Source: Verrucomicrobiota bacterium
GTDB taxonomy: Bacteria; Verrucomicrobiota; Verrucomicrobiia; Opitutales; Opitutaceae
Direction: 5' to 3'
Length of the DNA stretch: 64,000 nucleotides
Assembly: GCA_016222805.1 (NCBI GenBank)
Contig: JACRQG010000007.1
Coordinates: 1-64,000 of the forward strand
Part shown: piece by piece, positions 1 through 64,000 of the stretch
Position numbering within the stretch: the first letter of the stretch is position 1
How the letters are laid out: each line of letters opens with the position of its first letter
Made by a program: the position numbers and the translations under genes
The notes under the pieces: model-generated
Database searches by the model: none
Seen by the model: the letters and a program-made list of their open reading frames with translations, nothing else
Told to the model about the DNA's origin: nothing

Positions 1-615
1 CCCGAGCGCAGCGGCGGGCGGCGGCGTGCGGGTAAAGACCGCGACGTTGGACACCGACAAGGAGGTGCCGGGGGTGTCCGGGACCCAAACAAGGGCCAGG
101 GTCTTGACGGGCGTATTCCCGAGATCGGCGGTGACGGTGTTGCGAGACCCGTCGAGGCTGAAGGAGGAGACGAGTTTGGCGGAGTCGAGGGCCACCCGGA
201 AGTCGGTGGCCGCGCCCGCATCCACCGCATAGACCCGGAGCTGACCCCGTTGGTCGCCCACCTCGAGTGCCACCCGCGTGACGTCAGTGGTATCGGCGAG
301 GTTGATGGTGGTCACCGAGTTTCCGGTTTTTTGGTCCGGAGTCAGGGCAGCGGCGGTGCCGTTACTCTCGTCGATCAGCGCCAGGAGGTCGCTGGTGCCG
401 CCACCGGCGCCGGCGGCCGTGGCGCCACGCGCGGAGGAAGCCACGTTCACCTCCTCCGGCTGGGCGGCATCCGCGGTGACCCCGGCGTTGGTTGGAGCAG
501 GGGAGCGTTCCGCCGGACCGGGCGCTGGCCTTGGGGTGGCGGCGAACGAGGAAGAGCTCGCTTCGACGAGGCCGAGGCCGAGGGCGAGAAGACTCGCGGC
601 AGTGCGATGGCGCAT
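1..615 (-). CDS. Secreted protein of unknown function, 3' end cut off
   Basis: An open frame runs leftward from an ATG at 615 and leaves the window still open after 205 codons. The N-terminus (MRHRTAASLLALGLGL) looks like a signal peptide. It is followed by an Ala/Pro/Thr-rich low-complexity stretch to about residue 75 and then a more ordered part with alternating beta-like segments (VTRVALEVGDQRGQLRVYAVD). A purine-rich GGGGGA lies about 9 bases before the start. It is divergent from the TPR-like gene at 746. I do not recognise the family. The missing C-terminus would show whether it carries a sorting signal like its neighbours. The reading frame is well supported by composition and signal peptide; its function is unknown. 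Confidence 0.6.
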   Translation of the reverse strand, partial: MRHRTAASLLALGLGLVEASSSSFAATPRPAPGPAERSPAPTNAGVTADAAQPEEVNVASSARGATAAGAGGGTSDLLALIDESNGTAAALTPDQKTGNSVTTINLADTTDVTRVALEVGDQRGQLRVYAVDAGAATDFRVALDSAKLVSSFSLDGSRNTVTADLGNTPVKTLALVWVPDTPGTSLSVSNVAVFTRTPPPAAALG

Positions 616-668
616 GGGTAGCATCCCCCAAGGCTTCGGCGCGGTTGCGCGCGTGTAAACCGCCGGTG

Positions 669-688
669 GTTGACGGGAAATGGTCAAC
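669..688. promoter_or_regulatory. Inverted repeat in a divergent promoter region
   Basis: GTTGAC and GTCAAC form perfect 6-base arms around an 8-base spacer, GGGAAATG. The site sits in the 130-base gap between divergent genes starting at 615 and 746. Arm and spacer lengths suit a dimeric DNA-binding protein. The spacer resembles the GGGAAAT arm of the repeat at 18924. No binding protein is known; the assignment is inference. Confidence 0.3.
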
Positions 689-745
689 GCAGCGCAATTG
701 CTCCGGAAACGATGCGCGCGACGTTGCCCGACGCTGTCTGTCGCG

Positions 746-2014
746 ATGCAACCCTATCCTCCGGGGATCTCCCCCCCTCCTCCTCCGCGGCGCGAGGTGC
801 GGCGAAGACGCCTGCGCCGATGGGGTGGCATCCTGGTGGTTTCGCTGCTTGGGGGCGGTCTCGCGGCGTGGTGGACCTCGTCGCTTTGGACCGCGCGGTA
901 CCTTGCCTGGCGGGGTGAACGCTTCGCCGAGCAGGCGGGCGCGGCTCTTCGGCTGGGGCGGCTGCGGGAGGCCGAAGTGCATCTCAAGAGCGCCCTGGCC
1001 CACGACCCGGCCAGGCGCGACCTGAGGCTGGCGGAGGCCACCCTGGCCTGGCGCCTGGGCCGGCGAACGGAGGCCGCGGCGGCCTGGCGCGCAATCCTGG
1101 AGCGGACCGAGGACGCGGCGCGGGCGCCGCTCGCGCGTTCCTGCGCCCTGCAACTGCTGGCGGGCGGTTGGTATCCGGAACTATGCGACCACGCCGTGCG
1201 GGAAATGGCGCGGGATCCGGGAGAGAGCCTCTGGTTGATGCTGGCGGCGGAGGCGGGGCGCCTGACGGCGGGGCGCGGCGAGACTCCGCCGTCCGACGGG
1301 AACCGGCCGGCGGCGATTCTCCTCCGGGCGTATGTGGCGCAGGGGCGGGCCCAAGCGGCCGGGGTGCGCCGGGAATTGCATGCCCTCGACCATCATATCC
1401 TCACCTACCCGGAGGCGGTGCTGGCGGCCCGCGCCTGGTCGCGGTTGGGGGCGGAGGCCGAGGCGCGGGGCACCTTCCTCCGGCTGAATCGGGCGCTCTT
1501 CCGCGAGGAGTTGGTGGCGCACGAGTTGCTCTTCGCCCCTCCGGAATCCTCCGTGGCGCGGCCGGTGGTGCGGGCACTGTTGTCGTCGGCGCGAAGTCCG
1601 GAGGCGGTCGAAGCTGCGGTCTTGCGGCTGGTCGTGCACGGACTGGGCCAGGCCGAGCGCGGGGCGGCGGAAGACCTCACACGGCGATGCCTGCCGTCAG
1701 CCGGCCGCCTCACGCCCACGACCCTTACCGCCCTCTGGCTCTTTTGCGGGCAGGCTCGCTTCGCCGAAGGGGAACGCCTCTGGCGGCAGCGACTGGAGTC
1801 GGGTGCGGGAGACACCCTGCCGTGCCTGCTCGTCGAGCCGCCGCGGGCGCGGGTGCTGGCCATTCTGATTGGACGGGTGCCCCTTCCCTTCGAACTGGCC
1901 TACGCCGTCCTGGCGGTTTCCGGCCCGGCAGCCGTGCCCACACCGGCAGCTCCGGTGCCGGCCACGAATGACCAAAACCAGCCAATGCGCCCGACTTTAC
2001 TGGGCGCGGGGTAG
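746..2014 (+). CDS. Membrane-anchored TPR-like protein, cassette 1
   Basis: The protein has 422 residues. A basic N-terminus (about residues 17-25) precedes one membrane segment (GILVVSLLGGGLAAWW, about 28-45), and the rest should lie outside the cytoplasmic membrane. After the membrane segment comes a helical-repeat region with TPR-like spacing (RLGRLREAEVHLKSALAHDP, then RLGRRTEAAAAWRAIL). The proteins at 4418 and 8238 share its plan: RxERF just after the membrane helix, a GRLREAE repeat, a late WLFC/RLWRQRL segment and a C-terminal VPLPFELAYAV block. An in-frame codon at 680 is less likely because it adds a Cys/Arg-rich tail. The next gene, 120 bases on, encodes a PEP-CTERM protein. Function is unknown; a role in assembling or displaying its partner is inference. 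Confidence 0.75.
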   Translation: MQPYPPGISPPPPPRREVRRRRLRRWGGILVVSLLGGGLAAWWTSSLWTARYLAWRGERFAEQAGAALRLGRLREAEVHLKSALAHDPARRDLRLAEATLAWRLGRRTEAAAAWRAILERTEDAARAPLARSCALQLLAGGWYPELCDHAVREMARDPGESLWLMLAAEAGRLTAGRGETPPSDGNRPAAILLRAYVAQGRAQAAGVRRELHALDHHILTYPEAVLAARAWSRLGAEAEARGTFLRLNRALFREELVAHELLFAPPESSVARPVVRALLSSARSPEAVEAAVLRLVVHGLGQAERGAAEDLTRRCLPSAGRLTPTTLTALWLFCGQARFAEGERLWRQRLESGAGDTLPCLLVEPPRARVLAILIGRVPLPFELAYAVLAVSGPAAVPTPAAPVPATNDQNQPMRPTLLGAG

Positions 2015-2134
2015 GCCGGATCGTCCTGGGGTGTTTTCCGACTCCCGCGCGTCTTCGCCAAGTCCCGTCCCGGTCTCCCCGCGACGCGGAGCGGCTGGCC
2101 GGACGGAGATCTTCGCGGGGTTTTCGACCCGGGC

Positions 2135-4201
2135 ATGAACATCGAATACATCGGCGGGCCGTGGCCGCGAGGCCACTGGCCCAGGAGGCTGTTCACCGTC
2201 TTCCTGGCTCTAGGGATCATGGCGGGCGCGGTTCGGGCCCAGTTCTATTGGGATACCAGTGGCTCCACGGCGGGTGCTGGCGGCTCCACACCGAGCGGAA
2301 CCTGGAGCACCAGTGCGGCCAATTGGTCGTCGAGCAGCGCGGGAACCGCCGCGACCGCCGCCTGGAGCGGGTCGTCCAACGATGCCGTCTTCGCGGCCGG
2401 GACGGATGCCACCGGCGCCTACACCGTCACCGTGTCCGGGAGTGTGAGTGTCAATGACATCACCTTCGCCGAGGGCACGGTGACGATCGCCGGCAGTACG
2501 CTCACCCTCGCGCGGCCGAGTTCCAGTGATAATCCCACGATCACCGTAAGCGCGGAATCGGCGACCATCTCCGCGGTCCTGGGTTCGACCTTCGCCCTGA
2601 CCAAGGCCGGCTCCGGGGCGCTGGTGCTCAGCGGCAACAACACGTTCTCCGGATCCATGACGGTCAGCCAGGGGGTCCTGAACCTACAGCACAATTCCGC
2701 CCTGGGTACGACGGCGGGCAGCACCACGGTCAGCAGCGGGGCCGCCGTGGAACTCCAGGGTGTCAGTGGGGGCACGGCCATCGTCATCGGGAATGAAGCC
2801 TTGTCGCTTTCGGGCACCGGCGTGAGCGGCGGGGGGGCCCTGCGCAGCGTGGCCGGCAGCAATTCGTGGGCCGGGGCGATTACCCTCGCGGCGAACGCGT
2901 CGATTGTCGCGGAGTTGGACTCCCTGACCCTTTCCGGCAACCTCAATGGCAGCTCCAGCGGGCGCGTCCTGACCTTTGGGGGCGGCGGCAACACGACGGT
3001 GTCGGGGGCGATCGGCGGCAATGTCGGCAACCTCGTGAAGACCGGCTCGGGGACGCTCGCGCTGACGGCCACCAACAGCTACACCGGCACGACCACGATC
3101 AACGCGGGCACCGTGAGCATCAACAGCGACCGCTCCCTTGGGGCCGTGCCCGGGAGCGTGATCAGCAACGAGGTGGTATTGGATGGCGGCGCGCTGGCGG
3201 CCACCGCCAACCTGACCCTCTCCGGCAACCGCGGGATCACCATTGGCGCCGGCGGCGGGGCCCTCGATGTCGCCACCGGCGCCACCCTGACGTATCCGGG
3301 AGTATTGGACGGAAGCGGGAGCCTGACCAAGACCGGTGGAGGGATCCTGAGCCTGACCGGTGGCGCCGCCAACACCCTCAGCGGCCCGACGCAGGTGGCC
3401 AACGGCACCCTCAGTCTCGGCAAGACGGCCTCACTGGACGCCCTGGCGTCGGCCCAAATCTCGGTGGGGGACGGCACCGGGGCGGCCGGATCGGCGGTGC
3501 TGGCCCTGGCGGCAAACAACCAGATTCCGAACGCGGCGCTGGTGACGGTGGCGAGTGACGGAAACTTCAACGTGGGTGCCTTCACCGACACGATCAACCA
3601 GGTCGGGGGGCTGGGACTCATCACCATCGCCAGCGGCGGCACCCTGACGGTGGGCGGCACGAACGGCTCCTCCAGTTTTGGCGGCACCCTTACCGGATTG
3701 GGGACGCTGGAAAAGGCCGGGAGCGGTACGCTCACCTTCACCCAGTCTTTTTCCTTGGCCGGGACCCTGACGCTGTCGGGGGGGACCGTCGCCCTCTCGA
3801 ATGTCGATCTCACGGTTGGCACCCTGCGGATCACCGGCAACTCGATCCTGGACTTCGGCGCGGGAGCCTCGTCGCTGACGGCCACCAACCTGATCATCGA
3901 TCCCGGCGTGATCCTCACCGTCGCGAACTGGACGCACCTGCAGGATTTCTTCCGCGTGACGACCTCGTTCACGCAAAGCGGGGGACCAGCGGCCGCGCGC
4001 GAGGTGTCCGGGGTCGCTCCGCAGAACCAGATCGTATTTTCTGGATACAGCAGCGACGACACGCAGTGGTACAGCGCGGCCAATGGCAATCAACTCGCGC
4101 CGTTCCCGGCCCCGGAGCCGCCGGTGTACGGCCTTGGGATGGCGGGGCTTGCGGCCGGCCTCGTGGCCTGGCGCCGCCGCAGCGGCCGCGGTGCCGGCTA
4201 G
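2135..4201 (+). CDS. PEP-CTERM protein with autotransporter-type beta-strand repeats
   Basis: The protein has 688 residues. A signal peptide (RRLFTVFLALGIMAGAVRA, residues 17-35) is followed by a Ser/Thr/Gly/Ala-rich beta-helix-like body. At least four autotransporter-associated beta-strand repeats are visible near residues 155-185, 300-330, 396-430 and 524-556, each opening with L-x-K-x-GSG-x-L (LVKTGSGTLAL, LTKAGSGALVL). The C-terminus has the three-part sorting signal: APEPPVYG, a hydrophobic helix (LGMAGLAAGLVAW) and a basic tail RRRSGR. In PEP-CTERM systems an exosortase recognises this signal; none is encoded in the window. Despite the repeat name there is no C-terminal outer-membrane barrel. 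It is probably exported and surface-associated. The partner TPR-like gene lies upstream. Confidence 0.9.
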   Translation: MNIEYIGGPWPRGHWPRRLFTVFLALGIMAGAVRAQFYWDTSGSTAGAGGSTPSGTWSTSAANWSSSSAGTAATAAWSGSSNDAVFAAGTDATGAYTVTVSGSVSVNDITFAEGTVTIAGSTLTLARPSSSDNPTITVSAESATISAVLGSTFALTKAGSGALVLSGNNTFSGSMTVSQGVLNLQHNSALGTTAGSTTVSSGAAVELQGVSGGTAIVIGNEALSLSGTGVSGGGALRSVAGSNSWAGAITLAANASIVAELDSLTLSGNLNGSSSGRVLTFGGGGNTTVSGAIGGNVGNLVKTGSGTLALTATNSYTGTTTINAGTVSINSDRSLGAVPGSVISNEVVLDGGALAATANLTLSGNRGITIGAGGGALDVATGATLTYPGVLDGSGSLTKTGGGILSLTGGAANTLSGPTQVANGTLSLGKTASLDALASAQISVGDGTGAAGSAVLALAANNQIPNAALVTVASDGNFNVGAFTDTINQVGGLGLITIASGGTLTVGGTNGSSSFGGTLTGLGTLEKAGSGTLTFTQSFSLAGTLTLSGGTVALSNVDLTVGTLRITGNSILDFGAGASSLTATNLIIDPGVILTVANWTHLQDFFRVTTSFTQSGGPAAAREVSGVAPQNQIVFSGYSSDDTQWYSAANGNQLAPFPAPEPPVYGLGMAGLAAGLVAWRRRSGRGAG

Positions 4202-4326
4202 GTCGCGTTCTGGCGGGCGGGCCCGGGCCGCCACGGGCGGCGCGGCGGTCTGCGTCGGCTCGGAGTCGCCACCGGTCGCGATTCGGGAACTTCCACCTCG
4301 ATGCATAAACAGATAGCATTTCGATT

Positions 4327-4345
4327 ATTAGGGATTCCTATACGT
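4327..4345 (+). promoter_or_regulatory. TAGG-N3-T-N4-TACGTA element, copy 1
   Basis: TTAGGGATTCCTATACGTA ends 72 bases before the ATG at 4418. An equally long element (6843-6861) with the same TAGG and TACGTA ends 75 bases before the ATG at 6937. TAGG...CCTA inside it is an inverted repeat and TACGTA is itself a palindrome. Matching spacing ahead of two PEP-CTERM cassettes suggests a shared regulator site; this is inference. Confidence 0.4.
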
Positions 4346-4417
4346 ACGATCAGGCTGAAGGGATCTTGCTACAGGGGAGAGGTTGATGGTGGCGCGGGGC
4401 CTGGGTTCGATCGAAGG

Positions 4418-5701
4418 ATGCAAATTGGGGGTATTTCCCTAGGTTTCTCTCCCGCGGTGCCACCGGTGCGGCCATCGAGGGCCGCGCTGCGCCGGTTGAC
4501 GGCTGCGACCACCCGTAAAGTCCTGGTGGGGAGCCTTGCCGCAGTTGTCGCCGCAGGCGTGCTTTGGTGGGCACTTCCACAGGGGTGGGAATGGCTGCGG
4601 GGACGGCGCGTCGAGCGATTCCTCGCCGAGGCGATTACCGCCGAAAGGGCGGGGGAAATCCGCCGGGCGGAAATCGCCCTGGAGAGTGCCTTCACGTTGA
4701 GCCGGGGTGAGGTTGCCATCGCCATCCAGCGCGCGGATTTTCTCCTGCGAAACGGGCGGGCCGAGGAGGGGCTGGCTGTCTGGCGGTACCTGCAGACCGG
4801 GAGCCGCGGAGCAATGGCGCGGCCGATGGCGTTGGCGTTTGCCTCACGCCTGATCTCGTCCGGACGGTTTTCGGCCTTGGCGGCGTTGGCGGTGGAACGG
4901 CTCGCCGCCCGCGCTCCGGATGCCGGCATCTGGATGAACCTGGCGGCCGAAGGCGCGCGTCTGGCAGGGCGAACCTGGACGGAGGACGAGCTTTCGGTCC
5001 TGACCGATGCCCGGGTTCGCGGGGTGCTCGCGGCGCATGCCCTCGCCAGCGCTGGTCGTGGGCAGGCGGCCCGGCAGTCGCTGCAAGGAATCGCCGGGAC
5101 CGGTACCGCTTCCCAAGCGTTGGCGCTGCTCCAGGCGCGCACGTGGCTCGCGCTCGGTTCTCCGGAGCAGGCGGGGGTGGTTCTGCGGCGCGTGGGCCAG
5201 GTGCTGCCCGCGGAGGAAATCGTCTGGCACGAAGTGTTGCTTGGCGGCGTCGCCCCGGCGATGGGCACGCGGCTGCTGCTGGAGTCGCTGGAGGACCCGT
5301 TGCCTCCCGGGGTGCTGGAACGCCGAGTTACTGGTTGGATTGTGCACGCCCTTGCCCGGCCGGATCCACGGACTGCGGAGGCCCTGACCCGGCGCTTGCA
5401 GCATGAGGCCCCCCAACTCTCCGCGACCGGGCTGGCCGCGCTGTGGGCGTACTGCGGAGTGGCCGGAGACGGCGACAGCGAGCGCTTCTGGCGCGAGCGT
5501 CTCGGTGCCAAGATTGACCGGACCATTCCCACGCTGCACGCAACGGTGCTCACGGTTCCATTCCTGCGCATCATCGCCGAGCGGGTTCCGTTGCCGATCG
5601 AACTCGTGTGTGGGCTGATGGCGGCAACCCGGCCGGAGCCCGAGGCCAGGGGAGGCGGGGCCGCCCGCGAGGATGCCACCGCTGCGCGGATTTCGACATG
5701 A
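4418..5701 (+). CDS. Membrane-anchored TPR-like protein, cassette 2
   Basis: The protein has 427 residues from the ATG at 4418. It is a paralogue of the proteins at 746 and 8238. A membrane helix (VLVGSLAAVVAAGVLWWAL, about residues 35-53) is followed by RRVERF, a helical-repeat region (AGEIRRAEIALESAFTLS, NGRAEEGLAVWRYLQ) and the family C-terminal block ERVPLPIELVCGLMAA. The stop codon overlaps the start of the PEP-CTERM gene at 5698 in ATGA, so the two are probably translationally coupled. The start is uncertain. A DNA motif shared with a non-coding region at 18924-18960 falls on codons 4-12, so translation may begin at a downstream GTG (4457 or 4466). In-frame codons upstream to 4301 add an unconvincing tail. 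The role is unknown. Confidence 0.75.
   Translation: MQIGGISLGFSPAVPPVRPSRAALRRLTAATTRKVLVGSLAAVVAAGVLWWALPQGWEWLRGRRVERFLAEAITAERAGEIRRAEIALESAFTLSRGEVAIAIQRADFLLRNGRAEEGLAVWRYLQTGSRGAMARPMALAFASRLISSGRFSALAALAVERLAARAPDAGIWMNLAAEGARLAGRTWTEDELSVLTDARVRGVLAAHALASAGRGQAARQSLQGIAGTGTASQALALLQARTWLALGSPEQAGVVLRRVGQVLPAEEIVWHEVLLGGVAPAMGTRLLLESLEDPLPPGVLERRVTGWIVHALARPDPRTAEALTRRLQHEAPQLSATGLAALWAYCGVAGDGDSERFWRERLGAKIDRTIPTLHATVLTVPFLRIIAERVPLPIELVCGLMAATRPEPEARGGGAAREDATAARIST
4429..4452 (+). promoter_or_regulatory. GGGTATTTCCCT element, copy 1
   Basis: GGGTATTTCCCTAGGTTT here matches GGGTATTTCCCTTGGTTT at 18937-18954 at 17 of 18 positions, and both run on into a TCT/CCC-rich stretch. The second copy is clearly outside genes, in front of a NarL-type regulator. 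Here it overlaps the first codons of the TPR-like gene as annotated. A conserved control site is the likeliest reading. Confidence 0.35.
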
Positions 5702-6735
5702 TCCATCGTTACGCCAGGTTTCTGGTTCCTTTGTACTTCGGGGTGGTCTCCTTGTGCGGCCAGACGGCCCTGGTGATGAGTGACGTCACCTCGTCGGCGG
5801 GGACGGGCTTTGCCTCGTTAACCAACACCCAGGCCGGCAAGGGCTTTATCGACTACTACACGGTTTCGCGATGGTCGGACTCGGCGGTCAAGAACCCCGC
5901 CGATGCGGCTTTCAACCTGGTGGGAGGATCGAGCACGGCGAGCACGGCCACGTTTTCGACCAGCCCGATGTTGCAGGTGCAGACGGCGTACATCGGCGGT
6001 ACGAATCCCAGCAATCTGGGTGTGGCCTTCCGCCTTCGGCTCGGTTCGTACGACCTGGCCGCGATCCAGTCCACGGGACTGACAGCCATTGTCGGAGTCG
6101 GGCCGGAAGGAAACTCGGACAAGGCCACCTTCGGGCTGTCGGCTTCGATCACCTCGGATGGCTCGAAGATCACCGGCTTTACCATCAACATCCTCGACGC
6201 GCAGTCCACGGTCGGGGTGAACCAACTGGCGAAGTTTACGACCGGTGGCAGCGGAGGATTCGTCTCGTCCACGGTGTTTGCCACCAACTCCACCGGCGTC
6301 GACACGAGTTTTGTGTCGTATCAGTCCACCGGAAACAACGCGTTTTCCGATCCGGATGAGGGGCAGTCCAACGACGGCTGGCTGACCTTCGGCGTGACCT
6401 TTGCCGCGGTGAACAACGCCGTCTCGTCCTTGTCGCGCACCAATGGCAGCGGCGTGGTGAATCCCTACGACGCGGATACCGCGAAGTGGAACTACATCCC
6501 GGTGGTGGCCAAGGGAACGAATCCGGCGACCTGGAACCCGGTGGATGCGGTGGGATCGACCGGCAACACCTGGGCCTCCGACTTCGTGTACACCAACGGC
6601 AGTCCGACGACTCCTTCCCTGCCTCCGGGGTATCCGGTGCCGGAACCGTCGACCTGGATCATCAGCGGCATGCTGCTCCTTCCGGCCGGCGGCCTCTGGT
6701 GGCGACGCCGGCGCGCGACGCTGTCGGTGCGGTGA
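5698..6735 (+). CDS. PEP-CTERM sorting domain protein, cassette 2
   Basis: The protein has 345 residues. It starts in the ATGA that overlaps the stop of the TPR-like gene. A signal peptide (FLVPLYFGVVSLCGQTALV) is followed by a beta-rich, Ser/Thr/Gly-rich domain with few charged residues. The C-terminus is a textbook PEP-CTERM signal: VPEPSTW, a hydrophobic helix (IISGMLLLPAGGLWW) and basic RRRRA. Its middle part is similar in style to the protein at 6937 (shared VGVAFRLRLG/AGVAFRLLGN and YDADTAKWN/GTDTAVQWN stretches), so the two are probably related. Export followed by exosortase-type processing is known for the tail family. The body has no recognised function. Confidence 0.85.
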   Translation: MIHRYARFLVPLYFGVVSLCGQTALVMSDVTSSAGTGFASLTNTQAGKGFIDYYTVSRWSDSAVKNPADAAFNLVGGSSTASTATFSTSPMLQVQTAYIGGTNPSNLGVAFRLRLGSYDLAAIQSTGLTAIVGVGPEGNSDKATFGLSASITSDGSKITGFTINILDAQSTVGVNQLAKFTTGGSGGFVSSTVFATNSTGVDTSFVSYQSTGNNAFSDPDEGQSNDGWLTFGVTFAAVNNAVSSLSRTNGSGVVNPYDADTAKWNYIPVVAKGTNPATWNPVDAVGSTGNTWASDFVYTNGSPTTPSLPPGYPVPEPSTWIISGMLLLPAGGLWWRRRRATLSVR

Positions 6736-6842
6736 GACTCCCGCAGACGCTGCCGAGCCGGAGCCGCCACGTTCCGACCGGCCGGTGGAGGGCGGGTGGG
6801 TTCCTCGCTGGAACCGAGGCTCTTTGGCAGGGAGAATCCGGG

Positions 6843-6861
6843 CTAGGTGCTTTCCTACGTA
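6843..6861 (+). promoter_or_regulatory. TAGG-N3-T-N4-TACGTA element, copy 2
   Basis: CTAGGTGCTTTCCTACGTA has the same layout as the element at 4327-4345. It lies 75 bases before the ATG at 6937 and downstream of the previous stop at 6735. An upstream GGCAGGGAGAATCC (from 6829) loosely resembles GGCAGGGAAAAAGTATCC in front of the regulator at 14797. Confidence 0.4.
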
Positions 6862-6936
6862 ATGCCCGTGGAAGATTTGCCGGGGTTTGAGAAGAAGTTC
6901 GGTTCCTCGTTCGAACCTCCCGGGCAGGATGGCCCC

Positions 6937-8241
6937 ATGTTGATCCAGTCACGGAAAGGGCCCTCGAAGGGTCGGGTAGCGCAAGGTGCCTGCGCCATCG
7001 AGGAGGGAAAACTCCCAGACGCGGAAAGGGACCGGACTGGCCGGGTGAGTCGGGTATTGCTCGTGCTGGCGATGATTGGCGCCGGCGCAAGCGGAGCCAG
7101 GTCCCAAACGCTGGTAACCCAGGCCACCAGCGGCTTTACCGCGGCCCAGACAACCACCATCACGGCCGTGGATGCCAATGGGAATCCGACCCTTGCCGGC
7201 TACCAGAGCGGGAACATGAATGATGTGAACTCCAGTGGAGGAAACACCTCTGACTCGAACAGTACGTCGAGCTACCTGATGGGGGACGGCGGTGGATCCG
7301 TGGTCAACAACGGCGTGGCCTCGGTCAAGATTGGGACGACCACCTATTCGACCGGTGCTGGTGACACCTACGCGCGGGCGGGCTTTTACATCGACAGCGG
7401 GGACTTCCTCAGCGCAGCGACGACGACGGTATCCGCCGCGAATGCCGGCGTGGCGTTTCGCCTACTCGGCAATCAGCCCGCGAATGGCACAACAGGATAC
7501 TACGCGGTCGGAGTCGACCTGGTGAAGGTCGGCGATGTGGCCGGCGTGTACACCGGCACCAGCAGTACCCTCGGGACCGCCACCGTGGATTTCTTTCTGG
7601 TGGCCGAGGTGACCCCCGCGAGCGGCACGACCCTCGGCACTGCGGCAGGGAAGGTCTACGTGATCGGCACGGACAGCTCCCTGGCAAACTCCAGCACTGC
7701 CACCACGGGATGGAACCCGACGACGTCGACCTGGGTGCAACTCGGCTCTTCCATCTCTGCAGGGGGCAACCTCTCCAACTCCACGGTGGCCGTAACCAAC
7801 GGAGCGACCCTGTTCGTGACGGACGGCGGCTCCACGGTCGATGACGGGAACCAGATCTCCTTCGGCGGCACGTACGCGAACATCAACAGTGCGTTGCGGA
7901 CGATTTACGGCACCGACACGGCGGTGCAGTGGAATACGGGAGACACGGTGCGATTCGCGCCGCTGAGCACTGTGGGTGGCACGGTGGATTTCATGGGCAT
8001 CAACAGCGCCCAGGGTGGCACCGCGGGACTGCCCTTTGCGAGCAACGGCACGGCCGCCATCACGGATGCGTACCTGACCGGCGATAACTTCACGCTCACG
8101 CGGACGAGCATCGATGGTTTCCGCTTCGGCGTGGTGCCCGAACCCTCGACCTGGATGAGTGCGGGGGTCCTCGTGGCGGTCGGTGGAGGGCTGCGGTGGC
8201 GCCGATGGCGCGCCAGCCGGCCGCAGGAGGTGCGTCCGTGA
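6937..8241 (+). CDS. PEP-CTERM sorting domain protein, cassette 3
   Basis: The protein has 434 residues from the ATG at 6937 (GGCAGGA lies just upstream). The signal peptide itself begins near VSRVLLVLAMIGAGASGARS, so a GTG at 7045 is a serious alternative start giving 398 residues. The body is Thr/Ser/Gly-rich and beta-like. The C-terminus has VPEPSTW, a hydrophobic helix (MSAGVLVAVGGGLRW) and a basic RRWRASR tail, which is the PEP-CTERM signal. The stop TGA overlaps the GTG start of the TPR-like gene at 8238. Gene order is thus reversed compared with cassettes 1 and 2 (PEP-CTERM first), but pairing and coupling are kept. Confidence 0.8.
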   Translation: MLIQSRKGPSKGRVAQGACAIEEGKLPDAERDRTGRVSRVLLVLAMIGAGASGARSQTLVTQATSGFTAAQTTTITAVDANGNPTLAGYQSGNMNDVNSSGGNTSDSNSTSSYLMGDGGGSVVNNGVASVKIGTTTYSTGAGDTYARAGFYIDSGDFLSAATTTVSAANAGVAFRLLGNQPANGTTGYYAVGVDLVKVGDVAGVYTGTSSTLGTATVDFFLVAEVTPASGTTLGTAAGKVYVIGTDSSLANSSTATTGWNPTTSTWVQLGSSISAGGNLSNSTVAVTNGATLFVTDGGSTVDDGNQISFGGTYANINSALRTIYGTDTAVQWNTGDTVRFAPLSTVGGTVDFMGINSAQGGTAGLPFASNGTAAITDAYLTGDNFTLTRTSIDGFRFGVVPEPSTWMSAGVLVAVGGGLRWRRWRASRPQEVRP

Positions 8242-9431
8242 ACACCGGCCGAACCTCGCCGCGGTGGGTTGCCTGGGTCGCGGCCGCCACGCTCCTGCTC
8301 GCAGCGTTGTTCTTCGCCGGCCGCGCCGGCTGGAACGGGTGGCGGACCCGGCAGTCCGAGCGGTTCACCGAGTCGGGATATCAGCTCTGGCAGCAGGGTC
8401 GGTTGCGGGAGGCCGAACTGGCGCTGGAGTCCGCGGAGCAGCTGGCGCCCGGGGCGCTCCGGCCCCGGTTGCTGAAGGCCCGGATGTGGCTGGTGACCGG
8501 TCGGCGGGAGGAGGCTTTGGTCGCGTTTCGCGCCCTGCGGGCGGTGGCGGACCCGGTCTGGCGGGGCGCGGTCACCGCCAATCTTCATGATGCGCTGATC
8601 GGCACCGCATGTTGGGAGGAATTGACGGAGTTGGCGCTGACCGAGTTGGCGGGCGGCTCGCCCGCGGGCCTCGAATGGCTCACGGCCGCGCTGGAGGCGG
8701 TGCGGCTGGCGGAGCCCGGCGCGCGGATTGAGGCGGTGTTGGCGCGTGGCCTGCCCCACGTCTCCGGACCGGCACGACTCCTTGTAGAGGCGCAGGGCGC
8801 CCTCGCGGCCGGCCGGGTGGCGCACGCGCGGCAAATCCTGGCCAGACTTCCCGTCCCGTTGTCGCCGGAACTGGGCCGCTTGGCCGCGCGGGTCTGGGGG
8901 CGCGCCGGCGACCGGGCCGAGGCCCGGCTCGCGCTGACCCGCGTGAACCGAACCTTGACGGCGGACGAGCAGGCGCTGGCGGCACTGGTGACCGCCGAGG
9001 ACGATCCGGCAGCGGCGGTGGCGGCCGTGCGGCGATTGCTGCAACGGGCGGCAGGTGGTGCCGCGGAGGAGAACCTGCTGGCCGCCGGGCTTGGACTCGC
9101 GCTGGCCCAGCCGGAACCGCGGGTGGCCGCGGCCTTTGGCGGCGGCTTGGATCGCTGGGGCGATGGGATGCTGCCCAGCCTGGCGACCGGAGTCTGGTTG
9201 CTGCAGGAGCTTTCCGGCCAGGAGCCGTTGGCGGAGAAATGGCGGGAGCACCTGCAACAGCGCCTGGGTTGCGCCGCCCTGCCGCGCGGCTTCCGGTCGC
9301 CGACGACCAATGCTTTCCGTCTGCTGGTGGATTCCGTGCCGCTCCGGCGCGATCTGCTCTACGGTTTACTTGCGGCGGTCCCGCCGGCCCGGATCTCTCC
9401 GGTCCCGATCTCGCGGGAGCGGAGGACCTGA
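8238..9431 (+). CDS. Membrane-anchored TPR-like protein, cassette 3
   Basis: The protein has 397 residues. I chose the GTG at 8238 because AGGAGGT lies 8 bases upstream and the start overlaps the preceding stop in GTGA. One membrane segment (WVAAATLLLAALFFAGRAGW, about residues 12-32) is followed by RQSERF, TPR-like helices (QQGRLREAELALESAEQLAP, TGRREEALVAFRAL) and a C-terminal block (VDSVPLRRDLLYGLLAAV). These match the paralogues at 746 and 4418. Coupling to a PEP-CTERM gene for the third time argues that the two products act together. The soluble part should lie outside the cytoplasmic membrane. No catalytic motif is visible. Confidence 0.8.
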   Translation: MNTGRTSPRWVAWVAAATLLLAALFFAGRAGWNGWRTRQSERFTESGYQLWQQGRLREAELALESAEQLAPGALRPRLLKARMWLVTGRREEALVAFRALRAVADPVWRGAVTANLHDALIGTACWEELTELALTELAGGSPAGLEWLTAALEAVRLAEPGARIEAVLARGLPHVSGPARLLVEAQGALAAGRVAHARQILARLPVPLSPELGRLAARVWGRAGDRAEARLALTRVNRTLTADEQALAALVTAEDDPAAAVAAVRRLLQRAAGGAAEENLLAAGLGLALAQPEPRVAAAFGGGLDRWGDGMLPSLATGVWLLQELSGQEPLAEKWREHLQQRLGCAALPRGFRSPTTNAFRLLVDSVPLRRDLLYGLLAAVPPARISPVPISRERRT

Positions 9432-9475
9432 CCGAACGCCGGAGGCTGCCGCCAGCCCGCAACGAGGCAGGGAGG

Positions 9476-9491
9476 GTCCGGTCGCCCGGAC
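9476..9491. terminator. Stem-loop between convergent genes
   Basis: GTCCGG-TCGC-CCGGAC is a perfect 6-base stem with a 4-base loop in the 147-base gap between convergent genes ending at 9431 and 9579. No T-run follows, so intrinsic termination is uncertain. Nothing else is visible in the gap. Confidence 0.3.
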
Positions 9492-9578
9492 GAACTCCCA
9501 GCGGGAGGCCAGTTCCAGAAGCGGGCCGCGTGGAGAGCCGGGGAGCGTGTCCAGTTCGCGGATGGACATGCTCCGGCG

Positions 9579-11870
9579 TCACGCCGGGGTGGATCGAGTG
9601 CCCGGCCCGGGCCCTGACCCTCCATTACCGGGAGAAAGGGCGGCTGCGACGCCCCGCAGCAGGCTCTCGCTGGTAAACGGTTTTACAATGGTCGCGGCGA
9701 GGTTCAGGCCGGTGAGCGGCTCTTCCGGCGAAGTTCCGATTCGTCCGCTCACCAGGACCACCGGGGTCTCCGGCACCAGCGGGCGGAGGGCGTGGATGAA
9801 CTCGATCCCGTCCATCCCCGGCATCTGCCGGTCGGTGATGACCAGGTCGAGTCGTTCACCGATTTCCGCGGCGCGGCACAGTCCATCGATCCCATCCGCG
9901 GCGAGATGGACCGTGAAATGGTGGGTGGTGAGCACCGATTCAGCGGCTTCGCGGATGAGGGGTTCGTCGTCCACAAAGAGCACGACGCGACCCCGGCCGT
10001 CGATTTTGGCGGACGGCGCGACGGGAACTTCCCCGGCCGCGGCGGCGGTGGGGATGGCCGGCAGGTAGAGACTGAATTCCGTGCCCCGGTTGGGTTCGGA
10101 ATAGAAAGACACGAACCCACCGTGCGATCGCGTGATCCGGGCCACGGCGGCCAATCCGAGGCCGGGCCGGCCGAGACTCGCCTTGGTCGTGAAGAACGGC
10201 TCGAAGATCTTGCCTTGGAGACCGGCGGGGATCCCGCCACCCGAGTCGAACACCGAGGCGACGATGAACTCACCCGGATGGGCGCCCGGGACGGTGCGGG
10301 CGAAGGCGGTATCGACGGTCTGCCGGCGCACACTCAGACGCAGCGTCCCCCCGGTGGGCAGGGCGTCGCGGGCGTTCATGCACAGGTTGAAGAGTGCCTG
10401 TTGCAGGTGCGCCCGGCGTCCCACGGCGGTGGAAGGACCGGAGAGCGGAACCCGGACGATCTGAATCTGCTTCGGGAGGGTCAGGCGGAGGGTGCGCTCG
10501 ATGTCGGCGAGCAGCGTGTTGATCTCCAGCGGTTCGGAAGTGCCGGGATTGCCTTCGGTAAAGGCCATCAACTGTTGCAGGATTTCGGAAGTGAGCCGGG
10601 CGCCCGACTCGATGGCGAAGAGCGGGTCGCGGCCGGGAACCGGGCTCCGGCGCAGCGCTTCCACCCCGAGGAGAATTGGGGTGAGCGCGTTCCGCATCTC
10701 CAGGACGATGCTGCCGGCCAGGGTGCCGAGTGCGTCGAAGCGCTGGTACTGTTCCAGGCGCATCTCGGTCAACTTTTCTCCCGTCCGGTCCACGAAGGCG
10801 CCCACGAAGGTGGTCGGAGATTCGCGAACCGCGGAACCGAAGACCCAGCGGGCGCTGCCGTCAGGGAGGCGGAGACGCAGGCCGCCGGAGAAGGGCCGCC
10901 CTTCCCGGATCAGCGCCCGCCACGCTTCCCGGCAAGCCCGCCGGTCGGCGGAATCGAAGATCCGCAGCCACCGGCGGTTCCGAATCGCCGTGGCCTCGAT
11001 CTGCGTGATCCGGCGGCCCTCGTCGTTGACGAAGACACAGTGACCGTTGTGGTCCACCCGGAGAATCGCCACCGGCACGGTCCGGGCCAGGAGGTCGTAA
11101 CGACGGTTTTCGGCTTCGAGTTCGGTGAGTCTCCGCCGGTCCATCTCCTCGCGTTGACGGCCCAGTTCCTGCAGGGTGGAAATAGTGTGGCGCGACGCCA
11201 GGCGATGCAGGTAGGTGAGCAACAGGCCCCCGCCCACCAGCCAGCACAGCGCGCACGCAAGCGCACTGCTCACGGCAATCCGCTCGTTCCACTTCGCGAC
11301 GTCGCGATCCAGCCCGAGCACGTAGCGGCCTGCTGGCGCCGGCAGCACAGCGAACGCCGAGTACCACGTGCCGAACTCGTCGGTCTCGGGGCCCTCCCAC
11401 GAGGGTTCACCCGTGCGCAGCACGGTCCGAAGGCCCGGGGAAAGCCGGGGATCGCGGTAGTTGCGGTATTCATCCCCGGGTTTCGATTCCTCCTTGCTTC
11501 CGGGTTCCGCCGAGTCGGCCACGAAGACAACCCGGTCGACGGCCTCCTCCCAGTGGAAGATGTAGAGAAAGCGATCATCGGGGTCGACGACGGCGACCCG
11601 GCGCAGGCGCGCCTTGAGCCGGGCGTAGTCGTTGGCAGTGACTTCGGTGGTTTGTCCGCGCAGCTGGCGGAGATCCGCGGCCTCGAAGGTCGCGGCCATG
11701 CTCCGCACGCGTCGCAGGAGTTCCTCGATCCCCTGCCGGTGCGTCGATAGTCCCGTGAGCACGCCTGCGAGAATGCCGCCGGCTCCGATGAGGGCGACCG
11801 CCACGAGGGAACACGGGGCGCGGAGCGACGGAGCGCCGTGCCGGAGAAAGAGACGGGGACACGCGGGCAT
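9579..11870 (-). CDS. Membrane hybrid histidine kinase without the phospho-histidine
   Basis: The protein has 763 residues. Membrane helices at about 20-41 and 199-220 enclose an extracytoplasmic sensor region. A PAS domain (about 255-365), a dimerisation helix region (375-440), an ATPase domain (485-605) and a receiver (628-745) follow. The ATPase motifs are intact: N-box near Asn495/Asn499, FDSGGG at 541-546, FEPFFTTK and GRPGLGL. The receiver has DDE at 634-636, Asp680 (VITDRQMPGMDG) and Lys730. The H-box reads LAGSIVLEMRN where the usual form is LAGGIAHDFNN, so residue 390 is Leu instead of His. It may act as a scaffold or phosphatase, or signal through another kinase. It lies 9 bases after the hybrid kinase at 13832, probably in one operon. 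Confidence 0.9.
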   Translation of the reverse strand: MPACPRLFLRHGAPSLRAPCSLVAVALIGAGGILAGVLTGLSTHRQGIEELLRRVRSMAATFEAADLRQLRGQTTEVTANDYARLKARLRRVAVVDPDDRFLYIFHWEEAVDRVVFVADSAEPGSKEESKPGDEYRNYRDPRLSPGLRTVLRTGEPSWEGPETDEFGTWYSAFAVLPAPAGRYVLGLDRDVAKWNERIAVSSALACALCWLVGGGLLLTYLHRLASRHTISTLQELGRQREEMDRRRLTELEAENRRYDLLARTVPVAILRVDHNGHCVFVNDEGRRITQIEATAIRNRRWLRIFDSADRRACREAWRALIREGRPFSGGLRLRLPDGSARWVFGSAVRESPTTFVGAFVDRTGEKLTEMRLEQYQRFDALGTLAGSIVLEMRNALTPILLGVEALRRSPVPGRDPLFAIESGARLTSEILQQLMAFTEGNPGTSEPLEINTLLADIERTLRLTLPKQIQIVRVPLSGPSTAVGRRAHLQQALFNLCMNARDALPTGGTLRLSVRRQTVDTAFARTVPGAHPGEFIVASVFDSGGGIPAGLQGKIFEPFFTTKASLGRPGLGLAAVARITRSHGGFVSFYSEPNRGTEFSLYLPAIPTAAAAGEVPVAPSAKIDGRGRVVLFVDDEPLIREAAESVLTTHHFTVHLAADGIDGLCRAAEIGERLDLVITDRQMPGMDGIEFIHALRPLVPETPVVLVSGRIGTSPEEPLTGLNLAATIVKPFTSESLLRGVAAALSPGNGGSGPGPGTRSTPA

Positions 11871-11879
11871 CGGTCGAGC

Positions 11880-13832
11880 TCAAGCCGGTGCCGGAGTGGT
11901 CAAGGAATTGGCGAGGGCCTGGTGCAGCCGTTCCGCCAGGCTCGCCTGGTTGAACGGCTTGGCGAGATAGTGAGTGACCCCGAGTTCAGTGAGGAGGGCA
12001 CGTTCGTCGTCCGCGATCCGGCCACTCATCACGATGATGGGAATGTCCGGTGACAAGCGGCGCAGGGCGCGGGTCAGCGTGATGCCGTTCAGGTTCGGCA
12101 TGTGCAGATCGGTCATGACGAGACCGATCTCGTCGCGCACCTTGGAAGCGTGGGTCAGCGCGCGGGCGCCATCCTCGACTGTGATGACCTGGAAACCGAG
12201 GCTCTCCAGGGCGGACTTGACGACTTCCCGCACAAAGGCCTCGTCGTCGACAATCAGGGCGAGCTTGCGGGCCGGTGCCAGCGGGAGAGGCACGGGTGGC
12301 GGAGGTCGGGTAACGGGCACCGCTTCCCCGAGGATCGGCAGGTAGATCGAGAAGCGCGTGCCGCGTCCGACCTCGGAGTAGAGTTTGAGAAAGCCCCGGT
12401 GACCCTTGACGATGCCATGGACGGCGGACAAACCGAGCCCCGTGCCCTTGTCCGGTCCCTTGGTGGTGAAGAACGGATCAAAGATGCGGTCGCGGATCTC
12501 CGGTGGGATGCCGGTGCCGGTGTCGGTGACATTGAAGCGGACGTACGTTCCAGGCCTGGCCTCGGTGAGCGTCGCGGCATAGGCCGCATCGACGTCAACA
12601 TACTCGGCGGTGACGGTGAGCTGGCCGCCCTTGGGCATCGCGTCCCGGGCGTTCAGGGTCAGGTTGAGCAGGACTCGCAGCAGATGAACGTCGTCGCCGC
12701 TAATCGAGGGGAGCTCGGCACCCGATCCGATTTCGACCTGGATGTTCTTGGGAAAGGTGTTGGCGATGATCCGTCCCAGCTCGCCCAGGAGGGTCTGGGG
12801 CGCGAGGGGCTTGAGGCGGAGTTCCGTCCGCTTGGCGAACATCAACATCTGCGTGACCAGCCCGGCGGCCCGTTCGGCGCTGGCCTGCATGCCATCGATT
12901 AGCCGGAGCTGGGCCGGGGAGGCGGAGGGGCGCAACAAGTCGAGCCCGAGAATGATCGGGGCGAGAGTGTTGTTGAGATCGTGGGCCACTCCGCCCGCGA
13001 GCACCCCCATGCTTTCGAGCCGTTGGGCGCCCGCGACCTTGGCCTCGGCCTGCTTCTGTTCGCTGATGTCGCGGAGGAGCAGGAACTCGAACTCCTGGCC
13101 TTCGAAGCGAAGCCCGCGGACGACGAGTTCCGCGATGAACTCGCGGCCGGAGACCGACCGCACGGGGGTCTCGAATCGTTGCGGGGCGCTTTCACTCGGG
13201 CCGTCATCGCCCAGTGGTTGCCGCTGCCATGGCAGCCGTCCACCGGGCATGAAGGAGGAAATCGCCGGCGTGTCCGCTCTTGAGATGTCCAGCAGATCTT
13301 CGAGGTGCTGGTTGCACCGGATGATCCGGCCGGTGGAGTCGATCCAGCCGACGCCGATGGGAGCGTGTTCGACGGAAAAGTCGGAAAAGTAGGCGCGGGT
13401 GGCGCCTTCGCGCAGTTTCAACTCCAGGTCGAGGTAGCGGGCGCGGAGTTCCTGGGAGACGGGGGAGGGCGGGGCCGGGCGCCGGAAGACGCCGCGGGTC
13501 AACACGGGCTGACCGTTCTCGTAGACGACGGAAATCCGGCCTTCGAGTTCAACGGAACCACCCGACTGGTTGCGAAAGTGCAGGTTCTGGAGGCCGACGT
13601 CCTCGCCCGCTCGCAGCCGCGCGAAGATCGCCGCGACCTTGGCCGCCGACGAGGGATGGATGAGATCGAACACCTTGAGGCCCACGACGGGCGTCTCCGT
13701 GAAGTCCAGGGCCGCGCGCAGAGCCTGGTTGACGTACCGGATCGTGCCATCGAGGTCGACGCAGGTCACCAAGTCCCCGGAGGGGGCAAAGAGTGACTCC
13801 GGGGCGGCGGGAAGAACTCGGGCAGTATCCAT
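11880..13832 (-). CDS. Cytosolic PAS-PAS hybrid histidine kinase
   Basis: The protein has 650 residues from the ATG at 13832; an in-frame upstream codon at 13964 would add 44 unconvincing residues. No membrane helix is present. Two PAS-like domains (about 18-115 and 145-258) precede the H-box [12 protein letters not shown] with His284, the ATPase domain (Asn390/Asn394, TDTGTGIP at 436-443, [16 protein letters not shown]) and a C-terminal receiver (DDE at 529-531, Asp575, Lys625). Proteins of this type autophosphorylate and pass phosphate to their own receiver and often onward through a relay. It is first in a two-gene minus-strand unit with the His-less kinase and divergent from the NarL regulator at 13979. 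It may supply phosphate for the His-less partner; this is inference. Confidence 0.9.
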
Positions 13833-13933
13833 GGAGGGCAGAAGTTCGCGGTTCGCAGGGACCGAGTTGACCGTCGGGCGGAGAACGAGGCGAACTTCCG
13901 GGATTGGCGACTTCTGGCGGGTGGAGGGGCGCC

Positions 13934-13948
13934 GGGAAAAAGCTTTCC
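13934..13948. promoter_or_regulatory. GGGAAAAAG element before NarL regulator 1
   Basis: GGGAAAAAGCTTTCC contains GGAAA/TTTCC arms around 4 bases, in the gap between divergent genes starting at 13832 and 13979. It ends 30 bases before the ATG at 13979. The 9-base core GGGAAAAAG recurs at 14747 before the next regulator. Confidence 0.3.
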
Positions 13949-13978
13949 ACGCAGGTGGTCCCAACTACCCTGCGCGCA

Positions 13979-14719
13979 ATGAATAGGACTCGCGGCACCC
14001 GGACTGCGGCCCGCGGACCCGTGCCGCCCTGCCGGGTATGGATCGTGGAGGACCACATCTCGGTGCGGCAGTTGCTGGAGACGTTCGTGGCGTATCTGCC
14101 CGGGTTTGTCGTCACCGGGGTCAGCGAGGAAGACGGACCGGCGCTCGCGGCCGCCCGGCGTCACGAGGTGGATATCGTCATCCTCGATTTGATGATCCCC
14201 GGGGACGGGGGGATGAACACCCTGCAACGCCTGATGCAGCTACCCCAGCCGCCCCGGGTGGTGATCTATTCGGCCACGGTGACCGTGCATTCGTTGAAGC
14301 TGGCGATGGCCCACGGTGCCTACGGCTATGTTGACAAGTCCGATTCGATTGAGGACTTGCGCACGGCGCTGCAGCGGGTGCAGGCCGGGGGAGTTCACTT
14401 CAGCCAGCGGGCGAGCCAGTTGCTGACGACGCTGCTGGCTCCGGTTTCCCGCGAGAACAACGAGCAGGAGCGGCTCGAACTTCGGGTGCTGGAATTGCTG
14501 GCCCGAGGGGCCACGATCAAGGAAGCGGCGCACGAATTGAAAGTCTCCGCGCAGCGGGTGTATCGCATCCGCCAGTTGGTGATGGAGCGGGCGCATGCCC
14601 GGAACGCACAGGACTTGATTCGCTACGCGATCGAAGTGGGCCTGGTGGGCGCGTATCGGGCGGAAACCTCCTCCTGGCCGCCGCCGGGAGATTCGTCGAA
14701 GTCGGTTGGCGGTACGTAG
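13979..14719 (+). CDS. NarL/FixJ-type response regulator 1
   Basis: The protein has 246 residues. The N-terminal receiver has VEDH (residues 23-26), phospho-acceptor Asp70 (VILDLMIPG) and Lys120 (YVDKSD). The C-terminal LuxR-type helix-turn-helix is at about 165-225 (ARGATIKEAAHELKVSAQRV, then YRIRQL). Such proteins bind DNA after phosphorylation at the aspartate. I chose the ATG at 13979 because residues upstream of it are unrelated to the family. It is divergent from the hybrid kinases, and no kinase is fused to it, so these neighbours are its likely phosphate donors. It shares its layout with the regulators at 14797 and 19125. Confidence 0.92.
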   Translation: MNRTRGTRTAARGPVPPCRVWIVEDHISVRQLLETFVAYLPGFVVTGVSEEDGPALAAARRHEVDIVILDLMIPGDGGMNTLQRLMQLPQPPRVVIYSATVTVHSLKLAMAHGAYGYVDKSDSIEDLRTALQRVQAGGVHFSQRASQLLTTLLAPVSRENNEQERLELRVLELLARGATIKEAAHELKVSAQRVYRIRQLVMERAHARNAQDLIRYAIEVGLVGAYRAETSSWPPPGDSSKSVGGT

Positions 14720-14746
14720 TTTCGCCCCGCGCGATTCCCGGCGGCA

Positions 14747-14760
14747 GGGAAAAAGTATCC
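14747..14760 (+). promoter_or_regulatory. GGGAAAAAG element before NarL regulator 2
   Basis: GGGAAAAAGTATCC ends 36 bases before the ATG at 14797. It shares GGGAAAAAG and a TCC end with the site at 13934. It lies in the 77-base gap after regulator 1, which also holds TACGTA at 14713-14718. A common regulator site is inference. Confidence 0.3.
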
Positions 14761-14796
14761 GTGCGTTTTGCCCGTGGGGTGAGTTTTTTTCCCCGC

Positions 14797-15501
14797 ATGA
14801 CGGCCAACCGCTCTCCTTCGGACGCCACCCAGGTCCACCGCATCCGCCTTTTCCTCGTGGAGGACCAGACGCTGTTTGCCTCGTTGCTGGTCGAGATTCT
14901 GTCCGGTCATCCCCGGTTTGAAGTCGTCGGCCTGGCCGCCACGGGAGCCGAGGCCCGGGAGCGCCTCCGGGTGGTGACGCCGGATATCGTGCTGGTCGAC
15001 CTGGTGCTGCCGGACATGAGCGGATTGGAGTTGATCGCCGAACTGATGGCGGCGAAGCCCGCGTTCAAGGTGGTGGTGTGCTCGGCGGCGGCGCATGACA
15101 ATGCCATCACGATGGCGTTTTCCCTGGGGGTGCACGGCTTCGTGGAGAAGACGACCGGCATTCCGGAGCTCATCGAGGTGCTGGAGCGGACCGGCGATGG
15201 CGTGTATGCGTTCTCGCCGCGGGTCAGCGACGTGCTGCGCCGCAGCCTGCGGGAGGGAGGCCGACAGCAGAACCTGCTGCCGGGTGATCTCGCAGTGCTG
15301 CGCCGGCTGGCGCAGCTGCAGGGCGTGCGGGAGATCGCCGCCGAGACGGGTTTGTCCGTGTCGGGGGTCTACAAGGTCCGGCAACGCATCGCCCGGCGAA
15401 CCGGGGCGCGGACGAAACGGGAACTGATCGACCTGGCCGTCCGGCTGGGGCTGGTGCGGGAACTCTCCGGCGGAGTCGGACCGGAAGGGGGCGCCGAGTG
15501 A
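14797..15501 (+). CDS. NarL/FixJ-type response regulator 2
   Basis: The protein has 234 residues. The receiver has VEDQ (21-24), Asp68 (LVDLVLPDMSG) and Lys118 (FVEKTT). The C-terminal helix-turn-helix spans about 160-220 (QGVREIAAETGLSVSGVYKV). The ATG at 14797 was preferred to GTG 14761 because the extra residues have no family counterpart. The stop overlaps the GTG of the sensor kinase at 15498 in GTGA. It therefore starts a tightly coupled set: regulator, kinase, receiver-kinase. The likely role is a DNA-binding output of that kinase pair; its target genes are unknown. Confidence 0.92.
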   Translation: MTANRSPSDATQVHRIRLFLVEDQTLFASLLVEILSGHPRFEVVGLAATGAEARERLRVVTPDIVLVDLVLPDMSGLELIAELMAAKPAFKVVVCSAAAHDNAITMAFSLGVHGFVEKTTGIPELIEVLERTGDGVYAFSPRVSDVLRRSLREGGRQQNLLPGDLAVLRRLAQLQGVREIAAETGLSVSGVYKVRQRIARRTGARTKRELIDLAVRLGLVRELSGGVGPEGGAE

Positions 15502-17021
15502 GTTCTCCAGGTCCCGCCCTCGAGGGGCGCGGCGACGGGTCCGCGGATGCGGCGGCCTTTCGTCAGGCGGTGGAACTGGCCCGCGAGGGATTCGCCCTGA
15601 CGGATCGGCTCGGGTGCTTCACCTACCTCAATCGGGAGCACGTGCGCCTCTTTGGTTACGATACCGCGGACGAACTGCTCGGCCAATCCTGGCGCGTGCT
15701 CTATGCGGACGACGGGGTTCGCCGGGTGGAAGGGGAGGCGTTGCCCGCGTTGGCCGAGCGCGGTTACTGGCACGGCCATGTGATGGCGCGGCGCCGGGAT
15801 GGCACCCAGTTTCACGAGGATCTGACCCTCTCGGCCATGCCGGACGGCAGGATCGTGTGCAATTGCCGTGATCGCACGACGGAAGTGACCCTGGCGGAGG
15901 ACATCCGCGCCCGCGAGGGGCTGCTGCGGCAGTTCATCGATTCGCTCGAGAGCGGCGTCACGATTCGGCAGTGCGACGGGCGCTACGAGTATGCGAACGA
16001 GCCGATGGCCCGGATGCTCGACCTGCCGGTGCGGGAGATCATCGGCCGGCAGGAGCTGGAACGCGGTCCGACGGAGCTTCTGCGCATCATGCGTGAGCTC
16101 GACGCCCAGGTGGCTGCGTCCGGGCGGCGCTTCGAGACGGAACGGAGTTATCAGTGGGAGGGACGGGAGCAGACCGTCTACGTGGCGAAAACGCCGGTGA
16201 GCCAGGAATCGGGGGTCGTGTCGCACGTCTGCACGCTGGTGCGTGATGTCACCCGGAAGCGGAAGCTGGAGCGGGAGGCCCGGGAGGTGGGCGAACGCCG
16301 GCAGCACTACGCCGAGATGCAACGGGAGTTCATTTCGATGGTCTCGCACGAATTCCGCACGCCGCTGACCGCGATCCAGGGGACGCACTACCTGGTGGAG
16401 CAGCACTTGAAGCAGTTTCCGACCGACGCCGTCGCCCCGATGGTCCGCCTGCTGGGGATTCAGGCCGAGTCACTCGCCACGATGCGCGACCTGGTCGACC
16501 AGGTGTTGCGCCTGAATCGCATCGAGCACCAGTCGGCGGAAGTGCAGCTGCGGCCATTGCGGGTGGGGCACTTGCTGGAACGGGTGGTGACATCCTTCAA
16601 CGCCGCCATGGTGGCGCCACGGGTGGAGTGGAGCAATGAACTGCCGGCCGAGTTCCTGGCGCCCAGCGACGCCACCCGGTTGCGCACGGCGGTGGAGAAC
16701 CTGATTTCGAACGGACTGAAATACTCGCCTGCCGACAAGCCGGTCCGGGTGCGGGCCGGCCTTACCGCGGAGGGATGGCGAATCGTGGTGGCGGACGAGG
16801 GGCGCGGCATCCCGGAAGCGGAGCAGGCGAAAGTATTCCAGCCGTTCTTCCGCTCGAGCAACGTGGCGCGGGTGTCGGGCACCGGCCTGGGCCTCACCAT
16901 CGTGAAGCGACTCGCGGAGTCCCTGGGTGGGGGAGTGGCGTTCATCAGCCGGGAAAACGCCGGCTCTTCCTTTGTTCTGGAGTTCTCCTCCGCCCAGCCG
17001 CCAGGCCCTGCCACCCCATGA
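15498..17021 (+). CDS. PAS-PAS sensor histidine kinase
   Basis: The protein has 507 residues and no membrane segment. Two PAS-like domains (about 20-130 and 140-255) are followed by the H-box EFISMVSHEFRTPLTAI with His284 and an intact ATPase domain (Asn405 in NLISNGLKYS, ADEGRGIP at 432-439, VFQPFFRS, GTGLGLTIVK at 461-470). It autophosphorylates on His284 and should pass phosphate to a receiver. The GTG start overlaps the stop of regulator 2, and the stop overlaps the ATG of the receiver-kinase at 17018. Both overlaps are 4 bases. Partners are therefore probably regulator 2 and the next protein. Confidence 0.92.
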   Translation: MSSPGPALEGRGDGSADAAAFRQAVELAREGFALTDRLGCFTYLNREHVRLFGYDTADELLGQSWRVLYADDGVRRVEGEALPALAERGYWHGHVMARRRDGTQFHEDLTLSAMPDGRIVCNCRDRTTEVTLAEDIRAREGLLRQFIDSLESGVTIRQCDGRYEYANEPMARMLDLPVREIIGRQELERGPTELLRIMRELDAQVAASGRRFETERSYQWEGREQTVYVAKTPVSQESGVVSHVCTLVRDVTRKRKLEREAREVGERRQHYAEMQREFISMVSHEFRTPLTAIQGTHYLVEQHLKQFPTDAVAPMVRLLGIQAESLATMRDLVDQVLRLNRIEHQSAEVQLRPLRVGHLLERVVTSFNAAMVAPRVEWSNELPAEFLAPSDATRLRTAVENLISNGLKYSPADKPVRVRAGLTAEGWRIVVADEGRGIPEAEQAKVFQPFFRSSNVARVSGTGLGLTIVKRLAESLGGGVAFISRENAGSSFVLEFSSAQPPGPATP

Positions 17022-18229
17022 AGTCGATCCCGCCCGCGCTCATTCTCCTCGTCGAAGACGACGATCAGCTCCGCTCCCTCGGTGCCGATACGCTGATCTC
17101 TGCCGGGTATCGGGTGCAGGAGGCCGTGGACGGAGTTGCCGCGCTCGAGTTTCTCGCCCGCGAGACCCCGGATCTCATCCTGAGTGATGTGCGAATGCCG
17201 CGCTGCGATGGCTTCGAGCTGCTCCAGTGGGTGCGACGCAACCCGATGCTCGGCCTGGTGCCTTTCGTGGTGGTCTCGGCGCGCGTGGACACTCCCGACA
17301 TTCGCATGGGAATGTCCCTCGGGGCGGACGACTACCTGACCAAACCTTACCTGCCGGCAGACTTGCTGAAGACGGTGGCGACGCGGCTCGAGCGCGCCGG
17401 CCAGTTGGTGGAAGTGCAGGAATCCCACCAGTGGTTCCTTTCCCGGGTGTTGCCGCACGAACTCCGGACGCCGCTGTCCGGGATCCTCTCCTGCGGCGAT
17501 CTCCTCCTGCAGGCCGGAGAGGCGGGCGACCCCGTGCCTGCGGCGTACGCCCTGGAATACGGCAAACTGATCAACCTGGGCGGGCAGAGGCTGCTGCGGG
17601 TCGCGGAAGATCTCTCGCTGTGGGCTCTCCTCGAGAATCAGCGGCAGAACCGGCAGCGCTCCGGGGACGGGGCCGGCGGGATCCGGGTGGGGATTGACCC
17701 CACGCTGCTGGAGAAGTCGTTCCGGCAGTGTGCGGAGAGCTTTGGTCGTGGCGCAGACCTGTCGGTCACCCTTGAACTCTCCACGGTCGAATCGCCCGTC
17801 AATGAGGTCGCCGTCGTCGCCGTCATTCGCCACCTGGTGGACAACGCCTTCAAGTTTTCGCTGCCGGGGCAGCAGGTCAGGATTCTCGGTTTCGTGGCCT
17901 GGGATCGGTACGTTATCGAAGTGCGCGACGCCGGCCGTGGTTTCGCGGCCGGCGAGCGAATCGGGCCTGCCGCGATGAGGCAGGTGAATCGTGAGTACTG
18001 GGAGCAACAGGGCATCGGGGTGGGCCTGACGATTGTGCGGCTTTTCGCCCGGCTGGCGGACGGCACCTTTGCCCTGCAGCCCCTGCCCGCGCCGGAGACG
18101 GGGATGGTGGCGAGACTGGGTTTGCGGCTCGCCCGCGCGAGCGGGGCGCGCGAGGTCGCCAATGCCGGAGGGGGGGAGGTGGAACCGGCGGTCGTCACCT
18201 GCAGCGAGGAAAGCCATGAAGGGGCATGA
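17018..18229 (+). CDS. Receiver-histidine kinase fusion, active type
   Basis: The protein has 403 residues. An N-terminal receiver (VEDDD at 12-16, Asp57 in LSDVRMP, Lys109 in YLTKP) is fused to a kinase with His147 (FLSRVLPHELRTPLSGI), Asn276 in LVDNAFKFS, RDAGRG at 303-308 and GIGVGLTIV. Receiver-first fusions typically let an upstream kinase gate this kinase's activity. The ATG overlaps the stop of the PAS-PAS kinase (ATGA). The fusion at 20700 has the same architecture, and a short segment before the ATPase domain is similar (SLWALLEN here, GLWAELAA there), so the two are probably paralogues. All catalytic residues seem present here. Confidence 0.9.
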   Translation: MKSIPPALILLVEDDDQLRSLGADTLISAGYRVQEAVDGVAALEFLARETPDLILSDVRMPRCDGFELLQWVRRNPMLGLVPFVVVSARVDTPDIRMGMSLGADDYLTKPYLPADLLKTVATRLERAGQLVEVQESHQWFLSRVLPHELRTPLSGILSCGDLLLQAGEAGDPVPAAYALEYGKLINLGGQRLLRVAEDLSLWALLENQRQNRQRSGDGAGGIRVGIDPTLLEKSFRQCAESFGRGADLSVTLELSTVESPVNEVAVVAVIRHLVDNAFKFSLPGQQVRILGFVAWDRYVIEVRDAGRGFAAGERIGPAAMRQVNREYWEQQGIGVGLTIVRLFARLADGTFALQPLPAPETGMVARLGLRLARASGAREVANAGGGEVEPAVVTCSEESHEGA

Positions 18230-18354
18230 CAGACGGCAGGGGCGAGGTTCCTGCGAAAGGGAGGGTGGCGGCAGCGCGGCGGCACAAGCCCCCGGCCCAG
18301 GGGACTACCGCCGCGTCCCGTTGGCAGCGAATCGCAGCAGGAACGGGGGAATGA
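18226..18354 (+). CDS. Possible 42-residue overlapping reading frame
   Basis: An ATG at 18226 overlaps the stop of the receiver-kinase in ATGA and opens 42 codons. The product is Arg/Ala-rich with no recognised motif (MTDGRGEVPAKGRVAAARRH at its start). It would be translated by coupling. In such GC-rich DNA a short open frame is not proof of a gene; the overlap and the similar case at 20593 are the only support. The rest of the gap to 18462 has an AGGAGGT at 18355 followed by a GTG at 18365, which opens only a short frame into the next gene. Confidence 0.2.
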   Translation: MTDGRGEVPAKGRVAAARRHKPPAQGTTAASRWQRIAAGTGE

Positions 18355-18461
18355 GGAGGTCGGGGTGAGTGCGGTTCGGGAGGATGGGTCGAGGGTTGAA
18401 ATCGGTCTGACGACGCGGCGCGTGCTGGCGGCCGTGATTCTCGCTGCCGTCGACCGAAGCG

Positions 18462-18860
18462 ATGGGTGGATCGGGCCTCGTGTTGATCGCGGAGGACCAT
18501 GCTCCGAACGCAGAGATCCTCGCTGATTTCTGCGCTCTCGAACGGCTGCGAACCAAGGTGGCCGGCAACGGACTGGAGGCGGTGGAAATGGCCCGCCAGT
18601 ATGCTCCCCAGTTGGTTTTGATGGACTGGCGCATGCCGGTGCTCGAGGGTCCCGCAGCCATCCGGCAGCTCAAGGCGGACCCGCGGACCCGCCGCCTCCC
18701 GGTGGTGGCGCTCACGGCCTATGCCCAGCCGCGCGATCAATCCCGGATGGTCGAAGTCGGGGCGGCGGGATTCCTGACCAAACCGGTGAACTTCGATCGT
18801 CGGCACGCCGTCTTGGTGGAGCTGGGGCTTTGTGCCGGGCGCGGCGATCACCGGCCATGA
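18462..18860 (+). CDS. Single-domain receiver protein (CheY-like)
   Basis: The protein has 132 residues, the size of one receiver. It shows AEDH (10-13), the phospho-acceptor Asp55 in LMDWRMP, Thr85 in ALTAYA and Lys107 in LTKPV. There is no output domain, so it should act by protein-protein contact or as a phosphate shuttle or sink in the relay. The sequence style (DWRMPxxxG, ALTAxA) is that of receivers found in hybrid kinases. The ATG at 18462 is the first usable start after an in-frame stop at 18435-18437; the ribosome site is weak. It stands between the two kinase modules. Confidence 0.85.
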   Translation: MGGSGLVLIAEDHAPNAEILADFCALERLRTKVAGNGLEAVEMARQYAPQLVLMDWRMPVLEGPAAIRQLKADPRTRRLPVVALTAYAQPRDQSRMVEVGAAGFLTKPVNFDRRHAVLVELGLCAGRGDHRP

Positions 18861-18923
18861 ACCGCACCACGGGATCCGTCCTCGCCGCCCCCGCTGGAAG
18901 CGCGGACGGGTTTCTCGTCCGGT

Positions 18924-18960
18924 GGGAAATATCGATGGGTATTTCCCTTGGTTTTCTTTT
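18924..18960. promoter_or_regulatory. GGGAAATA-N8-TATTTCCC operator-like site, GGGTATTTCCCT copy 2
   Basis: Perfect 8-base arms GGGAAATA (18924-18931) and TATTTCCC (18940-18947) flank an 8-base spacer. The right half continues CTTGGTTTTC and matches the element at 4429 at 17 of 18 positions. A smaller stem, CGGACG/CGTCCG, lies just upstream at 18903-18921. The site is in the 264-base non-coding gap before the NarL regulator at 19125. A binding site for a dimeric regulator is the likeliest reading. Confidence 0.45.
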
Positions 18961-19124
18961 CCCGGAATCGACCCAAGTCTCGGTCGTGCGAGGACGTGGC
19001 TGGCGTCCGGCCCGTTCCTCTCCTCCCTCGTCGCTCGATATGCTCCCTCTTCCTTTCCGGTGCCGCCTGCCGATCGCCCGGCGGCCGGAGTCGAATCCCC
19101 GCTCCCCTCATCCCGTCCTTCGTC

Positions 19125-19814
19125 ATGAATGATTCTCTCACCGGTCCAGCGGACCAGCCGACCCGCCCGTATCGCATTTGGATTTTCGAGGACCACCAGT
19201 GTTTCCGGGAACTGCTGGCTGATTTTCTCGAAGCGATTCCCGGTATCGAGATTGCCGGGACGGAGGACGACGAGGAGCTCCTCTACCAGGCGGTCGACGC
19301 CGGGCAGGTGGATCTGGTCATCCTCGATCTGCATCTGCAGGGGGCGGGCGGATTCCGCGTGATGGAGCGGCTGAAGGCCCGGGCGCAGATGCCGGACGTG
19401 TTGATTCTCAGTGGACAGGCGACGACCCATTCCGTCGGTACGGCGATTCGTTTGGGCGCCATCGGGTACCTGCAGAAGACCGCTCCGCTTGAAGAACTTT
19501 ATCCGGCGCTGGAATGCGTGCGCCAGGGGCAGGGGTATTTCAGCGCCGGTCCGGCCCGCCTCCTGGCCGAGAGCATGGCGCCGGACGCCACTTCCGCGGC
19601 GTTCTCCGACCTGACCTTGAAGGAGGTGGACTTGCTCACGCGCCTGGCCCACGGGGTGAGCGCGAAGGAAATCGGCGCAGCCTTCCAGTTGTCGCCGTTC
19701 ACGATTTACCGGATGCGCACGCAGCTCATGCGGAAGATCAATGCCCGCAACCTCCAGGAAATCGTGACGTATGCGCTGCGTAATGGGTTGATGGATCCGG
19801 CGCTCGTGCGGTAG
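19125..19814 (+). CDS. NarL/FixJ-type response regulator 3
   Basis: The protein has 229 residues. The receiver has FEDH (21-24), Asp68 (VILDLHLQG) and Lys118 (YLQKTA). The C-terminal helix-turn-helix is at about 161-222 (AHGVSAKEIGAAFQLSPFTI, then YRMRTQLMRKI), the most canonical LuxR-type domain of the three regulators here. The ATG at 19125 places the start just before the receiver. A 24-base operator-like inverted repeat stands about 180 bases upstream. The kinase at 19838 follows after 23 bases, so they are probably co-transcribed and the kinase is its likely phosphate donor. Confidence 0.92.
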   Translation: MNDSLTGPADQPTRPYRIWIFEDHQCFRELLADFLEAIPGIEIAGTEDDEELLYQAVDAGQVDLVILDLHLQGAGGFRVMERLKARAQMPDVLILSGQATTHSVGTAIRLGAIGYLQKTAPLEELYPALECVRQGQGYFSAGPARLLAESMAPDATSAAFSDLTLKEVDLLTRLAHGVSAKEIGAAFQLSPFTIYRMRTQLMRKINARNLQEIVTYALRNGLMDPALVR

Positions 19815-19837
19815 CCGTCGACGGAGATCAACCCATC

Positions 19838-20596
19838 ATGGCGTCGAATCGAAATCACGAGCCAGCCCCGGCGGGAGAGCCGGAGGATCCGGCGAGAGCG
19901 GCACCGAAGGTGTGGCTCCCGGCGGATTTTCTTTCGCAACTCACGCACGAGCTGAAGAACCACGTCGCGGCGGCCCATGCCGCGACCTACCTCCTCCGCA
20001 ACCAGGGGGGCAATCTGGCTGCCGAACGGGAGCAGCGCTGGCTCGAGGCCGTTCGGCAGGCGGTGGGGGGGCTGCGCTCGACTCTGGACCAGATTGACAC
20101 CTTGGATCAGATCATGACGGAGACGGTGGCGCCCGCGATTCCGGTCGACCTCGTTCCGTGGGTCGAGTCGATCGTGGCGCAAGCCCTGAAGAAAGGCCCC
20201 GCAGCCCGGGTGACCGTCCGGATTCGGGAAACCCTGCCGGGATGGTGGCGGCTCGAGGGGAGCCTGGTGGGTACCGCCCTGGAGGTGCTGGTGGCCAATG
20301 CCCTCCGCTTCGGTCCGCCCGACAGCACCGTCTGGCTTGATCTCCGGCCGGGCAAGTGTGGGCTGGAGATTGCCGTCTCCGATCAGGGCGCCGGGGTGTC
20401 CGCGAGTGAGGCTGGCCGGCTCTTTACCCCGTTCTTCCAGGGTGCGAATGCCCGCGGGCGGGGTGGTGCGGGGCTGGGGCTCGCGATCGCCCAGGCAGCC
20501 ATGCGTCGACTCCAGGGTGAGGTTCGGTACTCCCATTCGGCGGACAAGGGCACGGTGTTTTGCCTCGAAGTTCCGGCCCGACGGGAGGACGCATGA
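19838..20596 (+). CDS. Short sensor-less histidine kinase
   Basis: The protein has 252 residues, all used by the kinase core after a 25-residue tail. It has no membrane or sensor domain. The H-box FLSQLTHELKNHVAA carries His37. The ATPase domain has Asn154 (LVANALRFG), SDQGAG at 181-186, LFTPFFQG and GAGLGLAIA. Its input must come from a partner, most likely the receiver-kinase at 20700 or another kinase of the cluster. The stop overlaps the ATG of a 36-codon frame (20593), which in turn overlaps the start of the receiver-kinase. Confidence 0.9.
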   Translation: MASNRNHEPAPAGEPEDPARAAPKVWLPADFLSQLTHELKNHVAAAHAATYLLRNQGGNLAAEREQRWLEAVRQAVGGLRSTLDQIDTLDQIMTETVAPAIPVDLVPWVESIVAQALKKGPAARVTVRIRETLPGWWRLEGSLVGTALEVLVANALRFGPPDSTVWLDLRPGKCGLEIAVSDQGAGVSASEAGRLFTPFFQGANARGRGGAGLGLAIAQAAMRRLQGEVRYSHSADKGTVFCLEVPARREDA

Positions 20597-20703
20597 ACAG
20601 CGGCCTCTTCTCCACGGTCGCCCAACTCGCGAATGGCCCAACGCGGGAACTCACCCGTCGTCGTCAGGCCCGCGCGGCCCAACGCCGGACCGCGCTTTCA
20701 TGA
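20593..20703 (+). CDS. Possible 36-residue bridging peptide
   Basis: The frame begins in the ATGA shared with the kinase stop at 20596 and ends in the ATGA shared with the ATG of the receiver-kinase at 20700. It spans exactly the 103 bases between the two genes. The peptide starts MNSGLFSTVAQLANG and has an Arg-rich second half (TRRRQARAAQRR). It may only carry ribosomes across the gap for coupled translation, or be a small basic protein. No homologue is recognised. The double overlap makes chance less likely than for an isolated short frame, but does not prove it. Confidence 0.35.
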   Translation: MNSGLFSTVAQLANGPTRELTRRRQARAAQRRTALS

Positions 20704-21854
20704 TGAGAGTGAATCTCCCGGTGCCTCCAAAAGCCCGAGTCCTGCTGGCAGAAGATGAGGCCAACCTGCGGCGCACCACGCAGGATCTGCTGGAAATGCA
20801 CGGCTTTGACGTCTCGGCCGTCCACTGCGGCCGCCTCGCCATCGAGCGGTTCAACCGCGAGCGTCCCGACCTGGTCCTGGCGGACATCACGATGCCGGAT
20901 GGGGACGGCTACGAGATCCTGAACCACGTCCGCCGGCACCCGTCCAACTCCGAGGTTCCGGTGATTTTCCTGACCGGGAAATCGGGACTGCGGGAAATGA
21001 GGGCGGGACTGCGCGTGGGGGTGGACGATTACCTTACCAAGCCGTTCGAGCCGGAGGAACTGGTGCGTGCGGTCAAGGTGCGGGTGGACCGGCGGCAGCG
21101 GCAGCTGCGCCGCTGGGAGCAGTTGCGGAAGGCGATCGGACATGGGCTGACCCACGAATTGCGCACGCCCTTGTGCGGGGTGATGGGATTTGCGGCGATT
21201 TTGCAGGAGGAGGCGGCGGCCGGCGTGCCGCTGCCGGCGGCCAACGTTGCCTCCGCGGCGATGGCGCAAATGGATTCCTGCGAGCGCCTCGTCCGGGTGG
21301 TGGATGCCCTGGGTCTTTGGGCCGAACTCGCGGCGACGGATCGCGAGACGGCCGGTGCCTACGCGGCGGCGCGAACCGCGCAGTGGGAGAGGGCGGCGGG
21401 GGAGAACGTGCGCGCGATGGCAAAGAAGGGCGGTCGGGAGGAAGACCTCGCAGTTTGCCTGGATCCGGCCACGCTCGCCCTGCCTGAGGCCCACCTCCAG
21501 CTGTTGATTCAGCAAGTCTGCGAGCACGCCCTGCGTCACTCGGTGCGGGGAAACCTGGTCCGCGTGATCGGGGTGCGGTCGGAGGAGCGGTACCGATTGG
21601 ATGTGCGCGGGGAGGGCTGGCGCCTGCGACGGAGCGGTACCCTCGAGGGCGCCGGCGGCGGCAAGGACGAGGGCGGGCCCGAAGCCTCGGACCTGGGTAT
21701 TGGCCTGGCCATTGTGCAACAGGTGGCGGACTTGGCTGGGGCCGAGTTGCGCCTGACGCCGGGCCAGCACGGTGCCGAAGTCTCGGTGATCTTCCCGCTC
21801 CCGGTTGAACTCCCCGGGCGCGAGTCGACCAGGGTGCCGTCAGGCGCGTCCTAA
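20700..21854 (+). CDS. Receiver-kinase fusion with a degenerate ATP site
   Basis: The protein has 384 residues. The receiver is complete: AEDE (17-20), Asp62 (LADITMPDGDG) and Lys114 (YLTKPF). The H-box GLTHELRTPLCGV has His152. The ATPase domain is damaged: the N-box position reads QQVCEHALRHS with Glu275 instead of Asn, and the DxGxG loop reads VRGEG without the Asp. The GIGLAIV glycine loop remains. It has the same domain order as the apparently active fusion at 17018, so loss of ATP binding looks secondary. It may be a receiver-controlled phosphotransfer or scaffold protein. A second ATG lies at 20703. It is convergent with the isomerase gene, 21 bases away. Confidence 0.85.
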   Translation: MMRVNLPVPPKARVLLAEDEANLRRTTQDLLEMHGFDVSAVHCGRLAIERFNRERPDLVLADITMPDGDGYEILNHVRRHPSNSEVPVIFLTGKSGLREMRAGLRVGVDDYLTKPFEPEELVRAVKVRVDRRQRQLRRWEQLRKAIGHGLTHELRTPLCGVMGFAAILQEEAAAGVPLPAANVASAAMAQMDSCERLVRVVDALGLWAELAATDRETAGAYAAARTAQWERAAGENVRAMAKKGGREEDLAVCLDPATLALPEAHLQLLIQQVCEHALRHSVRGNLVRVIGVRSEERYRLDVRGEGWRLRRSGTLEGAGGGKDEGGPEASDLGIGLAIVQQVADLAGAELRLTPGQHGAEVSVIFPLPVELPGRESTRVPSGAS

Positions 21855-21875
21855 GGCGCCGTCCCGGCGGCGGAA

Positions 21876-23261
21876 TCAGTCGGACGGATACCGGCGCTTG
21901 CTTCCCCCCACGCCGGACGAAGCGGCCGCGTAGACCATGTGGTCGAGCGCGAGGAGCCGCGCCAGGGCGGCGAGTTCCTCCACCCGGTCGCCATGGACGA
22001 GCGCGTAGTGGGGTTCGAAACCCTCCTGAAACAGATCCTCGACGAGCGCGGCCGCGGGGGCGGGCAGGCGCACCTCGACGGTGGTGCCCTGGAAGCGTTG
22101 CGGCGAGTCCATGGCCTCGCCGGCGAGGATGAGCAGACGGTAACGACCCGCCACGCAGGAGAGGCGGCAGAGGGTCACCGGCCCCGGCTTGAGACCAAAC
22201 TCGAGGGTGAGGCCGGTGCGATTGTTGGGATGCACCCCGGCGCGGGCGCCGGTGGCGGGATGGGCGAGGGAGAACGCCCCGGCGCCGCAGTGCCAGAACA
22301 CGACGCTGTTGGCGGCCTCATCCACGTGCACGAGGTCGCCCAGGTAGGGTGGGGCGCCGTCGGCGAGCTCACGGGCGATGAACATCGAGAGCGCGCCGTG
22401 GACGTCGGACTCGCAGGCGGCGGGCAGGCCGATCTCGGTGAGGAAGGACAGACTGGAACAGGCGGCCGCCCCGAACTCCTGCACCCACTCGGGCCAGCAG
22501 CGGATGGCGAGGGCCCCGAGGTTCTCTTCGCGGCAGAACTGCAACAGACGCGTGGCGGCCTGGGCAAACTTGACGGTGGTGGGCGCCTCGAGCGCGAGGT
22601 CCTTCACCTGGGCTGCGGCCTGGGTCAGCGTCGTGCGCCAGGCCGCCTCCGGCACGTCGGGTGCCGTCCGGAACAGCGTGCGCAGGTCGAGCCGGCAGAG
22701 TTCCACACCCGTGGCGGCCCGCAGCGCCACGGGATCAGCGCCGCAAAAGGCAAACCCGGGCGGTGGCTCGCCGACGACACCGATCTTCAGGCCGGTGGCG
22801 AGGCGCCGGGCCACGCCCAGGGCGCGCCAGATTGCCGCGAGGCGTCGCCGGATCCGAGGCTCCCCGGGGTTTCCGAGCCAGAAGTCGCCGCGTCGGCCGA
22901 GGGTGCGGAGAGTGTGGCAGGCGCTGTTGGCACCGGTCAGCGAGTTCAACCGCAGGCGGCCGCCGAGGCCCGGCTCCCGCAGCGCCCAGACCACCACCGG
23001 ACCGGTGTGATGCGCCGCGACGGTCGCGATGAAATCGCCGCCCACAAACGTCGTGTTCTGGAACAAGACCAGATCGGCGCCTGCCGCTGCGGGCCGCTGC
23101 ACGAAATCCGCCAGCGCCTCGGTCGTGGTCAGGAGCTCATCCGGCGCGATCGGAGTGATGCCGAGTTCCTGCAGGAGGGCCCGGGTCGCGGCGACCAGAG
23201 TGCGCGCGGCGGCGAGGTCAAACGCGACGCGGCCAACCGGCAGGTAGAGCAATCGAGGCAT
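21876..23261 (-). CDS. L-fucose/L-arabinose isomerase-family protein
   Basis: The protein has 461 residues from the ATG at 23261. An N-terminal Rossmann-like half is followed by KIGVVGEPPPGF and, near residue 285, CESDVHGALS, then VVFWHCG. CExDxxGALS and HCG match the metal-binding and active-site region of FucI/AraA-like isomerases (COG2407 type), where the Glu and Asp hold the catalytic metal ion. The role would be aldose-ketose isomerisation in the cytoplasm; substrate is not predictable from sequence. Beside a GH28 enzyme and pectinesterase it may handle arabinose, fucose or rhamnose released from pectin. It is divergent from the GH28 gene with 158 bases between. Confidence 0.7.
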   Translation of the reverse strand: MPRLLYLPVGRVAFDLAAARTLVAATRALLQELGITPIAPDELLTTTEALADFVQRPAAAGADLVLFQNTTFVGGDFIATVAAHHTGPVVVWALREPGLGGRLRLNSLTGANSACHTLRTLGRRGDFWLGNPGEPRIRRRLAAIWRALGVARRLATGLKIGVVGEPPPGFAFCGADPVALRAATGVELCRLDLRTLFRTAPDVPEAAWRTTLTQAAAQVKDLALEAPTTVKFAQAATRLLQFCREENLGALAIRCWPEWVQEFGAAACSSLSFLTEIGLPAACESDVHGALSMFIARELADGAPPYLGDLVHVDEAANSVVFWHCGAGAFSLAHPATGARAGVHPNNRTGLTLEFGLKPGPVTLCRLSCVAGRYRLLILAGEAMDSPQRFQGTTVEVRLPAPAAALVEDLFQEGFEPHYALVHGDRVEELAALARLLALDHMVYAAASSGVGGSKRRYPSD

Positions 23262-23346
23262 GGCGGAAACGCGAAAGGTCGGCGGGGCGCGGGAGACTGG
23301 GAGAACGGCGCGGCGCCAGCGGCATCCTCGGCGACGGCACCGGGGC

Positions 23347-23372
23347 GGCGAGCGAAAACGCCGGCGCTCGCC
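23347..23372. promoter_or_regulatory. Inverted repeat between isomerase and GH28 genes
   Basis: GGCGAGCG and CGCTCGCC are perfect 8-base arms around a 10-base loop, 48 bases before the GH28 start and about 85 bases before the divergent isomerase start. It could be an operator or an mRNA hairpin. It does not resemble the palindrome at 32433. Confidence 0.3.
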
Positions 23373-23419
23373 CGAGGGGCGCACTCGACAGCGGCGACGC
23401 CGCCGGGCAGACTCAGGCC

Positions 23420-24724
23420 ATGCTCCGCCGGATCCTCGCGCTCCTTCCCCTGGTGTTTTGGTCCACCGCGTCGGTGGCCGCCGCCGACGTGGCGCCGGCC
23501 CGGCCCCGGATCCCGGAACGCACGTTCCGCCTCGGCGACTTCGGCGCGGTCGGGGATGGAATCACCTCCAACACCGCCGCCTTCCAGCGCGCGATCGCGG
23601 CGGTCAGGGTTGCGGGCGGCGGCCGGCTGGTGGTGCCACCGGGCAAGTGGTTCACGGGACCGATCGATCTCTGCGACGCTCTCGACCTGCACCTGGAGGC
23701 CGGCGCGACGATTCAGTTCTCCCCGAAGCAGGAGGAGTACGGCACCTTTCCCAGCTTCCGGCCGCTGCTCCGGGCCCAGCAGGTGCAGGACGTGCAGATC
23801 TCCGGTGCCGGGACGATTCACGGCAGCGGCGACGCGTGGTGGGCCGCGGCGGTCGAGTTCAAGCGGGAGATGGATGCGAAGAAGGCGCGGAGCAACACGC
23901 TGCCTCGCCCCAACCTCGTGCAGTTCGACCGGTGCCAGCGCGTGCGCGTCACCGGGGTCACGCTCACGTTTTCGCCCAAGTTCAACCTCGTGCCGGCCCG
24001 CTGCCAGGACGTGACCATCGACGGAATCCGGATCTTCAATCCGCACAAGGTGTCGCCGAACACCGACGGCATCGATCCCTCCCTCTGCCAGCGCGTCCTG
24101 ATCACCGGCTGCGACATCGATACCAACGACGACAACATCGCGATCAAGTCCGGTGGCGCCCCGGGGGAGGGCGTGAGCGATGTGCTGATCACCGATTGCA
24201 CCTTTCGGCACGGTCACGGTTGCTCCTTTGGCAGCGAGACCAGCGGGGGCGTGCGGCGCGTGACGGTGCGCAATTGCACCTTCGAGGGCACCGACATCGG
24301 CGTGCGGTTCAAGTCCGACCGGACGCGGGGCGGCGTGGTCGAGGATATCGTCTACGAGAATCTCACCATGAAGAACGTCGGCCAGGCCATCGTGCTCACC
24401 AGCTATTATCCGGAGCGCGAGATGCCCAAGCCGGGCCAGGCGGCGGAGGCGAAACCGGTCGGGGCGACCACGCCGCGCTGGTCGAGGATCACCGTGCGCA
24501 ACGTCACCGCCACGGGAGTGACGAAGAACGCGGGCGTGATCCTCGGTCTGCCGGAGGCGCCGGCCACGGGGCTGACCCTGGAAAACCTCCGCATCGAGGC
24601 CGCCGCGGGGCTGCGCCTCGGTTACGCGAAGGACGTCGTCCTGCGGCGGGTCACCGTGACGGCCGCCGACGGCAAGCCGTGGATTCTCGAACCGACGATC
24701 GAGGGGCTGCAGCGCGTGGACTAG
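23420..24724 (+). CDS. GH28 polygalacturonase, secreted
   Basis: The protein has 434 residues with a signal peptide (MLRRILALLPLVFWSTASVA). The fold is a right-handed beta-helix. The GH28 signature residues are all present: NTDG at 214-217, DD at 237-238, GHG at 265-267 and RFK at 296-298, supplying the acid/base aspartates, the histidine and the substrate-binding Arg/Lys. The typical N-terminal motif FGAVGDGITSNT is at 41-52. It hydrolyses alpha-1,4 galacturonosyl linkages of pectin, or related uronide linkages, in the periplasm or outside. It is convergent with the TonB-dependent receptor at 24786, and with the pectinesterase at 27944 forms the degradative part of the locus. Confidence 0.93.
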   Translation: MLRRILALLPLVFWSTASVAAADVAPARPRIPERTFRLGDFGAVGDGITSNTAAFQRAIAAVRVAGGGRLVVPPGKWFTGPIDLCDALDLHLEAGATIQFSPKQEEYGTFPSFRPLLRAQQVQDVQISGAGTIHGSGDAWWAAAVEFKREMDAKKARSNTLPRPNLVQFDRCQRVRVTGVTLTFSPKFNLVPARCQDVTIDGIRIFNPHKVSPNTDGIDPSLCQRVLITGCDIDTNDDNIAIKSGGAPGEGVSDVLITDCTFRHGHGCSFGSETSGGVRRVTVRNCTFEGTDIGVRFKSDRTRGGVVEDIVYENLTMKNVGQAIVLTSYYPEREMPKPGQAAEAKPVGATTPRWSRITVRNVTATGVTKNAGVILGLPEAPATGLTLENLRIEAAAGLRLGYAKDVVLRRVTVTAADGKPWILEPTIEGLQRVD

Positions 24725-24742
24725 AATTATCCGGCGGCGTTC

Positions 24743-24785
24743 GTGTCGGCGGGGCAACAAGGCCGGGGGCGGCGCCCCGCCACAC
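24743..24785. terminator. Bidirectional terminator-like hairpin
   Basis: GTGT-C-GGCGGGG pairs with CCCCGCC-ACAC: 11 base pairs with one bulged C around a 20-base loop. It fills the 61-base gap between convergent genes ending at 24724 and 24786. There is no clear T-run, so intrinsic termination is probable from position, not proven. Confidence 0.4.
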
Positions 24786-27700
24786 TTAGAACGATCCCTT
24801 CAGGCCGAAGGCCATCTGGACTCCGTATTCCTCGGAGCGCGACAGATGGGAGTAGCCGGGCGTCTCGCTGCTGTAGCGCTCGGCATTCTGCGGGCTGTTG
24901 GTGACGTTGCGGGCGTTGGCGAAGATCGTCACGTGCTTCGTCAACGCGTACTCGGCGTTCAGGTCGAGATAGTAGCGGGAGTCGAAGTATTCGTAGGCGC
25001 CCGGCGCCGTGCCGAACTGGGCGCTGTTCTTCTGCCGGCCGCGGTAGTTCCATTTCACCATGGCGACGAAGGGCGCCTTGCTGAAGGTGAGGCCGACGTT
25101 GCCGGTCCGCGCGATGAAGCCGCTGAAGTCGGCATCGTTGCGCCCGGTGAGGTGCAGCATCGTGCCGTTGGTCTGGAGCGAGAAGTAGCGTCCCCAGCGG
25201 GGAAGGAAGTCCAGGGTCTTGGTGAAGTTGCCCTCGACGCCGGTCACGCGGGCGCTGCCGGCGTTGATCAGCGAACTTACATTCCAGCCGACATACCTGG
25301 GATCGATGTCCAGGGTGGCGGCGAGGGCGGGCGTGAGCGGCTGGTTCACCGCGCCCCAGAAGTTCTCCAGGTCCTTGCGGAAGACGCCCGCGGAGAGGAC
25401 TCCGCCCTTGCCGAAGTAGTACTCGAGGGAGAGATCCCAGTTGTCGGCGGTCCAGGGCTTCAGGCCGGTGTTGCGCAGCGTGATGTTGCCGGGCGAGCCA
25501 CCGGGGGCGGGCGGCGTGTCCGCCTCGTCGATCGTCGTGTTGGGGATCACGTTGCTGAACTCGGGCCGCCCGAGGGTGCGCGCATAGGCGAAGCGGGCGA
25601 TCAGGTCCTCCGTCACGTTGAGGGTCGCGTGGAGGCTGGGGTAGTAGCCGTCGTAGGTGCGGGCCACCCGGGAACCGCGTTCCTTCCGGACCAGGGCGAG
25701 TTCCTGGATCGAACCCGCGGCGCCGGCCTCCGGCTTGCGTACCCGGGCGCCATTGACCGTCACGAAGGTGCCGTTGGCGTTCCGCTGGAAGGGGGCGTCG
25801 GGATCGATGAGCGGGCCCTCGCCGGTGTCGCGGGTCTGCTCGAACCGGACGCCGCCGACGAGCTGCAGGCGATTGCGCAGGAGCTTGAGGTCGCCACGGA
25901 GGAACGCAGCGGTGACCGTCTCGGAGATCCGTTCGGAGTTGTTGATGCGGTTGGTCGCGGAGGAGACCTCCTGGAAGACGAAGTAACCGGGGTTGCTCCG
26001 AAAAAGATCATCGGCCCGAAACGGGCTCGGCCACTGCGTGCGCGGGAAACCCCAGAACGGATCCTCGGTGTAGCCCGTGTCGAGCAGGCGGCCGGCGCTG
26101 TCGTCGGCGGTGCCGGCGATGCCGTCGGGCCCGACGTAGTTCCAGGCATTGGTGTACCGGCGGTTGTCCCGGGTGTCATTGCGGATGTCGATGCCGGCCT
26201 TGAGGCTGGCGGGCACCGGCAGGGCGGGCAGGTTGCGCTTCACGTTGAAGAAGGCGCCGCGCACGGTGCCTTCGCCGTCGACGGGCGAGGCGGTGACACT
26301 ATTGAGCCGCCAGTTGGCCAGCGAGGTGAAGTCGAGGAGGTTGCCGGCGGGGTCGCGGGTCGTCACGCGCGGGGCGGACGGCAGGCTGATGTTGTCGTAG
26401 CGGATGGTCGAGGCGGTGGGCAGCGTGATGTTGAACGACTGGAAGTGGCCATCCCGGGTGTCGCGAAAGAGGGTGCGCGAGTGCGAGAGGTTGGCGCCGG
26501 CGTTGGTTTCCCAGATCGGGCTGTTGTACCGGTGCGTGAGGACGAGGGACTCAAGCGGGTTGGTGAAAGTCCGGAAGCTGGCCCCGTAGCTGGCCACGGC
26601 GCGGCCGGTGGCACCTTGCGTGAACGTGGGGCTGAAGCTCAGCGCCGTGCCGGTGGCGACGGTGGGTACGTCGCTCGAGCCCACGTCGAAGTTGATGTTC
26701 CGGTTACCGAAGAACGCCGTGTAGTACGTCACGGTGCCGGTGAGCGAAAGAACGTGTCCGGGCGCCGGCTTGTAGTCGGCCTTGACGCTGAGCGAGTCGC
26801 GCACGACCCGCTTGGGTCCATCCTGCATCGTGTAGTTCCGGAGGTAGGGGGCGGTGGGGGTGGCTCCGGCGCCGACGAATCGCCAGGTCGGCTGCGAGCG
26901 GTGCTGCTCGTTGAATTGGTTCGAACTCAGACCGTTGATCACCAGGCCGAACGTGCTGCTCGCGGGCAGGATGTAGTTGAAGTCGAAGCCGGGGAGCACC
27001 TTGAAGGTGGACTCGTCGCCGGGACCGGGCGTCCGGCGGAAGACGTCGCGGTCCTCGCTGTTCATGCTGACGTAGGCCCGGTAGCGGAATTCGCGACGGG
27101 AGTGTTCGAAGGCGCTCTTGCTGATCATGTTCACGGCGCCGCCGAGACTGTCCGCGGGCGAATCCGGCGTGGGCACCTTCGTGACCTCGACGCGGGAGAT
27201 GTTGTTGATCGATACCGTATAGAAATCGACCGCGCGGCTGGCGCCGCCGGCCGCGGAACTTGCGACGCGGGCACCGTCTTGCGATACCGCGGAGAAGAGC
27301 GGATTGAACCCGCGGACCGACACGTTGCGGATGTCCGCGGCGGTGTATTCGACGGTGATGCCGGGGAGAAACTTGAGGAACTCGCCGACGTTGCCCTCCG
27401 TGACGTCGCCGAAGGCGTCCGCCGACACGACACTCTTGATGTTCTCCGCGAACCGCTGCTCGTTGAGGGAGATGGCGGTGGCGTTGGTCTCGCGGGCGGC
27501 GCCGACGGTGAAGGCGTCGAGCTGCACGATCTGGCCGTCGCGGCCCAGGCTGAAGTTTTGTTCCAGCGTCTGGCCGGCGACGACCGTCACCCGGGCGGTG
27601 GCGGAGTCGAGGCCCGTGTAGGTCACGAGGAGGGTTGCGGGTCCGGCCGGCACCCCGGCGAGCCGGTAGTCGCCGAATTCGTTGGTCACGGCGACCAGGC

Positions 27701-27854
27701 CGGAGCCCTCGACGGCGACCCGGGCGTTCTTGATGTACTGGCCGTTGGTAGCGTTTTGCACGCGGCCCGAAATCGAGCCGCCGGGGGTTTGGGCAAGGGC
27801 CACGCTCACCGCGCACAAGGCGGCGGCGACGAGGCGGAGCAGTTGGTTGGGCAT
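24786..27854 (-). CDS. TonB-dependent receptor, pectin locus
   Basis: The protein has 1022 residues from the ATG at 27854. A signal peptide (LLRLVAAALCAVSVALAQ) precedes a CarboxypepD_reg-like domain (about 24-105: GGSISGRVQNATNGQYIKNA), a plug domain (about 135-260: ENIKSVVSADAFGD, VRGFNPLF) and a beta-barrel ending in Phe (LKGSF). The architecture is that of receptors importing oligosaccharides across the outer membrane with energy from TonB. It lies 89 bases after the pectinesterase on the same strand, so both probably share the operator at 32433. Its own upstream gap has a smaller AGAC-GTATT-GTCT repeat. The substrate is inferred to be pectin fragments. Confidence 0.93.
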   Translation of the reverse strand: MPNQLLRLVAAALCAVSVALAQTPGGSISGRVQNATNGQYIKNARVAVEGSGLVAVTNEFGDYRLAGVPAGPATLLVTYTGLDSATARVTVVAGQTLEQNFSLGRDGQIVQLDAFTVGAARETNATAISLNEQRFAENIKSVVSADAFGDVTEGNVGEFLKFLPGITVEYTAADIRNVSVRGFNPLFSAVSQDGARVASSAAGGASRAVDFYTVSINNISRVEVTKVPTPDSPADSLGGAVNMISKSAFEHSRREFRYRAYVSMNSEDRDVFRRTPGPGDESTFKVLPGFDFNYILPASSTFGLVINGLSSNQFNEQHRSQPTWRFVGAGATPTAPYLRNYTMQDGPKRVVRDSLSVKADYKPAPGHVLSLTGTVTYYTAFFGNRNINFDVGSSDVPTVATGTALSFSPTFTQGATGRAVASYGASFRTFTNPLESLVLTHRYNSPIWETNAGANLSHSRTLFRDTRDGHFQSFNITLPTASTIRYDNISLPSAPRVTTRDPAGNLLDFTSLANWRLNSVTASPVDGEGTVRGAFFNVKRNLPALPVPASLKAGIDIRNDTRDNRRYTNAWNYVGPDGIAGTADDSAGRLLDTGYTEDPFWGFPRTQWPSPFRADDLFRSNPGYFVFQEVSSATNRINNSERISETVTAAFLRGDLKLLRNRLQLVGGVRFEQTRDTGEGPLIDPDAPFQRNANGTFVTVNGARVRKPEAGAAGSIQELALVRKERGSRVARTYDGYYPSLHATLNVTEDLIARFAYARTLGRPEFSNVIPNTTIDEADTPPAPGGSPGNITLRNTGLKPWTADNWDLSLEYYFGKGGVLSAGVFRKDLENFWGAVNQPLTPALAATLDIDPRYVGWNVSSLINAGSARVTGVEGNFTKTLDFLPRWGRYFSLQTNGTMLHLTGRNDADFSGFIARTGNVGLTFSKAPFVAMVKWNYRGRQKNSAQFGTAPGAYEYFDSRYYLDLNAEYALTKHVTIFANARNVTNSPQNAERYSSETPGYSHLSRSEEYGVQMAFGLKGSF

Positions 27855-27943
27855 GGTGGCAGGAAGGGGTAAGTGCAGAGACAATACGTCTGGGACGGGG
27901 GAGCAGTGGCCGCAGGACCGCCGCTCCCGCCGACCGGCGCCGC

Positions 27944-30900
27944 TCACGGCAGCTCGTAGACCTCAATCAGCGCGGTCCCGGTGGTCGCGTCCGGACTTGA
28001 AACCAGGGCGGTATAAAGGCCGGGGAGGAGGTTGATCAGGATCGCGCAGTCGGCGCTGCCGGGGGCGAAGGGGAAGGCCCGGACCTCGGCGGCGGCGGTG
28101 GCGATTGCGGCCGCGTCGGGACTGGCGCTCCAGCCCGTGTTGCCCGCCACCAGCGTGCTGCCGCGGTACAGGGAAAGCAGGGGCCGCGGCAGGGGGGAGG
28201 ATACTCCGAGGCCCGAAAGCGCCGGACCAGCCGCGCGAATCAGCAGGCGCTTGGGCTGCGAACCGGTGACGACGACGCCGGCCACGAGGCCGTTGGCGCC
28301 CGTGCCGGCCAGACCGCTCACGGAGAGGTTGATCAGGCGTTGGCCGGCATTGCCGTTGGAGACATCGTAGACCTCGACGAGCGAAACCCCCGAGGTCGCT
28401 CCACTGGCACTGCTCACCACCGCGGTGTACGGGCCGGGGCGCAACGTCACGCGCACCGCCGAGTCGGCGGCGGTTGCGCGCAGCGGAAACGCTCCCACCT
28501 GCGAGGTGGCCAGGGCGGTGTCGCCGGAACTCGTCGAGGTGATCCAGTGGGTGTTGGAGGCGAGCAGGGAGGAGCCGCGGTAGACGTCCAGCCGGGGATT
28601 GGGCAGCGCGCCGCTTACGCTGAAGACTTCGCCCAGGGTCGGGCCGACGGCGCGGATGAGGACGCTGGTCGGGACCTCGCCGGTGAGGGTGAAGCCGACC
28701 ACGGTGGGGTTGGAGGGGTTCACCACGGAGCGCGCGGAAAACTCGCGGAGCCGCTGCGCCCCGGCCGCGCGGTCGCCCGCCCCCGAGGTGGCAAAGGCCG
28801 TGCCGGTCGGCGGCGTGACGGTGGTGGCCGCCGAGCTGCCGTCCGTGGCCACGGCGACGCGCACGCTGAAGCCTGCGGTGGTGGTGAGGGTGCCGGTCCC
28901 GGTCGCGTCAATCGTGCCGGACCCCGCCGTCGAGGTGGTACCGGTCTGCACGACAACCAGGGCGCGTCCATCCGGTCCCACCATCAGGTGCGCCAGGTCC
29001 GCGGTGCCGTGGCTGGCCGTCGGGTAGTAGCCGGCGAGCGCCGCGTTGGCGCCGGTCGCGCGGGAGCCGGTGAAGGGAGTTCCGTCGATCGCTCCGCTCA
29101 CTCCGCCGGCGGAAGCGATCGTCCCCGTGACGGAGGTCCCGGATGGAGCCGAGATGCGGCCGGAGGCGTCGACGGCCAACGTGCGCACGAAGGGCGCGCC
29201 GGAGGCCGGAACTCCAAGCAGCACCGCCGAACCGGCGTCGCGGACATACAGGGCGAAGCTGCCGCCGGTACCGAGCGTGCCGAAATACACCCCGGCGGCC
29301 GTCCCGCGGACGACGTCGAGGTTGGCGACGGAACTCGTGACACTTCCGCTGGAGTTGGTGGCCCGCACGGTGTAGCTGCCGGCATCCGCGGGCTGCACAT
29401 TGGCGATCACCAGCGTGGCGTCGGTGGCACCAGGGAGCGCGACTCCGCCCTTGAACCACTGCAGCGCCGGTGCCGGCACTCCCGTGGCGGTCACCGTCAG
29501 GCGGGCCACGGAGCCGGCGAGGGCGGACGGTGAATCGGGCCCCGTCTCGATCCCGGCGGGCACCTGCGGATTCCAGCCTCCGAGCACATGCGCCGGATTG
29601 CGCCAGAGCGCCGCCTCGCTCTCGGAAAGCTGGCGCGACGACACATGGCGGCGCGAGACGTCCAGGAGCGCCCCGGCCAGGTCGGTGCTCTGGTATTCCC
29701 AATATTGGACCGTCGGCGACGTGGAGGCGTTGTCGAGGCGCCAACCGGCGGGATCGATGTGCGGCCCCATGGCGCAGTTGATCCAGACGCACTGGCTGTA
29801 CGGGAAATTGCCCGGGCCCGGATCCACCCGGCCGAGATAGTAGGCGACCGTGCCCGCCACGCCCTCGGCCGCAGTCAGCCGGCAATCGACATAGACGGAG
29901 CCGAAGCCGGTGGCACCGTTGCGAATCTGCGTGTAGAAGCCCACGGTGGCGGTGCCGACGTCCAGCGCCTTGATCTCGCAGCGGTGGTAGTAGGCGGCGG
30001 CCGTGCCCCACATGAAGTCCACGTTGCCCTCGATGTAGCTGTCGGTGATGAAGGCGGTCCCGGTGTTGGTCAGCAGCGTGTCCTGGCGGCTCAGGAGATT
30101 GACCCGGTTGAGCATCACCCGCTGGGCGCCGGTGAAGACGGCCTCGGCCTGCGAACCGCCCTGCGGCGTCGGATTGCGCACGGTCAGGTTCTCGAGAACG
30201 GTATCATTGGCGGCGATGCTGAAGGCGGCGCGCGTCGCGGTCGTGCCGTTGAGGTTGTTGTTGTTCGGGTACCCGATGATCGTCTGGGCGCGGTCCTCGC
30301 CACGGATCGTGAGGAACGGGCGCGTCGCCCCGAGGTACACGATCTCCGTGTAGGTGCCCTTCTTCACGGTGATCACGACCCGCTGGGTGTTGCCGGCCGG
30401 GACGGCGTCGATCGCACCCTGGACGGTGGTGAAATCCCCGCTGCCGTCGGCGGCGACGGTGAGCGCCGTGGCGTTGGCCGGTGGTCCCGCCGGCTTGGTC
30501 GTGAACCGCCAGGTCGTGCGGTCGTTGATCCCGGTGAACGAGGCGCCGGAGGCGTCGAGAATCGCGCTCTGCTCCACCTGGACGTAATAAGACTGGCCAT
30601 ACGCCAGGACGCCCGCGCGGGGATAGAGGAGGGCGGTGTGGTCGGAGACCGTCACCGGGCGGTAATTGTAGAGGGTGGCGTTGGTGCCGACGGTGCGCTG
30701 CTGGCGGGAGGCACCGAGATCGATCGTCTCCACCACGGCGTCGTCCGCGGCCCGGAAGATCCGGATGCGGGCGGTGCTGCCGGTGACCGGGGGACGGTCG
30801 AAGGTGAGGCGCAGCGGGGTGTCGGGGTTGACGTCGGTGGCGCCGGAGGCGGGCCAAAGGCCGGCGACCGCCATGGTGGACGGGATCGCCAGCACGGCCG

Positions 30901-32419
30901 GATTGCTGGTCGCGGCTCCGACGTCGTTGATCAGGGTGACGGTGTAGGCGCCGGTCTGTCCGAGCTGGACGTTGGGCAGCGTGAGGGTCGCGGCCGTCGC
31001 GCCGGGGAGAGCCACGCCGTTGCGCGCCCACTGGTACGTCGGAGCGGGGCTCCCGGTGGCGCTGACGGAGAAGGTGACGTTCTGACCGACGGCGGCGGTC
31101 ACGCCGACGGGCTGAGTGGTGATGGCGGGGGCGGTGTTGACGGCGAGCGCCGCGGCGGTGCTGGTGGCCGCGCCCGAGAGGTTGGTGACGACGACCGTGT
31201 AGCTGCCGGCCTCGGCCGCGGAGACGCGCGCCAGGTTGAGGGTGGGGCCGGTGGCGCCGGGCACGGGAGCGCCGTCCTTGCGCCACTGGTAGGTCACGGG
31301 TGAACTGCCGAAGGCTCCGACCGAGAAGCTCACATCGTCGCCGACGTTGGCGGTGACCGGGGTCGGCTGGCGGTTGATCGTCGCAGGGATGGCCGCGGAG
31401 GTCACGGTGACGGTCGCGGCCGCAGAGGTCACGGTGCCATAGGCGTTGGTGACCACGACGGTGTAGTTGCCGGCATCGGCGGTGGCGGCGTTAGGGATCG
31501 CGAGGGTCGCACCCGTGGCTCCGGCGACGGCGGCGCCGTCCTTGCGCCACTGGTACGAAAGCGGCGGAGTGCCCGTGGCGGCGACGGTGAGTGCCCCCGA
31601 TTGCCCCGGATTCAGGCTGACCGCGGCGGGCGGAGCGGCGATGGCGGGGGGATTGATCGGCACGAGCGCGCCATTGGAGGAAGTGACCGACACGATGGTC
31701 AGCGTCTGCGGAGCGGCGGTCGTGTTGAGGAACATGAAGCCGATTTCGTTGAAGACGAAGGCCGATGCGGGTGCGTCGGGATTCGAAAAGGTGATCGCAC
31801 GGATGCCAGGCCCGTCGAGCACCACCCCGCCGCCGGTGACATTGGAACTGGTGTTGCCGAAGGAAATCGCCCCGCTGCGGCTCATCAGGTGCAGGGTGAG
31901 CGAATACACCGTGCCGTCGCCGAGCGAACCCGGGGTGGGCGAGGACTGGCCGGTGGACATGTTGTTGAAGGCCGTGCCGGTGGGATTGAGCAGGCTCGGC
32001 GACGTGCCGTCGCCCAGGCGGCGGCGTTGCTCGATCAGGCTGCCGGTGTTGCGCCCGTTGAGCCAAGTGAAGTACCCGGCATCGTCCGAATAGTCGGTCG
32101 GGGTGCCCTTGTGGTTGAAGAGGCCGTAGCCGATGGCGCGAGTTCCGGCTGAGATCCCGGACAACCCTCCGGAGACCTTGAAGCTGACAGTCACGTAGGC
32201 CTCCGTGCCGGCGGCGGTCAGGTCAATGGGCACAAAATTGCTGGCGACGAGGGTGACGCGCTGCCCGGCCGGCACTGGAACCGCCACGCCGCTGGCGGCA
32301 GTCGAGGCGGGAGCGGCGGTCGTGGACGCTTCATTGAACACGTTCCACTGGAGCTGGGCGCGGGCGGGCGCGATGAGGGCGAGCAGGGAGGCGGCGAGGA
32401 GGGGGCGGTGCAGTTTCAT
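27944..32419 (-). CDS. Giant multidomain secreted pectinesterase (CE8)
   Basis: The protein has 1491 residues with a signal peptide (LLAASLLALIAPARA). An unrecognised N-terminal beta domain (about 20-255) is followed by three immunoglobulin-like domains (about 260-510, each with YQWRKDG or YQWARNG), an SbsA-type Ig-like domain (about 515-640) and the pectinesterase beta-helix (about 650-960). CE8 motifs are QDTLL near 780, VDFMWGTAA near 802 (usual VDFIFG) and YLGRVDP near 860. Another Ig-like domain (about 963-1040) precedes two copies of a C-terminal domain (from about 1230) with LIRAVGPTL/LIRAAGPAL and ends LVEVYD/LIEVYELP. The enzyme removes methyl esters from pectin so that GH28 can cut. 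The same C-terminal pair occurs in the protein at 56399. Confidence 0.92.
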   Translation of the reverse strand: MKLHRPLLAASLLALIAPARAQLQWNVFNEASTTAAPASTAASGVAVPVPAGQRVTLVASNFVPIDLTAAGTEAYVTVSFKVSGGLSGISAGTRAIGYGLFNHKGTPTDYSDDAGYFTWLNGRNTGSLIEQRRRLGDGTSPSLLNPTGTAFNNMSTGQSSPTPGSLGDGTVYSLTLHLMSRSGAISFGNTSSNVTGGGVVLDGPGIRAITFSNPDAPASAFVFNEIGFMFLNTTAAPQTLTIVSVTSSNGALVPINPPAIAAPPAAVSLNPGQSGALTVAATGTPPLSYQWRKDGAAVAGATGATLAIPNAATADAGNYTVVVTNAYGTVTSAAATVTVTSAAIPATINRQPTPVTANVGDDVSFSVGAFGSSPVTYQWRKDGAPVPGATGPTLNLARVSAAEAGSYTVVVTNLSGAATSTAAALAVNTAPAITTQPVGVTAAVGQNVTFSVSATGSPAPTYQWARNGVALPGATAATLTLPNVQLGQTGAYTVTLINDVGAATSNPAVLAIPSTMAVAGLWPASGATDVNPDTPLRLTFDRPPVTGSTARIRIFRAADDAVVETIDLGASRQQRTVGTNATLYNYRPVTVSDHTALLYPRAGVLAYGQSYYVQVEQSAILDASGASFTGINDRTTWRFTTKPAGPPANATALTVAADGSGDFTTVQGAIDAVPAGNTQRVVITVKKGTYTEIVYLGATRPFLTIRGEDRAQTIIGYPNNNNLNGTTATRAAFSIAANDTVLENLTVRNPTPQGGSQAEAVFTGAQRVMLNRVNLLSRQDTLLTNTGTAFITDSYIEGNVDFMWGTAAAYYHRCEIKALDVGTATVGFYTQIRNGATGFGSVYVDCRLTAAEGVAGTVAYYLGRVDPGPGNFPYSQCVWINCAMGPHIDPAGWRLDNASTSPTVQYWEYQSTDLAGALLDVSRRHVSSRQLSESEAALWRNPAHVLGGWNPQVPAGIETGPDSPSALAGSVARLTVTATGVPAPALQWFKGGVALPGATDATLVIANVQPADAGSYTVRATNSSGSVTSSVANLDVVRGTAAGVYFGTLGTGGSFALYVRDAGSAVLLGVPASGAPFVRTLAVDASGRISAPSGTSVTGTIASAGGVSGAIDGTPFTGSRATGANAALAGYYPTASHGTADLAHLMVGPDGRALVVVQTGTTSTAGSGTIDATGTGTLTTTAGFSVRVAVATDGSSAATTVTPPTGTAFATSGAGDRAAGAQRLREFSARSVVNPSNPTVVGFTLTGEVPTSVLIRAVGPTLGEVFSVSGALPNPRLDVYRGSSLLASNTHWITSTSSGDTALATSQVGAFPLRATAADSAVRVTLRPGPYTAVVSSASGATSGVSLVEVYDVSNGNAGQRLINLSVSGLAGTGANGLVAGVVVTGSQPKRLLIRAAGPALSGLGVSSPLPRPLLSLYRGSTLVAGNTGWSASPDAAAIATAAAEVRAFPFAPGSADCAILINLLPGLYTALVSSPDATTGTALIEVYELP

Positions 32420-32432
32420 GGGGTGGAGCCAA

Positions 32433-32456
32433 CAACTACGACACGTGTCGTAGTTG
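32433..32456. promoter_or_regulatory. 24-base perfect palindrome, LacI-type operator candidate
   Basis: CAACTACGACAC is followed directly by its exact reverse complement, with CACGTG at the centre. LacI-family repressors bind such even-spaced palindromes with a central CpG-like pair. The site is 14 bases upstream of the pectinesterase ATG (minus strand) and downstream of the LacI-type gene. Repression of pectinesterase and the receptor behind it is the likely outcome; the inducer is unknown. Confidence 0.7.
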
Positions 32457-32581
32457 CCGCGAGGGGAGGCGGGGGCCGGGGTGGTGTCAATCGCGAATCG
32501 CCGTCTCTGCGGTGCCGTGTCCGTGGTTCTCGGCCTCGTGCGGTCGGGGCAGGCGACACGAGGGCGCGCCTCCGGCGGTGG

Positions 32582-33637
32582 TCAGCGGCGGATCAACGGG
32601 CCGGACGAACCCCGGACGATGAGCTGGGGCTCGATGGTGTGCAGCAGCGACGCCCGGGTCAGCGGCCGTCCGATGGAGGCCAAAATGAACTCGGCGGCCA
32701 CGCGCGCCGTCCGCTCCACCTGCTGGTCGACACTGGTGAGCTGTGGGCGGACCATCTGGCAGATGTCGCGGTTGTCGAAACCGACGATCGACACCTCCTC
32801 CGGCACCCGCACGCCCAGCCTTTGAAACTCCAGCTGCGCCCCGGCGGCGGTCTCGTCGTTGACGGCGATGAAGGCGGAGGGCCGGCCCGACTGGCGCGCG
32901 AAGTCGGCCGCGAGAAGCCGGCCAAACTCGAAGTGGCTCTGGCGCACATGGTGCGCGTCGAGCGAGCGGGTGCACTGGGCGAACTCGAGTCCCCGGCGGG
33001 CCAGCGCCGCGCGGAGTCCCTCGAGGCGATCGGTGACCGTCTGGAAGTCGCCGGAGATGCCGAGGAGGCCGAAGCGGCGGTGGCCGAGCCCGTGCAGATG
33101 GGAGACGACCTGCTCCATTGCCGCGCCGCGATCGAGGGTGACCGTGGGGGCGTCCCGGCAGCTGGAGTGATCCACGACGACATGGGGCGTGCCGTGGCGG
33201 CGGAGGAGGGCGATCCGCTCGGTGAGCACGGCGGGATCGAACTGCCCGATGAAGACGATGGCCTGCACCCGGAGCGCGAGGAATTGCTGCACGAGCTGCC
33301 GGCTTCCCCCAGGCCGGTCGACCTCCACGAGCGCGGTGTAGCCGCGGGCGGCGAAGAACTCCTGCAACTCCGAGAGCTTTCGCACCAGCGAGTGGGTGGT
33401 GAGGTTCTCCAGGCAGACGCCGATCAGGCTCGACGGCTTGCCGCGGAGAAGGGCCGCATGGGCGTTGGGGGTGAATCCGGTCTCGGCCATCGCCTGCCGG
33501 ACGCGGGCGATGGTCGAGGCCCGGAGGCCCGGCTGATCGTTGAGGACGCGCGAGACGGCGCTACGGGAGAGCCCGACGTAGCGGGCGAACTCCGCCGTGG
33601 ACCGAATCGCGCGCGGCCGTTGGGAAGGGCTGGTCAT
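32582..33637 (-). CDS. LacI-family transcriptional regulator
   Basis: The protein has 351 residues from the ATG at 33637. The N-terminal helix-turn-helix is clear (STAEFARYVGLSRSAVSRVL, about 13-32, then NDQPGLRASTIARVRQAM), followed by a periplasmic-binding-protein-like ligand domain (about 70-345: SSLIGVCLENL, GHRRFGLLGISGD, PSAFIAVNDETAAGAQ, VSIVGFDN). Members of this family repress or activate sugar-use genes on binding a sugar. It sits between two receptor genes and just upstream of the palindrome at 32433, and it is divergent from the receptor at 34000. An imperfect CACGTG-centred site lies near 33700 in its own upstream region, possibly for autoregulation. Confidence 0.93.
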   Translation of the reverse strand: MTSPSQRPRAIRSTAEFARYVGLSRSAVSRVLNDQPGLRASTIARVRQAMAETGFTPNAHAALLRGKPSSLIGVCLENLTTHSLVRKLSELQEFFAARGYTALVEVDRPGGSRQLVQQFLALRVQAIVFIGQFDPAVLTERIALLRRHGTPHVVVDHSSCRDAPTVTLDRGAAMEQVVSHLHGLGHRRFGLLGISGDFQTVTDRLEGLRAALARRGLEFAQCTRSLDAHHVRQSHFEFGRLLAADFARQSGRPSAFIAVNDETAAGAQLEFQRLGVRVPEEVSIVGFDNRDICQMVRPQLTSVDQQVERTARVAAEFILASIGRPLTRASLLHTIEPQLIVRGSSGPLIRR

Positions 33638-33999
33638 CGGAGGCCGCCGGCCGGCGGCGGGCCGGAGTCTGCGAACGGGCATGCTGAAGTGGCGCAGCTC
33701 ACGTGCGCGGCAGACAAGGTCGAGCGTCGTCGTCCGTCAAGCACCCTGCCAGCCGCCGCGTCACCGCGGGTGCGTTCGACCGCAGTCGGAGCGTCGACTC
33801 GCGGCTTGACCGCGCGTCCGGCGAGGCGTTGCCTGCGGGCGCTGTGAGCATCGCGAACAACGCGTTCTCCGCCGGGCCCCCGCACCCCATGGAGGGCCAC
33901 CGCCGTCCGACCCCGCCCCTTTCTTCCCGGACCAGATTCCGCCGGATTCCCCTTCCCGATGCGAACCGCCCGATCCCCGGACGGGCGCACCTCCTCCCC
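33638..33999. other. Divergent control region, no gene seen
   Basis: This 362-base stretch separates the divergent LacI-type gene and the TonB-dependent receptor. It contains an imperfect inverted repeat around CACGTG (33700-33705), the same centre as the operator at 32433. In-frame codons upstream of 34000 exist but encode Arg/Pro-rich sequence without a signal peptide, so I read the region as non-coding. Confidence 0.4.
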
Positions 34000-36900
34000 A
34001 TGCCAACTCCCCCTCGCTCCGCCTGGATTCTGCCGGTGCGCCCGGTCCTCGGGCTCATCCTCTGCCTGCTGCTTCCGTTCCCCGGCCTGCTCGCGCAGCC
34101 CGCGACTGGCACCATCACCGGCCGCATCCTCAACGAGGGCACCGGTCAGTACCTTCGCAGCGCGATGGTCTCGGTGGCGGGAACCAACATCGGGACCGTC
34201 GCCGAGGCCGGGGGCGTGTACACGCTGACCGGTGTGCCCGCCGGCGTGGTGAAGGTGACGGTTTCCTATGCGGGTCTGGATCCCGCGGAGGCGACGGTCA
34301 CGGTGCAGTCCGGCCGGATCACGACGCAGGATTTCACGATGAGCGCGAAGGGCGAGGGCGGCATCGTGCGTCTCGACGCCTTCCGCGTCGTGACCGAACG
34401 GGAGGGCAACTTCCAGGCGATCCAGGAGCAGAAATCCGCGCTGGAGATCAAGCAGGTCGTGGCCTCGGACGCCTTCGGCGATGTGTCCGAGGGCAACATC
34501 GGCGAGTTCATGAAGCTCATGCCCGGGGTGATGCTGGACTACGTCGATGCCGACATCCGGACCGTCAGCATCGGCGGGATGGATCCCAAGTACTCGACGA
34601 TCCTGATGGACGGGGCCCCGGTGGCGAGCGCCGGCTCTTCCAGCATCGGCACCGGCCGCGCGTTCGAGTTCGAGCAGTTGTCCATCGCGAGCATCGAGAC
34701 GGTGGAGCTGAGCAAGACGCCGACGCCGGACGTCTCCGGCAGCGCGCTGGCCGGGGTGGTCAACCTGCGAAGCCGCGGCGCGTTCGATCGCCGGGGTCGC
34801 CTCGTGCGCTGGTCGGCCAGCACGCAGATCAACTCGCACCAGACGACGCTGCGGCGCACGCCGGGGCCCAGCGACCGCAAGCTCTTCAAGCTGCAGCCGA
34901 ACGCCTCGCTGGAGTTTTCCGACGTCTATTTCGACCGCCTCGGGGTGATCGCGGGGGTGAGCTTCGCCCGGACGATGGTCGAGCAGAACATCCTGCAGTA
35001 CGCCTACGCCGCGGCGAACACCAACCCGGCCGACAACGCGACCGAGGTGCCGCGGCTCAGCCAGATCCACCTGATCGACGCGCCGAAGACCACGAATCGC
35101 GGCAACTACAACCTGCGGCTCGACTACAAACTCTCGCCCGACGCCATGGTCTGGGGCCGGATCGACTACAACACGTATTCGGCAAGGAACTACCAACGGA
35201 ACGCCCGGTTCAACTTCCTCAACGCCGTCAACGGCCCCGCGACGAGCGATCCCCGCCAGACGGGGGTCGAGTTCTCGCTCGTGAGCCAGACCTCGACCAA
35301 CGCCAATGCCGAGCTGCACACCGGCAACGGCTTCAACAAGCACGGCGCCACGGTGACGCCCGCGATCGGCGGCTCCTACCGGCGGGGTGCGTTCCGGGCC
35401 GACGTGCAGGCGCAGCTCTCGCGCTCCACGAACTTCTACCACGACGTGCCGATGGGGTTCTTCAACACGTCCTCCACCGGCCTGCTCTCGGGCCTGACCC
35501 TGCGCTGGGACCGCGCGACCCCGGGTGATGCCGGGGTCACCCTCACCCAACTCGCCGGTCCGGACTGGCGCCGGCTCGAGAACTACCCGCTGCCCGGCAC
35601 GATGGGATTCCGCTACCTCACCGGCAAGGATCAGAAGTGGACGGCCAAGTCCGATCTGCGGTACAGCCTCCCGGAATGGAGGATTCCCATGGTCGCGAAG
35701 TGGGGCGGCGACGTGACCCAGCAGGTGCGCAACGTCGACCGCTACGAGTCCGGCGGGACCGCGATCACCTATCTCGGGCCCGACGGCCGCGCGAACACCG
35801 GCGACGAGAAGTGGACCGCGGAGCCGCACTACACGACGCACAACCTCGCCGGCGGCAACCTGCAGAACATTCCGGCGCTCGATCGCTTTTCCCGCGCGCG
35901 CGAATTCGGGGCGTTTCCGGAGCGGTTCACCCAGATTGCGCCGGAGCAGGAGCTGCTGCTGCGGGTGCGGAACCACTGGGACCTGAAGGAGCAAATCGAC
36001 TCCGCCTACGGCCAGCTCATCTTCAAGGTCACTCCCCGGTTCGACCTCGCGCCGGGTTTCCGCGTCGAGCAGACCCGCAGTTCCGCCCGCGGACCCACCG
36101 ACTGGGGCGACGACCACGCCAAGCGCGTGCTGACCGGCAACCCCAACGCCAGCATCCCCACGAACACCGCCGCGTACTACCTCGCGCGCTACACGCCGGA
36201 CGCGATCAACACGTCGGACTACCACACGTGGCTGAAGTACCTCCATGCCACCTACCGGCTGACCAGCGACTTCATCCTCCGCGCCTCGTTCAACAACTCG
36301 ATCACGCGGCCCGACCTCAGTTTCCTGACCGGTGGGATCACCGTCAACGAGGACGTCACGCCGCACACCGCGACGGTGCCGAATCCGAACCTGCAGCCGG
36401 AGCACGGCCGGAACCTGTTTTTTGCGGCGGAGTACTATTTCCCGAAACGGGCCGGGTTCTTCACGATCACCGGTACGCGGCGGGATATCCGCAACCTGAT
36501 CCGGCAGACCACGTACAACCTGAACGCGGACGAAGACTGGCCGAACCAGGAGGGGCTCGACCTCCGCGGTTACCGCGTCACGACGCGCGACAACGTCGGG
36601 AAGGCCCACGTCGGTTCGGTCGAGTTCAGCTACCGGCAGAACATGGTGTTCCTGCCCGGCATGTGGCAGCGGCTGTCGCTCTTTGCCAACTACACGATCC
36701 TGCATTTCGACGACTACGAGAACTTCCGGCGGCCGGAGAACCTGACCAACGGGGGCCTTTCGTTCGACCACCAGGGCCTGTCGTTCCGCTGGAACTTCAT
36801 GTGGGTGCCGACGTACCGCACCGCGGCGATCCCGGCCAACGGCTGGGTGGCGATGACCGGTGAGCGGCTGACGCACGACATGCAGTTTGCGTATCGCTTC

Positions 36901-37047
36901 TCGGCGCGGGTCTCGGTGTTCGTGAACGCGCGCAACATCTTCAACCGTCCGATGCGCACCTACTGGGGGCCGCAGCGCGACGACATGATCACCAGCCACA
37001 ACGACTACGGCGCCATCTGGACCGTCGGCCTGCGCGGGCAGTTCTAG
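34000..37047 (+). CDS. TonB-dependent receptor
   Basis: The protein has 1015 residues from the ATG at 34000, which places a good signal peptide (VLGLILCLLLPFPGLLAQ) at the N-terminus. A CarboxypepD_reg-like domain (about 35-115: GTITGRILNEGTGQYLRSAM), a plug (about 145-260: ASDAFGDVSEGNIGEFMKLM) and a beta-barrel ending LRGQF follow. It resembles the receptor at 24786 in its first 250 residues (shared DAFGDV-EGN-GEF-K--PG), so the two are paralogues. It should import a sugar oligomer across the outer membrane. Its divergence from the LacI-type gene suggests shared regulation. Confidence 0.93.
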   Translation: MPTPPRSAWILPVRPVLGLILCLLLPFPGLLAQPATGTITGRILNEGTGQYLRSAMVSVAGTNIGTVAEAGGVYTLTGVPAGVVKVTVSYAGLDPAEATVTVQSGRITTQDFTMSAKGEGGIVRLDAFRVVTEREGNFQAIQEQKSALEIKQVVASDAFGDVSEGNIGEFMKLMPGVMLDYVDADIRTVSIGGMDPKYSTILMDGAPVASAGSSSIGTGRAFEFEQLSIASIETVELSKTPTPDVSGSALAGVVNLRSRGAFDRRGRLVRWSASTQINSHQTTLRRTPGPSDRKLFKLQPNASLEFSDVYFDRLGVIAGVSFARTMVEQNILQYAYAAANTNPADNATEVPRLSQIHLIDAPKTTNRGNYNLRLDYKLSPDAMVWGRIDYNTYSARNYQRNARFNFLNAVNGPATSDPRQTGVEFSLVSQTSTNANAELHTGNGFNKHGATVTPAIGGSYRRGAFRADVQAQLSRSTNFYHDVPMGFFNTSSTGLLSGLTLRWDRATPGDAGVTLTQLAGPDWRRLENYPLPGTMGFRYLTGKDQKWTAKSDLRYSLPEWRIPMVAKWGGDVTQQVRNVDRYESGGTAITYLGPDGRANTGDEKWTAEPHYTTHNLAGGNLQNIPALDRFSRAREFGAFPERFTQIAPEQELLLRVRNHWDLKEQIDSAYGQLIFKVTPRFDLAPGFRVEQTRSSARGPTDWGDDHAKRVLTGNPNASIPTNTAAYYLARYTPDAINTSDYHTWLKYLHATYRLTSDFILRASFNNSITRPDLSFLTGGITVNEDVTPHTATVPNPNLQPEHGRNLFFAAEYYFPKRAGFFTITGTRRDIRNLIRQTTYNLNADEDWPNQEGLDLRGYRVTTRDNVGKAHVGSVEFSYRQNMVFLPGMWQRLSLFANYTILHFDDYENFRRPENLTNGGLSFDHQGLSFRWNFMWVPTYRTAAIPANGWVAMTGERLTHDMQFAYRFSARVSVFVNARNIFNRPMRTYWGPQRDDMITSHNDYGAIWTVGLRGQF

Positions 37048-37051
37048 GAAG

Positions 37052-37142
<91 letters not shown>

Positions 37143-37154
37143 GGTGTGCGGGAG

Positions 37155-37174
37155 GCTGCCGGTCAGGCAGCTTT
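37155..37174 (+). terminator. Stem-loop after receptor and tRNA
   Basis: GCTGCC-GGTCA-GGCAGC followed by TTT on the plus strand lies 108 bases after the receptor stop at 37047. Read the other way it also separates the minus-strand receptor ending at 37236 from the tRNA. The T-run is short, so confidence is modest. Confidence 0.35.
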
Positions 37175-37235
37175 CCGCTGGGCGAACGGGCAAGGAAGGC
37201 CAAGGCCCGTCGACGGTCAACCGCAAATCCTCTGC

Positions 37236-40112
37236 TCAGAAATCCGCCCCGATCGTCAGCCGGTAGTTCCGCGGTTCGTTGAGGTAGACGCGGAGGTAAC
37301 CGTTCTCGTTGGCGTTGAGCCGGCCCACGCCGACGAGGTAGGAGTTGAACAGGTTGCGCACGTTGAGCTGCACGTTCATCGGAAGGCGGCGCCCGGGGAG
37401 CACGAACCGGTAGCCGGCAAACGCGTCGACGTAGAGCGTGGGGGTACCCCAGATTTCGCGGCCGTCGATCTGGGAGATGCGGGTGAGGTTGCGGCTCTGG
37501 AAGCGGCCGGCGCCGCCGACAAAGGCGCCCTTGAGCCGGCCCTCGGCGAAGCGGTAGCGGCCGGTGAGGTTGGCCTTGTAGGGACGGGTGCCAAAGGCGC
37601 TGTTTTGCAGGGCGGCCATCGCGTCGATGTTCTCGTGGGCGGTGGTGAGCTGCTGGTTGACGGTGGCGAGGAGGGTGGCGTCGCCCGCGGCGGCGGCGCG
37701 CCACTTTGGCTCCCACTCCGCGAAGAAGCCGTAGACTTCCGCGAAAAAGTTCTCCCGCTTGCGTTCCGAATAGGAGACCCCGAGCCGGAGGGTGAGAGTC
37801 TTCGTCGGGTTGGCGATGAACTCGGCCTCCCATCCCTTGGTGACGGCGTCGATGGTGGCGGCGTTGAAGAACCGCAACTCGGAGTCGAACTGCGCCTGGG
37901 TGATCCGGCCGGCGGCGAGCAGGGCGTTGTAGATGTTGACCATGGCGGTGCCGCCGAGGGAGGTCGAGGTGTTGACGGAGAGGCCGTCGGGGATGATGAC
38001 GGCATCCTTGGTCTGGCGGGTCTCGTACGCGCCGAAACGGAAGAACAGGCGGTCATCGCCGAGCACGTCGAACATGAGGCCGACGTCCTGGCCGATCCCT
38101 TCGGTGGGCGGCGGGGTCTTGCCGGTGGGGAGCACGGTGCGGTCGAGTCGGGGGGTGCCGCTGTTCTTCGACTCGTTATAGAACAGCGAAAGGCGTGGGA
38201 GGACGTGGAGCACGGCCCCGGCGGTGAAGGTTTTCGGGCGGTACTTGTTCTCGGCGACTGCGCCGTTGAAGTCCCACTCGTTGAGCGCGAAACGGCCCGA
38301 GGTGTAGCGCGGGTCGTTGGGGTCGGTGATGCGGGCCTGGTCGTAGGTCTCGAAGGTGATCGGATCGGCGCGGTAGCCGACGGTGGTGACGAGGCGTTCC
38401 TTGAACCAGTAGCTCTGGGCGGCGAACATGTACGACCGCGCGTCCTGGATCGTGTGGGAGTTGGAACGGGTGCGCGACGCGAAGTGCGAGTGGTAGGTAT
38501 TGGCGCCGATCGTGAACCCGGGGATGGTCTGGGTCGGATCGCCGGCGAAATAGGTCTCGAACCGCCCCTCGGTCACGTAGCGGCGGCGCCACGGCTGGTT
38601 GGCGGCGGCTTCGGGGTTGGCGGAGTTGGAGATGGCGAGATTGGCCTGGTTGACGAGGATTTCATTCTGCCAGCGGCGCACCCGATCCTGTCGGGTGGCC
38701 TCGGCGAGGGCGGCGAGGCGGTGGCGGCCCAGCCATTTGCCGAGGTTGGGCTCCCAGGCGGCGCTGAGGCGGTAGATTTCATTGCGGTCCTTGAACGGGT
38801 CGCGGCTCCAGTTGTCCTCGAGGTAGAGCTGGCCGACGCGCGGGTTGGGCACGACGGCGAGGGCGGCGGTGGGGATGGTGAGGTTGGGATCGCCGGTTAG
38901 GAAAACGTTGGGGTTCACGTTGCCGCGGGTGAGGATGCGGTTGACGTTGTGGAAATAGGAAAACTCCGCGACGACCGTGCGCGAGAAGCGCTGCTCGATC
39001 TTGAACTGCCACTCGTTGAAATTCTGGGTGCGCACGCCCCCGGGCCCGGTGAGGTTGTAGGCATAGCCCATGAGGGCCGGCGACACGAGCGTGTTGCTGG
39101 GGGCGCGGGCGCTGAAGAGCTCGGAGCGCAGGTTGAAGACGGCGTTTTCCTGCGAGAACAGCGTGTAGCGGTTGGCGGTGCCGAAGGCGGTGGTGGTCGG
39201 GACCGCGGCGCCATCGGCTGTCGGGCGGCCGGCGGCCAGCCAGGAGGTGACGGAGTCGGTGGCGTTCCAGGGGAGGGCGATGTTGTTGGCGGAGCTGCCG
39301 CCCTGGTAGCTGCCGCGGATGGCGGTGTTGGTCCAGGGCTGGTAGCTGAAGGCGCCGGTGAGCCGGCGCTGCTCATTGAGATCCCATTGGCGCCAGCCCT
39401 TGGCGTCCTGATAGAGCCCGAGCAGGCGGAGGCCCAGCTTGCCGCGGATGAGGACCTGGTTGTGGTCGAGTTCGTGGCGGAAGTAGTCCCACGAGCCGAC
39501 GACGGACTTGGCGGACGTGTTGGTGCGGCGGAGCTGGGCGAACTTGCTCGAAAGCGCCACGGTGCCGCCGGGGGCCCCGAGGCCAAAGAGGATGGAATTG
39601 GGCCCGCTCGCCATCTCGGCGCGCTCGATGTTGTACAGATCCACCGGCACGGCGGACTGGGCGTAGTTCACGGAGGAGGAGCCGGCGACGCCGCGCACGC
39701 GGAAGCGGAAGTCGTTGCCGGTCGAGTCGCGACCGGGCGGGTTGTTGAAGCCGTTGGTCGAATCCTCCACCTCGCGTTCAACATTCGTGGCGTAGGCGAG
39801 CATCGACTCCAGATCCGTGGCGCCAATGTCGGAGAGGAATTCCTTCGTGAAAGGCGAGACGGCGGCGGGGGTATCCTTGAGCTTGGCGTTCAGGCGGGAG
39901 CCGGCGGTGGTGTTGGAGGCCTGGTAGCCGGAATCATCCTCGGCCCGGACTTCAAACGGCGACAATTCCACCACCGGGGACGCGTCGCTGGTCGAGGCCG
40001 GAGGCGAGGAGGGTGGAGGAGGGGCGACCTGGGCGACCAGGCCCGGGAAGAAGAGGAGGCATGAGGCCACCGAACGAAGGAGCGAGGCCGGACGGAGGGG
40101 GTAGGTTGGCAT
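37236..40112 (-). CDS. TonB-dependent receptor, second type
   Basis: The protein has 958 residues from the ATG at 40112. A signal peptide ([18 protein letters not shown]) is followed by a Pro/Ser-rich linker, a TonB-box-like [17 protein letters not shown], a plug (about 70-200: [30 protein letters not shown]) and a barrel ending in Phe (LTIGADF). It lacks the CarboxypepD_reg-like domain of the other receptors in the window and so belongs to a different subfamily, common in Opitutaceae. Substrate is unknown. It is divergent from the complex I operon, with a 235-base gap. Confidence 0.92.
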
Positions 40113-40347
40113 GGCGGGGAGTTCCGCAACCGCGGTGCTGCCGGCAGAGGAAGCACGAGAGGGGGCCGGAAACAACGCTGATATCGTCTGGCTGCGTGCC
40201 GGCGGGGCAGCCCGGAAAGGCGGGACGGTCCTGGGGAGCGCCCGGGCCGGCCGGGGAAAAGGGCGGAGGGCCGTGAAAACCGACTTGCGCGGCCGGAGGG
40301 GGTTGCCAACCCTGACGGGGATCCAGACTTCAGCCCACACCTCCCAC
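40113..40347. promoter_or_regulatory. Divergent promoter region of receptor and nuo operon
   Basis: This 235-base gap must hold the promoters of the minus-strand receptor and of the complex I operon. I see no convincing -35/-10 pair or inverted repeat. No nuoA reading frame is present in it on either strand. Confidence 0.4.
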
Positions 40348-40857
40348 ATGGTCACCGCTAACACCGAACTCGGCTACAACACGAAAGTGGAGGGGGGGGT
40401 CGTGGTGTCGCGGGCCGATGCGGTCATCAACTGGATCCGCACCAATTCCATGTGGCCGATGCCGATGGGCCTGGCCTGCTGTGCGATCGAACTGATGGCG
40501 GTGGGCGGGGCGCGCTTCGACATCTCCCGCTTCGGGGCGGAGGTGATGCGGTTTTCGCCGCGGCAGTCCGACTGCATGATCGTGGCGGGCACGGTGACCT
40601 ACAAGATGGCCCCGCAGGTGCGACGGATTTATGACCAGATGGCCGCCCCCAAGTGGGTGATCGCCATGGGGGCCTGCGCGAGTTCCGGGGGGATGTACCG
40701 CAGCTACGCCACGCTGCAGGGGGTCGATCGGATTGTGCCCGTCGATGTCTACGTGAGCGGGTGCCCGCCGCGGCCGGAGGCTTTGCTGGATGCCCTGGTG
40801 AAACTGCAGGAGAAAGTGAAACGCGAGCCGGCGGCCCGTCGCCTGCTGTCGGCCTGA
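40348..40857 (+). CDS. nuoB: NADH-quinone oxidoreductase subunit B
   Basis: The protein has 169 residues and starts at ATG 40348, where family similarity begins. It carries the ligands of cluster N2, the last [4Fe-4S] centre before quinone: the CC pair in [17 protein letters not shown] and SGCPPRPE. It is a peripheral-arm subunit at the membrane junction, working with NuoD at the quinone site. It is the first gene of a 14-gene operon; in the usual order nuoA would come first, but upstream is a divergent receptor gene. nuoC follows after 16 bases. Confidence 0.96.
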
Positions 40858-40873
40858 CCTTCCTTGCGCTTGT

Positions 40874-41524
40874 ATGTCCGCCGAATTTGTCACCGCCTTC
40901 AAGAGTCGCTTCCCGATGGCGGTGGATCGTGCCTCGGCGGACCATCCGGCCTTCAACCTGCCCTATGACGAGGTGGTGCCCGCCCTTCGGTTCCTGCGGG
41001 ATCAGTGGGGCTTCGAGTTGCTGATGGATTTGACGGCGATCGACGGCGGACCGGGCACGGAGCCGCGGTTCACCGTCGTGTATCACTTGCTGGCGCCCAA
41101 TCGCGGGGCGACCTACGTGCGGATCGCCGCCCCCTGCGCCGGCCCGGAGGATGAGCCCGCCGCGCCCAGTGTCGTGGGACTGTGGCCGGGCGCCAACTGG
41201 CACGAGCGGGAGTGCTGGGACATGTTTGGCATCCGGTTCGACGGGCATCCCGACCTGCGGCGGATCCTGATGTGGGACGGTTATCCGTACCACCCCCTGC
41301 GCAAGGAGTTTCCCCTCGCTGGAGTCGAGACCGATCTGCCGGTCGCGGATATCCAGGAGGAAACCGGCACCCGCGTAGTGGCCGCGCCGATGGCCGGCGG
41401 GCCGTTCGTCGCCTCGACGGGAGAGGTCAACCTTACCGAGGCCGAACCACGCGCCCTCGACCAGAGCTGGAGCGACCGCCGGGTGCAACCCGGCCAAACC
41501 CCGCTGCGGCAGGTGAAGGAGTGA
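40874..41524 (+). CDS. nuoC: NADH-quinone oxidoreductase subunit C
   Basis: The protein has 216 residues. The family signature near the middle is intact (GANWHERECWDMFGIRFDGH, then RRILMWDGYPYHPLRKEFPL). NuoC is a structural subunit of the connecting module next to NuoD. Here it is separate, not fused to NuoD as in enterobacteria. A roughly 50-residue C-terminal tail after the signature is variable. The stop overlaps the ATG of nuoD (TGATG). Confidence 0.95.
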   Translation: MSAEFVTAFKSRFPMAVDRASADHPAFNLPYDEVVPALRFLRDQWGFELLMDLTAIDGGPGTEPRFTVVYHLLAPNRGATYVRIAAPCAGPEDEPAAPSVVGLWPGANWHERECWDMFGIRFDGHPDLRRILMWDGYPYHPLRKEFPLAGVETDLPVADIQEETGTRVVAAPMAGGPFVASTGEVNLTEAEPRALDQSWSDRRVQPGQTPLRQVKE

Positions 41525-42768
41525 TGCGGACCCCGATGGCCACCGACTACAGCTTTCCCGACAATGCGGCCCGGGCCGCGGCCGCCGCCGACGAGTTCCA
41601 GCCCGAGAAGATGTCGCTGTCGATGGGCCCCTCCCATCCCTCGACCCACGGCGTGCTCCGGCTGCAGATGGAGCTGGATGGCGAGACCGTCACCAAGGCG
41701 GACCCGGTCGTGGGTTACCTGCATCGCGGCGACGAGAAGATCGCGGAGAACATGACCTACAACCAGTTCGTGCCTTACACGGACCGGTTGGACTACCTGG
41801 CCCCGCTCGCCAACAACATGGCCTATGCGATCGCGGTGGAGCGGCTGGCGGGGCTCGAGGTGCCTCCGCGTTGCCAGGCGATCCGGGTCATCACCGCCGA
41901 GATGGCGCGCATCTCCTCCCATCTCATGGGCCTCGGCGCCTTCGGCCTCGATGTCGGGGCGTGGACGGTGCTGCTGTACACGCTCGAGGAGCGCGAGAAA
42001 CTCTACAAACTCTTCGAGGAGCTGACCGGCGCGCGCTTCACCACGAGCTACACCCGGATCGGCGGGGTCACGCGCGATGTGCCGGAAGGCTGGCTGGGCC
42101 GGGTCAACGCGTTCTGCGATCAGTTCCTGCCCATCCTCGAGGAGATCCTGCGGCTGCTGACGCGGAACAAGATCTTCATGGACCGCACGGTCGACGTCGG
42201 CGTCATTTCGAAGACCGATGCGCTCGCCTACGGCCTGACCGGCCCGAATCTCCGGGGGAGCGGCGTGGCGCTCGACCTGCGCAAGGACAAACCGTACTCG
42301 GGGTACGAGCAGTACGAGTTCGACGTGCCGGTGGGCACCACGGGCGACTGCTATGACCGCTACCTCGTCCGCGGCGAGGAGATGCGCCAGTCGGTGCGGA
42401 TCCTCCGCCAGGCGATCGCGAAGTTCCCGGAGGGACCGTGGTATGCGACCGACGCGCGCCGCATTTTTGCCCCGCCGAAGGACAAGGTGATGACCTCGAT
42501 GGAGGAGCTGATCCAGAATTTCATGCTCGTGACCGAGGGGCCGCAGATGCCGCCGGGCGAGGTGTACTTCGAGGCGGAGAATCCGAAGGGCATCCTGGGC
42601 TTCTACGTGGTGAGCAAGGGCGGCGGCGTGCCGTACCGGCTGAAGATTCGCTCCCCGTCCTTCTGCAACCTCTCGATCCTCCCCAAGGCGTGTGTCGGGA
42701 TCCTGATCTCGGACGTCGTGGCCATCCTTGGCTCGCTCGATTTCGTGATGGGGGAGTGCGACCGATGA
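41524..42768 (+). CDS. nuoD: NADH-quinone oxidoreductase subunit D
   Basis: The protein has 414 residues. It is the 49-kDa-type subunit that forms most of the quinone-binding cavity. GPSHPSTHGVLRL near residue 36 and GYLHRGDEKIAE near 63 are the family hallmarks, and the C-terminus is conserved (PSFCNL through FVMGECDR). The start overlaps the nuoC stop by one base; the internal MATDYSF at 41536 is an alternative. A 106-base gap with a palindromic repeat separates it from nuoE. Confidence 0.96.
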   Translation: MRTPMATDYSFPDNAARAAAAADEFQPEKMSLSMGPSHPSTHGVLRLQMELDGETVTKADPVVGYLHRGDEKIAENMTYNQFVPYTDRLDYLAPLANNMAYAIAVERLAGLEVPPRCQAIRVITAEMARISSHLMGLGAFGLDVGAWTVLLYTLEEREKLYKLFEELTGARFTTSYTRIGGVTRDVPEGWLGRVNAFCDQFLPILEEILRLLTRNKIFMDRTVDVGVISKTDALAYGLTGPNLRGSGVALDLRKDKPYSGYEQYEFDVPVGTTGDCYDRYLVRGEEMRQSVRILRQAIAKFPEGPWYATDARRIFAPPKDKVMTSMEELIQNFMLVTEGPQMPPGEVYFEAENPKGILGFYVVSKGGGVPYRLKIRSPSFCNLSILPKACVGILISDVVAILGSLDFVMGECDR

Positions 42769-42775
42769 AAATTCT

Positions 42776-42854
42776 GCCCACGGAATACACGGAAGACACG
42801 GAAGTTCGGGCGCGGCCGTCGCTGGGTTCCGCGGATTCCGTGTGTTCCGTGGGC
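42776..42854. repeat. Palindromic intergenic repeat, CACGGAA type
   Basis: The 79-base element fills most of the nuoD-nuoE gap. Outer arms GCCCACGGAA and TTCCGTGGGC match perfectly; the next 9 bases (TACACGGAA/TTCCGTGTG) pair with one mismatch. The left arm is built of CACGGAA units (ACACGGAA, GACACGGAA). The transcript would form a long hairpin inside the operon. It is related in design to the element at 44752. Confidence 0.7.
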
Positions 42855-42874
42855 ACCTCTGCCTCTTGCGTCCG

Positions 42875-43363
42875 ATGAAGCTCAAACCGGAAACGCTCCA
42901 GCGCATCGACGAGATCATCCCGCACTATCCGGTGAAACGGAGCGCGGTGCTGATGCTGCTGCACGCGATCCAGGAGGACGTCGGCTTCATCTCGACGGAA
43001 GCGATTGAGTGGGTGGCGACGAAGCTCGAGCTGCAGCCGATCAACGTCCTTGAGGTTGTGACGTTCTACCCGATGTTTCGGCAGAAGCCGATCGGGCGCC
43101 GCCACATCAAGGTCTGCCGGACGCTTTCCTGCGCCCTGCGCGGGGGCTACCAGACCTGCGAGACCCTGGAGAAGGAGTTCGGCGTGCACCGCGGCGAAGT
43201 TTCGGCCGACGGCGAGGTGACGATCGAGTTCGTCGAGTGCCTGGCCAGCTGCGGCACCGCGCCGGTCGTGATGGTCGACGACGACCTCCACGAGAATGTC
43301 GACTGCGCCCGCGCGCGGGCGCTCGCCGCGCAAATCAAGCAGGAGGCCGCCCGCCGGGGCTGA
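42875..43363 (+). CDS. nuoE: NADH-quinone oxidoreductase subunit E
   Basis: The protein has 162 residues with the start at ATG 42875. It is the thioredoxin-like 24-kDa-type subunit of the NADH-oxidising module. The four cysteines of the [2Fe-2S] cluster N1a are in CRTLSC and CLASC. It binds to NuoF, encoded 28 bases downstream. Length is typical. Confidence 0.95.
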   Translation: MKLKPETLQRIDEIIPHYPVKRSAVLMLLHAIQEDVGFISTEAIEWVATKLELQPINVLEVVTFYPMFRQKPIGRRHIKVCRTLSCALRGGYQTCETLEKEFGVHRGEVSADGEVTIEFVECLASCGTAPVVMVDDDLHENVDCARARALAAQIKQEAARRG

Positions 43364-43391
43364 GCCCGGCCCGAGTCAACGCCCGCACCGC

Positions 43392-44744
43392 ATGCCCGCC
43401 CCCGCCCAACGCCGCATCATCTTCCGGCACATCGACGAGCCCGGGTACACCAACGACCTGGCCTGCTACGTGCGCCACGGCGGCTATGCGACGTTGCGCA
43501 AGGCCGTCACGATGGCGCCGGCGGCGATCATCGACGAGGTGAAGAAATCCGGGCTGCGCGGGCGCGGCGGCGCCGGTTTCGGCTGCGGGCTCAAGTGGAC
43601 GCTCGTCGACCGCAAGAGCGGCAAGCCCATCTATCTCATCGTCAACGCCGACGAGTCCGAGCCCGGCACGTTCAAGGATCGCTACATCATCCACCAGGAT
43701 CCGCACCAGCTGATCGAGGGCATCATGATCACCTGCTGGGCGAACAACGTGAAGCAGGCGTACATCTACATCCGGGGCGAATTCCCGGTCGGGGCCCGCA
43801 TCCTGGAAAAGGCCATCGCCGAGGCCCGCGCGGCGGGCTACGTCGGGCCGAACGTCCTCGGCACCCCGTACGGCTGCGAGATTTACGTCCACCGCGGCGC
43901 CGGCGCCTACATCTGCGGCGAGGAAACCGGGCTGATCGAGTCGCTCGAGGGCAAGCGGCCCTACCCGCGGATCAAACCCCCGTATTTTCCCGCGGTGCTG
44001 GGGCTTTACCAGTGTCCGACGATCGTCAACAACGTCGAGACCCTCTGCCACGTGAAGTACATCGTGGAGGTCGGCGGCGACGAGTTTGCGAAGATCGGCA
44101 CCCCGAACAACACCGGCACGCGCATCCTCTGCGTCAGCGGCCACGTGCAGAAACCGGGCTACTACGAGTTCGAGGTCGGCAAGATCACCCTTGGCCAGCT
44201 CCTCCACGAGGTCTGCGGGGGGCCGCTGCCCGGCCGGAAGTTCAAGGCGGTGATCCCCGGCGGCTCCTCGGCCAAGGTCCTGCGGTTCGGCGAGACGTTC
44301 ACGCTCAAAAACAAGGACGGGTCCGCCCGCACCCTCGCGGTCGAGGACATCCCGATGGACTTCGACACCATGGCCGCCTGCGGCACGATGGGAGGCTCCG
44401 GGGGCGTCATCGTGATGGACGACTCCGTCAACATGGTCGAGGCCCTGGCCAACCTCAACGCCTTCTATGCCCACGAGAGCTGCGGGCAGTGCACGCCGTG
44501 CCGTGAGGGCTCGCTCTGGATGAAGAAGATCACGTCGCGCATGGTGCACGGCCAGGCCCGGGCGGAGGACGGCACGCTGCTGAAGAGCGTGGCCGACCAG
44601 ATCGCCGGCCGCACCGTGTGCGCCTTCGGCGAGGCCTGCTCGTGGCCCACGCAGAGCTTCGTCGCGAAGTTCGGCGACGAATTCAAGGCGTACCCCGAGA
44701 CGAAGCAGGCCGCCAAACCCGCCGGCGCCACCGACCTGGTGTGA
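43392..44744 (+). CDS. nuoF: NADH-quinone oxidoreductase subunit F
   Basis: The protein has 450 residues. It is the 51-kDa-type subunit where NADH binds and FMN accepts hydride. Visible motifs are GRGGAGFGCGLKW (nucleotide/FMN loop), NADESEPGTFKDR, CGEETGLIESLEGKRPYPR and the [4Fe-4S] N3 ligands in ESCGQCTPCREG plus a later Cys (CAFGEAC). Start ATG 43392 fits the family; upstream in-frame sequence overlaps nuoE and is ignored. A 116-base gap with a palindromic repeat follows before nuoG. Confidence 0.96.
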   Translation: MPAPAQRRIIFRHIDEPGYTNDLACYVRHGGYATLRKAVTMAPAAIIDEVKKSGLRGRGGAGFGCGLKWTLVDRKSGKPIYLIVNADESEPGTFKDRYIIHQDPHQLIEGIMITCWANNVKQAYIYIRGEFPVGARILEKAIAEARAAGYVGPNVLGTPYGCEIYVHRGAGAYICGEETGLIESLEGKRPYPRIKPPYFPAVLGLYQCPTIVNNVETLCHVKYIVEVGGDEFAKIGTPNNTGTRILCVSGHVQKPGYYEFEVGKITLGQLLHEVCGGPLPGRKFKAVIPGGSSAKVLRFGETFTLKNKDGSARTLAVEDIPMDFDTMAACGTMGGSGGVIVMDDSVNMVEALANLNAFYAHESCGQCTPCREGSLWMKKITSRMVHGQARAEDGTLLKSVADQIAGRTVCAFGEACSWPTQSFVAKFGDEFKAYPETKQAAKPAGATDLV

Positions 44745-44751
44745 GGAACAC

Positions 44752-44843
44752 ACCACGAAATACACGAAAGACACGAAATCGGATGTCCCCGGCCACCCCC
44801 ATTAACTTCGGCACCTTTGGTGCCTTCGGTGTATTTCGTGGTT
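44752..44843. repeat. Palindromic intergenic repeat, CACGAAA type
   Basis: The 92-base element fills most of the nuoF-nuoG gap. The left arm consists of CACGAAA units (CCACGAAA, TACACGAAAG, ACACGAAA); the right arm ends GTGTATTTCGTGG, complementary to CCACGAAATACAC. An inner GGCACC/GGTGCC hairpin lies in the right half. The layout matches the element at 42776 with A in place of G in the units, so both look like members of one dispersed family. Confidence 0.7.
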
Positions 44844-44860
44844 AGCCCGGATTGCCCGAG

Positions 44861-46555
44861 ATGAGCGCATCACCCAAACCCGACCTCATCACCGTCAACG
44901 TCGACGGCCGCGATGTCGCCGTGCCGAAAGGCACCAATGTCATCGAGGCCGCACGGCTGGTCGGGGTGGACGTGCCGTACTACTGCTACCACCCGAAGCT
45001 TTCGATTTCCGGCAACTGCCGCATGTGCCTCGTCGAGATCGGCATGCCGGCGGTCGACCCCGCGACCAAGGCTCCCATCGTCGATCCGGGGACCGGCAAG
45101 CAGCGCATCAACTGGATTCCGCGGCCGCAGATCGGCTGCGCCACCACCGCGTCGCCCGGCCTGCACGTGCGCACCAACACGGCGCAGATCAAGGAATGCC
45201 GCGAGGGCGTGATGGAGTTCCTCCTCGTCAACCACCCGCTCGACTGCCCGATCTGCGACCAGGCCGGCGAGTGCAAGCTGCAGGAGCAGGCCACCGGCTA
45301 CGGCCGCGGCTACTCCCGGTACATCGAGGCGAAGAACGTCAAACCCAAGCGCACGCAGCTCGGGCCGCGCGTCATGCTCGACGACGAGCGCTGCATCCTC
45401 TGCTCGCGCTGTATCCGTTTCTGCAAGGAGGTCGCGAAGGACGACGTGCTCGGCTTCATCGACCGCGGCAGCTACTCGACGCTGACCTGCTACCCCGGCC
45501 GGCAGCTGACGAACAACTATTCGCTCAACACCGTCGACATCTGCCCGGTCGGCGCCCTGACCAGCACGGATTTCCGGTTCAAGATGCGCGTCTGGTTCCT
45601 CAAGCAGACCGACAGCATCGATCCCGAGTCCAGCGTAGGCGCCAACACCGTCGTCTGGTCGCGGGAGGGCGTGGTCTACCGCATCACTCCGCGGCGCAAC
45701 GACGAGGTGAACGACACCTGGATGGCCGACAGCGGCCGGGAGCTGTACAAGCAGAACCGGGCGCCCGACCGGCTCATGGTGGCGCGCGTCGAGGGCCAGG
45801 ACAGCACGCCGGCGGCGGCGCTCGCGGCGGCGGCGGACCTGCTCAAACCCGCGGCGGGGGCGGTGGCGGTGGTCGGTTCCGGCCGCAGTTCCATCGAGGA
45901 GCAGTTTGTCACCCGCCGGATGGCCAACGCTCTCGGGGCCGGTGCCTTTCTCGTCGGGCGCTCGGATCCCGGCGACGGCTTGCTCATCTCCGCCGACCGC
46001 AACCCCAATGTTCGCGGCGCCCTCGTTACCGGTCTCGTCACCAACCTGCCGTCCGAGCGGCTGACCCAGCTCGGCGAGTGGATCGACGAGGGCAAAGTCC
46101 GGTGCGTGGTTTCCGTGGGCGAGGACCTCCTGGCGGCGGGCCTGACCGAGGCCCAGCTCGCCCGGGTCGCGGTGGTCTACCTCGGCACCCACGCCAACGC
46201 CACCAGCGCGATCGCCCGGATCGTGGTGCCGACGTTCACGGTGCTGGAGCGCACCGGGTCGTTCGTGAACCAGCAGTTCCGGCTGCAGAAGTTCTTCCAG
46301 GCGGTGCCGGGGCCCGCGGGCGCGATCGATGACCTGACGGCCCTCACCCGCCTGCTCTCGTCCGTCGAGGGCGAGTATTTCCCCCCTGAACCGGCGGCAA
46401 TCTGGCCCGAGATGGCCCGCGCCATCGACGTGCTCCAGGGGATCACGTTTGCCGGCATCCCCGCGACCGGACGCCTGCTCGACGGTTCGCGGTGGGCCGG
46501 CCTGCCGTTCCCGGAAGGGCCGGGGCTGCATTTCCAGCCGGCCGCGAAACCCTGA
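44861..46555 (+). CDS. nuoG: NADH-quinone oxidoreductase subunit G
   Basis: The protein has 564 residues from ATG 44861. The N-terminal [2Fe-2S] ferredoxin domain has CYHPKLSISGNCRMC and a further Cys (IGCATTASPG). The His/Cys cluster region is HPLDCPICDQAGECKLQ, and the next [4Fe-4S] site is CILCSRCIRFC with a later CPVGAL. The C-terminal molybdopterin-oxidoreductase-like domain is shortened compared with the roughly 680-900 residues common in the family, and ends soon after the segment FTVLERTGSFVNQQFR. It carries electrons from NuoF/E toward NuoI/B. Confidence 0.94.
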   Translation: MSASPKPDLITVNVDGRDVAVPKGTNVIEAARLVGVDVPYYCYHPKLSISGNCRMCLVEIGMPAVDPATKAPIVDPGTGKQRINWIPRPQIGCATTASPGLHVRTNTAQIKECREGVMEFLLVNHPLDCPICDQAGECKLQEQATGYGRGYSRYIEAKNVKPKRTQLGPRVMLDDERCILCSRCIRFCKEVAKDDVLGFIDRGSYSTLTCYPGRQLTNNYSLNTVDICPVGALTSTDFRFKMRVWFLKQTDSIDPESSVGANTVVWSREGVVYRITPRRNDEVNDTWMADSGRELYKQNRAPDRLMVARVEGQDSTPAAALAAAADLLKPAAGAVAVVGSGRSSIEEQFVTRRMANALGAGAFLVGRSDPGDGLLISADRNPNVRGALVTGLVTNLPSERLTQLGEWIDEGKVRCVVSVGEDLLAAGLTEAQLARVAVVYLGTHANATSAIARIVVPTFTVLERTGSFVNQQFRLQKFFQAVPGPAGAIDDLTALTRLLSSVEGEYFPPEPAAIWPEMARAIDVLQGITFAGIPATGRLLDGSRWAGLPFPEGPGLHFQPAAKP

Positions 46556-46593
46556 GACCGCCTCTCCACCGCTCGACCCGATCCTTCCCGACC

Positions 46594-46815
46594 ATGCGCA
46601 CGCCCGCCTTTTTTGCCCTCGGCCTCGGCTTCATCCTGATGGGAGGCGGCCTCGCCGTCCTTACGCTGCGGAAGGGGAAGAACCCGCCGGCCACGCCGAC
46701 CAAGGCCCAGCAGCGCGAACAGGCCGCCCTCGCCGAGGAGAATCGCAAGATGTGGATCGGCGCCGGGCTCGTCAGCGCCGTCGGCGTGGGCATGATCGTG
46801 TGGTCGTTCCTGTGA
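46594..46815 (+). CDS. Small two-helix membrane protein inside the nuo operon
   Basis: The protein has 73 residues from ATG 46594. It has two hydrophobic helices (AFFALGLGFILMGGGLAVL at about 5-23 and MWIGAGLVSAVGVGMIVWSF at about 53-72) joined by a charged linker (KAQQREQAALAEENRK) that looks alpha-helical. It ends one base before nuoH, so it is co-transcribed and probably co-translated with it. I do not recognise it as any standard complex I subunit; it is too short for NuoA and lacks its motifs. It may be a lineage-specific accessory or assembly factor. Confidence 0.75.
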   Translation: MRTPAFFALGLGFILMGGGLAVLTLRKGKNPPATPTKAQQREQAALAEENRKMWIGAGLVSAVGVGMIVWSFL

Positions 46816-46816
46816 G

Positions 46817-47977
46817 ATGATCGACTTCTACCTCCAGCTTCCTCCGCTCGTCCAGGGCCTGCTCAAGGGGTTGGCGGTCATCTGCGTCATCTTCCCGATC
46901 GGCGGCGTGTGTTCGATGGCGGAACGCAAGGTCTCGGCGTGGATCCAGGGCCGGCCGGGGCCCAACCGCGCGATCCCGCCCTGGTTCGCCTGGGTGCCCT
47001 TCCTCGGAAAGTTCCTGCAGCGGCTCGGCCTCTTCCACGTGATGGCGGACGGCGGAAAGATGCTCTTCAAGGAGGACCCGATTCCGGGGCACGTGAACAA
47101 GTTCTACTTCGTCCTTGCGCCGGTCCTCGCGATGATGCCGGCCCTGACGACCGTGACGACCGTCCCGTTCGGCGCCTACCTCGACGCCCGCGGCCAGGTG
47201 ACGCCGCTCGGCCTGGCCAATGTCGACATCGGGCTGCTCGCGGTCTTCGCGGTCGCGTCGCTCGGTGTCTACTCCCTCATCCTCGCGGGCTGGGCCTCCA
47301 ACTCCAAGTACCCCTTCCTCGGCGGCGTGCGCGCCTCGGCGCAGCTCATCTCCTACGAACTGTCGCTCACACTCTCGGTCCTCCCGGTGTTCCTCTGGGT
47401 CAACGCGCCCGGCACCGCCGGCACGATGAGCCTGGCCCGCGTGGTGGAGTTCCAGAGCCAGCCCGGCTTCCTCGGCGGCATGTGGTTCATCTTCCTGATG
47501 CCGGTGGCGGCGCTGGTCTTCATGATTTCGCTCTTTGCCGAGACCAACCGGCATCCCTTCGACATGGCCGAGGGCGAAGCCGACCTCGTCGGCGGCTTCC
47601 ACACCGAGTACGGGGCCTTCAAGTGGGGCCTGTTCTTCGTGGCGGAATACGCCCACATGCTGGTCGGTTCGGCGGTGTTCACGCTGCTCTTCCTCGGCGG
47701 CTGGAACCCGCTGCCGTGGGTGCCGCTCGCGACGGTCGCCGGCTGGCTGGCGGCGCTCCACCCGCTGCTGGGCCACCCGATCGCCATCGGGCTCGTCTCC
47801 ATCGCGATCTTCCTCGCGAAGGTGCTCGCGCTGATCTTTTTCTTCATGTGGGTGCGCTGGACCATCCCGCGCTTCCGCTACGACCAGGTGATGGAGATGG
47901 GCTGGAAGAAGCTCCTGCCGCTGGCGATCGCCAACCTGGTTTTCTACATGGTCGCGATTGCGATCCTCCAACGGTAG
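46817..47977 (+). CDS. nuoH: NADH-quinone oxidoreductase subunit H
   Basis: The protein has 386 residues with about eight membrane helices. Hallmarks are AERKVSAWIQGRPGPNR near residue 35, the acidic loop ETNRHPFDMAEGEADLVGGF near 240 followed by HTEYG, and the C-terminal WVRWTIPRFRYDQVMEMGWK. It forms the membrane end of the quinone chamber and the first part of the proton path. The insert after the N-terminal motif (IPPWFAWVPFLGKFLQ) is longer than in many homologues. Confidence 0.95.
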   Translation: MIDFYLQLPPLVQGLLKGLAVICVIFPIGGVCSMAERKVSAWIQGRPGPNRAIPPWFAWVPFLGKFLQRLGLFHVMADGGKMLFKEDPIPGHVNKFYFVLAPVLAMMPALTTVTTVPFGAYLDARGQVTPLGLANVDIGLLAVFAVASLGVYSLILAGWASNSKYPFLGGVRASAQLISYELSLTLSVLPVFLWVNAPGTAGTMSLARVVEFQSQPGFLGGMWFIFLMPVAALVFMISLFAETNRHPFDMAEGEADLVGGFHTEYGAFKWGLFFVAEYAHMLVGSAVFTLLFLGGWNPLPWVPLATVAGWLAALHPLLGHPIAIGLVSIAIFLAKVLALIFFFMWVRWTIPRFRYDQVMEMGWKKLLPLAIANLVFYMVAIAILQR

Positions 47978-47983
47978 GAAACC

Positions 47984-48027
47984 GACCACCACGGATGAAC
48001 AACGCAACACACGGAAGCCGGGAACAA
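47984..48027. repeat. Decayed CACGGA-type repeat arm
   Basis: ACCACCACGGATGAACAACG followed by CAACACACGGAA resembles one arm of the palindromic repeats at 42776 and 44752. No matching right arm was found in the nuoH-nuoI gap (47978-48086). It may be a remnant or a chance likeness. Confidence 0.25.
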
Positions 48028-48086
48028 CCGCTGGGGCCGGGGGCGCCCGGGCCCGCGCGCCCGTGGTTCGAGACCTGACGCACACC

Positions 48087-48632
48087 ATGGCCGCCGGAAC
48101 TCCCGTCCCCCGCGAACCGCTCACCTTCGCCGAGCGTACCTACCTCCCGCAGATCCTCGGCGGGCTGAAGACGACGTGGCGGCATCTCGTCACGCCCAAG
48201 ACCACCCTTGAGTATCCGGAGCAGCGTCCGGCGCTTCCGCCCGGCTACCGCGGCGTGCCCACGCTGGTCCGGGATCCCCACGGCCGCGAAAAGTGCGTGT
48301 CGTGCCAGCTCTGCGAATTTGTCTGTCCGCCCAAGGCGATCCGGATCACGCCCGGGGCGATTCCGGCGGACGCCCCGACGGCCCACGTCGAGAAGGCGCC
48401 GCAGGAGTTCGAGATCGACATGTTGCGCTGCATCTACTGCGGCATGTGCCAGGAGGTCTGCCCGGAGGAGGCCATCTGGCTGCAGAACAGGTATTCCACC
48501 ACCGGTTACACGCGCGAGGAGATGGTGAACAACAAGGCGCGGCTCTACGAATTGGGCGGCACGCTGCCGGACGAGCACTTGAAGTGGGACCGGAAGAAGG
48601 CCGCCGAAACCGCCGGGAACGATCGGCACTGA
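48087..48632 (+). CDS. nuoI: NADH-quinone oxidoreductase subunit I
   Basis: The protein has 181 residues from ATG 48087. Two ferredoxin-type [4Fe-4S] sites are present: CVSCQLCEFVCPP near residue 71 and CIYCGMCQEVCPE near 115. These hold clusters N6a and N6b, which pass electrons to NuoB. The upstream in-frame extension toward 47958 is not family-like. nuoJ follows after 4 bases. Confidence 0.95.
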   Translation: MAAGTPVPREPLTFAERTYLPQILGGLKTTWRHLVTPKTTLEYPEQRPALPPGYRGVPTLVRDPHGREKCVSCQLCEFVCPPKAIRITPGAIPADAPTAHVEKAPQEFEIDMLRCIYCGMCQEVCPEEAIWLQNRYSTTGYTREEMVNNKARLYELGGTLPDEHLKWDRKKAAETAGNDRH

Positions 48633-48636
48633 GCGC

Positions 48637-49158
48637 ATGAACCTGCCTTCCCTCCTCTTTTCAGGCTTCCTGATCCTCACGCTGGTGAGCGCGCTCGGCG
48701 TGGTGCTCAACCGCAACGCCGTCAACGCCGCCATGTGCCTGCTGCTCTGCCTCGTCGGCGTGGCCGGGCTCTTCGTCGCGCTCGACGCCTACCTCCTGGC
48801 CTTCCTGCTCCTGCTGGTCTACGCCGGCGCCATCGTCGCGCTCTTCCTTTTCATCGTCATGCTGCTCGATGCACGCGGCGATGCGCGACCCTCGCTGCAC
48901 CGGCTGCCGCTCGCCGCCCGGGTGGTCGCGGGGTTGCTGGTTCTGGCCGGCGTCGCCTCGTTCCTGCTCCGCGGCCGCCTGCCCTCGCCGGAGGTCGCCG
49001 CGCTGCCCGCGGCCGGCGCGGCCCTGAAGCCGTACGCGTACCAGCTCTTCACCACGTACCTCCTGCCCGTGCAAATCCTGGGCTTCCTGCTGCTGATCGC
49101 GATGATCGGCGTCATCGTCCTGAGCCGGAAGTTCGTCCCGATTGAGGAGGGCTCATGA
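48637..49158 (+). CDS. nuoJ: NADH-quinone oxidoreductase subunit J
   Basis: The protein has 173 residues and five predicted membrane helices. The conserved third helix contains [20 protein letters not shown], including the family's Tyr/Ala/Gly motif thought to undergo the pi-bulge change during turnover. It overlaps nuoK by 4 bases (ATGA). It is a membrane-arm subunit next to NuoH, NuoA and NuoK. Confidence 0.95.
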
Positions 49159-49463
49159 TTCCCGCCTCCCTCCACACCTACCTGGTGGCGAGCGTCGCGC
49201 TGTTCGCGATCGGCCTGCTCGGCGTGCTCATCCGGCGCAACACCCTGGTCGTGTTCATGTGCCTCGAGTTGATGCTGGTCGCCTCGACGCTGGCGCTGGT
49301 CGCGTTCTCCCGCTTCAACGGCACGCTCGACGGCAACGTCTTCGTCTTCTTCATCCTCACCGTCGCGGCCGCCGAGGTGGCTGTCGGCCTCGCCCTCATC
49401 GTCGCGTTGTTCCGGCGCCGCCAGACCGTGCAGATCGACGCCCTGAACTCGCTGAAGAACTGA
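49155..49463 (+). CDS. nuoK: NADH-quinone oxidoreductase subunit K
   Basis: The protein has 102 residues and three membrane helices, the normal size. The conserved intramembrane glutamates are in MCLELML (helix 2) and [11 protein letters not shown] (helix 3). These charges link the quinone site to the antiporter-like subunits. It starts in the ATGA overlap with nuoJ, and nuoL begins 4 bases after its stop. Confidence 0.96.
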
Positions 49464-49467
49464 GCCG

Positions 49468-51360
49468 ATGACCCCCGACGTCCTCGCCCTTTCCGTCCTG
49501 CTGCTGCCGCTCGTGTCCGCGGCGGTCACGGCGCTGTTCCTCCGCCGGGCGGGGTCGGCCGCCGCCGGCCTCAGCGTGCTCACCGCCGCCGGGATCGCCG
49601 CGGGTGGCCTCGTGCTCGCGCTGGGCGGCGCGCGGGACTTCCCGGCGTCGATTGAACTCCTGCGCCTGGGCAAGTTCGCGGTGGCGATCGGCGTGAAGTT
49701 CGACGACCTCGCGGCCCTGATGCTCGTCATCGTCGGCGTCGTCGGGCTTTGCGTGCACGTGTTCTCGCTCGGCTACATGCATGACGACGACGCCCGCGGC
49801 CGGTATTTCGGCGGCCTGTCGATCTTCATGTTCTCGATGGTCGGCATCGTGCTCGCGGACAGCCTGTTCATGATGTTCATTTTCTGGGAGCTGGTGGGCT
49901 TCAGTTCCTGGCTGCTGATCAACCACTACCTGCAGCGATCGTCGGCGGCCGACGCCGCGAAGAAGGCCTTCATCGTGAATCGGGTCGGCGACTTCGGCTT
50001 CATGCTGGGCCTGGTCTGGTGCTTCAGCCACTTCGGCACCACCAACCTGACCGAGCTCGCGCAGCTCACCGGCGGCGGGGCGGTCGTCGCGACCGGCATC
50101 CCGCTGCTGCTGTTCTGCGGGGCGGTCGGCAAGTCGGCGCAGCTGCCGCTCCATGTCTGGCTGCCCGACGCGATGGAGGGCCCAACGCCGGTCTCGGCGC
50201 TGATCCATGCCGCGACGATGGTGGCGGCCGGCATCTACATGCTGTGCCGGATCCACTTCCTCATGGTGCCGGATGCACTCACTGTGATCCTCTGGGTCGG
50301 CACCGGCACGGCGCTGTACGCGGCGCTGTGCGCGATCACGCAGAGCGACATCAAGAAGGTCCTCGCCTATTCGACGCTGTCCCAGCTGGGCTACATGGTG
50401 GCGGCCTTTGGGCTGGGCGGGCTGGCGGGGGCCGGGAGCGGCACCGGGCCCGCGCTGCTCACGGCGGGCGGGGCGGCGGCAATGTTCCACCTGATGACGC
50501 ATGCCTTCTTCAAGGCCCTCCTGTTCCTCGGCTCGGGTTCGGTGATCCATGGCTGCCACCACGAGCAGGACATCTTCAAGATGGGCGGGCTGCGCACGCG
50601 GCTGCCGCTGACCTTCTGGACCTTCACCGTTGGCGTGGTGGCCATCATCGGCCTGCCGGGTCTGGCGGGCTTCTTCTCCAAGGACGCCATCCTGTACCTG
50701 GCCTACGCCAACAACCGCGCGGTGTTCGCCGTGCTCGCCCTCACCGCCATCCTCACCTCGTTCTACATGGTGCGGATGTGGAAACTCACCTTCCTCGGTG
50801 AGCCGCGCAGCGAGGCCGCGGGGCATGCCCACGAGGGCGGCCTGTCCATGACCCTGCCGCTCCTGGTGCTGGGCCTGCTCTCGATTATCGGCGGCTACGG
50901 CTGGTTCCACTCCGCGCTGCTGGGCGGCCGCTTCGCCGCCGTGCTGGATCGCGTACCGCACCCGCACGGCGCGGATCACATCGTCATCCTGGCCACGAGC
51001 GTGGCGGTCCTCCTGATCGGTGCGTTGTCCGCCTGGATGCTTTATCGCCCGGCGCCCGTGGATGCCCTCGCCGAGAAATCCCCCGGGGCGTTCCGCCTGC
51101 TGGCGACACTCAAGGAGTCCTTCGACCGGGCCTATGGCTATTACGTGACCAAGGTGCAGGACCGGCTCGCGCTCCTCTTCAACTTCCTGGAGCAGGTCTT
51201 CCTCGCCGGGTTGATCATCCGCGGGTTGGCCGGCGTGGTCGGCCTGGTTTCCCTCGGGGTGCGGGCGCTCCATGTGGGCAACGCCAACGCCTACGCCTAT
51301 TGGTTCCTGCTCGGCCTGGTGGCGCTGTGGGCGGCGGCGGCCGGTTACCTGACGTTCTGA
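49468..51360 (+). CDS. nuoL: NADH-quinone oxidoreductase subunit L
   Basis: The protein has 630 residues and is the distal antiporter-like subunit. Key charged residues are visible: Glu in FIFWELVGFSSWLLI near residue 138, Lys in VGKSAQLPLHVWLPDAMEGP near 222, and Lys in QSDIKKVLAYSTLSQ near 297. The C-terminal part should form the long lateral helix and final membrane segment. Helices and motifs are complete, so a normal proton channel is expected. Confidence 0.95.
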   Translation: MTPDVLALSVLLLPLVSAAVTALFLRRAGSAAAGLSVLTAAGIAAGGLVLALGGARDFPASIELLRLGKFAVAIGVKFDDLAALMLVIVGVVGLCVHVFSLGYMHDDDARGRYFGGLSIFMFSMVGIVLADSLFMMFIFWELVGFSSWLLINHYLQRSSAADAAKKAFIVNRVGDFGFMLGLVWCFSHFGTTNLTELAQLTGGGAVVATGIPLLLFCGAVGKSAQLPLHVWLPDAMEGPTPVSALIHAATMVAAGIYMLCRIHFLMVPDALTVILWVGTGTALYAALCAITQSDIKKVLAYSTLSQLGYMVAAFGLGGLAGAGSGTGPALLTAGGAAAMFHLMTHAFFKALLFLGSGSVIHGCHHEQDIFKMGGLRTRLPLTFWTFTVGVVAIIGLPGLAGFFSKDAILYLAYANNRAVFAVLALTAILTSFYMVRMWKLTFLGEPRSEAAGHAHEGGLSMTLPLLVLGLLSIIGGYGWFHSALLGGRFAAVLDRVPHPHGADHIVILATSVAVLLIGALSAWMLYRPAPVDALAEKSPGAFRLLATLKESFDRAYGYYVTKVQDRLALLFNFLEQVFLAGLIIRGLAGVVGLVSLGVRALHVGNANAYAYWFLLGLVALWAAAAGYLTF

Positions 51361-51364
51361 TCCG

Positions 51365-52966
51365 ATGAGCCCACTTCCCTTCGATCCCCTGCTGGTCGCC
51401 ATCGGCGCTCCCCTGGCCCTGGCGCTGCTCATCGCGCTGGGTCTGCCGAAGCGCTGGTCGGTCCGCCTCTCGTACGGGGCGTTCGCCGTTCCCCTGCTGA
51501 TGGCGCTGCACGTCTGGTGGCACTACGCGGCGGCGAAGCCGGAGTACGGCTACCGTTTCCTCACCCAGTACTCCACCGGACTCGACGCCCTCGGCATCAC
51601 CCTGAAGCTCGGTCTCAACGGCATCTCCCTGCCGCTCTTCGTCATGGCCGGCATCGTCGGGTTCGCCGCGGGCTTGTACGCGATCCAGTCGCAGGCCGAG
51701 CGCCTGAAAATCTACCTGATGCTGCTCCTGATCATGCAGGGCGGCCTCATGGGGGTGTTCGCGAGTGTCGACGTCTTCTTCCTCTATTTCTTCCACGAGC
51801 TCGCCCTGATTCCGACCTTCATCCTGATCGGCGTCTGGGGTGGGCGCGACCGCACCTATGCGGCGATGAAGGTGACCATTTACCTGACCCTGGGCGCGAT
51901 GGTCTCGCTGCTGGGCCTCATTGCCCTCTACGCGGGCAGCCAGGTGAACAGCTTCGACCTGATCGCGCTCAAGGAACACCTCGCGCGCTTCCCGCTGCCG
52001 GAGGCCCTGCAGCAAAACCTCTTCGGGCTGCTGCTCCTCGGCCTCGGCGTCCTGGTCTCACTCTGGCCGCTGCACACGTGGGCCCCCCTGGGCTACGGGG
52101 CCGCGCCAAGCGCCAACGCGATGCTGCACGCCGGCGTGCTCAAGAAGTTCGGGCTGTACACGCTGATCCAGGTGGTCGTGCCGCTGCTGCCGGCAGGCCC
52201 GGCCGTCGGGTTCACGATTCCCACCCTCCTCATCCCCGACATCCTCCTGCCCGCGGCCTGGGAGTCCGGAATCCCGACCAATCTCGGCTGGATCCTCGCA
52301 CTGCTCGCCGGAGGCGGCAACGTGCTGATCATCGGGCTCGTGACGATCGCGCAGCGCGACCTCAAGCAGATGCTCGGCTACAGCTCGGTGATGCACATGG
52401 GCTACGCCTTCCTCGGCATCGCCGCCGGCGGCGTGATCGGGCTCGGCGGCGTGGTGCTCCTGATGGTGGCGCACGGACTTTCGGTGGCGCTGCTCTTCCT
52501 CCTCGCGACCTGCGTGCACCACCGCACGCAGACTTTCGCGCTCGACGAGATGGGCGGGCTGGCGCCGAAGACGCCCGTGCTGGCGGCCTTCTTCGTGGCG
52601 GCGACCTTCGCCAGCATCGGCCTGCCGGGCTTCGCCAATTTCTGGGGCGAGCTCGCCATCTTTGTCGCCCTCTGGAATTTCTCCCCGCTGGTGACGGCGG
52701 TGGCGGTGGCGGGCGTGGTCCTGTCCGCGATCTACGGGCTGCGCGCCGCCGCGCGAATCTTCTTCGGGCCGCCGACCGACCGCATGGCCGAACTGGCCCA
52801 GCGGCAACCGCCGGTGGACCTGCGCTGGCCGGAGAAGCTGCCCGCCCTCGTCCTCCTGGCGGCACTGTTCTTCCTCGGGTTCTGGCCCAAGGCGATCTCG
52901 ACCCCCGTCCATGATGAACTGACGGTGCCGGCGCGGGTGGCCGCCCCGTCCTCCCCCTCGCGATGA
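51365..52966 (+). CDS. nuoM: NADH-quinone oxidoreductase subunit M, variant channel
   Basis: The protein has 533 residues. Typical features are Glu in YFFHELALIPTFILIGVWG near residue 144, the Lys pair in GVLKKFGLY and Glu in NFWGELAIF near 425. The usual helix-7 motif with a lysine before PxHxWLPDAHxxAPT is changed: this protein reads GVLVSLWPLHTWAPLGYGAA, without a lysine before the HTW and without LPDAH. That lysine is central to proton transfer in well-studied NuoM. The gene overlaps nuoN by 4 bases. Reading frame and family are certain; how protons pass this subunit is open. Confidence 0.94.
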   Translation: MSPLPFDPLLVAIGAPLALALLIALGLPKRWSVRLSYGAFAVPLLMALHVWWHYAAAKPEYGYRFLTQYSTGLDALGITLKLGLNGISLPLFVMAGIVGFAAGLYAIQSQAERLKIYLMLLLIMQGGLMGVFASVDVFFLYFFHELALIPTFILIGVWGGRDRTYAAMKVTIYLTLGAMVSLLGLIALYAGSQVNSFDLIALKEHLARFPLPEALQQNLFGLLLLGLGVLVSLWPLHTWAPLGYGAAPSANAMLHAGVLKKFGLYTLIQVVVPLLPAGPAVGFTIPTLLIPDILLPAAWESGIPTNLGWILALLAGGGNVLIIGLVTIAQRDLKQMLGYSSVMHMGYAFLGIAAGGVIGLGGVVLLMVAHGLSVALLFLLATCVHHRTQTFALDEMGGLAPKTPVLAAFFVAATFASIGLPGFANFWGELAIFVALWNFSPLVTAVAVAGVVLSAIYGLRAAARIFFGPPTDRMAELAQRQPPVDLRWPEKLPALVLLAALFFLGFWPKAISTPVHDELTVPARVAAPSSPSR

Positions 52967-54489
52967 CCCTCGAAGCCGCCAAACTTGCCGCCGCGGACAA
53001 CCTCTGGGGCGCCATCATCCCCGAACTGATGCTCGGCTGCATCGCGCTGCTGCTCCTCGGGCTCGAAATTATCCTCCCGCGCAAGCACCACGGCCTGATT
53101 CCGGACGTGGCGAGCGCGGGCCTGCTGGGGACGCTGCTGGGGCTGTTCCTCAACTGGAAGTCGGTGATGCTCGGCAGCGAGACGTTCAGCGGGCTGCTGT
53201 ACCACAGCACGGCCGGGCAGATGATGCGGGCCTTCTTCCTCGTGGCCGCCCTGCTGGTGTGCCTGCTGGCCCGCCTCACCCTCCCGCGGCAACCGGTCCC
53301 GCGGGTGGAGTTCTACCACATCCTGCTCGTGGTCACGGCGGCGATGATGCTGCTGGCCCAGAGCAATCACTTCGTGCTGCTCTTTGTGACGCTGGAGACG
53401 CTCACCATCGGGCTGTACGTCCTGGTCGCCTACCATCGCACGCAGCCGACCTCCCTCGAGGCCGGGTTGAAGTACCTGCTGATGGGCGCCCTCAGCTCGG
53501 GCCTGCTGCTCTTCGGGATCGTGCTGCTCTATGGAGTGGCCGGCAACCCGGCGCTCCCGGCCCACACGTCCCAGGGGCTCAACTACGCGGAGCTCGCCCG
53601 TTTCCTGGCCGCCAATCCGAACAACTTTGTCGCCGCGCTCGGGATCGCGCTGGTGCTGGCCGGCCTGGCCTTCAAGGTTGGCGCGTTTCCCTTCCAGATT
53701 TGGGTGCCCGACGTGTACCAGGGCGCACCCACGCCCGTCACTGCCTTCCTCGCCGTCGCTTCCAAGGCGGCCGGCTTCGCGGTGCTGCTGGCGCTTTGCG
53801 GCAACGGCGGAGCCTTCTCGCCGTACGGCTGGCTCGTCACCCCGGTCCTCACCGCGATGGCGGCGGCCACCATCCTCTTTGGCAACCTCGCCGCCCTCAC
53901 GCAGCACAACGTGAAACGCCTGATCGGCCTCTCGGGCGTATCCCACGCCGGGTTCCTCCTCCTTGGCGTCGTGGCGGCCCACCACATCCCGATGGCCGTC
54001 GGCGCGGTTTATTTCTACCTGTTCGCGTATCTGCTCGGGTCGTTTGCCGTGTTTGGCGTGATGGCTCATGTGTCGGGACCGGACGATGCGGAGCAGGAAC
54101 TCGATCACTATGCCGGCCTCGCGAAGGAGAGTCCCTTCCTCGCCACGGTGCTCGCGGTCGGCCTGGGTTCGCTGGCCGGCATCCCGCCGCTGGCCGGGTT
54201 CATGGGGAAGCTCTTCATCTTCATCGCGGCGTTCCAGTCGGGGGCGCGCGTCCTGCTGGCGATCGCGGCGATCGGCGTCGTGATTTCGATTTACTACTAC
54301 TTCGGATGGATCAAGGCGGCGTTCTTCGAGAGCTGGCAGCCGCCGGCAGATGCGACCGAGGGCCCGGCGCGTCCCGCGCGCAGCCCGGTCGGCCTGCTTA
54401 CCGGCGTGACCCTCGGCGCCCTCGCACTCGCCTCGGTGGTGATCGGATTCTACCCGGGTCCGTTCGGCCAGTGGCTGACGATGCGGTGA
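52963..54489 (+). CDS. nuoN: NADH-quinone oxidoreductase subunit N
   Basis: The protein has 508 residues, with the start in the ATGA overlap with nuoM. Antiporter-like motifs are intact: Glu in FVTLETLTIGLYVLV near residue 145, Lys in AFKVGAFPFQIWVPDVYQGA near 238, and NVKRLIGLSGVSHAG near 310. It is the antiporter-like subunit nearest the quinone side and the last gene of the operon. It is convergent with the glycosidase-like gene, with a strong hairpin in the 81-base gap. Confidence 0.95.
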   Translation: MTLEAAKLAAADNLWGAIIPELMLGCIALLLLGLEIILPRKHHGLIPDVASAGLLGTLLGLFLNWKSVMLGSETFSGLLYHSTAGQMMRAFFLVAALLVCLLARLTLPRQPVPRVEFYHILLVVTAAMMLLAQSNHFVLLFVTLETLTIGLYVLVAYHRTQPTSLEAGLKYLLMGALSSGLLLFGIVLLYGVAGNPALPAHTSQGLNYAELARFLAANPNNFVAALGIALVLAGLAFKVGAFPFQIWVPDVYQGAPTPVTAFLAVASKAAGFAVLLALCGNGGAFSPYGWLVTPVLTAMAAATILFGNLAALTQHNVKRLIGLSGVSHAGFLLLGVVAAHHIPMAVGAVYFYLFAYLLGSFAVFGVMAHVSGPDDAEQELDHYAGLAKESPFLATVLAVGLGSLAGIPPLAGFMGKLFIFIAAFQSGARVLLAIAAIGVVISIYYYFGWIKAAFFESWQPPADATEGPARPARSPVGLLTGVTLGALALASVVIGFYPGPFGQWLTMR

Positions 54490-54561
54490 GCCGCGCGGTG
54501 CGGTTCAGTGGTTTTCGGTTCCTCAAGGGCCACGCTCCCGCCTTTGGCTGAGGCGCGGCTC
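54488..54561. terminator. Large hairpin ending the nuo operon
   Basis: GAGCCGCGC (54488-54496) pairs perfectly with GCGCGGCTC (54553-54561). Inside, CCTCA and TGAGG, plus GCCA and TGGC, form an inner stem. It spans the convergent gap after nuoN and begins in the last codon. There is no T-run on either side, so it may act as a factor-assisted terminator or an mRNA end stabiliser. Confidence 0.45.
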
Positions 54562-54570
54562 CAGGATTCC

Positions 54571-56133
54571 TTAATCGACGAACCGCAACGAATACAGGTC
54601 GGCGTCCCGCAGGGCCACGCGCAGGCGGACGACCTGCCCGGCGACGGCCCCGACCTCCTTCCCCCGCGCCCACGCGACCGGACGATCCACGGTGTCGCCA
54701 AACAGCTCCTCGCAGTCGGCGAGCGCCAGGCCCGGGAGGGCCCGGCCGGCGGCATCCTGCAACTCCACCCGGATGCTGCCAGCGGCCGAGGTGGCGAAGT
54801 TGAGCGAGAGCTTCCGTCCGGTGAACGTGAAGGGTTTGGTGACGAGTTCGCCGCCGCTCATCGGGGCCGAGATCGACACGAACCCGTCGAGCCGGAGAAC
54901 ATACCGGCGCAGGGCGCTGCTCCGATCCGTCCAGTAGCTTTCGGTGGCATAGAGCGAAAGTTCGGCGGGGGCGCCGTCGTCGGGCGACCGGGTTTCCACG
55001 AGGTGCCAGGCAAGGTACTGGTGGCCGTAGTTCCAGGTGCCGGGGCGCTCGGGGCCGGGCCGGAGGAAGGCCTCGTTCCACCGCTTGAAGTGCACGCCAT
55101 CGCGGCTCGCCATGAGGAGCCCTTCCGTCAGCGCCGTACCGTAGCGCTGGCTGGTCCGGGCGCGCCATTCGCGGTGCTCGCCTTCCGGCAGCGCGCGCAT
55201 CGACTCCGACCAGCCGCGTTCGACGTAGCGCGTGGGAAATCCGATCAGAAGATGCGGCGCGCGGTGGTACGGCTTTACCTGGTTGGTGTACAGGTGCTCG
55301 CTGGGTGAGTCGACGTAGGTCAGGTCGCGCTGGTTCTCCCAGTGCAGGAAGTCGCGGGAGGTGGCGGTGCGAATGGCGCGGTGGCCCGTTGGCTTCCAGT
55401 TCTTCTCGTCGGTGACTCCGCCCGTGAAATACCGCCAGTACGCCCGGTAGACGCCGGCCGCGGCGTCCCAAAAGGCGAGGTTTTGCGAGTCGAAGGCACC
55501 ATCGGTGATGACGGGGGCGTCCGCCAGCGGCGCCCAGCGCAGGCCGTCGGCCGACTGCAGGGCGAGGAGCCCCTTGGGGGAACGCGACCGCACGATGGCC
55601 TTGAACTTCGCGGCCGGGGCCGCGGCGGGATTGTCGTCGAGGAAAACGGCGGGGTGGCCGCCATCGGGGGAGACGTTTCCCATCCGGCCGTGGGGAATGA
55701 CGATGTTGTTGGCCGTGGAGCCGTTGAAGTCATGCAGCCCAAGGGCGGGCTTGCGCCAGTGGATGCCGTCATCGCTTTCGGCGTAGCAGCAGAAGAGTGG
55801 ATGCTCGTTCGTATTCACCTTCTGATCCGGTGTCACCGTGAGCTGCCACGCCTTGTAGTACATCCGGTACTTGGTTCCGTCGTGGAAGACGCTGTGGTAC
55901 CCGCTGCCGCTGCCCTCCCAGGGAGCATCGTGGACGATGGCAATCTCGCGGGGTTCGGGATGGTGCAGCTGCTGCTCCGCCCGACCGGTGAGCCGATCGA
56001 TGAGAAAATCATCCACGAACAACTCGCGCCGCGAGCCGAGCGCAATGGCAGGTTCGGCGCCACCAAGCGCGCTGGCGAGCACCGCGGGAAGGAGCCTCGG
56101 GAGGACGGATCGCAGGAGGTGAGAAGAAAGCAT
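54571..56133 (-). CDS. Secreted glycosidase-like propeller protein
   Basis: The protein has 520 residues from ATG 56133, with a signal peptide (LLRSVLPRLLPAVLASALGG). The motif RRELFVDDFLIDRL near residue 33 and repeated YYKAW, YAESDDGIHWRKP, LQSADGLRWAPL and ATSRDFLHWEN blocks are those of five-bladed beta-propeller proteins related to GH32/GH43 enzymes, common in Planctomycetota and Verrucomicrobiota. A C-terminal beta-sandwich (about 415-520) follows. An exact activity cannot be assigned. It is divergent from the NHL-repeat gene at 56399 and may act with it on a glycan at the cell surface; this is inference. Confidence 0.7.
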   Translation of the reverse strand: MLSSHLLRSVLPRLLPAVLASALGGAEPAIALGSRRELFVDDFLIDRLTGRAEQQLHHPEPREIAIVHDAPWEGSGSGYHSVFHDGTKYRMYYKAWQLTVTPDQKVNTNEHPLFCCYAESDDGIHWRKPALGLHDFNGSTANNIVIPHGRMGNVSPDGGHPAVFLDDNPAAAPAAKFKAIVRSRSPKGLLALQSADGLRWAPLADAPVITDGAFDSQNLAFWDAAAGVYRAYWRYFTGGVTDEKNWKPTGHRAIRTATSRDFLHWENQRDLTYVDSPSEHLYTNQVKPYHRAPHLLIGFPTRYVERGWSESMRALPEGEHREWRARTSQRYGTALTEGLLMASRDGVHFKRWNEAFLRPGPERPGTWNYGHQYLAWHLVETRSPDDGAPAELSLYATESYWTDRSSALRRYVLRLDGFVSISAPMSGGELVTKPFTFTGRKLSLNFATSAAGSIRVELQDAAGRALPGLALADCEELFGDTVDRPVAWARGKEVGAVAGQVVRLRVALRDADLYSLRFVD

Positions 56134-56398
56134 GGGCGGATTGGGACTGCAGGAAAGAAGTAGGCCGCCAGTGTCGCAGGAAGACGAGCCCGGCTCGGCT
56201 GCCGAGTCAAAACTCACCCTTGAGTCCGACGATAGCGCTCTGCCCCCACTCGTGACGCGGAGTACAAGCGACGGCGGCAAGACTGCGCATGGCTCGCCGG
56301 TGATGCTGGGCATGAACCGGGTGCATATCCGTTGCCGTCGGATCGGCCGCAACGCTTGCCGGTTGCCCGCACCCTGTGACGCAGACAGATTCCTCGGC

Positions 56399-59365
56399 AT
56401 GTCTTCCGGCCGGAATTGGCTCTCGTGGATCGCGGCGCTGGCATTCAGCGGCGCCGGTCTGGTCCTGCCGGCGCAGACCTACGAGTTCACCACGGTGGCC
56501 GGGCATCCGTGGTACGGGTCGGACAAGGAGGGCTACGGGGCCCCTCATGGCAGCGCCGACGGGCAGGGCGACGCGGCGCGGTTCTATGTGCCTTCGGGCG
56601 TGGCGGTGGATGCCCGTGGCACCCTGTACATCGCGGACACCTTCAACCACACGGTGCGCCGCATTTCGACCGACGGCGTGGTCACCACGCTCGCGGGGCT
56701 GGCGGGTTCCGGAGGCGGGGCGGATGGAATCGGAGGCGCGGCGCGGTTCTTCCGGCCCGAGGGGATCGTGGTCGATGCAACCGGCACCTTGTTCGTCGCC
56801 GATACCCAGAATTGCACCCTGCGGCGGATCTCTCCGGAAGGCGTCGTCACCACCCTGGCCGGCCCGGTCGGAGGAAACTACGGGGGCAGCGGCGGGGCCG
56901 GCTACGCCGATGGCACCGGAATCGTAGCCCGCTTCCTGGCGCCAACCGGCCTCGCGCTCGATCCCTCGGGTAACCTCTATCTCGCCGATCGCGGCAACCA
57001 TGTCATCCGCAAGGTGACGCCGGCCGGCGTGGTCACCACTGTGGCTGGGGCCGCTGGGACGGCGGGGAGTACGAACGGCGCGCGCGGCGACGCGCGGTTC
57101 AATGAACCCACTGGAGTCGCGGTGGATGGCGCGGGCAACCTGTTCGTGGCCGACTACGGCAACAACGAGATCAGGAAAATCGCCGCGGACGGCAACGTCA
57201 CGACGCTCGCGGGCGACTCCAACTACGCCCTCGGGAACCTCGATGGCATCGGGCGGGCAGCGCGTTTCGGTCGTCCGCGTGCAGTTGTCCTGGATACGAA
57301 TGGCAATCTCCTCGTGCTCGATGCCGGCCCCGCCACGCTCCGCCGCGTGACGATGGCTGGTGTTGTGACCACCCTGGCCGGTTGGGCGCGCCCCTATGCT
57401 CAAAACGCGACGGTTTCGCCTTACGAATTGTCCTCTCCGCTGGTGGACAGCCCGGGCCCGGGAGCTCGGTTCAACCTTCCCTCGAGCCTGGCGATGGATC
57501 GGAACGGCGCCGTTTATGTTGCCGACTCAAACAACAACGTGATTCGCCGATGGGTGGCCGACGGCATGGTCTCGACCGTGGCGGGTCCCGGTTCCAGCAA
57601 CGGCAGCGCGGATGGCGCCGGTGGCGTGGCTCGCTTCAATTATCCGCGTGGCGTGGCGAGCGATGCCTTGGGAAATACTTATGTCGCGGATTCCGTGAGT
57701 CACACGATCCGTCGGATCGACTCCACGGGAAACGTCTCGACTCACGCGGGTCAGCCGGGTGTCGAGGGTGCGGCCGACGGTCCGGTGCGACAGGCACGCT
57801 TCTTCTACCCTTATGGCGTGGCCGTTGACGCGCTTGGCAACGTGTTCGTCGCCGATCGTCACAATCACACTGTGCGCCAGGTTTCCCCGACGGGTCTCGT
57901 CACGACGCTGGCTGGACTGGCCGGCGTGCGAGGCAATGTCGACGGGCCGGCGCAAACGGCGCGGTTCGCTCTGCCGGAAAGCGTGGCGGTGGATTTCGCT
58001 GGAAACGTGTACGTATCCGACGCTGGTAACGGCGCGATCCGTAAAGTCTCTCCGGCGGGATTGGTGTCCACCGTCGCGGCTACGATTGCTTTCTCGGACT
58101 TCGGCTGGCGGGTGGGCCAAGCCGTGGCGGTCGACGCGGCGGGAGTGGTTTACTTTGTCGATGGCAACCGGGTGCGAAAGATCGCCCGCGACGGCACGAT
58201 CACGACTCTCGCCGGCAGCCCGCCGATTCCCACGCGCGGAGGCGATGCGAGTTTTGCTCAGGTGGACGGCCCGGCGGAAGTGGCGCGCTTCACCGGACCG
58301 ACCGGGCTCGCGGTGGATCGGGTTGGAAACGTCTATGTCGCCGACGGCGGCGTCCGACAGGTACGGCCCGATGGATTTGTCACGACGATTAGCGGTTATG
58401 CTGGGGATGGGTCAGGTGGTGTCGTTTACAATGCCGGTTTTCTGCAGGCTTATGGAGTCGCGGTGGATCGTGACGGCTCCCTCCTCGTTTCCGATCTCTT
58501 CCACAACACCCTTCGCCGCGGAGTGCCGGCCGTGGTGCCGGGCCGGCTCGGCAATTTTTCCATCCTCACCACCTTGGCGAAAGAGGAGACCCTGACCCTG
58601 GGGACGATCATCGGTGGTGCGGGCACGGCGGGCAACAAACCCCTCCTCGTTCGGGCGGCCGGGCCGTCGCTGGCGCCGTTCGGACTCACCGGATTGCTCG
58701 CCGATCCGCGCCTCGAGTTCTATTCTGGTCCGGTCAAGATTCTCGAGAGCGACGATTGGGGGTCGGCTCCGGGTAATCTGTCGCTGGAGTTCGCGCAGTT
58801 GGGTGCCTTTCCCTTCGCCAACGCCTCCAAGGACGCTGCCCTCAGCCTGCTTTCGGTTCCGGCCGGCGGGCATACGGTGCGGGTCTCCGGCCAGAGCGGC
58901 ACCGCCGGCACGGTGCTGGCGGAAATCTACGAAGGGACCCTTCCGGCCATGATTGTGCCGGCACTCCGCCGACTCACCAATCTCTCGGTGCTCAAGAACC
59001 TCGACGCCGGTGGACTGACGGCTGGTTTCATCATCCGTGGCACGACCTCCTTGCGGGTGCTGGTCCGCGTCGCGGGCCCGTCACTGGCTGGATTTGGCCT
59101 GAGCGACTGGCTGGCCGATCCGCGACTGGAACTCTTCGACGGCACCGGGCGCAGCCTGGCCGCCAATGACAATTGGGGCGACCGCGGGAGTGCCGCCGAG
59201 GCCAGCGCGGCCTTTGCCCAGGCGGGCGCGTTTGCGTTTGCCGACCCGACTTCGAAGGATGCCGCCCTTCTCGCTACGTTGGGACCGGGCGCCTACACGG
59301 TGCAGGTACGCGGGGCGGAGGCGCGGAGTGGACTCGTGCTGGTCGAGGTCTACGAGGTACCCTGA
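56399..59365 (+). CDS. Secreted NHL-repeat protein with tandem LVEVYE-type C-terminal domains
   Basis: The protein has 988 residues from ATG 56399, which opens a signal peptide (WLSWIAALAFSGAGLVLPAQ). About ten NHL repeats fill residues 25-710, each like GVAVDxxGNLFVADxxNHxIRKV followed by VVTTLAG. They should fold as one or two six-bladed propellers. Two copies of a shared domain follow (about 715-850 and 859-988): LLVRAAGPSL/VLVRVAGPSL, LADPRLE, NDNWG and the ends LAEIYE and LVEVYEVP. The same pair closes the pectinesterase at 27944. NHL propellers commonly bind proteins or ligands. In-frame codons upstream to 56132 would overlap the divergent gene and are rejected. Confidence 0.88.
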   Translation: MSSGRNWLSWIAALAFSGAGLVLPAQTYEFTTVAGHPWYGSDKEGYGAPHGSADGQGDAARFYVPSGVAVDARGTLYIADTFNHTVRRISTDGVVTTLAGLAGSGGGADGIGGAARFFRPEGIVVDATGTLFVADTQNCTLRRISPEGVVTTLAGPVGGNYGGSGGAGYADGTGIVARFLAPTGLALDPSGNLYLADRGNHVIRKVTPAGVVTTVAGAAGTAGSTNGARGDARFNEPTGVAVDGAGNLFVADYGNNEIRKIAADGNVTTLAGDSNYALGNLDGIGRAARFGRPRAVVLDTNGNLLVLDAGPATLRRVTMAGVVTTLAGWARPYAQNATVSPYELSSPLVDSPGPGARFNLPSSLAMDRNGAVYVADSNNNVIRRWVADGMVSTVAGPGSSNGSADGAGGVARFNYPRGVASDALGNTYVADSVSHTIRRIDSTGNVSTHAGQPGVEGAADGPVRQARFFYPYGVAVDALGNVFVADRHNHTVRQVSPTGLVTTLAGLAGVRGNVDGPAQTARFALPESVAVDFAGNVYVSDAGNGAIRKVSPAGLVSTVAATIAFSDFGWRVGQAVAVDAAGVVYFVDGNRVRKIARDGTITTLAGSPPIPTRGGDASFAQVDGPAEVARFTGPTGLAVDRVGNVYVADGGVRQVRPDGFVTTISGYAGDGSGGVVYNAGFLQAYGVAVDRDGSLLVSDLFHNTLRRGVPAVVPGRLGNFSILTTLAKEETLTLGTIIGGAGTAGNKPLLVRAAGPSLAPFGLTGLLADPRLEFYSGPVKILESDDWGSAPGNLSLEFAQLGAFPFANASKDAALSLLSVPAGGHTVRVSGQSGTAGTVLAEIYEGTLPAMIVPALRRLTNLSVLKNLDAGGLTAGFIIRGTTSLRVLVRVAGPSLAGFGLSDWLADPRLELFDGTGRSLAANDNWGDRGSAAEASAAFAQAGAFAFADPTSKDAALLATLGPGAYTVQVRGAEARSGLVLVEVYEVP

Positions 59366-59493
59366 GGGCCGGTCGGCGGGCGCGATTGCGGCGGCGGAGA
59401 TGGCGCGTGGGGGCGGGCGTTGTTTGCCGCCGGCCGTTTCCCTGCTTGCGCCGCTCGCGGCTCTTTGCGGCGATGGGCCCCACTCCACGTTGC

Positions 59494-60840
59494 ATGAGAA
59501 TCACCGGCCTTGCCCTCGTCCCGCCGCCCACCGCCAGCGACCTGCCCAAGGTCACGCCGGAACTGCTCGCCTCGGTGCTGGCGCGTTATTCGCGCAGCAA
59601 CGAGGGCATCGCCACCATCCTCTCCAAGGTCGACCTCGCGAACCCCGATGCCTCGATCGATCGCATCCTCAAGTTCGTCGACTACGGGCATGCATCCATT
59701 GGCGGTCTCACGGGCGGGCTCGCTGTCGCCCTCGACGATGTCTCGATGTGGCTGGCGTATAAAATTTTCGAAATCGCCACGATGGCCGACGGCCAGGAGT
59801 CGAGCACGCGCTACATCACGATGGACGCGGCCAACGTGCCGTCCGCCGAGGAACTCGGCATCCCGCCGGACCTGGTGCCGCGCTGGCAGGCCCTGCTGGC
59901 CCGGGCCTTTGCGGCCTACCATGCCGAGTATGCGCGCCTCGACGGACTCGCGACGCGTGAGCCGGAGCGCGTGCGACTGCCCGCCGATGCCAAACCCCCC
60001 GTCGTCGCGCGGCTCCGCAAGAACTACGCGCTGGATCGGGCGCGCTACTTCATTCCGCTCGCCACCCGGACGAACCTCGGCCTCGTGCAGTCCTCCCGCA
60101 TGTGGGCGACGACCGTGAAGCACCTGGCGTCGCTTCCGCATCCCGAGGCCCGCGCCGCCGCCGATCTGATCCGCGCCGAACTGCTCAAACAGTCGCCGCG
60201 GTTGATGCGCCACAGCCTGGCGGAACGATCGTACGAGGAGCAGGCGCGGCAGGAACTCGAGCGCTCGCTCCTGCTCGGCCGGGAGCGGCTCTCCGCGGCT
60301 CCGCTGGCGGACGACGTCTGGGTGCAGGTCGATCGCGCGGCGCCGCCCTGGCTGGCAGAGACCCAGCCGGTGGCGGAGGCGTTGCGGCATCGCGCCAACC
60401 GCTACGGTCAGCAGGGCCTCGCGACCCGGCGCATGCGGGTGACTTTTGCCTGGAACAACATGGCGCTGGCGGAGCTGCGCGACCTGAACCGCCACCGCAC
60501 CGGGCACCGGTACACGCCGCTGATCCAGGCCGGATTCTATCTGCCACCCGAGATCGATCGCGCGCCTCATGCCGCCTTGCTCGACGAACAGGTGGCGTTC
60601 ACCCGGGAACTGCTCGCGCGGGGTTCGCCCGCCTATGTGTATTCGCTGCTGCTCGGGGCCCAGACCCCATTCGAGCACAGCACGCAGGCGGACAAATTCA
60701 TCTACGAGGCGGAACTGCGCACCGGCATGGGCGCCCATTTCCGCTACGCCGAGCACCTGAGCGCGGCCTTGCAGAGATTTTTCGCCCAGGTTCCCGAGGC
60801 GCGCGATTGGGTGGTCGAGGGCAAGGCCGAGCCGGAGTGA
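59494..60840 (+). CDS. ThyX-like double-domain protein
   Basis: The protein has 448 residues from ATG 59494; ATG 59473 is an alternative. Two ThyX (flavin-dependent thymidylate synthase) like halves are visible. The first has YGHASIGG near residue 65, DVSMWLAYKIFEIATMADGQ and ESSTRY; the second has ALAELRDLNRHRTGHRYTPL near 330 and PFEHSTQADKFIYEAELRTG. Classic ThyX is about 220-250 residues with RHRxxSxxxxSxRY; here the motif is split and altered, with RHRTGHRY in the second half. It may form an intramolecular dimer with changed activity. A role in thymidylate synthesis cannot be assumed. Confidence 0.7.
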   Translation: MRITGLALVPPPTASDLPKVTPELLASVLARYSRSNEGIATILSKVDLANPDASIDRILKFVDYGHASIGGLTGGLAVALDDVSMWLAYKIFEIATMADGQESSTRYITMDAANVPSAEELGIPPDLVPRWQALLARAFAAYHAEYARLDGLATREPERVRLPADAKPPVVARLRKNYALDRARYFIPLATRTNLGLVQSSRMWATTVKHLASLPHPEARAAADLIRAELLKQSPRLMRHSLAERSYEEQARQELERSLLLGRERLSAAPLADDVWVQVDRAAPPWLAETQPVAEALRHRANRYGQQGLATRRMRVTFAWNNMALAELRDLNRHRTGHRYTPLIQAGFYLPPEIDRAPHAALLDEQVAFTRELLARGSPAYVYSLLLGAQTPFEHSTQADKFIYEAELRTGMGAHFRYAEHLSAALQRFFAQVPEARDWVVEGKAEPE

Positions 60841-61028
60841 GGTGCGGCGCTCGTCTTTTCCGCTTTAGCCTCGGCGGAGGGGGAAGGGCGGGGTGGGTGG
60901 CGTCCGCGAAAGGGGAGATGGGCGCAGCGGTGCGGGAGTGGCTACCTGAGTTGGCGCTGATGGGTCGCGCCTTCGGCTTTCTCCGGCCCACCACCGCCAG
61001 CCGAACGATGCGCCTGCGAGGCCGGGTC

Positions 61029-61062
61029 ATGCCAGTTTGTGTTTGCCGCAAACTGATGGCAT
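61029..61062. promoter_or_regulatory. Inverted repeat before secreted protein gene
   Basis: CAGTTTG (61033-61039) and CAAACTG (61049-61055) are perfect arms around 9 bases; ATGCC and GGCAT extend the stem outward with a 2-base bulge. It lies about 25 bases before the ATG at 61088, in a 247-base gap without other features. It could be an operator or an mRNA hairpin. No T-run follows. Confidence 0.4.
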
Positions 61063-61087
61063 TGCATTCATCTAGGTGCCATCCGTC

Positions 61088-61660
61088 ATGAGGACGCTCC
61101 CACTTGCCTGCCTCGCGATACTCGGAGCGGGCGCGGTTGCCGTACACGCGGCGGAAGCGACCCGTCCGGTGGACGCTACGCAGCGGAGCGAGGCCTTCGG
61201 GGTCGGGGCGACGGTTGCGCCGGACAAACAAGCCCCCGGGGATCGAACCAATACCCAGGTCCAGGAGCGGCGTTTCGAATCGACCACCCTGGACAAGAAA
61301 CTCTCGCCGGTGGGCGGGGAACGCGCCGCGATCGACGTGCGCGAAACCCGCGAGAAGAAGGTCGTGGAAAAGGAGTCCTCGAAGCCGGAGGCCCGGGAGC
61401 GGCAGATGAGCGGGTACAACCAGAAGTCGTCGACCATCTCGACCGGCGCCGACACCCGCAAGCCGCCCACGGTGGCCCGGTACCAGGACGGCCTCACCGC
61501 CGCCAGCGCCACCAACATGGCGCGCTTCCCGGCGCTGGACGGCGCGACCTCGGCGAAAATCAACCGTTTCGTGTTTCGAAAGAACCCGTCCGACACCACC
61601 GGCGTGACCGAAGGCAAACCCGTCACACCGGCGGCCGGCGGTTCGGTCGTTCGACAGTGA
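61088..61660 (+). CDS. Secreted hydrophilic protein of unknown function
   Basis: The protein has 190 residues. A signal peptide (LPLACLAILGAGAVAVHAAE) is followed by a highly charged, Lys/Glu/Arg/Thr-rich region that looks largely disordered, with a helical stretch (IDVRETREKKVVEKESSKPE) and a C-terminal segment MARFPALDGATSAKINRFVF. I recognise no domain. ATG 61088 was chosen over an upstream GTG at 61076 because the signal peptide starts there. Export to the periplasm is likely. Confidence 0.65.
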   Translation: MRTLPLACLAILGAGAVAVHAAEATRPVDATQRSEAFGVGATVAPDKQAPGDRTNTQVQERRFESTTLDKKLSPVGGERAAIDVRETREKKVVEKESSKPEARERQMSGYNQKSSTISTGADTRKPPTVARYQDGLTAASATNMARFPALDGATSAKINRFVFRKNPSDTTGVTEGKPVTPAAGGSVVRQ

Positions 61661-61679
61661 GTCCGGCCGTGTGCCGTCC

Positions 61680-62453
61680 ATGAGCCGCTTTCGCGTCCTC
61701 CAGTTCAACATGCAGTTCGGGCAGGTCTGGGATGACACCTATCCGGACCGCGCGCCCATCCGGCTGGAGGCGACGCTGGCCGAGATCCGGCGGCATGACG
61801 CGGATGTCGTGATGCTGCAGGAGGTGGAGCAGGCGCTCCCGGGGGGCGTGCAGTTCCAGCCACCGCCCAACTACACGCGCCTCGCCGGGGAACTGACCGG
61901 CTACCACGGGTGGTTTGCCTACCCGAAGGCGGATCCCCGCGAACTGCCGTTCGGCATCGGGCTCGCCATCTTCTCGCGCACAGAGCTCAGCGAGACCCTG
62001 CGGGTGGAACTGCCGTCGCCGCCGATCGAGTTCGAGTTCTTCGGCAAGAAGACGACCCCGACCGATCGCGTGCTCATCGGCGCCCGGACGACGATCGCCG
62101 GTCGCGAGGTGCAGCTCTTCAACACCCACCTGCTCGCCTTCTTCATGCTGGGATCGAGCAGCACGCTGAATCCCTTCCAGCGAAACCTGGTGGCCGAGCA
62201 CCTGGCCAAGGTGCAGGGCCCCGCGATCCTCACCGGCGACTTCAACGTGAGCAAACACGAGTCGCTGGTCGCGCAGTTCGGCAGCTGTGGTTTCGCCACC
62301 GTGCAGACGGCGGAGGTCACCTGGCGCCGGCGGCCCTACGTGCTGGATCACATCTTCTACAATTCCCCCCTGCGCTGTGCGGGACATCGCGTCGTGCCCA
62401 CACCGGCGAGCGATCACCACGCCCTGGTGGCGGACTTCGAGTTCGCCCGGTAG
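61680..62453 (+). CDS. Endonuclease/exonuclease/phosphatase-family protein
   Basis: The protein has 257 residues from ATG 61680. The metal-dependent fold is clear from its motifs in order: QFNMQFG near the N-terminus, LQEVEQ near 44 (catalytic Glu), NTHLLAF near 150, TGDFN near 190 (Asp and Asn of the active site), LDHIF near 225 and SDHHALVADF near the end (catalytic His). It hydrolyses a phosphodiester or phosphomonoester; the substrate could be DNA, lipid or a small molecule. No signal peptide is seen, so it should be cytoplasmic. Confidence 0.88.
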   Translation: MSRFRVLQFNMQFGQVWDDTYPDRAPIRLEATLAEIRRHDADVVMLQEVEQALPGGVQFQPPPNYTRLAGELTGYHGWFAYPKADPRELPFGIGLAIFSRTELSETLRVELPSPPIEFEFFGKKTTPTDRVLIGARTTIAGREVQLFNTHLLAFFMLGSSSTLNPFQRNLVAEHLAKVQGPAILTGDFNVSKHESLVAQFGSCGFATVQTAEVTWRRRPYVLDHIFYNSPLRCAGHRVVPTPASDHHALVADFEFAR

Positions 62454-62516
62454 CCGCCCCGACCGCGCCCGTCGGGCGGCCCGCGCGATCGTTGCTCCTT
62501 TTCACCCCTCCTGCCC

Positions 62517-64000
62517 ATGCTTCTTCGCCATCCCCGGCGCGGAATGACCGCGCTTGTGCTGGGTCTGCTTCTGTCCTCCTTTCCGGCCCGGTTGGCGGCT
62601 GCCGCCGACGCCACCCCGGAGCGCACGGCCACGGTGTCCGGTCGCGTTTCCAACGCCGCCACCGGCGTGCGGCTGGAAGGCGCCCGGGTGGAACTCATCG
62701 GTTCGGGGCGTTCGACGACCACCGACGGCGAGGGACGCTACCTCGTCCCCGTTTCCGCCGCCGACACCGCCGTGGTCATCTCGTATCCCGGCCTTGATCC
62801 GGTGACCGTCCCCCTGCGACCCGGGACGGGAGGCGCGCTCACTCATGACGTCGCCCTGACGGCCGAGGTCTACCGGCTGCAGCCCTTCACGGTCGAAGGC
62901 GATCGCGAGGGGACGGCGATGGCCACGACCCGGCAGCGTCAGGCGCAAAACGTGAAGAACATCGTTGCGACCGACGCCTTCGGCACCATGACCGAGGACA
63001 ACGTCGGGGCTTTCCTGCAGAAGATCCCCGGAATCGTCGCGACGGACGTCAGTGGTTCCGGGGTGCGCGAGGTGATGGTGCGTGGGATCGAGGCCGGACT
63101 CAACACGGTCGAGATGGACGGCGTGCAGCTTGCGAACAACAACTCCACCGGCACCAACCGCGCGTTCGACTTCTTCCAGGCCTCGCTGTCGTTGATCGAG
63201 AGCATCGAGGTGACCAAGGCGCCCACGCCGGACCGGCCGGCGAACTCGATCGGCGGGGCCATCAACATGGTCACGCGCAGTTCCTTCAATCGCAACGCGC
63301 CGCGCCAGCTGCGGTACTCCTTCGGTTTCGCCCACCTGATCGGCCGCCACGGCGGTGACACCGAGCAGTGGATCGACGCGCCGATCGACCGGCTTACCCC
63401 GTCGGTCATGCTGGCTTACTCGGATGTCCTCGGGCGGGAGCGCAACCTCGGTCTCTCGCTGTCCTATTCGCGCAACTCCGTCTTTTACTCCTCCAACGAC
63501 ACCGAGCACTACTACCAGGGCACCCTGGCCCGGCCGGCCTACCTCTACCGCACGCGCCAGCAGCGGCAGGCGATGGGCGGGCCGCACGTGCGGCAGAACC
63601 TCGGCGCCAAGCTCGAGTACAAGCTCAGCGAGCGCAGCCTGATCACCTTCAACGCGGCGCACAACTTCTACCTCGAGCGGCCGCACACCCTCGCGTTCAA
63701 CCTCCAGACCACCAACAACGCGAACCAGATGCGGCCCGGGTACAGCGAACGCTACACCGAGGTGCTGCCCAGCAACTCCGCGGCCGCCTCGATGACGGCC
63801 AACGCCTACGACAACTTCACCCACAATTACCGCTTCCTGGTGTCCGCGACCCACCGCCGGCCCGGGCTCGTCCTCGACGCCACGGCGACGCTCTCCCTTT
63901 CCCAGGCCTTCCAGAACTTCTCCCCGGACGAGCGCAAGTACGACGGCGGCGTCCGCACCAAGGGCAACCTGTCGATCGGCGGACTGACCGGCGTCGGGTG
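62517..64000 (+). CDS. TonB-dependent receptor, 3' end cut off
   Basis: The frame opens at ATG 62517 and is still open at the window edge (494 codons seen of about 1000 expected). A signal peptide (MTALVLGLLLSSFPARLAAA) precedes a CarboxypepD_reg-like domain (about 40-120: ATVSGRVSNAATGVRLEGAR), the plug (about 140-265: NIVATDAFGTMTEDNVGAFL, VREVMVRGIEAGLN, APTPDRPANSIGGAINMV) and the first barrel strands. It is a paralogue of the receptors at 24786 and 34000. No carbohydrate gene is adjacent on the visible side, so the substrate is unknown. Confidence 0.92.
   Translation, partial: MLLRHPRRGMTALVLGLLLSSFPARLAAAADATPERTATVSGRVSNAATGVRLEGARVELIGSGRSTTTDGEGRYLVPVSAADTAVVISYPGLDPVTVPLRPGTGGALTHDVALTAEVYRLQPFTVEGDREGTAMATTRQRQAQNVKNIVATDAFGTMTEDNVGAFLQKIPGIVATDVSGSGVREVMVRGIEAGLNTVEMDGVQLANNNSTGTNRAFDFFQASLSLIESIEVTKAPTPDRPANSIGGAINMVTRSSFNRNAPRQLRYSFGFAHLIGRHGGDTEQWIDAPIDRLTPSVMLAYSDVLGRERNLGLSLSYSRNSVFYSSNDTEHYYQGTLARPAYLYRTRQQRQAMGGPHVRQNLGAKLEYKLSERSLITFNAAHNFYLERPHTLAFNLQTTNNANQMRPGYSERYTEVLPSNSAAASMTANAYDNFTHNYRFLVSATHRRPGLVLDATATLSLSQAFQNFSPDERKYDGGVRTKGNLSIGGLTGVG

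Follow-up and report, generated by a model that had tools for sequence, protein, structure and literature searches.

The three TPR-like membrane proteins encoded at the start of the window, i.e. the whole 64,000-nucleotide stretch of Verrucomicrobiota DNA analysed here, are probably short members of a TPR adaptor family that would serve exosortase/PEP-CTERM sorting. Gene context supports a partnership of this family with the PEP-CTERM/exosortase system. The preliminary description proposed a chaperone, anchor or length-control role for these proteins; the link to exosortases, which goes beyond that view, favours an adaptor or cargo-receptor role, and no pointer to length control was found in this analysis. 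No description of this TPR family was found in the open-licence literature.

As had been described, each of the three TPR-like genes adjoins one PEP-CTERM gene (2135-4201, 5698-6735 and about 7045-8241), with the following layout.

746..2014, plus strand: TPR-like membrane protein 1 (P0001, 422 aa), hydrophobic stretch at about residues 29-47, TPR-like domain after it
2135..4201, plus strand: PEP-CTERM-like protein 1 (P0002, 688 aa), PATR beta-strand repeats (PATR E 8.7e-24)
4106..4180, plus strand: PEP-CTERM signal of P0002 (residues 658-682; PF07589 18.0 bits, below the 20.7 cut-off)
4418..5701, plus strand: TPR-like membrane protein 2 (P0003, 427 aa; model pLDDT 87)
5698..5701, plus strand: ATGA, stop of TPR 2 and start of PEP-CTERM 2, read in the sequence
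5698..6735, plus strand: PEP-CTERM protein 2 (P0004, 345 aa; TIGR02595 21.2 bits against a cut-off of 16)
6634..6711, plus strand: PEP-CTERM signal of P0004 (residues 313-338; Pfam and NCBIfam profile matches)
7045..8241, plus strand: PEP-CTERM-like protein 3 (P0005; start approximate)
8134..8205, plus strand: PEP-CTERM signal of P0005 (residues 400-423; PF07589 16.3 bits, below the cut-off)
8238..8241, plus strand: GTGA, start of TPR 3 and stop of PEP-CTERM 3, read in the sequence
8238..9431, plus strand: TPR-like membrane protein 3 (P0006, 397 aa; membrane helix at about residues 10-28)

For P0005, the GTG at 7045 gives, by reading, a signal-peptide-like N terminus, 6937 being a longer alternative start. 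The 4-base overlaps reported for cassettes 2 and 3 are both present, unlike in cassette 1 (P0001/P0002), where a 120-base gap separates the genes. The opposite gene order claimed for these cassettes needs qualification, because the six genes run head to tail on one strand and that order reflects one of two possible pairings of the middle genes.

The three TPR-like proteins are indeed paralogues, aligning well beyond one TPR motif with 27-33% identity over most of their length (BLASTP: 33% over 402 columns, E 6e-39; 30% over 366, 7e-17; 27% over 367, 1e-15), and all share the plan noted for them, i.e. ERF, G.(L/I)R.AE and, at the C terminus, a VPL block. GRLREAE stands as a shared motif but less securely as a separate repeat, since it lies inside a weak TPR match; the Pfam TPR_19 scores of the three (20.1, 18.7 and 22.7 bits) are all under the gathering score of 25. 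The single membrane helix ascribed to each is clear in two of the three, but a simple hydropathy scan finds a second hydrophobic stretch in P0001 (370-388); exactly one helix is likewise predicted by hydropathy in 36 of 51 class I and 7 of 14 class II proteins. For the window three, as for classes I, II and III, mean net charge is higher before the helix than after it, which fits an N-in/C-out orientation; the five class IIIb proteins point the other way by this charge rule.

The structure model of P0003 (pLDDT 87; 22 helices, no strands, a long first helix at residues 21-52) predicts an N-terminal membrane helix followed by a TPR-like domain made up of helices throughout. Both this helix-pair solenoid and the likeness of the family profile (A5) to TPR proteins of known structure place the family in the TPR superfamily, the best profile match, concentrated in profile positions 139-209, being to an engineered TPR protein (E 5.9e-21). 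When the P0003 model was compared with known structures using Foldseek, LbcA was the only PDB chain at E < 0.001 (9.6e-4). The available parts of two reports describe LbcA as a partner that activates the protease CtpA (PMC8764530, PMC11021448), and the pair is described as breaking down cell-wall hydrolases (PMC8764530, available part). By this precedent the TPR protein might act in quality control, delivering PEP-CTERM cargo that is unsorted or in surplus to a protease, or tuning the exosortase, rather than aiding export. Such a role appears improbable to us, since the model resembles LbcA only weakly, in the way any TPR solenoid would (TM 0.32, rmsd 11 A), and no other protease gene stood out, by eye, as a fixed companion of the family in the gene lists read.

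Among the cargo proteins, P0004 alone passes the curated PEP-CTERM cut-off (TIGR02595); with PF07589 it scores 16.0 bits, below 20.7. P0002 and P0005 are absent from the TIGR02595 matches and also fall below the PF07589 cut-off (18.0 and 16.3 bits); on reading, their tails show every element of such a signal (P-E-P, hydrophobic stretch, Arg cluster, position at the C-terminal end), and they are filed, on that sequence basis, as PEP-CTERM-like. Our detector for such genes, a home-made rule with a 350-base neighbour limit, marked P0002, P0004 and P0005 and no others among the gene calls of the 64-kb window.

Querying for related loci with the window's own three proteins gave no hits; family members were retrieved by profile searches of whole genomes and, later, by a scan with a wider alignment, the first-look candidates scored being the best 5 per genome in the phylum search, the best 8 in the order search and the best 10 in the family search. 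The family is present in 91 of 150 genomes of the host bacterial family, at 109 places, all of which were examined, and strong matches are confined to one bacterial family (mostly Opitutaceae/Opitutae, judged by the titles of related records). Akkermansia muciniphila is named in one of the 80 record titles from the wider-alignment scan. For six long members the best Pfam matches are TPR models, and one long member gave no NCBIfam match at E up to 0.1.

The count of neighbours proved largely positive for the association anticipated in the preliminary description. An exosortase gene lies directly downstream at 55 of the 109 places, an exact 4-base overlap being possible in 45 of the 51 pairs checked; these 55 include L267, with a broken family frame, L269, where the exosortase frame opens about 245 bases on, L121, L162 and L169, which end at contig edges, and L151. 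A PEP-CTERM or PATR/PEP-CTERM gene is adjacent at 27 places, a PATR gene lies 1.9-3.4 kb away at six, truncated family remnants account for two, and 19 have neither an exosortase nor a PEP-CTERM/PATR partner; at L100 an exosortase lies 3.3 kb off on the opposite strand. Thus, once exosortase and PEP-CTERM contexts are both counted, homologues are not usually found away from this system. Candidate fusions were not taken as evidence: L151 and L274 (family and exosortase sequence in one frame) and L275 (a family fragment, then a PATR/PEP-CTERM gene end) resemble frameshift or deletion remnants in draft assemblies; L274 and L275 were counted apart. Reading the sequences brought four more class II pairs into the count: L092, L097 and L099, missed by the rule, and L104, where a broken family frame puts the pair past the 350-base limit. 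Cargo tails read P-E-A in L097, P-E-F in L101 and P-E-L in L102; L017, L163, L165 and L271 were counted on the PATR likeness of a large downstream frame, not on its tail, and L131, L132 and L261 are PATR genes ending at a contig edge.

At places other than those with an exosortase, 27 of 54 abut a PEP-CTERM/PATR gene, compared with 32 of 685 background genes taken from 91 of the 109 loci (Fisher p 1.7e-18), and with the strict detector applied to both sides the figures are 18/40 and 32/685 (p 2.0e-12), p-values that overstate the significance because the genes are related by descent. It could be argued that the family instead acts as a scaffold in envelope polysaccharide assembly and that its cargo and exosortase neighbours follow from an exopolysaccharide tie, since PEP-CTERM systems have been linked to exopolysaccharide (PMC1569441, available part). 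Several weaker relatives of about 550 aa from the order, among the matches listed, lie near genes that by eye resemble outer-membrane-barrel, Wza and Wzz export genes, as does L257 (by eye). These weak relatives, however, match mainly in the membrane helix and first TPR units, whereas strong members lie beside exosortase or cargo genes and polysaccharide genes are no regular neighbour in the gene lists; we therefore hold the scaffold explanation to be rather doubtful. Gene names for neighbours (trpB, fabV, pseudopilin, Wza) were assigned by eye.

The exosortase-linked members (about 500 aa) are encoded directly upstream of the exosortase, and their homology to the window proteins covers both the TPR domain and the LPLPxE block at the C terminus (hhalign 98.7%, E 1.7e-16 over 346 columns). 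The window three and L257 are without the Cys-rich N-terminal module of the long members; before the membrane helix the long members mostly have five or six Cys residues and the window proteins none. In a 61-row tree, with class I thinned to 17 of 51 rows and 18 of the 109 places in neither of our trees, the window three group with 14 class II members and L257 on one branch (100/99). A reading of the window proteins as paralogues of the exosortase-linked kind was rejected, as the tree places them on this cargo-linked branch. Long branches (L257 2.64, L103 1.82, L102 1.72) leave the inner order of the branch unsure.

All 18 members of this branch, the window three included, lie directly beside a PEP-CTERM-type gene, and the pairs span about five contexts (trpB-like, a pseudopilin-like cluster, L102, L257 and the window). 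L257, found by sequence only, encodes a second short-type protein 37 bases after a PEP-CTERM gene; at E 1e-3, BLAST with its TPR protein hit neither the window proteins nor those of class II, and its cargo shares about 50% identity with several cargos of class II. The window cargo bodies appear at most weakly related to those of class II: P0004 gives a local similarity (24 columns, probability 55%, E 1.2e-4), P0005 a lower one (probability 11%, E 0.0027) and P0002 no match. Because a search of the window's own genome with the cargo-body profile gave no match, we do not claim that all cargo bodies share a common ancestor. The structure model of P0004 is of low confidence (pLDDT 43).

Adjacency might also reflect hitch-hiking, with a duplicated PEP-CTERM/TPR block persisting by descent and shared regulation and no physical partnership between its products. 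The three window pairs stand in tandem, and a single context, next to a trpB-like gene (by eye), accounts for 10 of the 14 class II pairs; the neighbourhood is thus partly inherited, which counts against the adaptor reading. Pairing is nevertheless kept across the several contexts, on other branches the partner is a different kind of cargo (large PATR/PEP-CTERM proteins) or the exosortase itself, and the cargo of L257 is conserved despite its strongly diverged TPR protein, so that descent alone seems to us an unlikely explanation, if the least unlikely of the three alternatives.

The window's own genome encodes four family members, i.e. one linked to an exosortase (contig 43) and the three linked to cargo. 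The exosortase beside the former passes TIGR04178 (50.9 against 23 bits), and in the neighbourhoods of the two other exosortases the rule-based detector marked no PEP-CTERM gene. Of the 36 PEP-CTERM matches listed for this genome, 23 are above the cut-off and one of these (P0004) adjoins a family gene, which makes a general role for the cassettes unlikely.

The proposal that these proteins are dedicated membrane partners of PEP-CTERM proteins is supported as far as gene context can show (18 of 18 on the branch; cargo at 27 and exosortase at 55 of the 109 places), but does not extend to the 19 places with neither. As to mechanism, we give about even weight to an inner-membrane-anchored periplasmic TPR adaptor that keeps hold of certain PEP-CTERM cargo for presentation to the exosortase. 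With the helix oriented N-in/C-out, the TPR domain would lie on the periplasmic side, where it may bind its own PEP-CTERM protein while the C-terminal helix still keeps that cargo in the inner membrane, maintain it in a competent state and then offer it to the exosortase; holding and presenting are what we infer here. Members whose genes accompany an exosortase would be a general subunit of that enzyme, and those whose genes accompany a cargo gene would act as that cargo's receptors. Lacking the Cys-rich module, the window proteins may not touch the exosortase as the long members might. A more tentative extension is that sorting is modular, with a core exosortase and its own TPR subunit supplemented by exchangeable cargo receptors in two-gene modules, which would have multiplied (three in this genome) and lost the Cys-rich module at least in the window lineage and L257.

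A TPR family tied to the exosortase or to individual cargos is a concrete candidate for the step in which exosortases recognise, hold and hand over their cargo. If correct, the modular reading would describe the first cargo-specific receptor layer known to us for exosortases; in the LPXTG/sortase system, no membrane TPR adaptor with a separate gene for each cargo is known to us. A family profile would let annotators link otherwise unnamed TPR proteins to the PEP-CTERM system, and the family also occurs in organisms that look cultivated (Geminisphaera colitermitum TAV2 and Cephaloticoccus primus CAG34, whose records are without a MAG mark).

The exosortase/PEP-CTERM system has been put forward as an analogue of LPXTG/sortase (PMC1569441, available part). 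Within it, the nearest known counterpart is the TPR protein PrsT, similarly tied to PEP-CTERM and exosortase (XrtA/PEP-CTERM; TIGR02917) in the available parts of PMC9850573 and PMC1569441; in Aquincola, floc formation requires prsT, which is located downstream of pepA, a PEP-CTERM gene (PMC9850573, available part). PrsT is a lipoprotein, with a profile that follows PrsK/PrsR and a sigma-54 site; in the window proteins, by contrast, there is a membrane helix with no preceding Cys, and they are not classed as lipoproteins. P0001 scores 15.8 bits with TIGR02917 (cut-off 312.2), P0003 and P0006 being unlisted at E up to 1, and three family-linked exosortases, one from the window's own genome, score 66.8-80.5 bits with the XrtA model TIGR03109, below its cut-off of 208. 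LbcA (PA4667), the best structural match to the P0003 model, is likewise a helical TPR-like solenoid working with an envelope protease, but is an outer-membrane lipoprotein (PMC8764530, available part), works with another protease, superposes weakly and has no known PEP-CTERM tie. EpsI, the exosortase C-terminal associated domain (TIGR02914), resembles the TPR family in being an accessory part that accompanies an exosortase; however, in three family-linked exosortases EpsI-like sequence lies within the enzyme itself (15.4-23.8 bits, below the cut-off of 42.8), whereas the TPR protein is an extra component.

The window carries three TPR-like and three PEP-CTERM genes, as the preliminary description had said, arranged in three pairs:

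1-620, minus strand: frame divergent from cassette 1, with an exported-protein-like start, leaving the contig end
746-2014: TPR-like membrane protein P0001, cassette 1
2135-4201: PEP-CTERM protein P0002, cassette 1
4418-5701: TPR-like membrane protein P0003, cassette 2
5698-6735: PEP-CTERM protein P0004, cassette 2
about 7045-8241: PEP-CTERM protein P0005, cassette 3
8238-9431: TPR-like membrane protein P0006, cassette 3
9579-21854: dense gene run directly 3' of cassette 3, by eye hybrid sensor kinases and response regulators

The overlaps in cassettes 2 and 3 are exact in the sequence (ATGA, 5698-5701; GTGA, 8238-8241). Judged by sequence, the TPR-like proteins are true paralogues, more than three TPR proteins that align only generically, because they are pairwise 33, 30 and 27% identical over 366-402 columns, with common blocks at either end of the domain that follows the membrane helix.

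A profile of the three finds, in their own genome, the three themselves plus two weak matches, on contig 43 (4.5e-6) and contig 36 (6.9e-4). The contig 43 member (~503 residues) is encoded directly upstream of an exosortase gene (TIGR04178, 50.9 versus a cut-off of 23 bits), with a 4-base overlap. It has an extra N-terminal Cys-rich stretch (CPC..SDSG..C..RFRRVCPLL..C..VRPFW), a membrane helix, a domain of the window-protein type and a C-terminal LPLPxE..YAL block; profile-profile alignment relates the window group to the long, exosortase-linked group at 98.7% over 346 columns.

Homologues fall into three classes: class I, with an exosortase downstream of the TPR gene; class II, with a more divergent TPR protein encoded directly downstream of a ~300-residue PEP-CTERM-type gene (14/14, four pairs being recognised by reading and three tails reading P-E-A/F/L); and class III, whose TPR gene adjoins a large PATR/PEP-CTERM gene (727-2145 residues where complete). 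The census of neighbours that the preliminary description had proposed covers all 109 family places (91 and 17 genes and one fragment, L110), and largely bears out its expectation: a PEP-CTERM or PATR/PEP-CTERM gene is directly adjacent at 27, and an exosortase lies directly downstream on the same strand at 55, an overlap of exactly 4 bases being possible in 45 of 51 tested. A PATR gene lies 1.9-3.4 kb off at six places, two are truncated remnants (L274, L275), and 19 have neither partner, among them two with <350 bases of contig downstream (L122, L260) and two fragments (L270, L110). Two family genes (L126, L130) have a PEP-CTERM neighbour in addition to the exosortase. PEP-CTERM-type neighbours occur beside 27 of 54 exosortase-less family genes versus 32 of 685 background genes (p 1.7e-18); with the strict detector on both sides, and the first 91 genes only, the count is 18/40 (p 2.0e-12), both p-values being too small because family genes share descent. 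The background (91 loci, in which 12 of 697 other genes are PEP-CTERM-like) is itself high, because it takes in genes beside the family's own cargo.

Several neighbourhoods have further features. L050, L056, L154 and L168 have fabV-like and thioredoxin-like neighbours, as in exosortase-linked L014, and a 72-95-residue frame at the exosortase position. At L017, L157, L163, L164 and L165, whose TPR proteins form one tree branch, an opposite-strand frame of 551-899 residues separates the TPR gene from a large PATR gene. TPR/PEP-CTERM pairs or relatives lie beside type IV pilin-like or pseudopilin-looking genes at L097, L101 and L103 (also L059, L077). Elsewhere in the order (L057-L083), several weaker relatives of ~550 residues lie by polysaccharide-export-looking genes, with an exosortase nearby at L082 and a PEP-CTERM gene nearby at L066 and at L077. 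L274 and L151 hold family and exosortase sequence in one frame, and in L275 the end of a PATR/PEP-CTERM gene comes immediately after family sequence; all three probably represent remnants left by deletion or frameshift in draft genomes.

The window proteins group together (support 98) in a 94-row tree, and in a careful 61-row tree their branch (100/99) also contains the protein of L257 and all 14 of class II; all 18 abut a PEP-CTERM-type gene, and none has an exosortase directly downstream. L257, from a single-contig genome of another genus, with polysaccharide-export-looking genes nearby, was found by the phylum sequence search, independently of gene context, and tests the pairing out of sample better than any other locus. 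Its TPR protein (385 residues, without the Cys-rich stretch) starts 37 bases after a PEP-CTERM gene whose product shares ~50% identity with several class II cargos. A caveat is the strong divergence of that TPR protein: it has the longest branch in the 61-row tree, and its BLAST matches at 1e-3 are four long members, with none from the window or class II. By eye, cargo-linked pairs occupy about five contexts: trpB-like (10), a pseudopilin-like cluster (3), L102, L257 and the window.

The long profile finds a strong member (E < 1e-100) in 13 of the 15 genomes sampled from the window's bacterial family, and a best E of 9.9e-10 in the rest of the order (162 of 177 genomes). The phylum search, which scored five candidates per genome in 288 genomes, gave no value better than 2.6e-13 outside the bacterial family. 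The 80 related loci are mostly labelled Opitutaceae, Opitutae or Opitutus, and include Geminisphaera, Cephaloticoccus and one Akkermansia. Among 150 genomes of the bacterial family, 91 have the TPR family at E <= 1e-30, and only the window's own genome has short-type proteins that match the window profile at full strength.

With regard to cargo, the window cassettes resemble classes II and III, cassette 1 having PATR cargo (autotransporter-type repeats in P0002, 8.7e-24; none in P0004 or P0005 by the same search) and cassettes 2 and 3 smaller cargo. Relation to class II cargo is local for the P0004 body (24 columns, probability 55%, E 1.2e-4; 4e-11 with the tail) and weak for P0005 (11%, 0.0027); the same comparison found none for P0002, and the class II cargo-body profile had no match in the window's own genome. 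A short motif ahead of the PEP-CTERM tail, like D.WLTFA.SF....A, is common to class II cargo (A4) and P0004, and is a possible recognition element. Since only one of the 23 PEP-CTERM matches over cut-off in the genome (P0004) adjoins a family gene, P0005 being under cut-off and P0002 absent from that listing, the window-type cassettes serve a minority of its cargo.

An AlphaFold2 model of P0003 with 41 relatives (pLDDT 87, pTM 0.79) has a long first helix (21-52) containing the membrane span, then 21 helices; Foldseek gives LbcA as top match (E 9.6e-4, but TM 0.32), followed by assorted TPR/PPR solenoids. The single membrane helix ascribed to each window protein is recovered by a simple hydropathy scan in two of the three, as in 36 of 51 class I and 7 of 14 class II proteins. 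Because basic residues are commoner before the helix than after it in the window and class I-III proteins, though not in IIIb, an N-in/C-out topology is suggested, which would place the TPR domain on the side of the membrane where, in a published model, PEP-CTERM cargo awaits exosortase (PMC1569441). The most probable role of the family is that of a TPR adaptor in the periplasm, binding cargo and delivering it to exosortase; homology, gene linkage and fold class are observed, and topology, binding and hand-over are inferred. Class I proteins would be the exosortase's own subunit, and those of classes II and III receptors, each for one cargo, which would then be handed to exosortase.

A literature search for a description of this TPR family found none. 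The nearest known kind is PrsT, a TPR lipoprotein that belongs to the PEP-CTERM system; in Aquincola its gene is reported to lie beside a PEP-CTERM gene and to be required for floc formation (PMC9850573, PMC1569441). The window proteins do not pass the PrsT profile and carry no such lipoprotein signal; of the family-linked exosortases tested, none reaches the cut-off for XrtA, PrsT's partner. By these tests the window proteins are distinct from PrsT, but they may work like a PrsT-type accessory.
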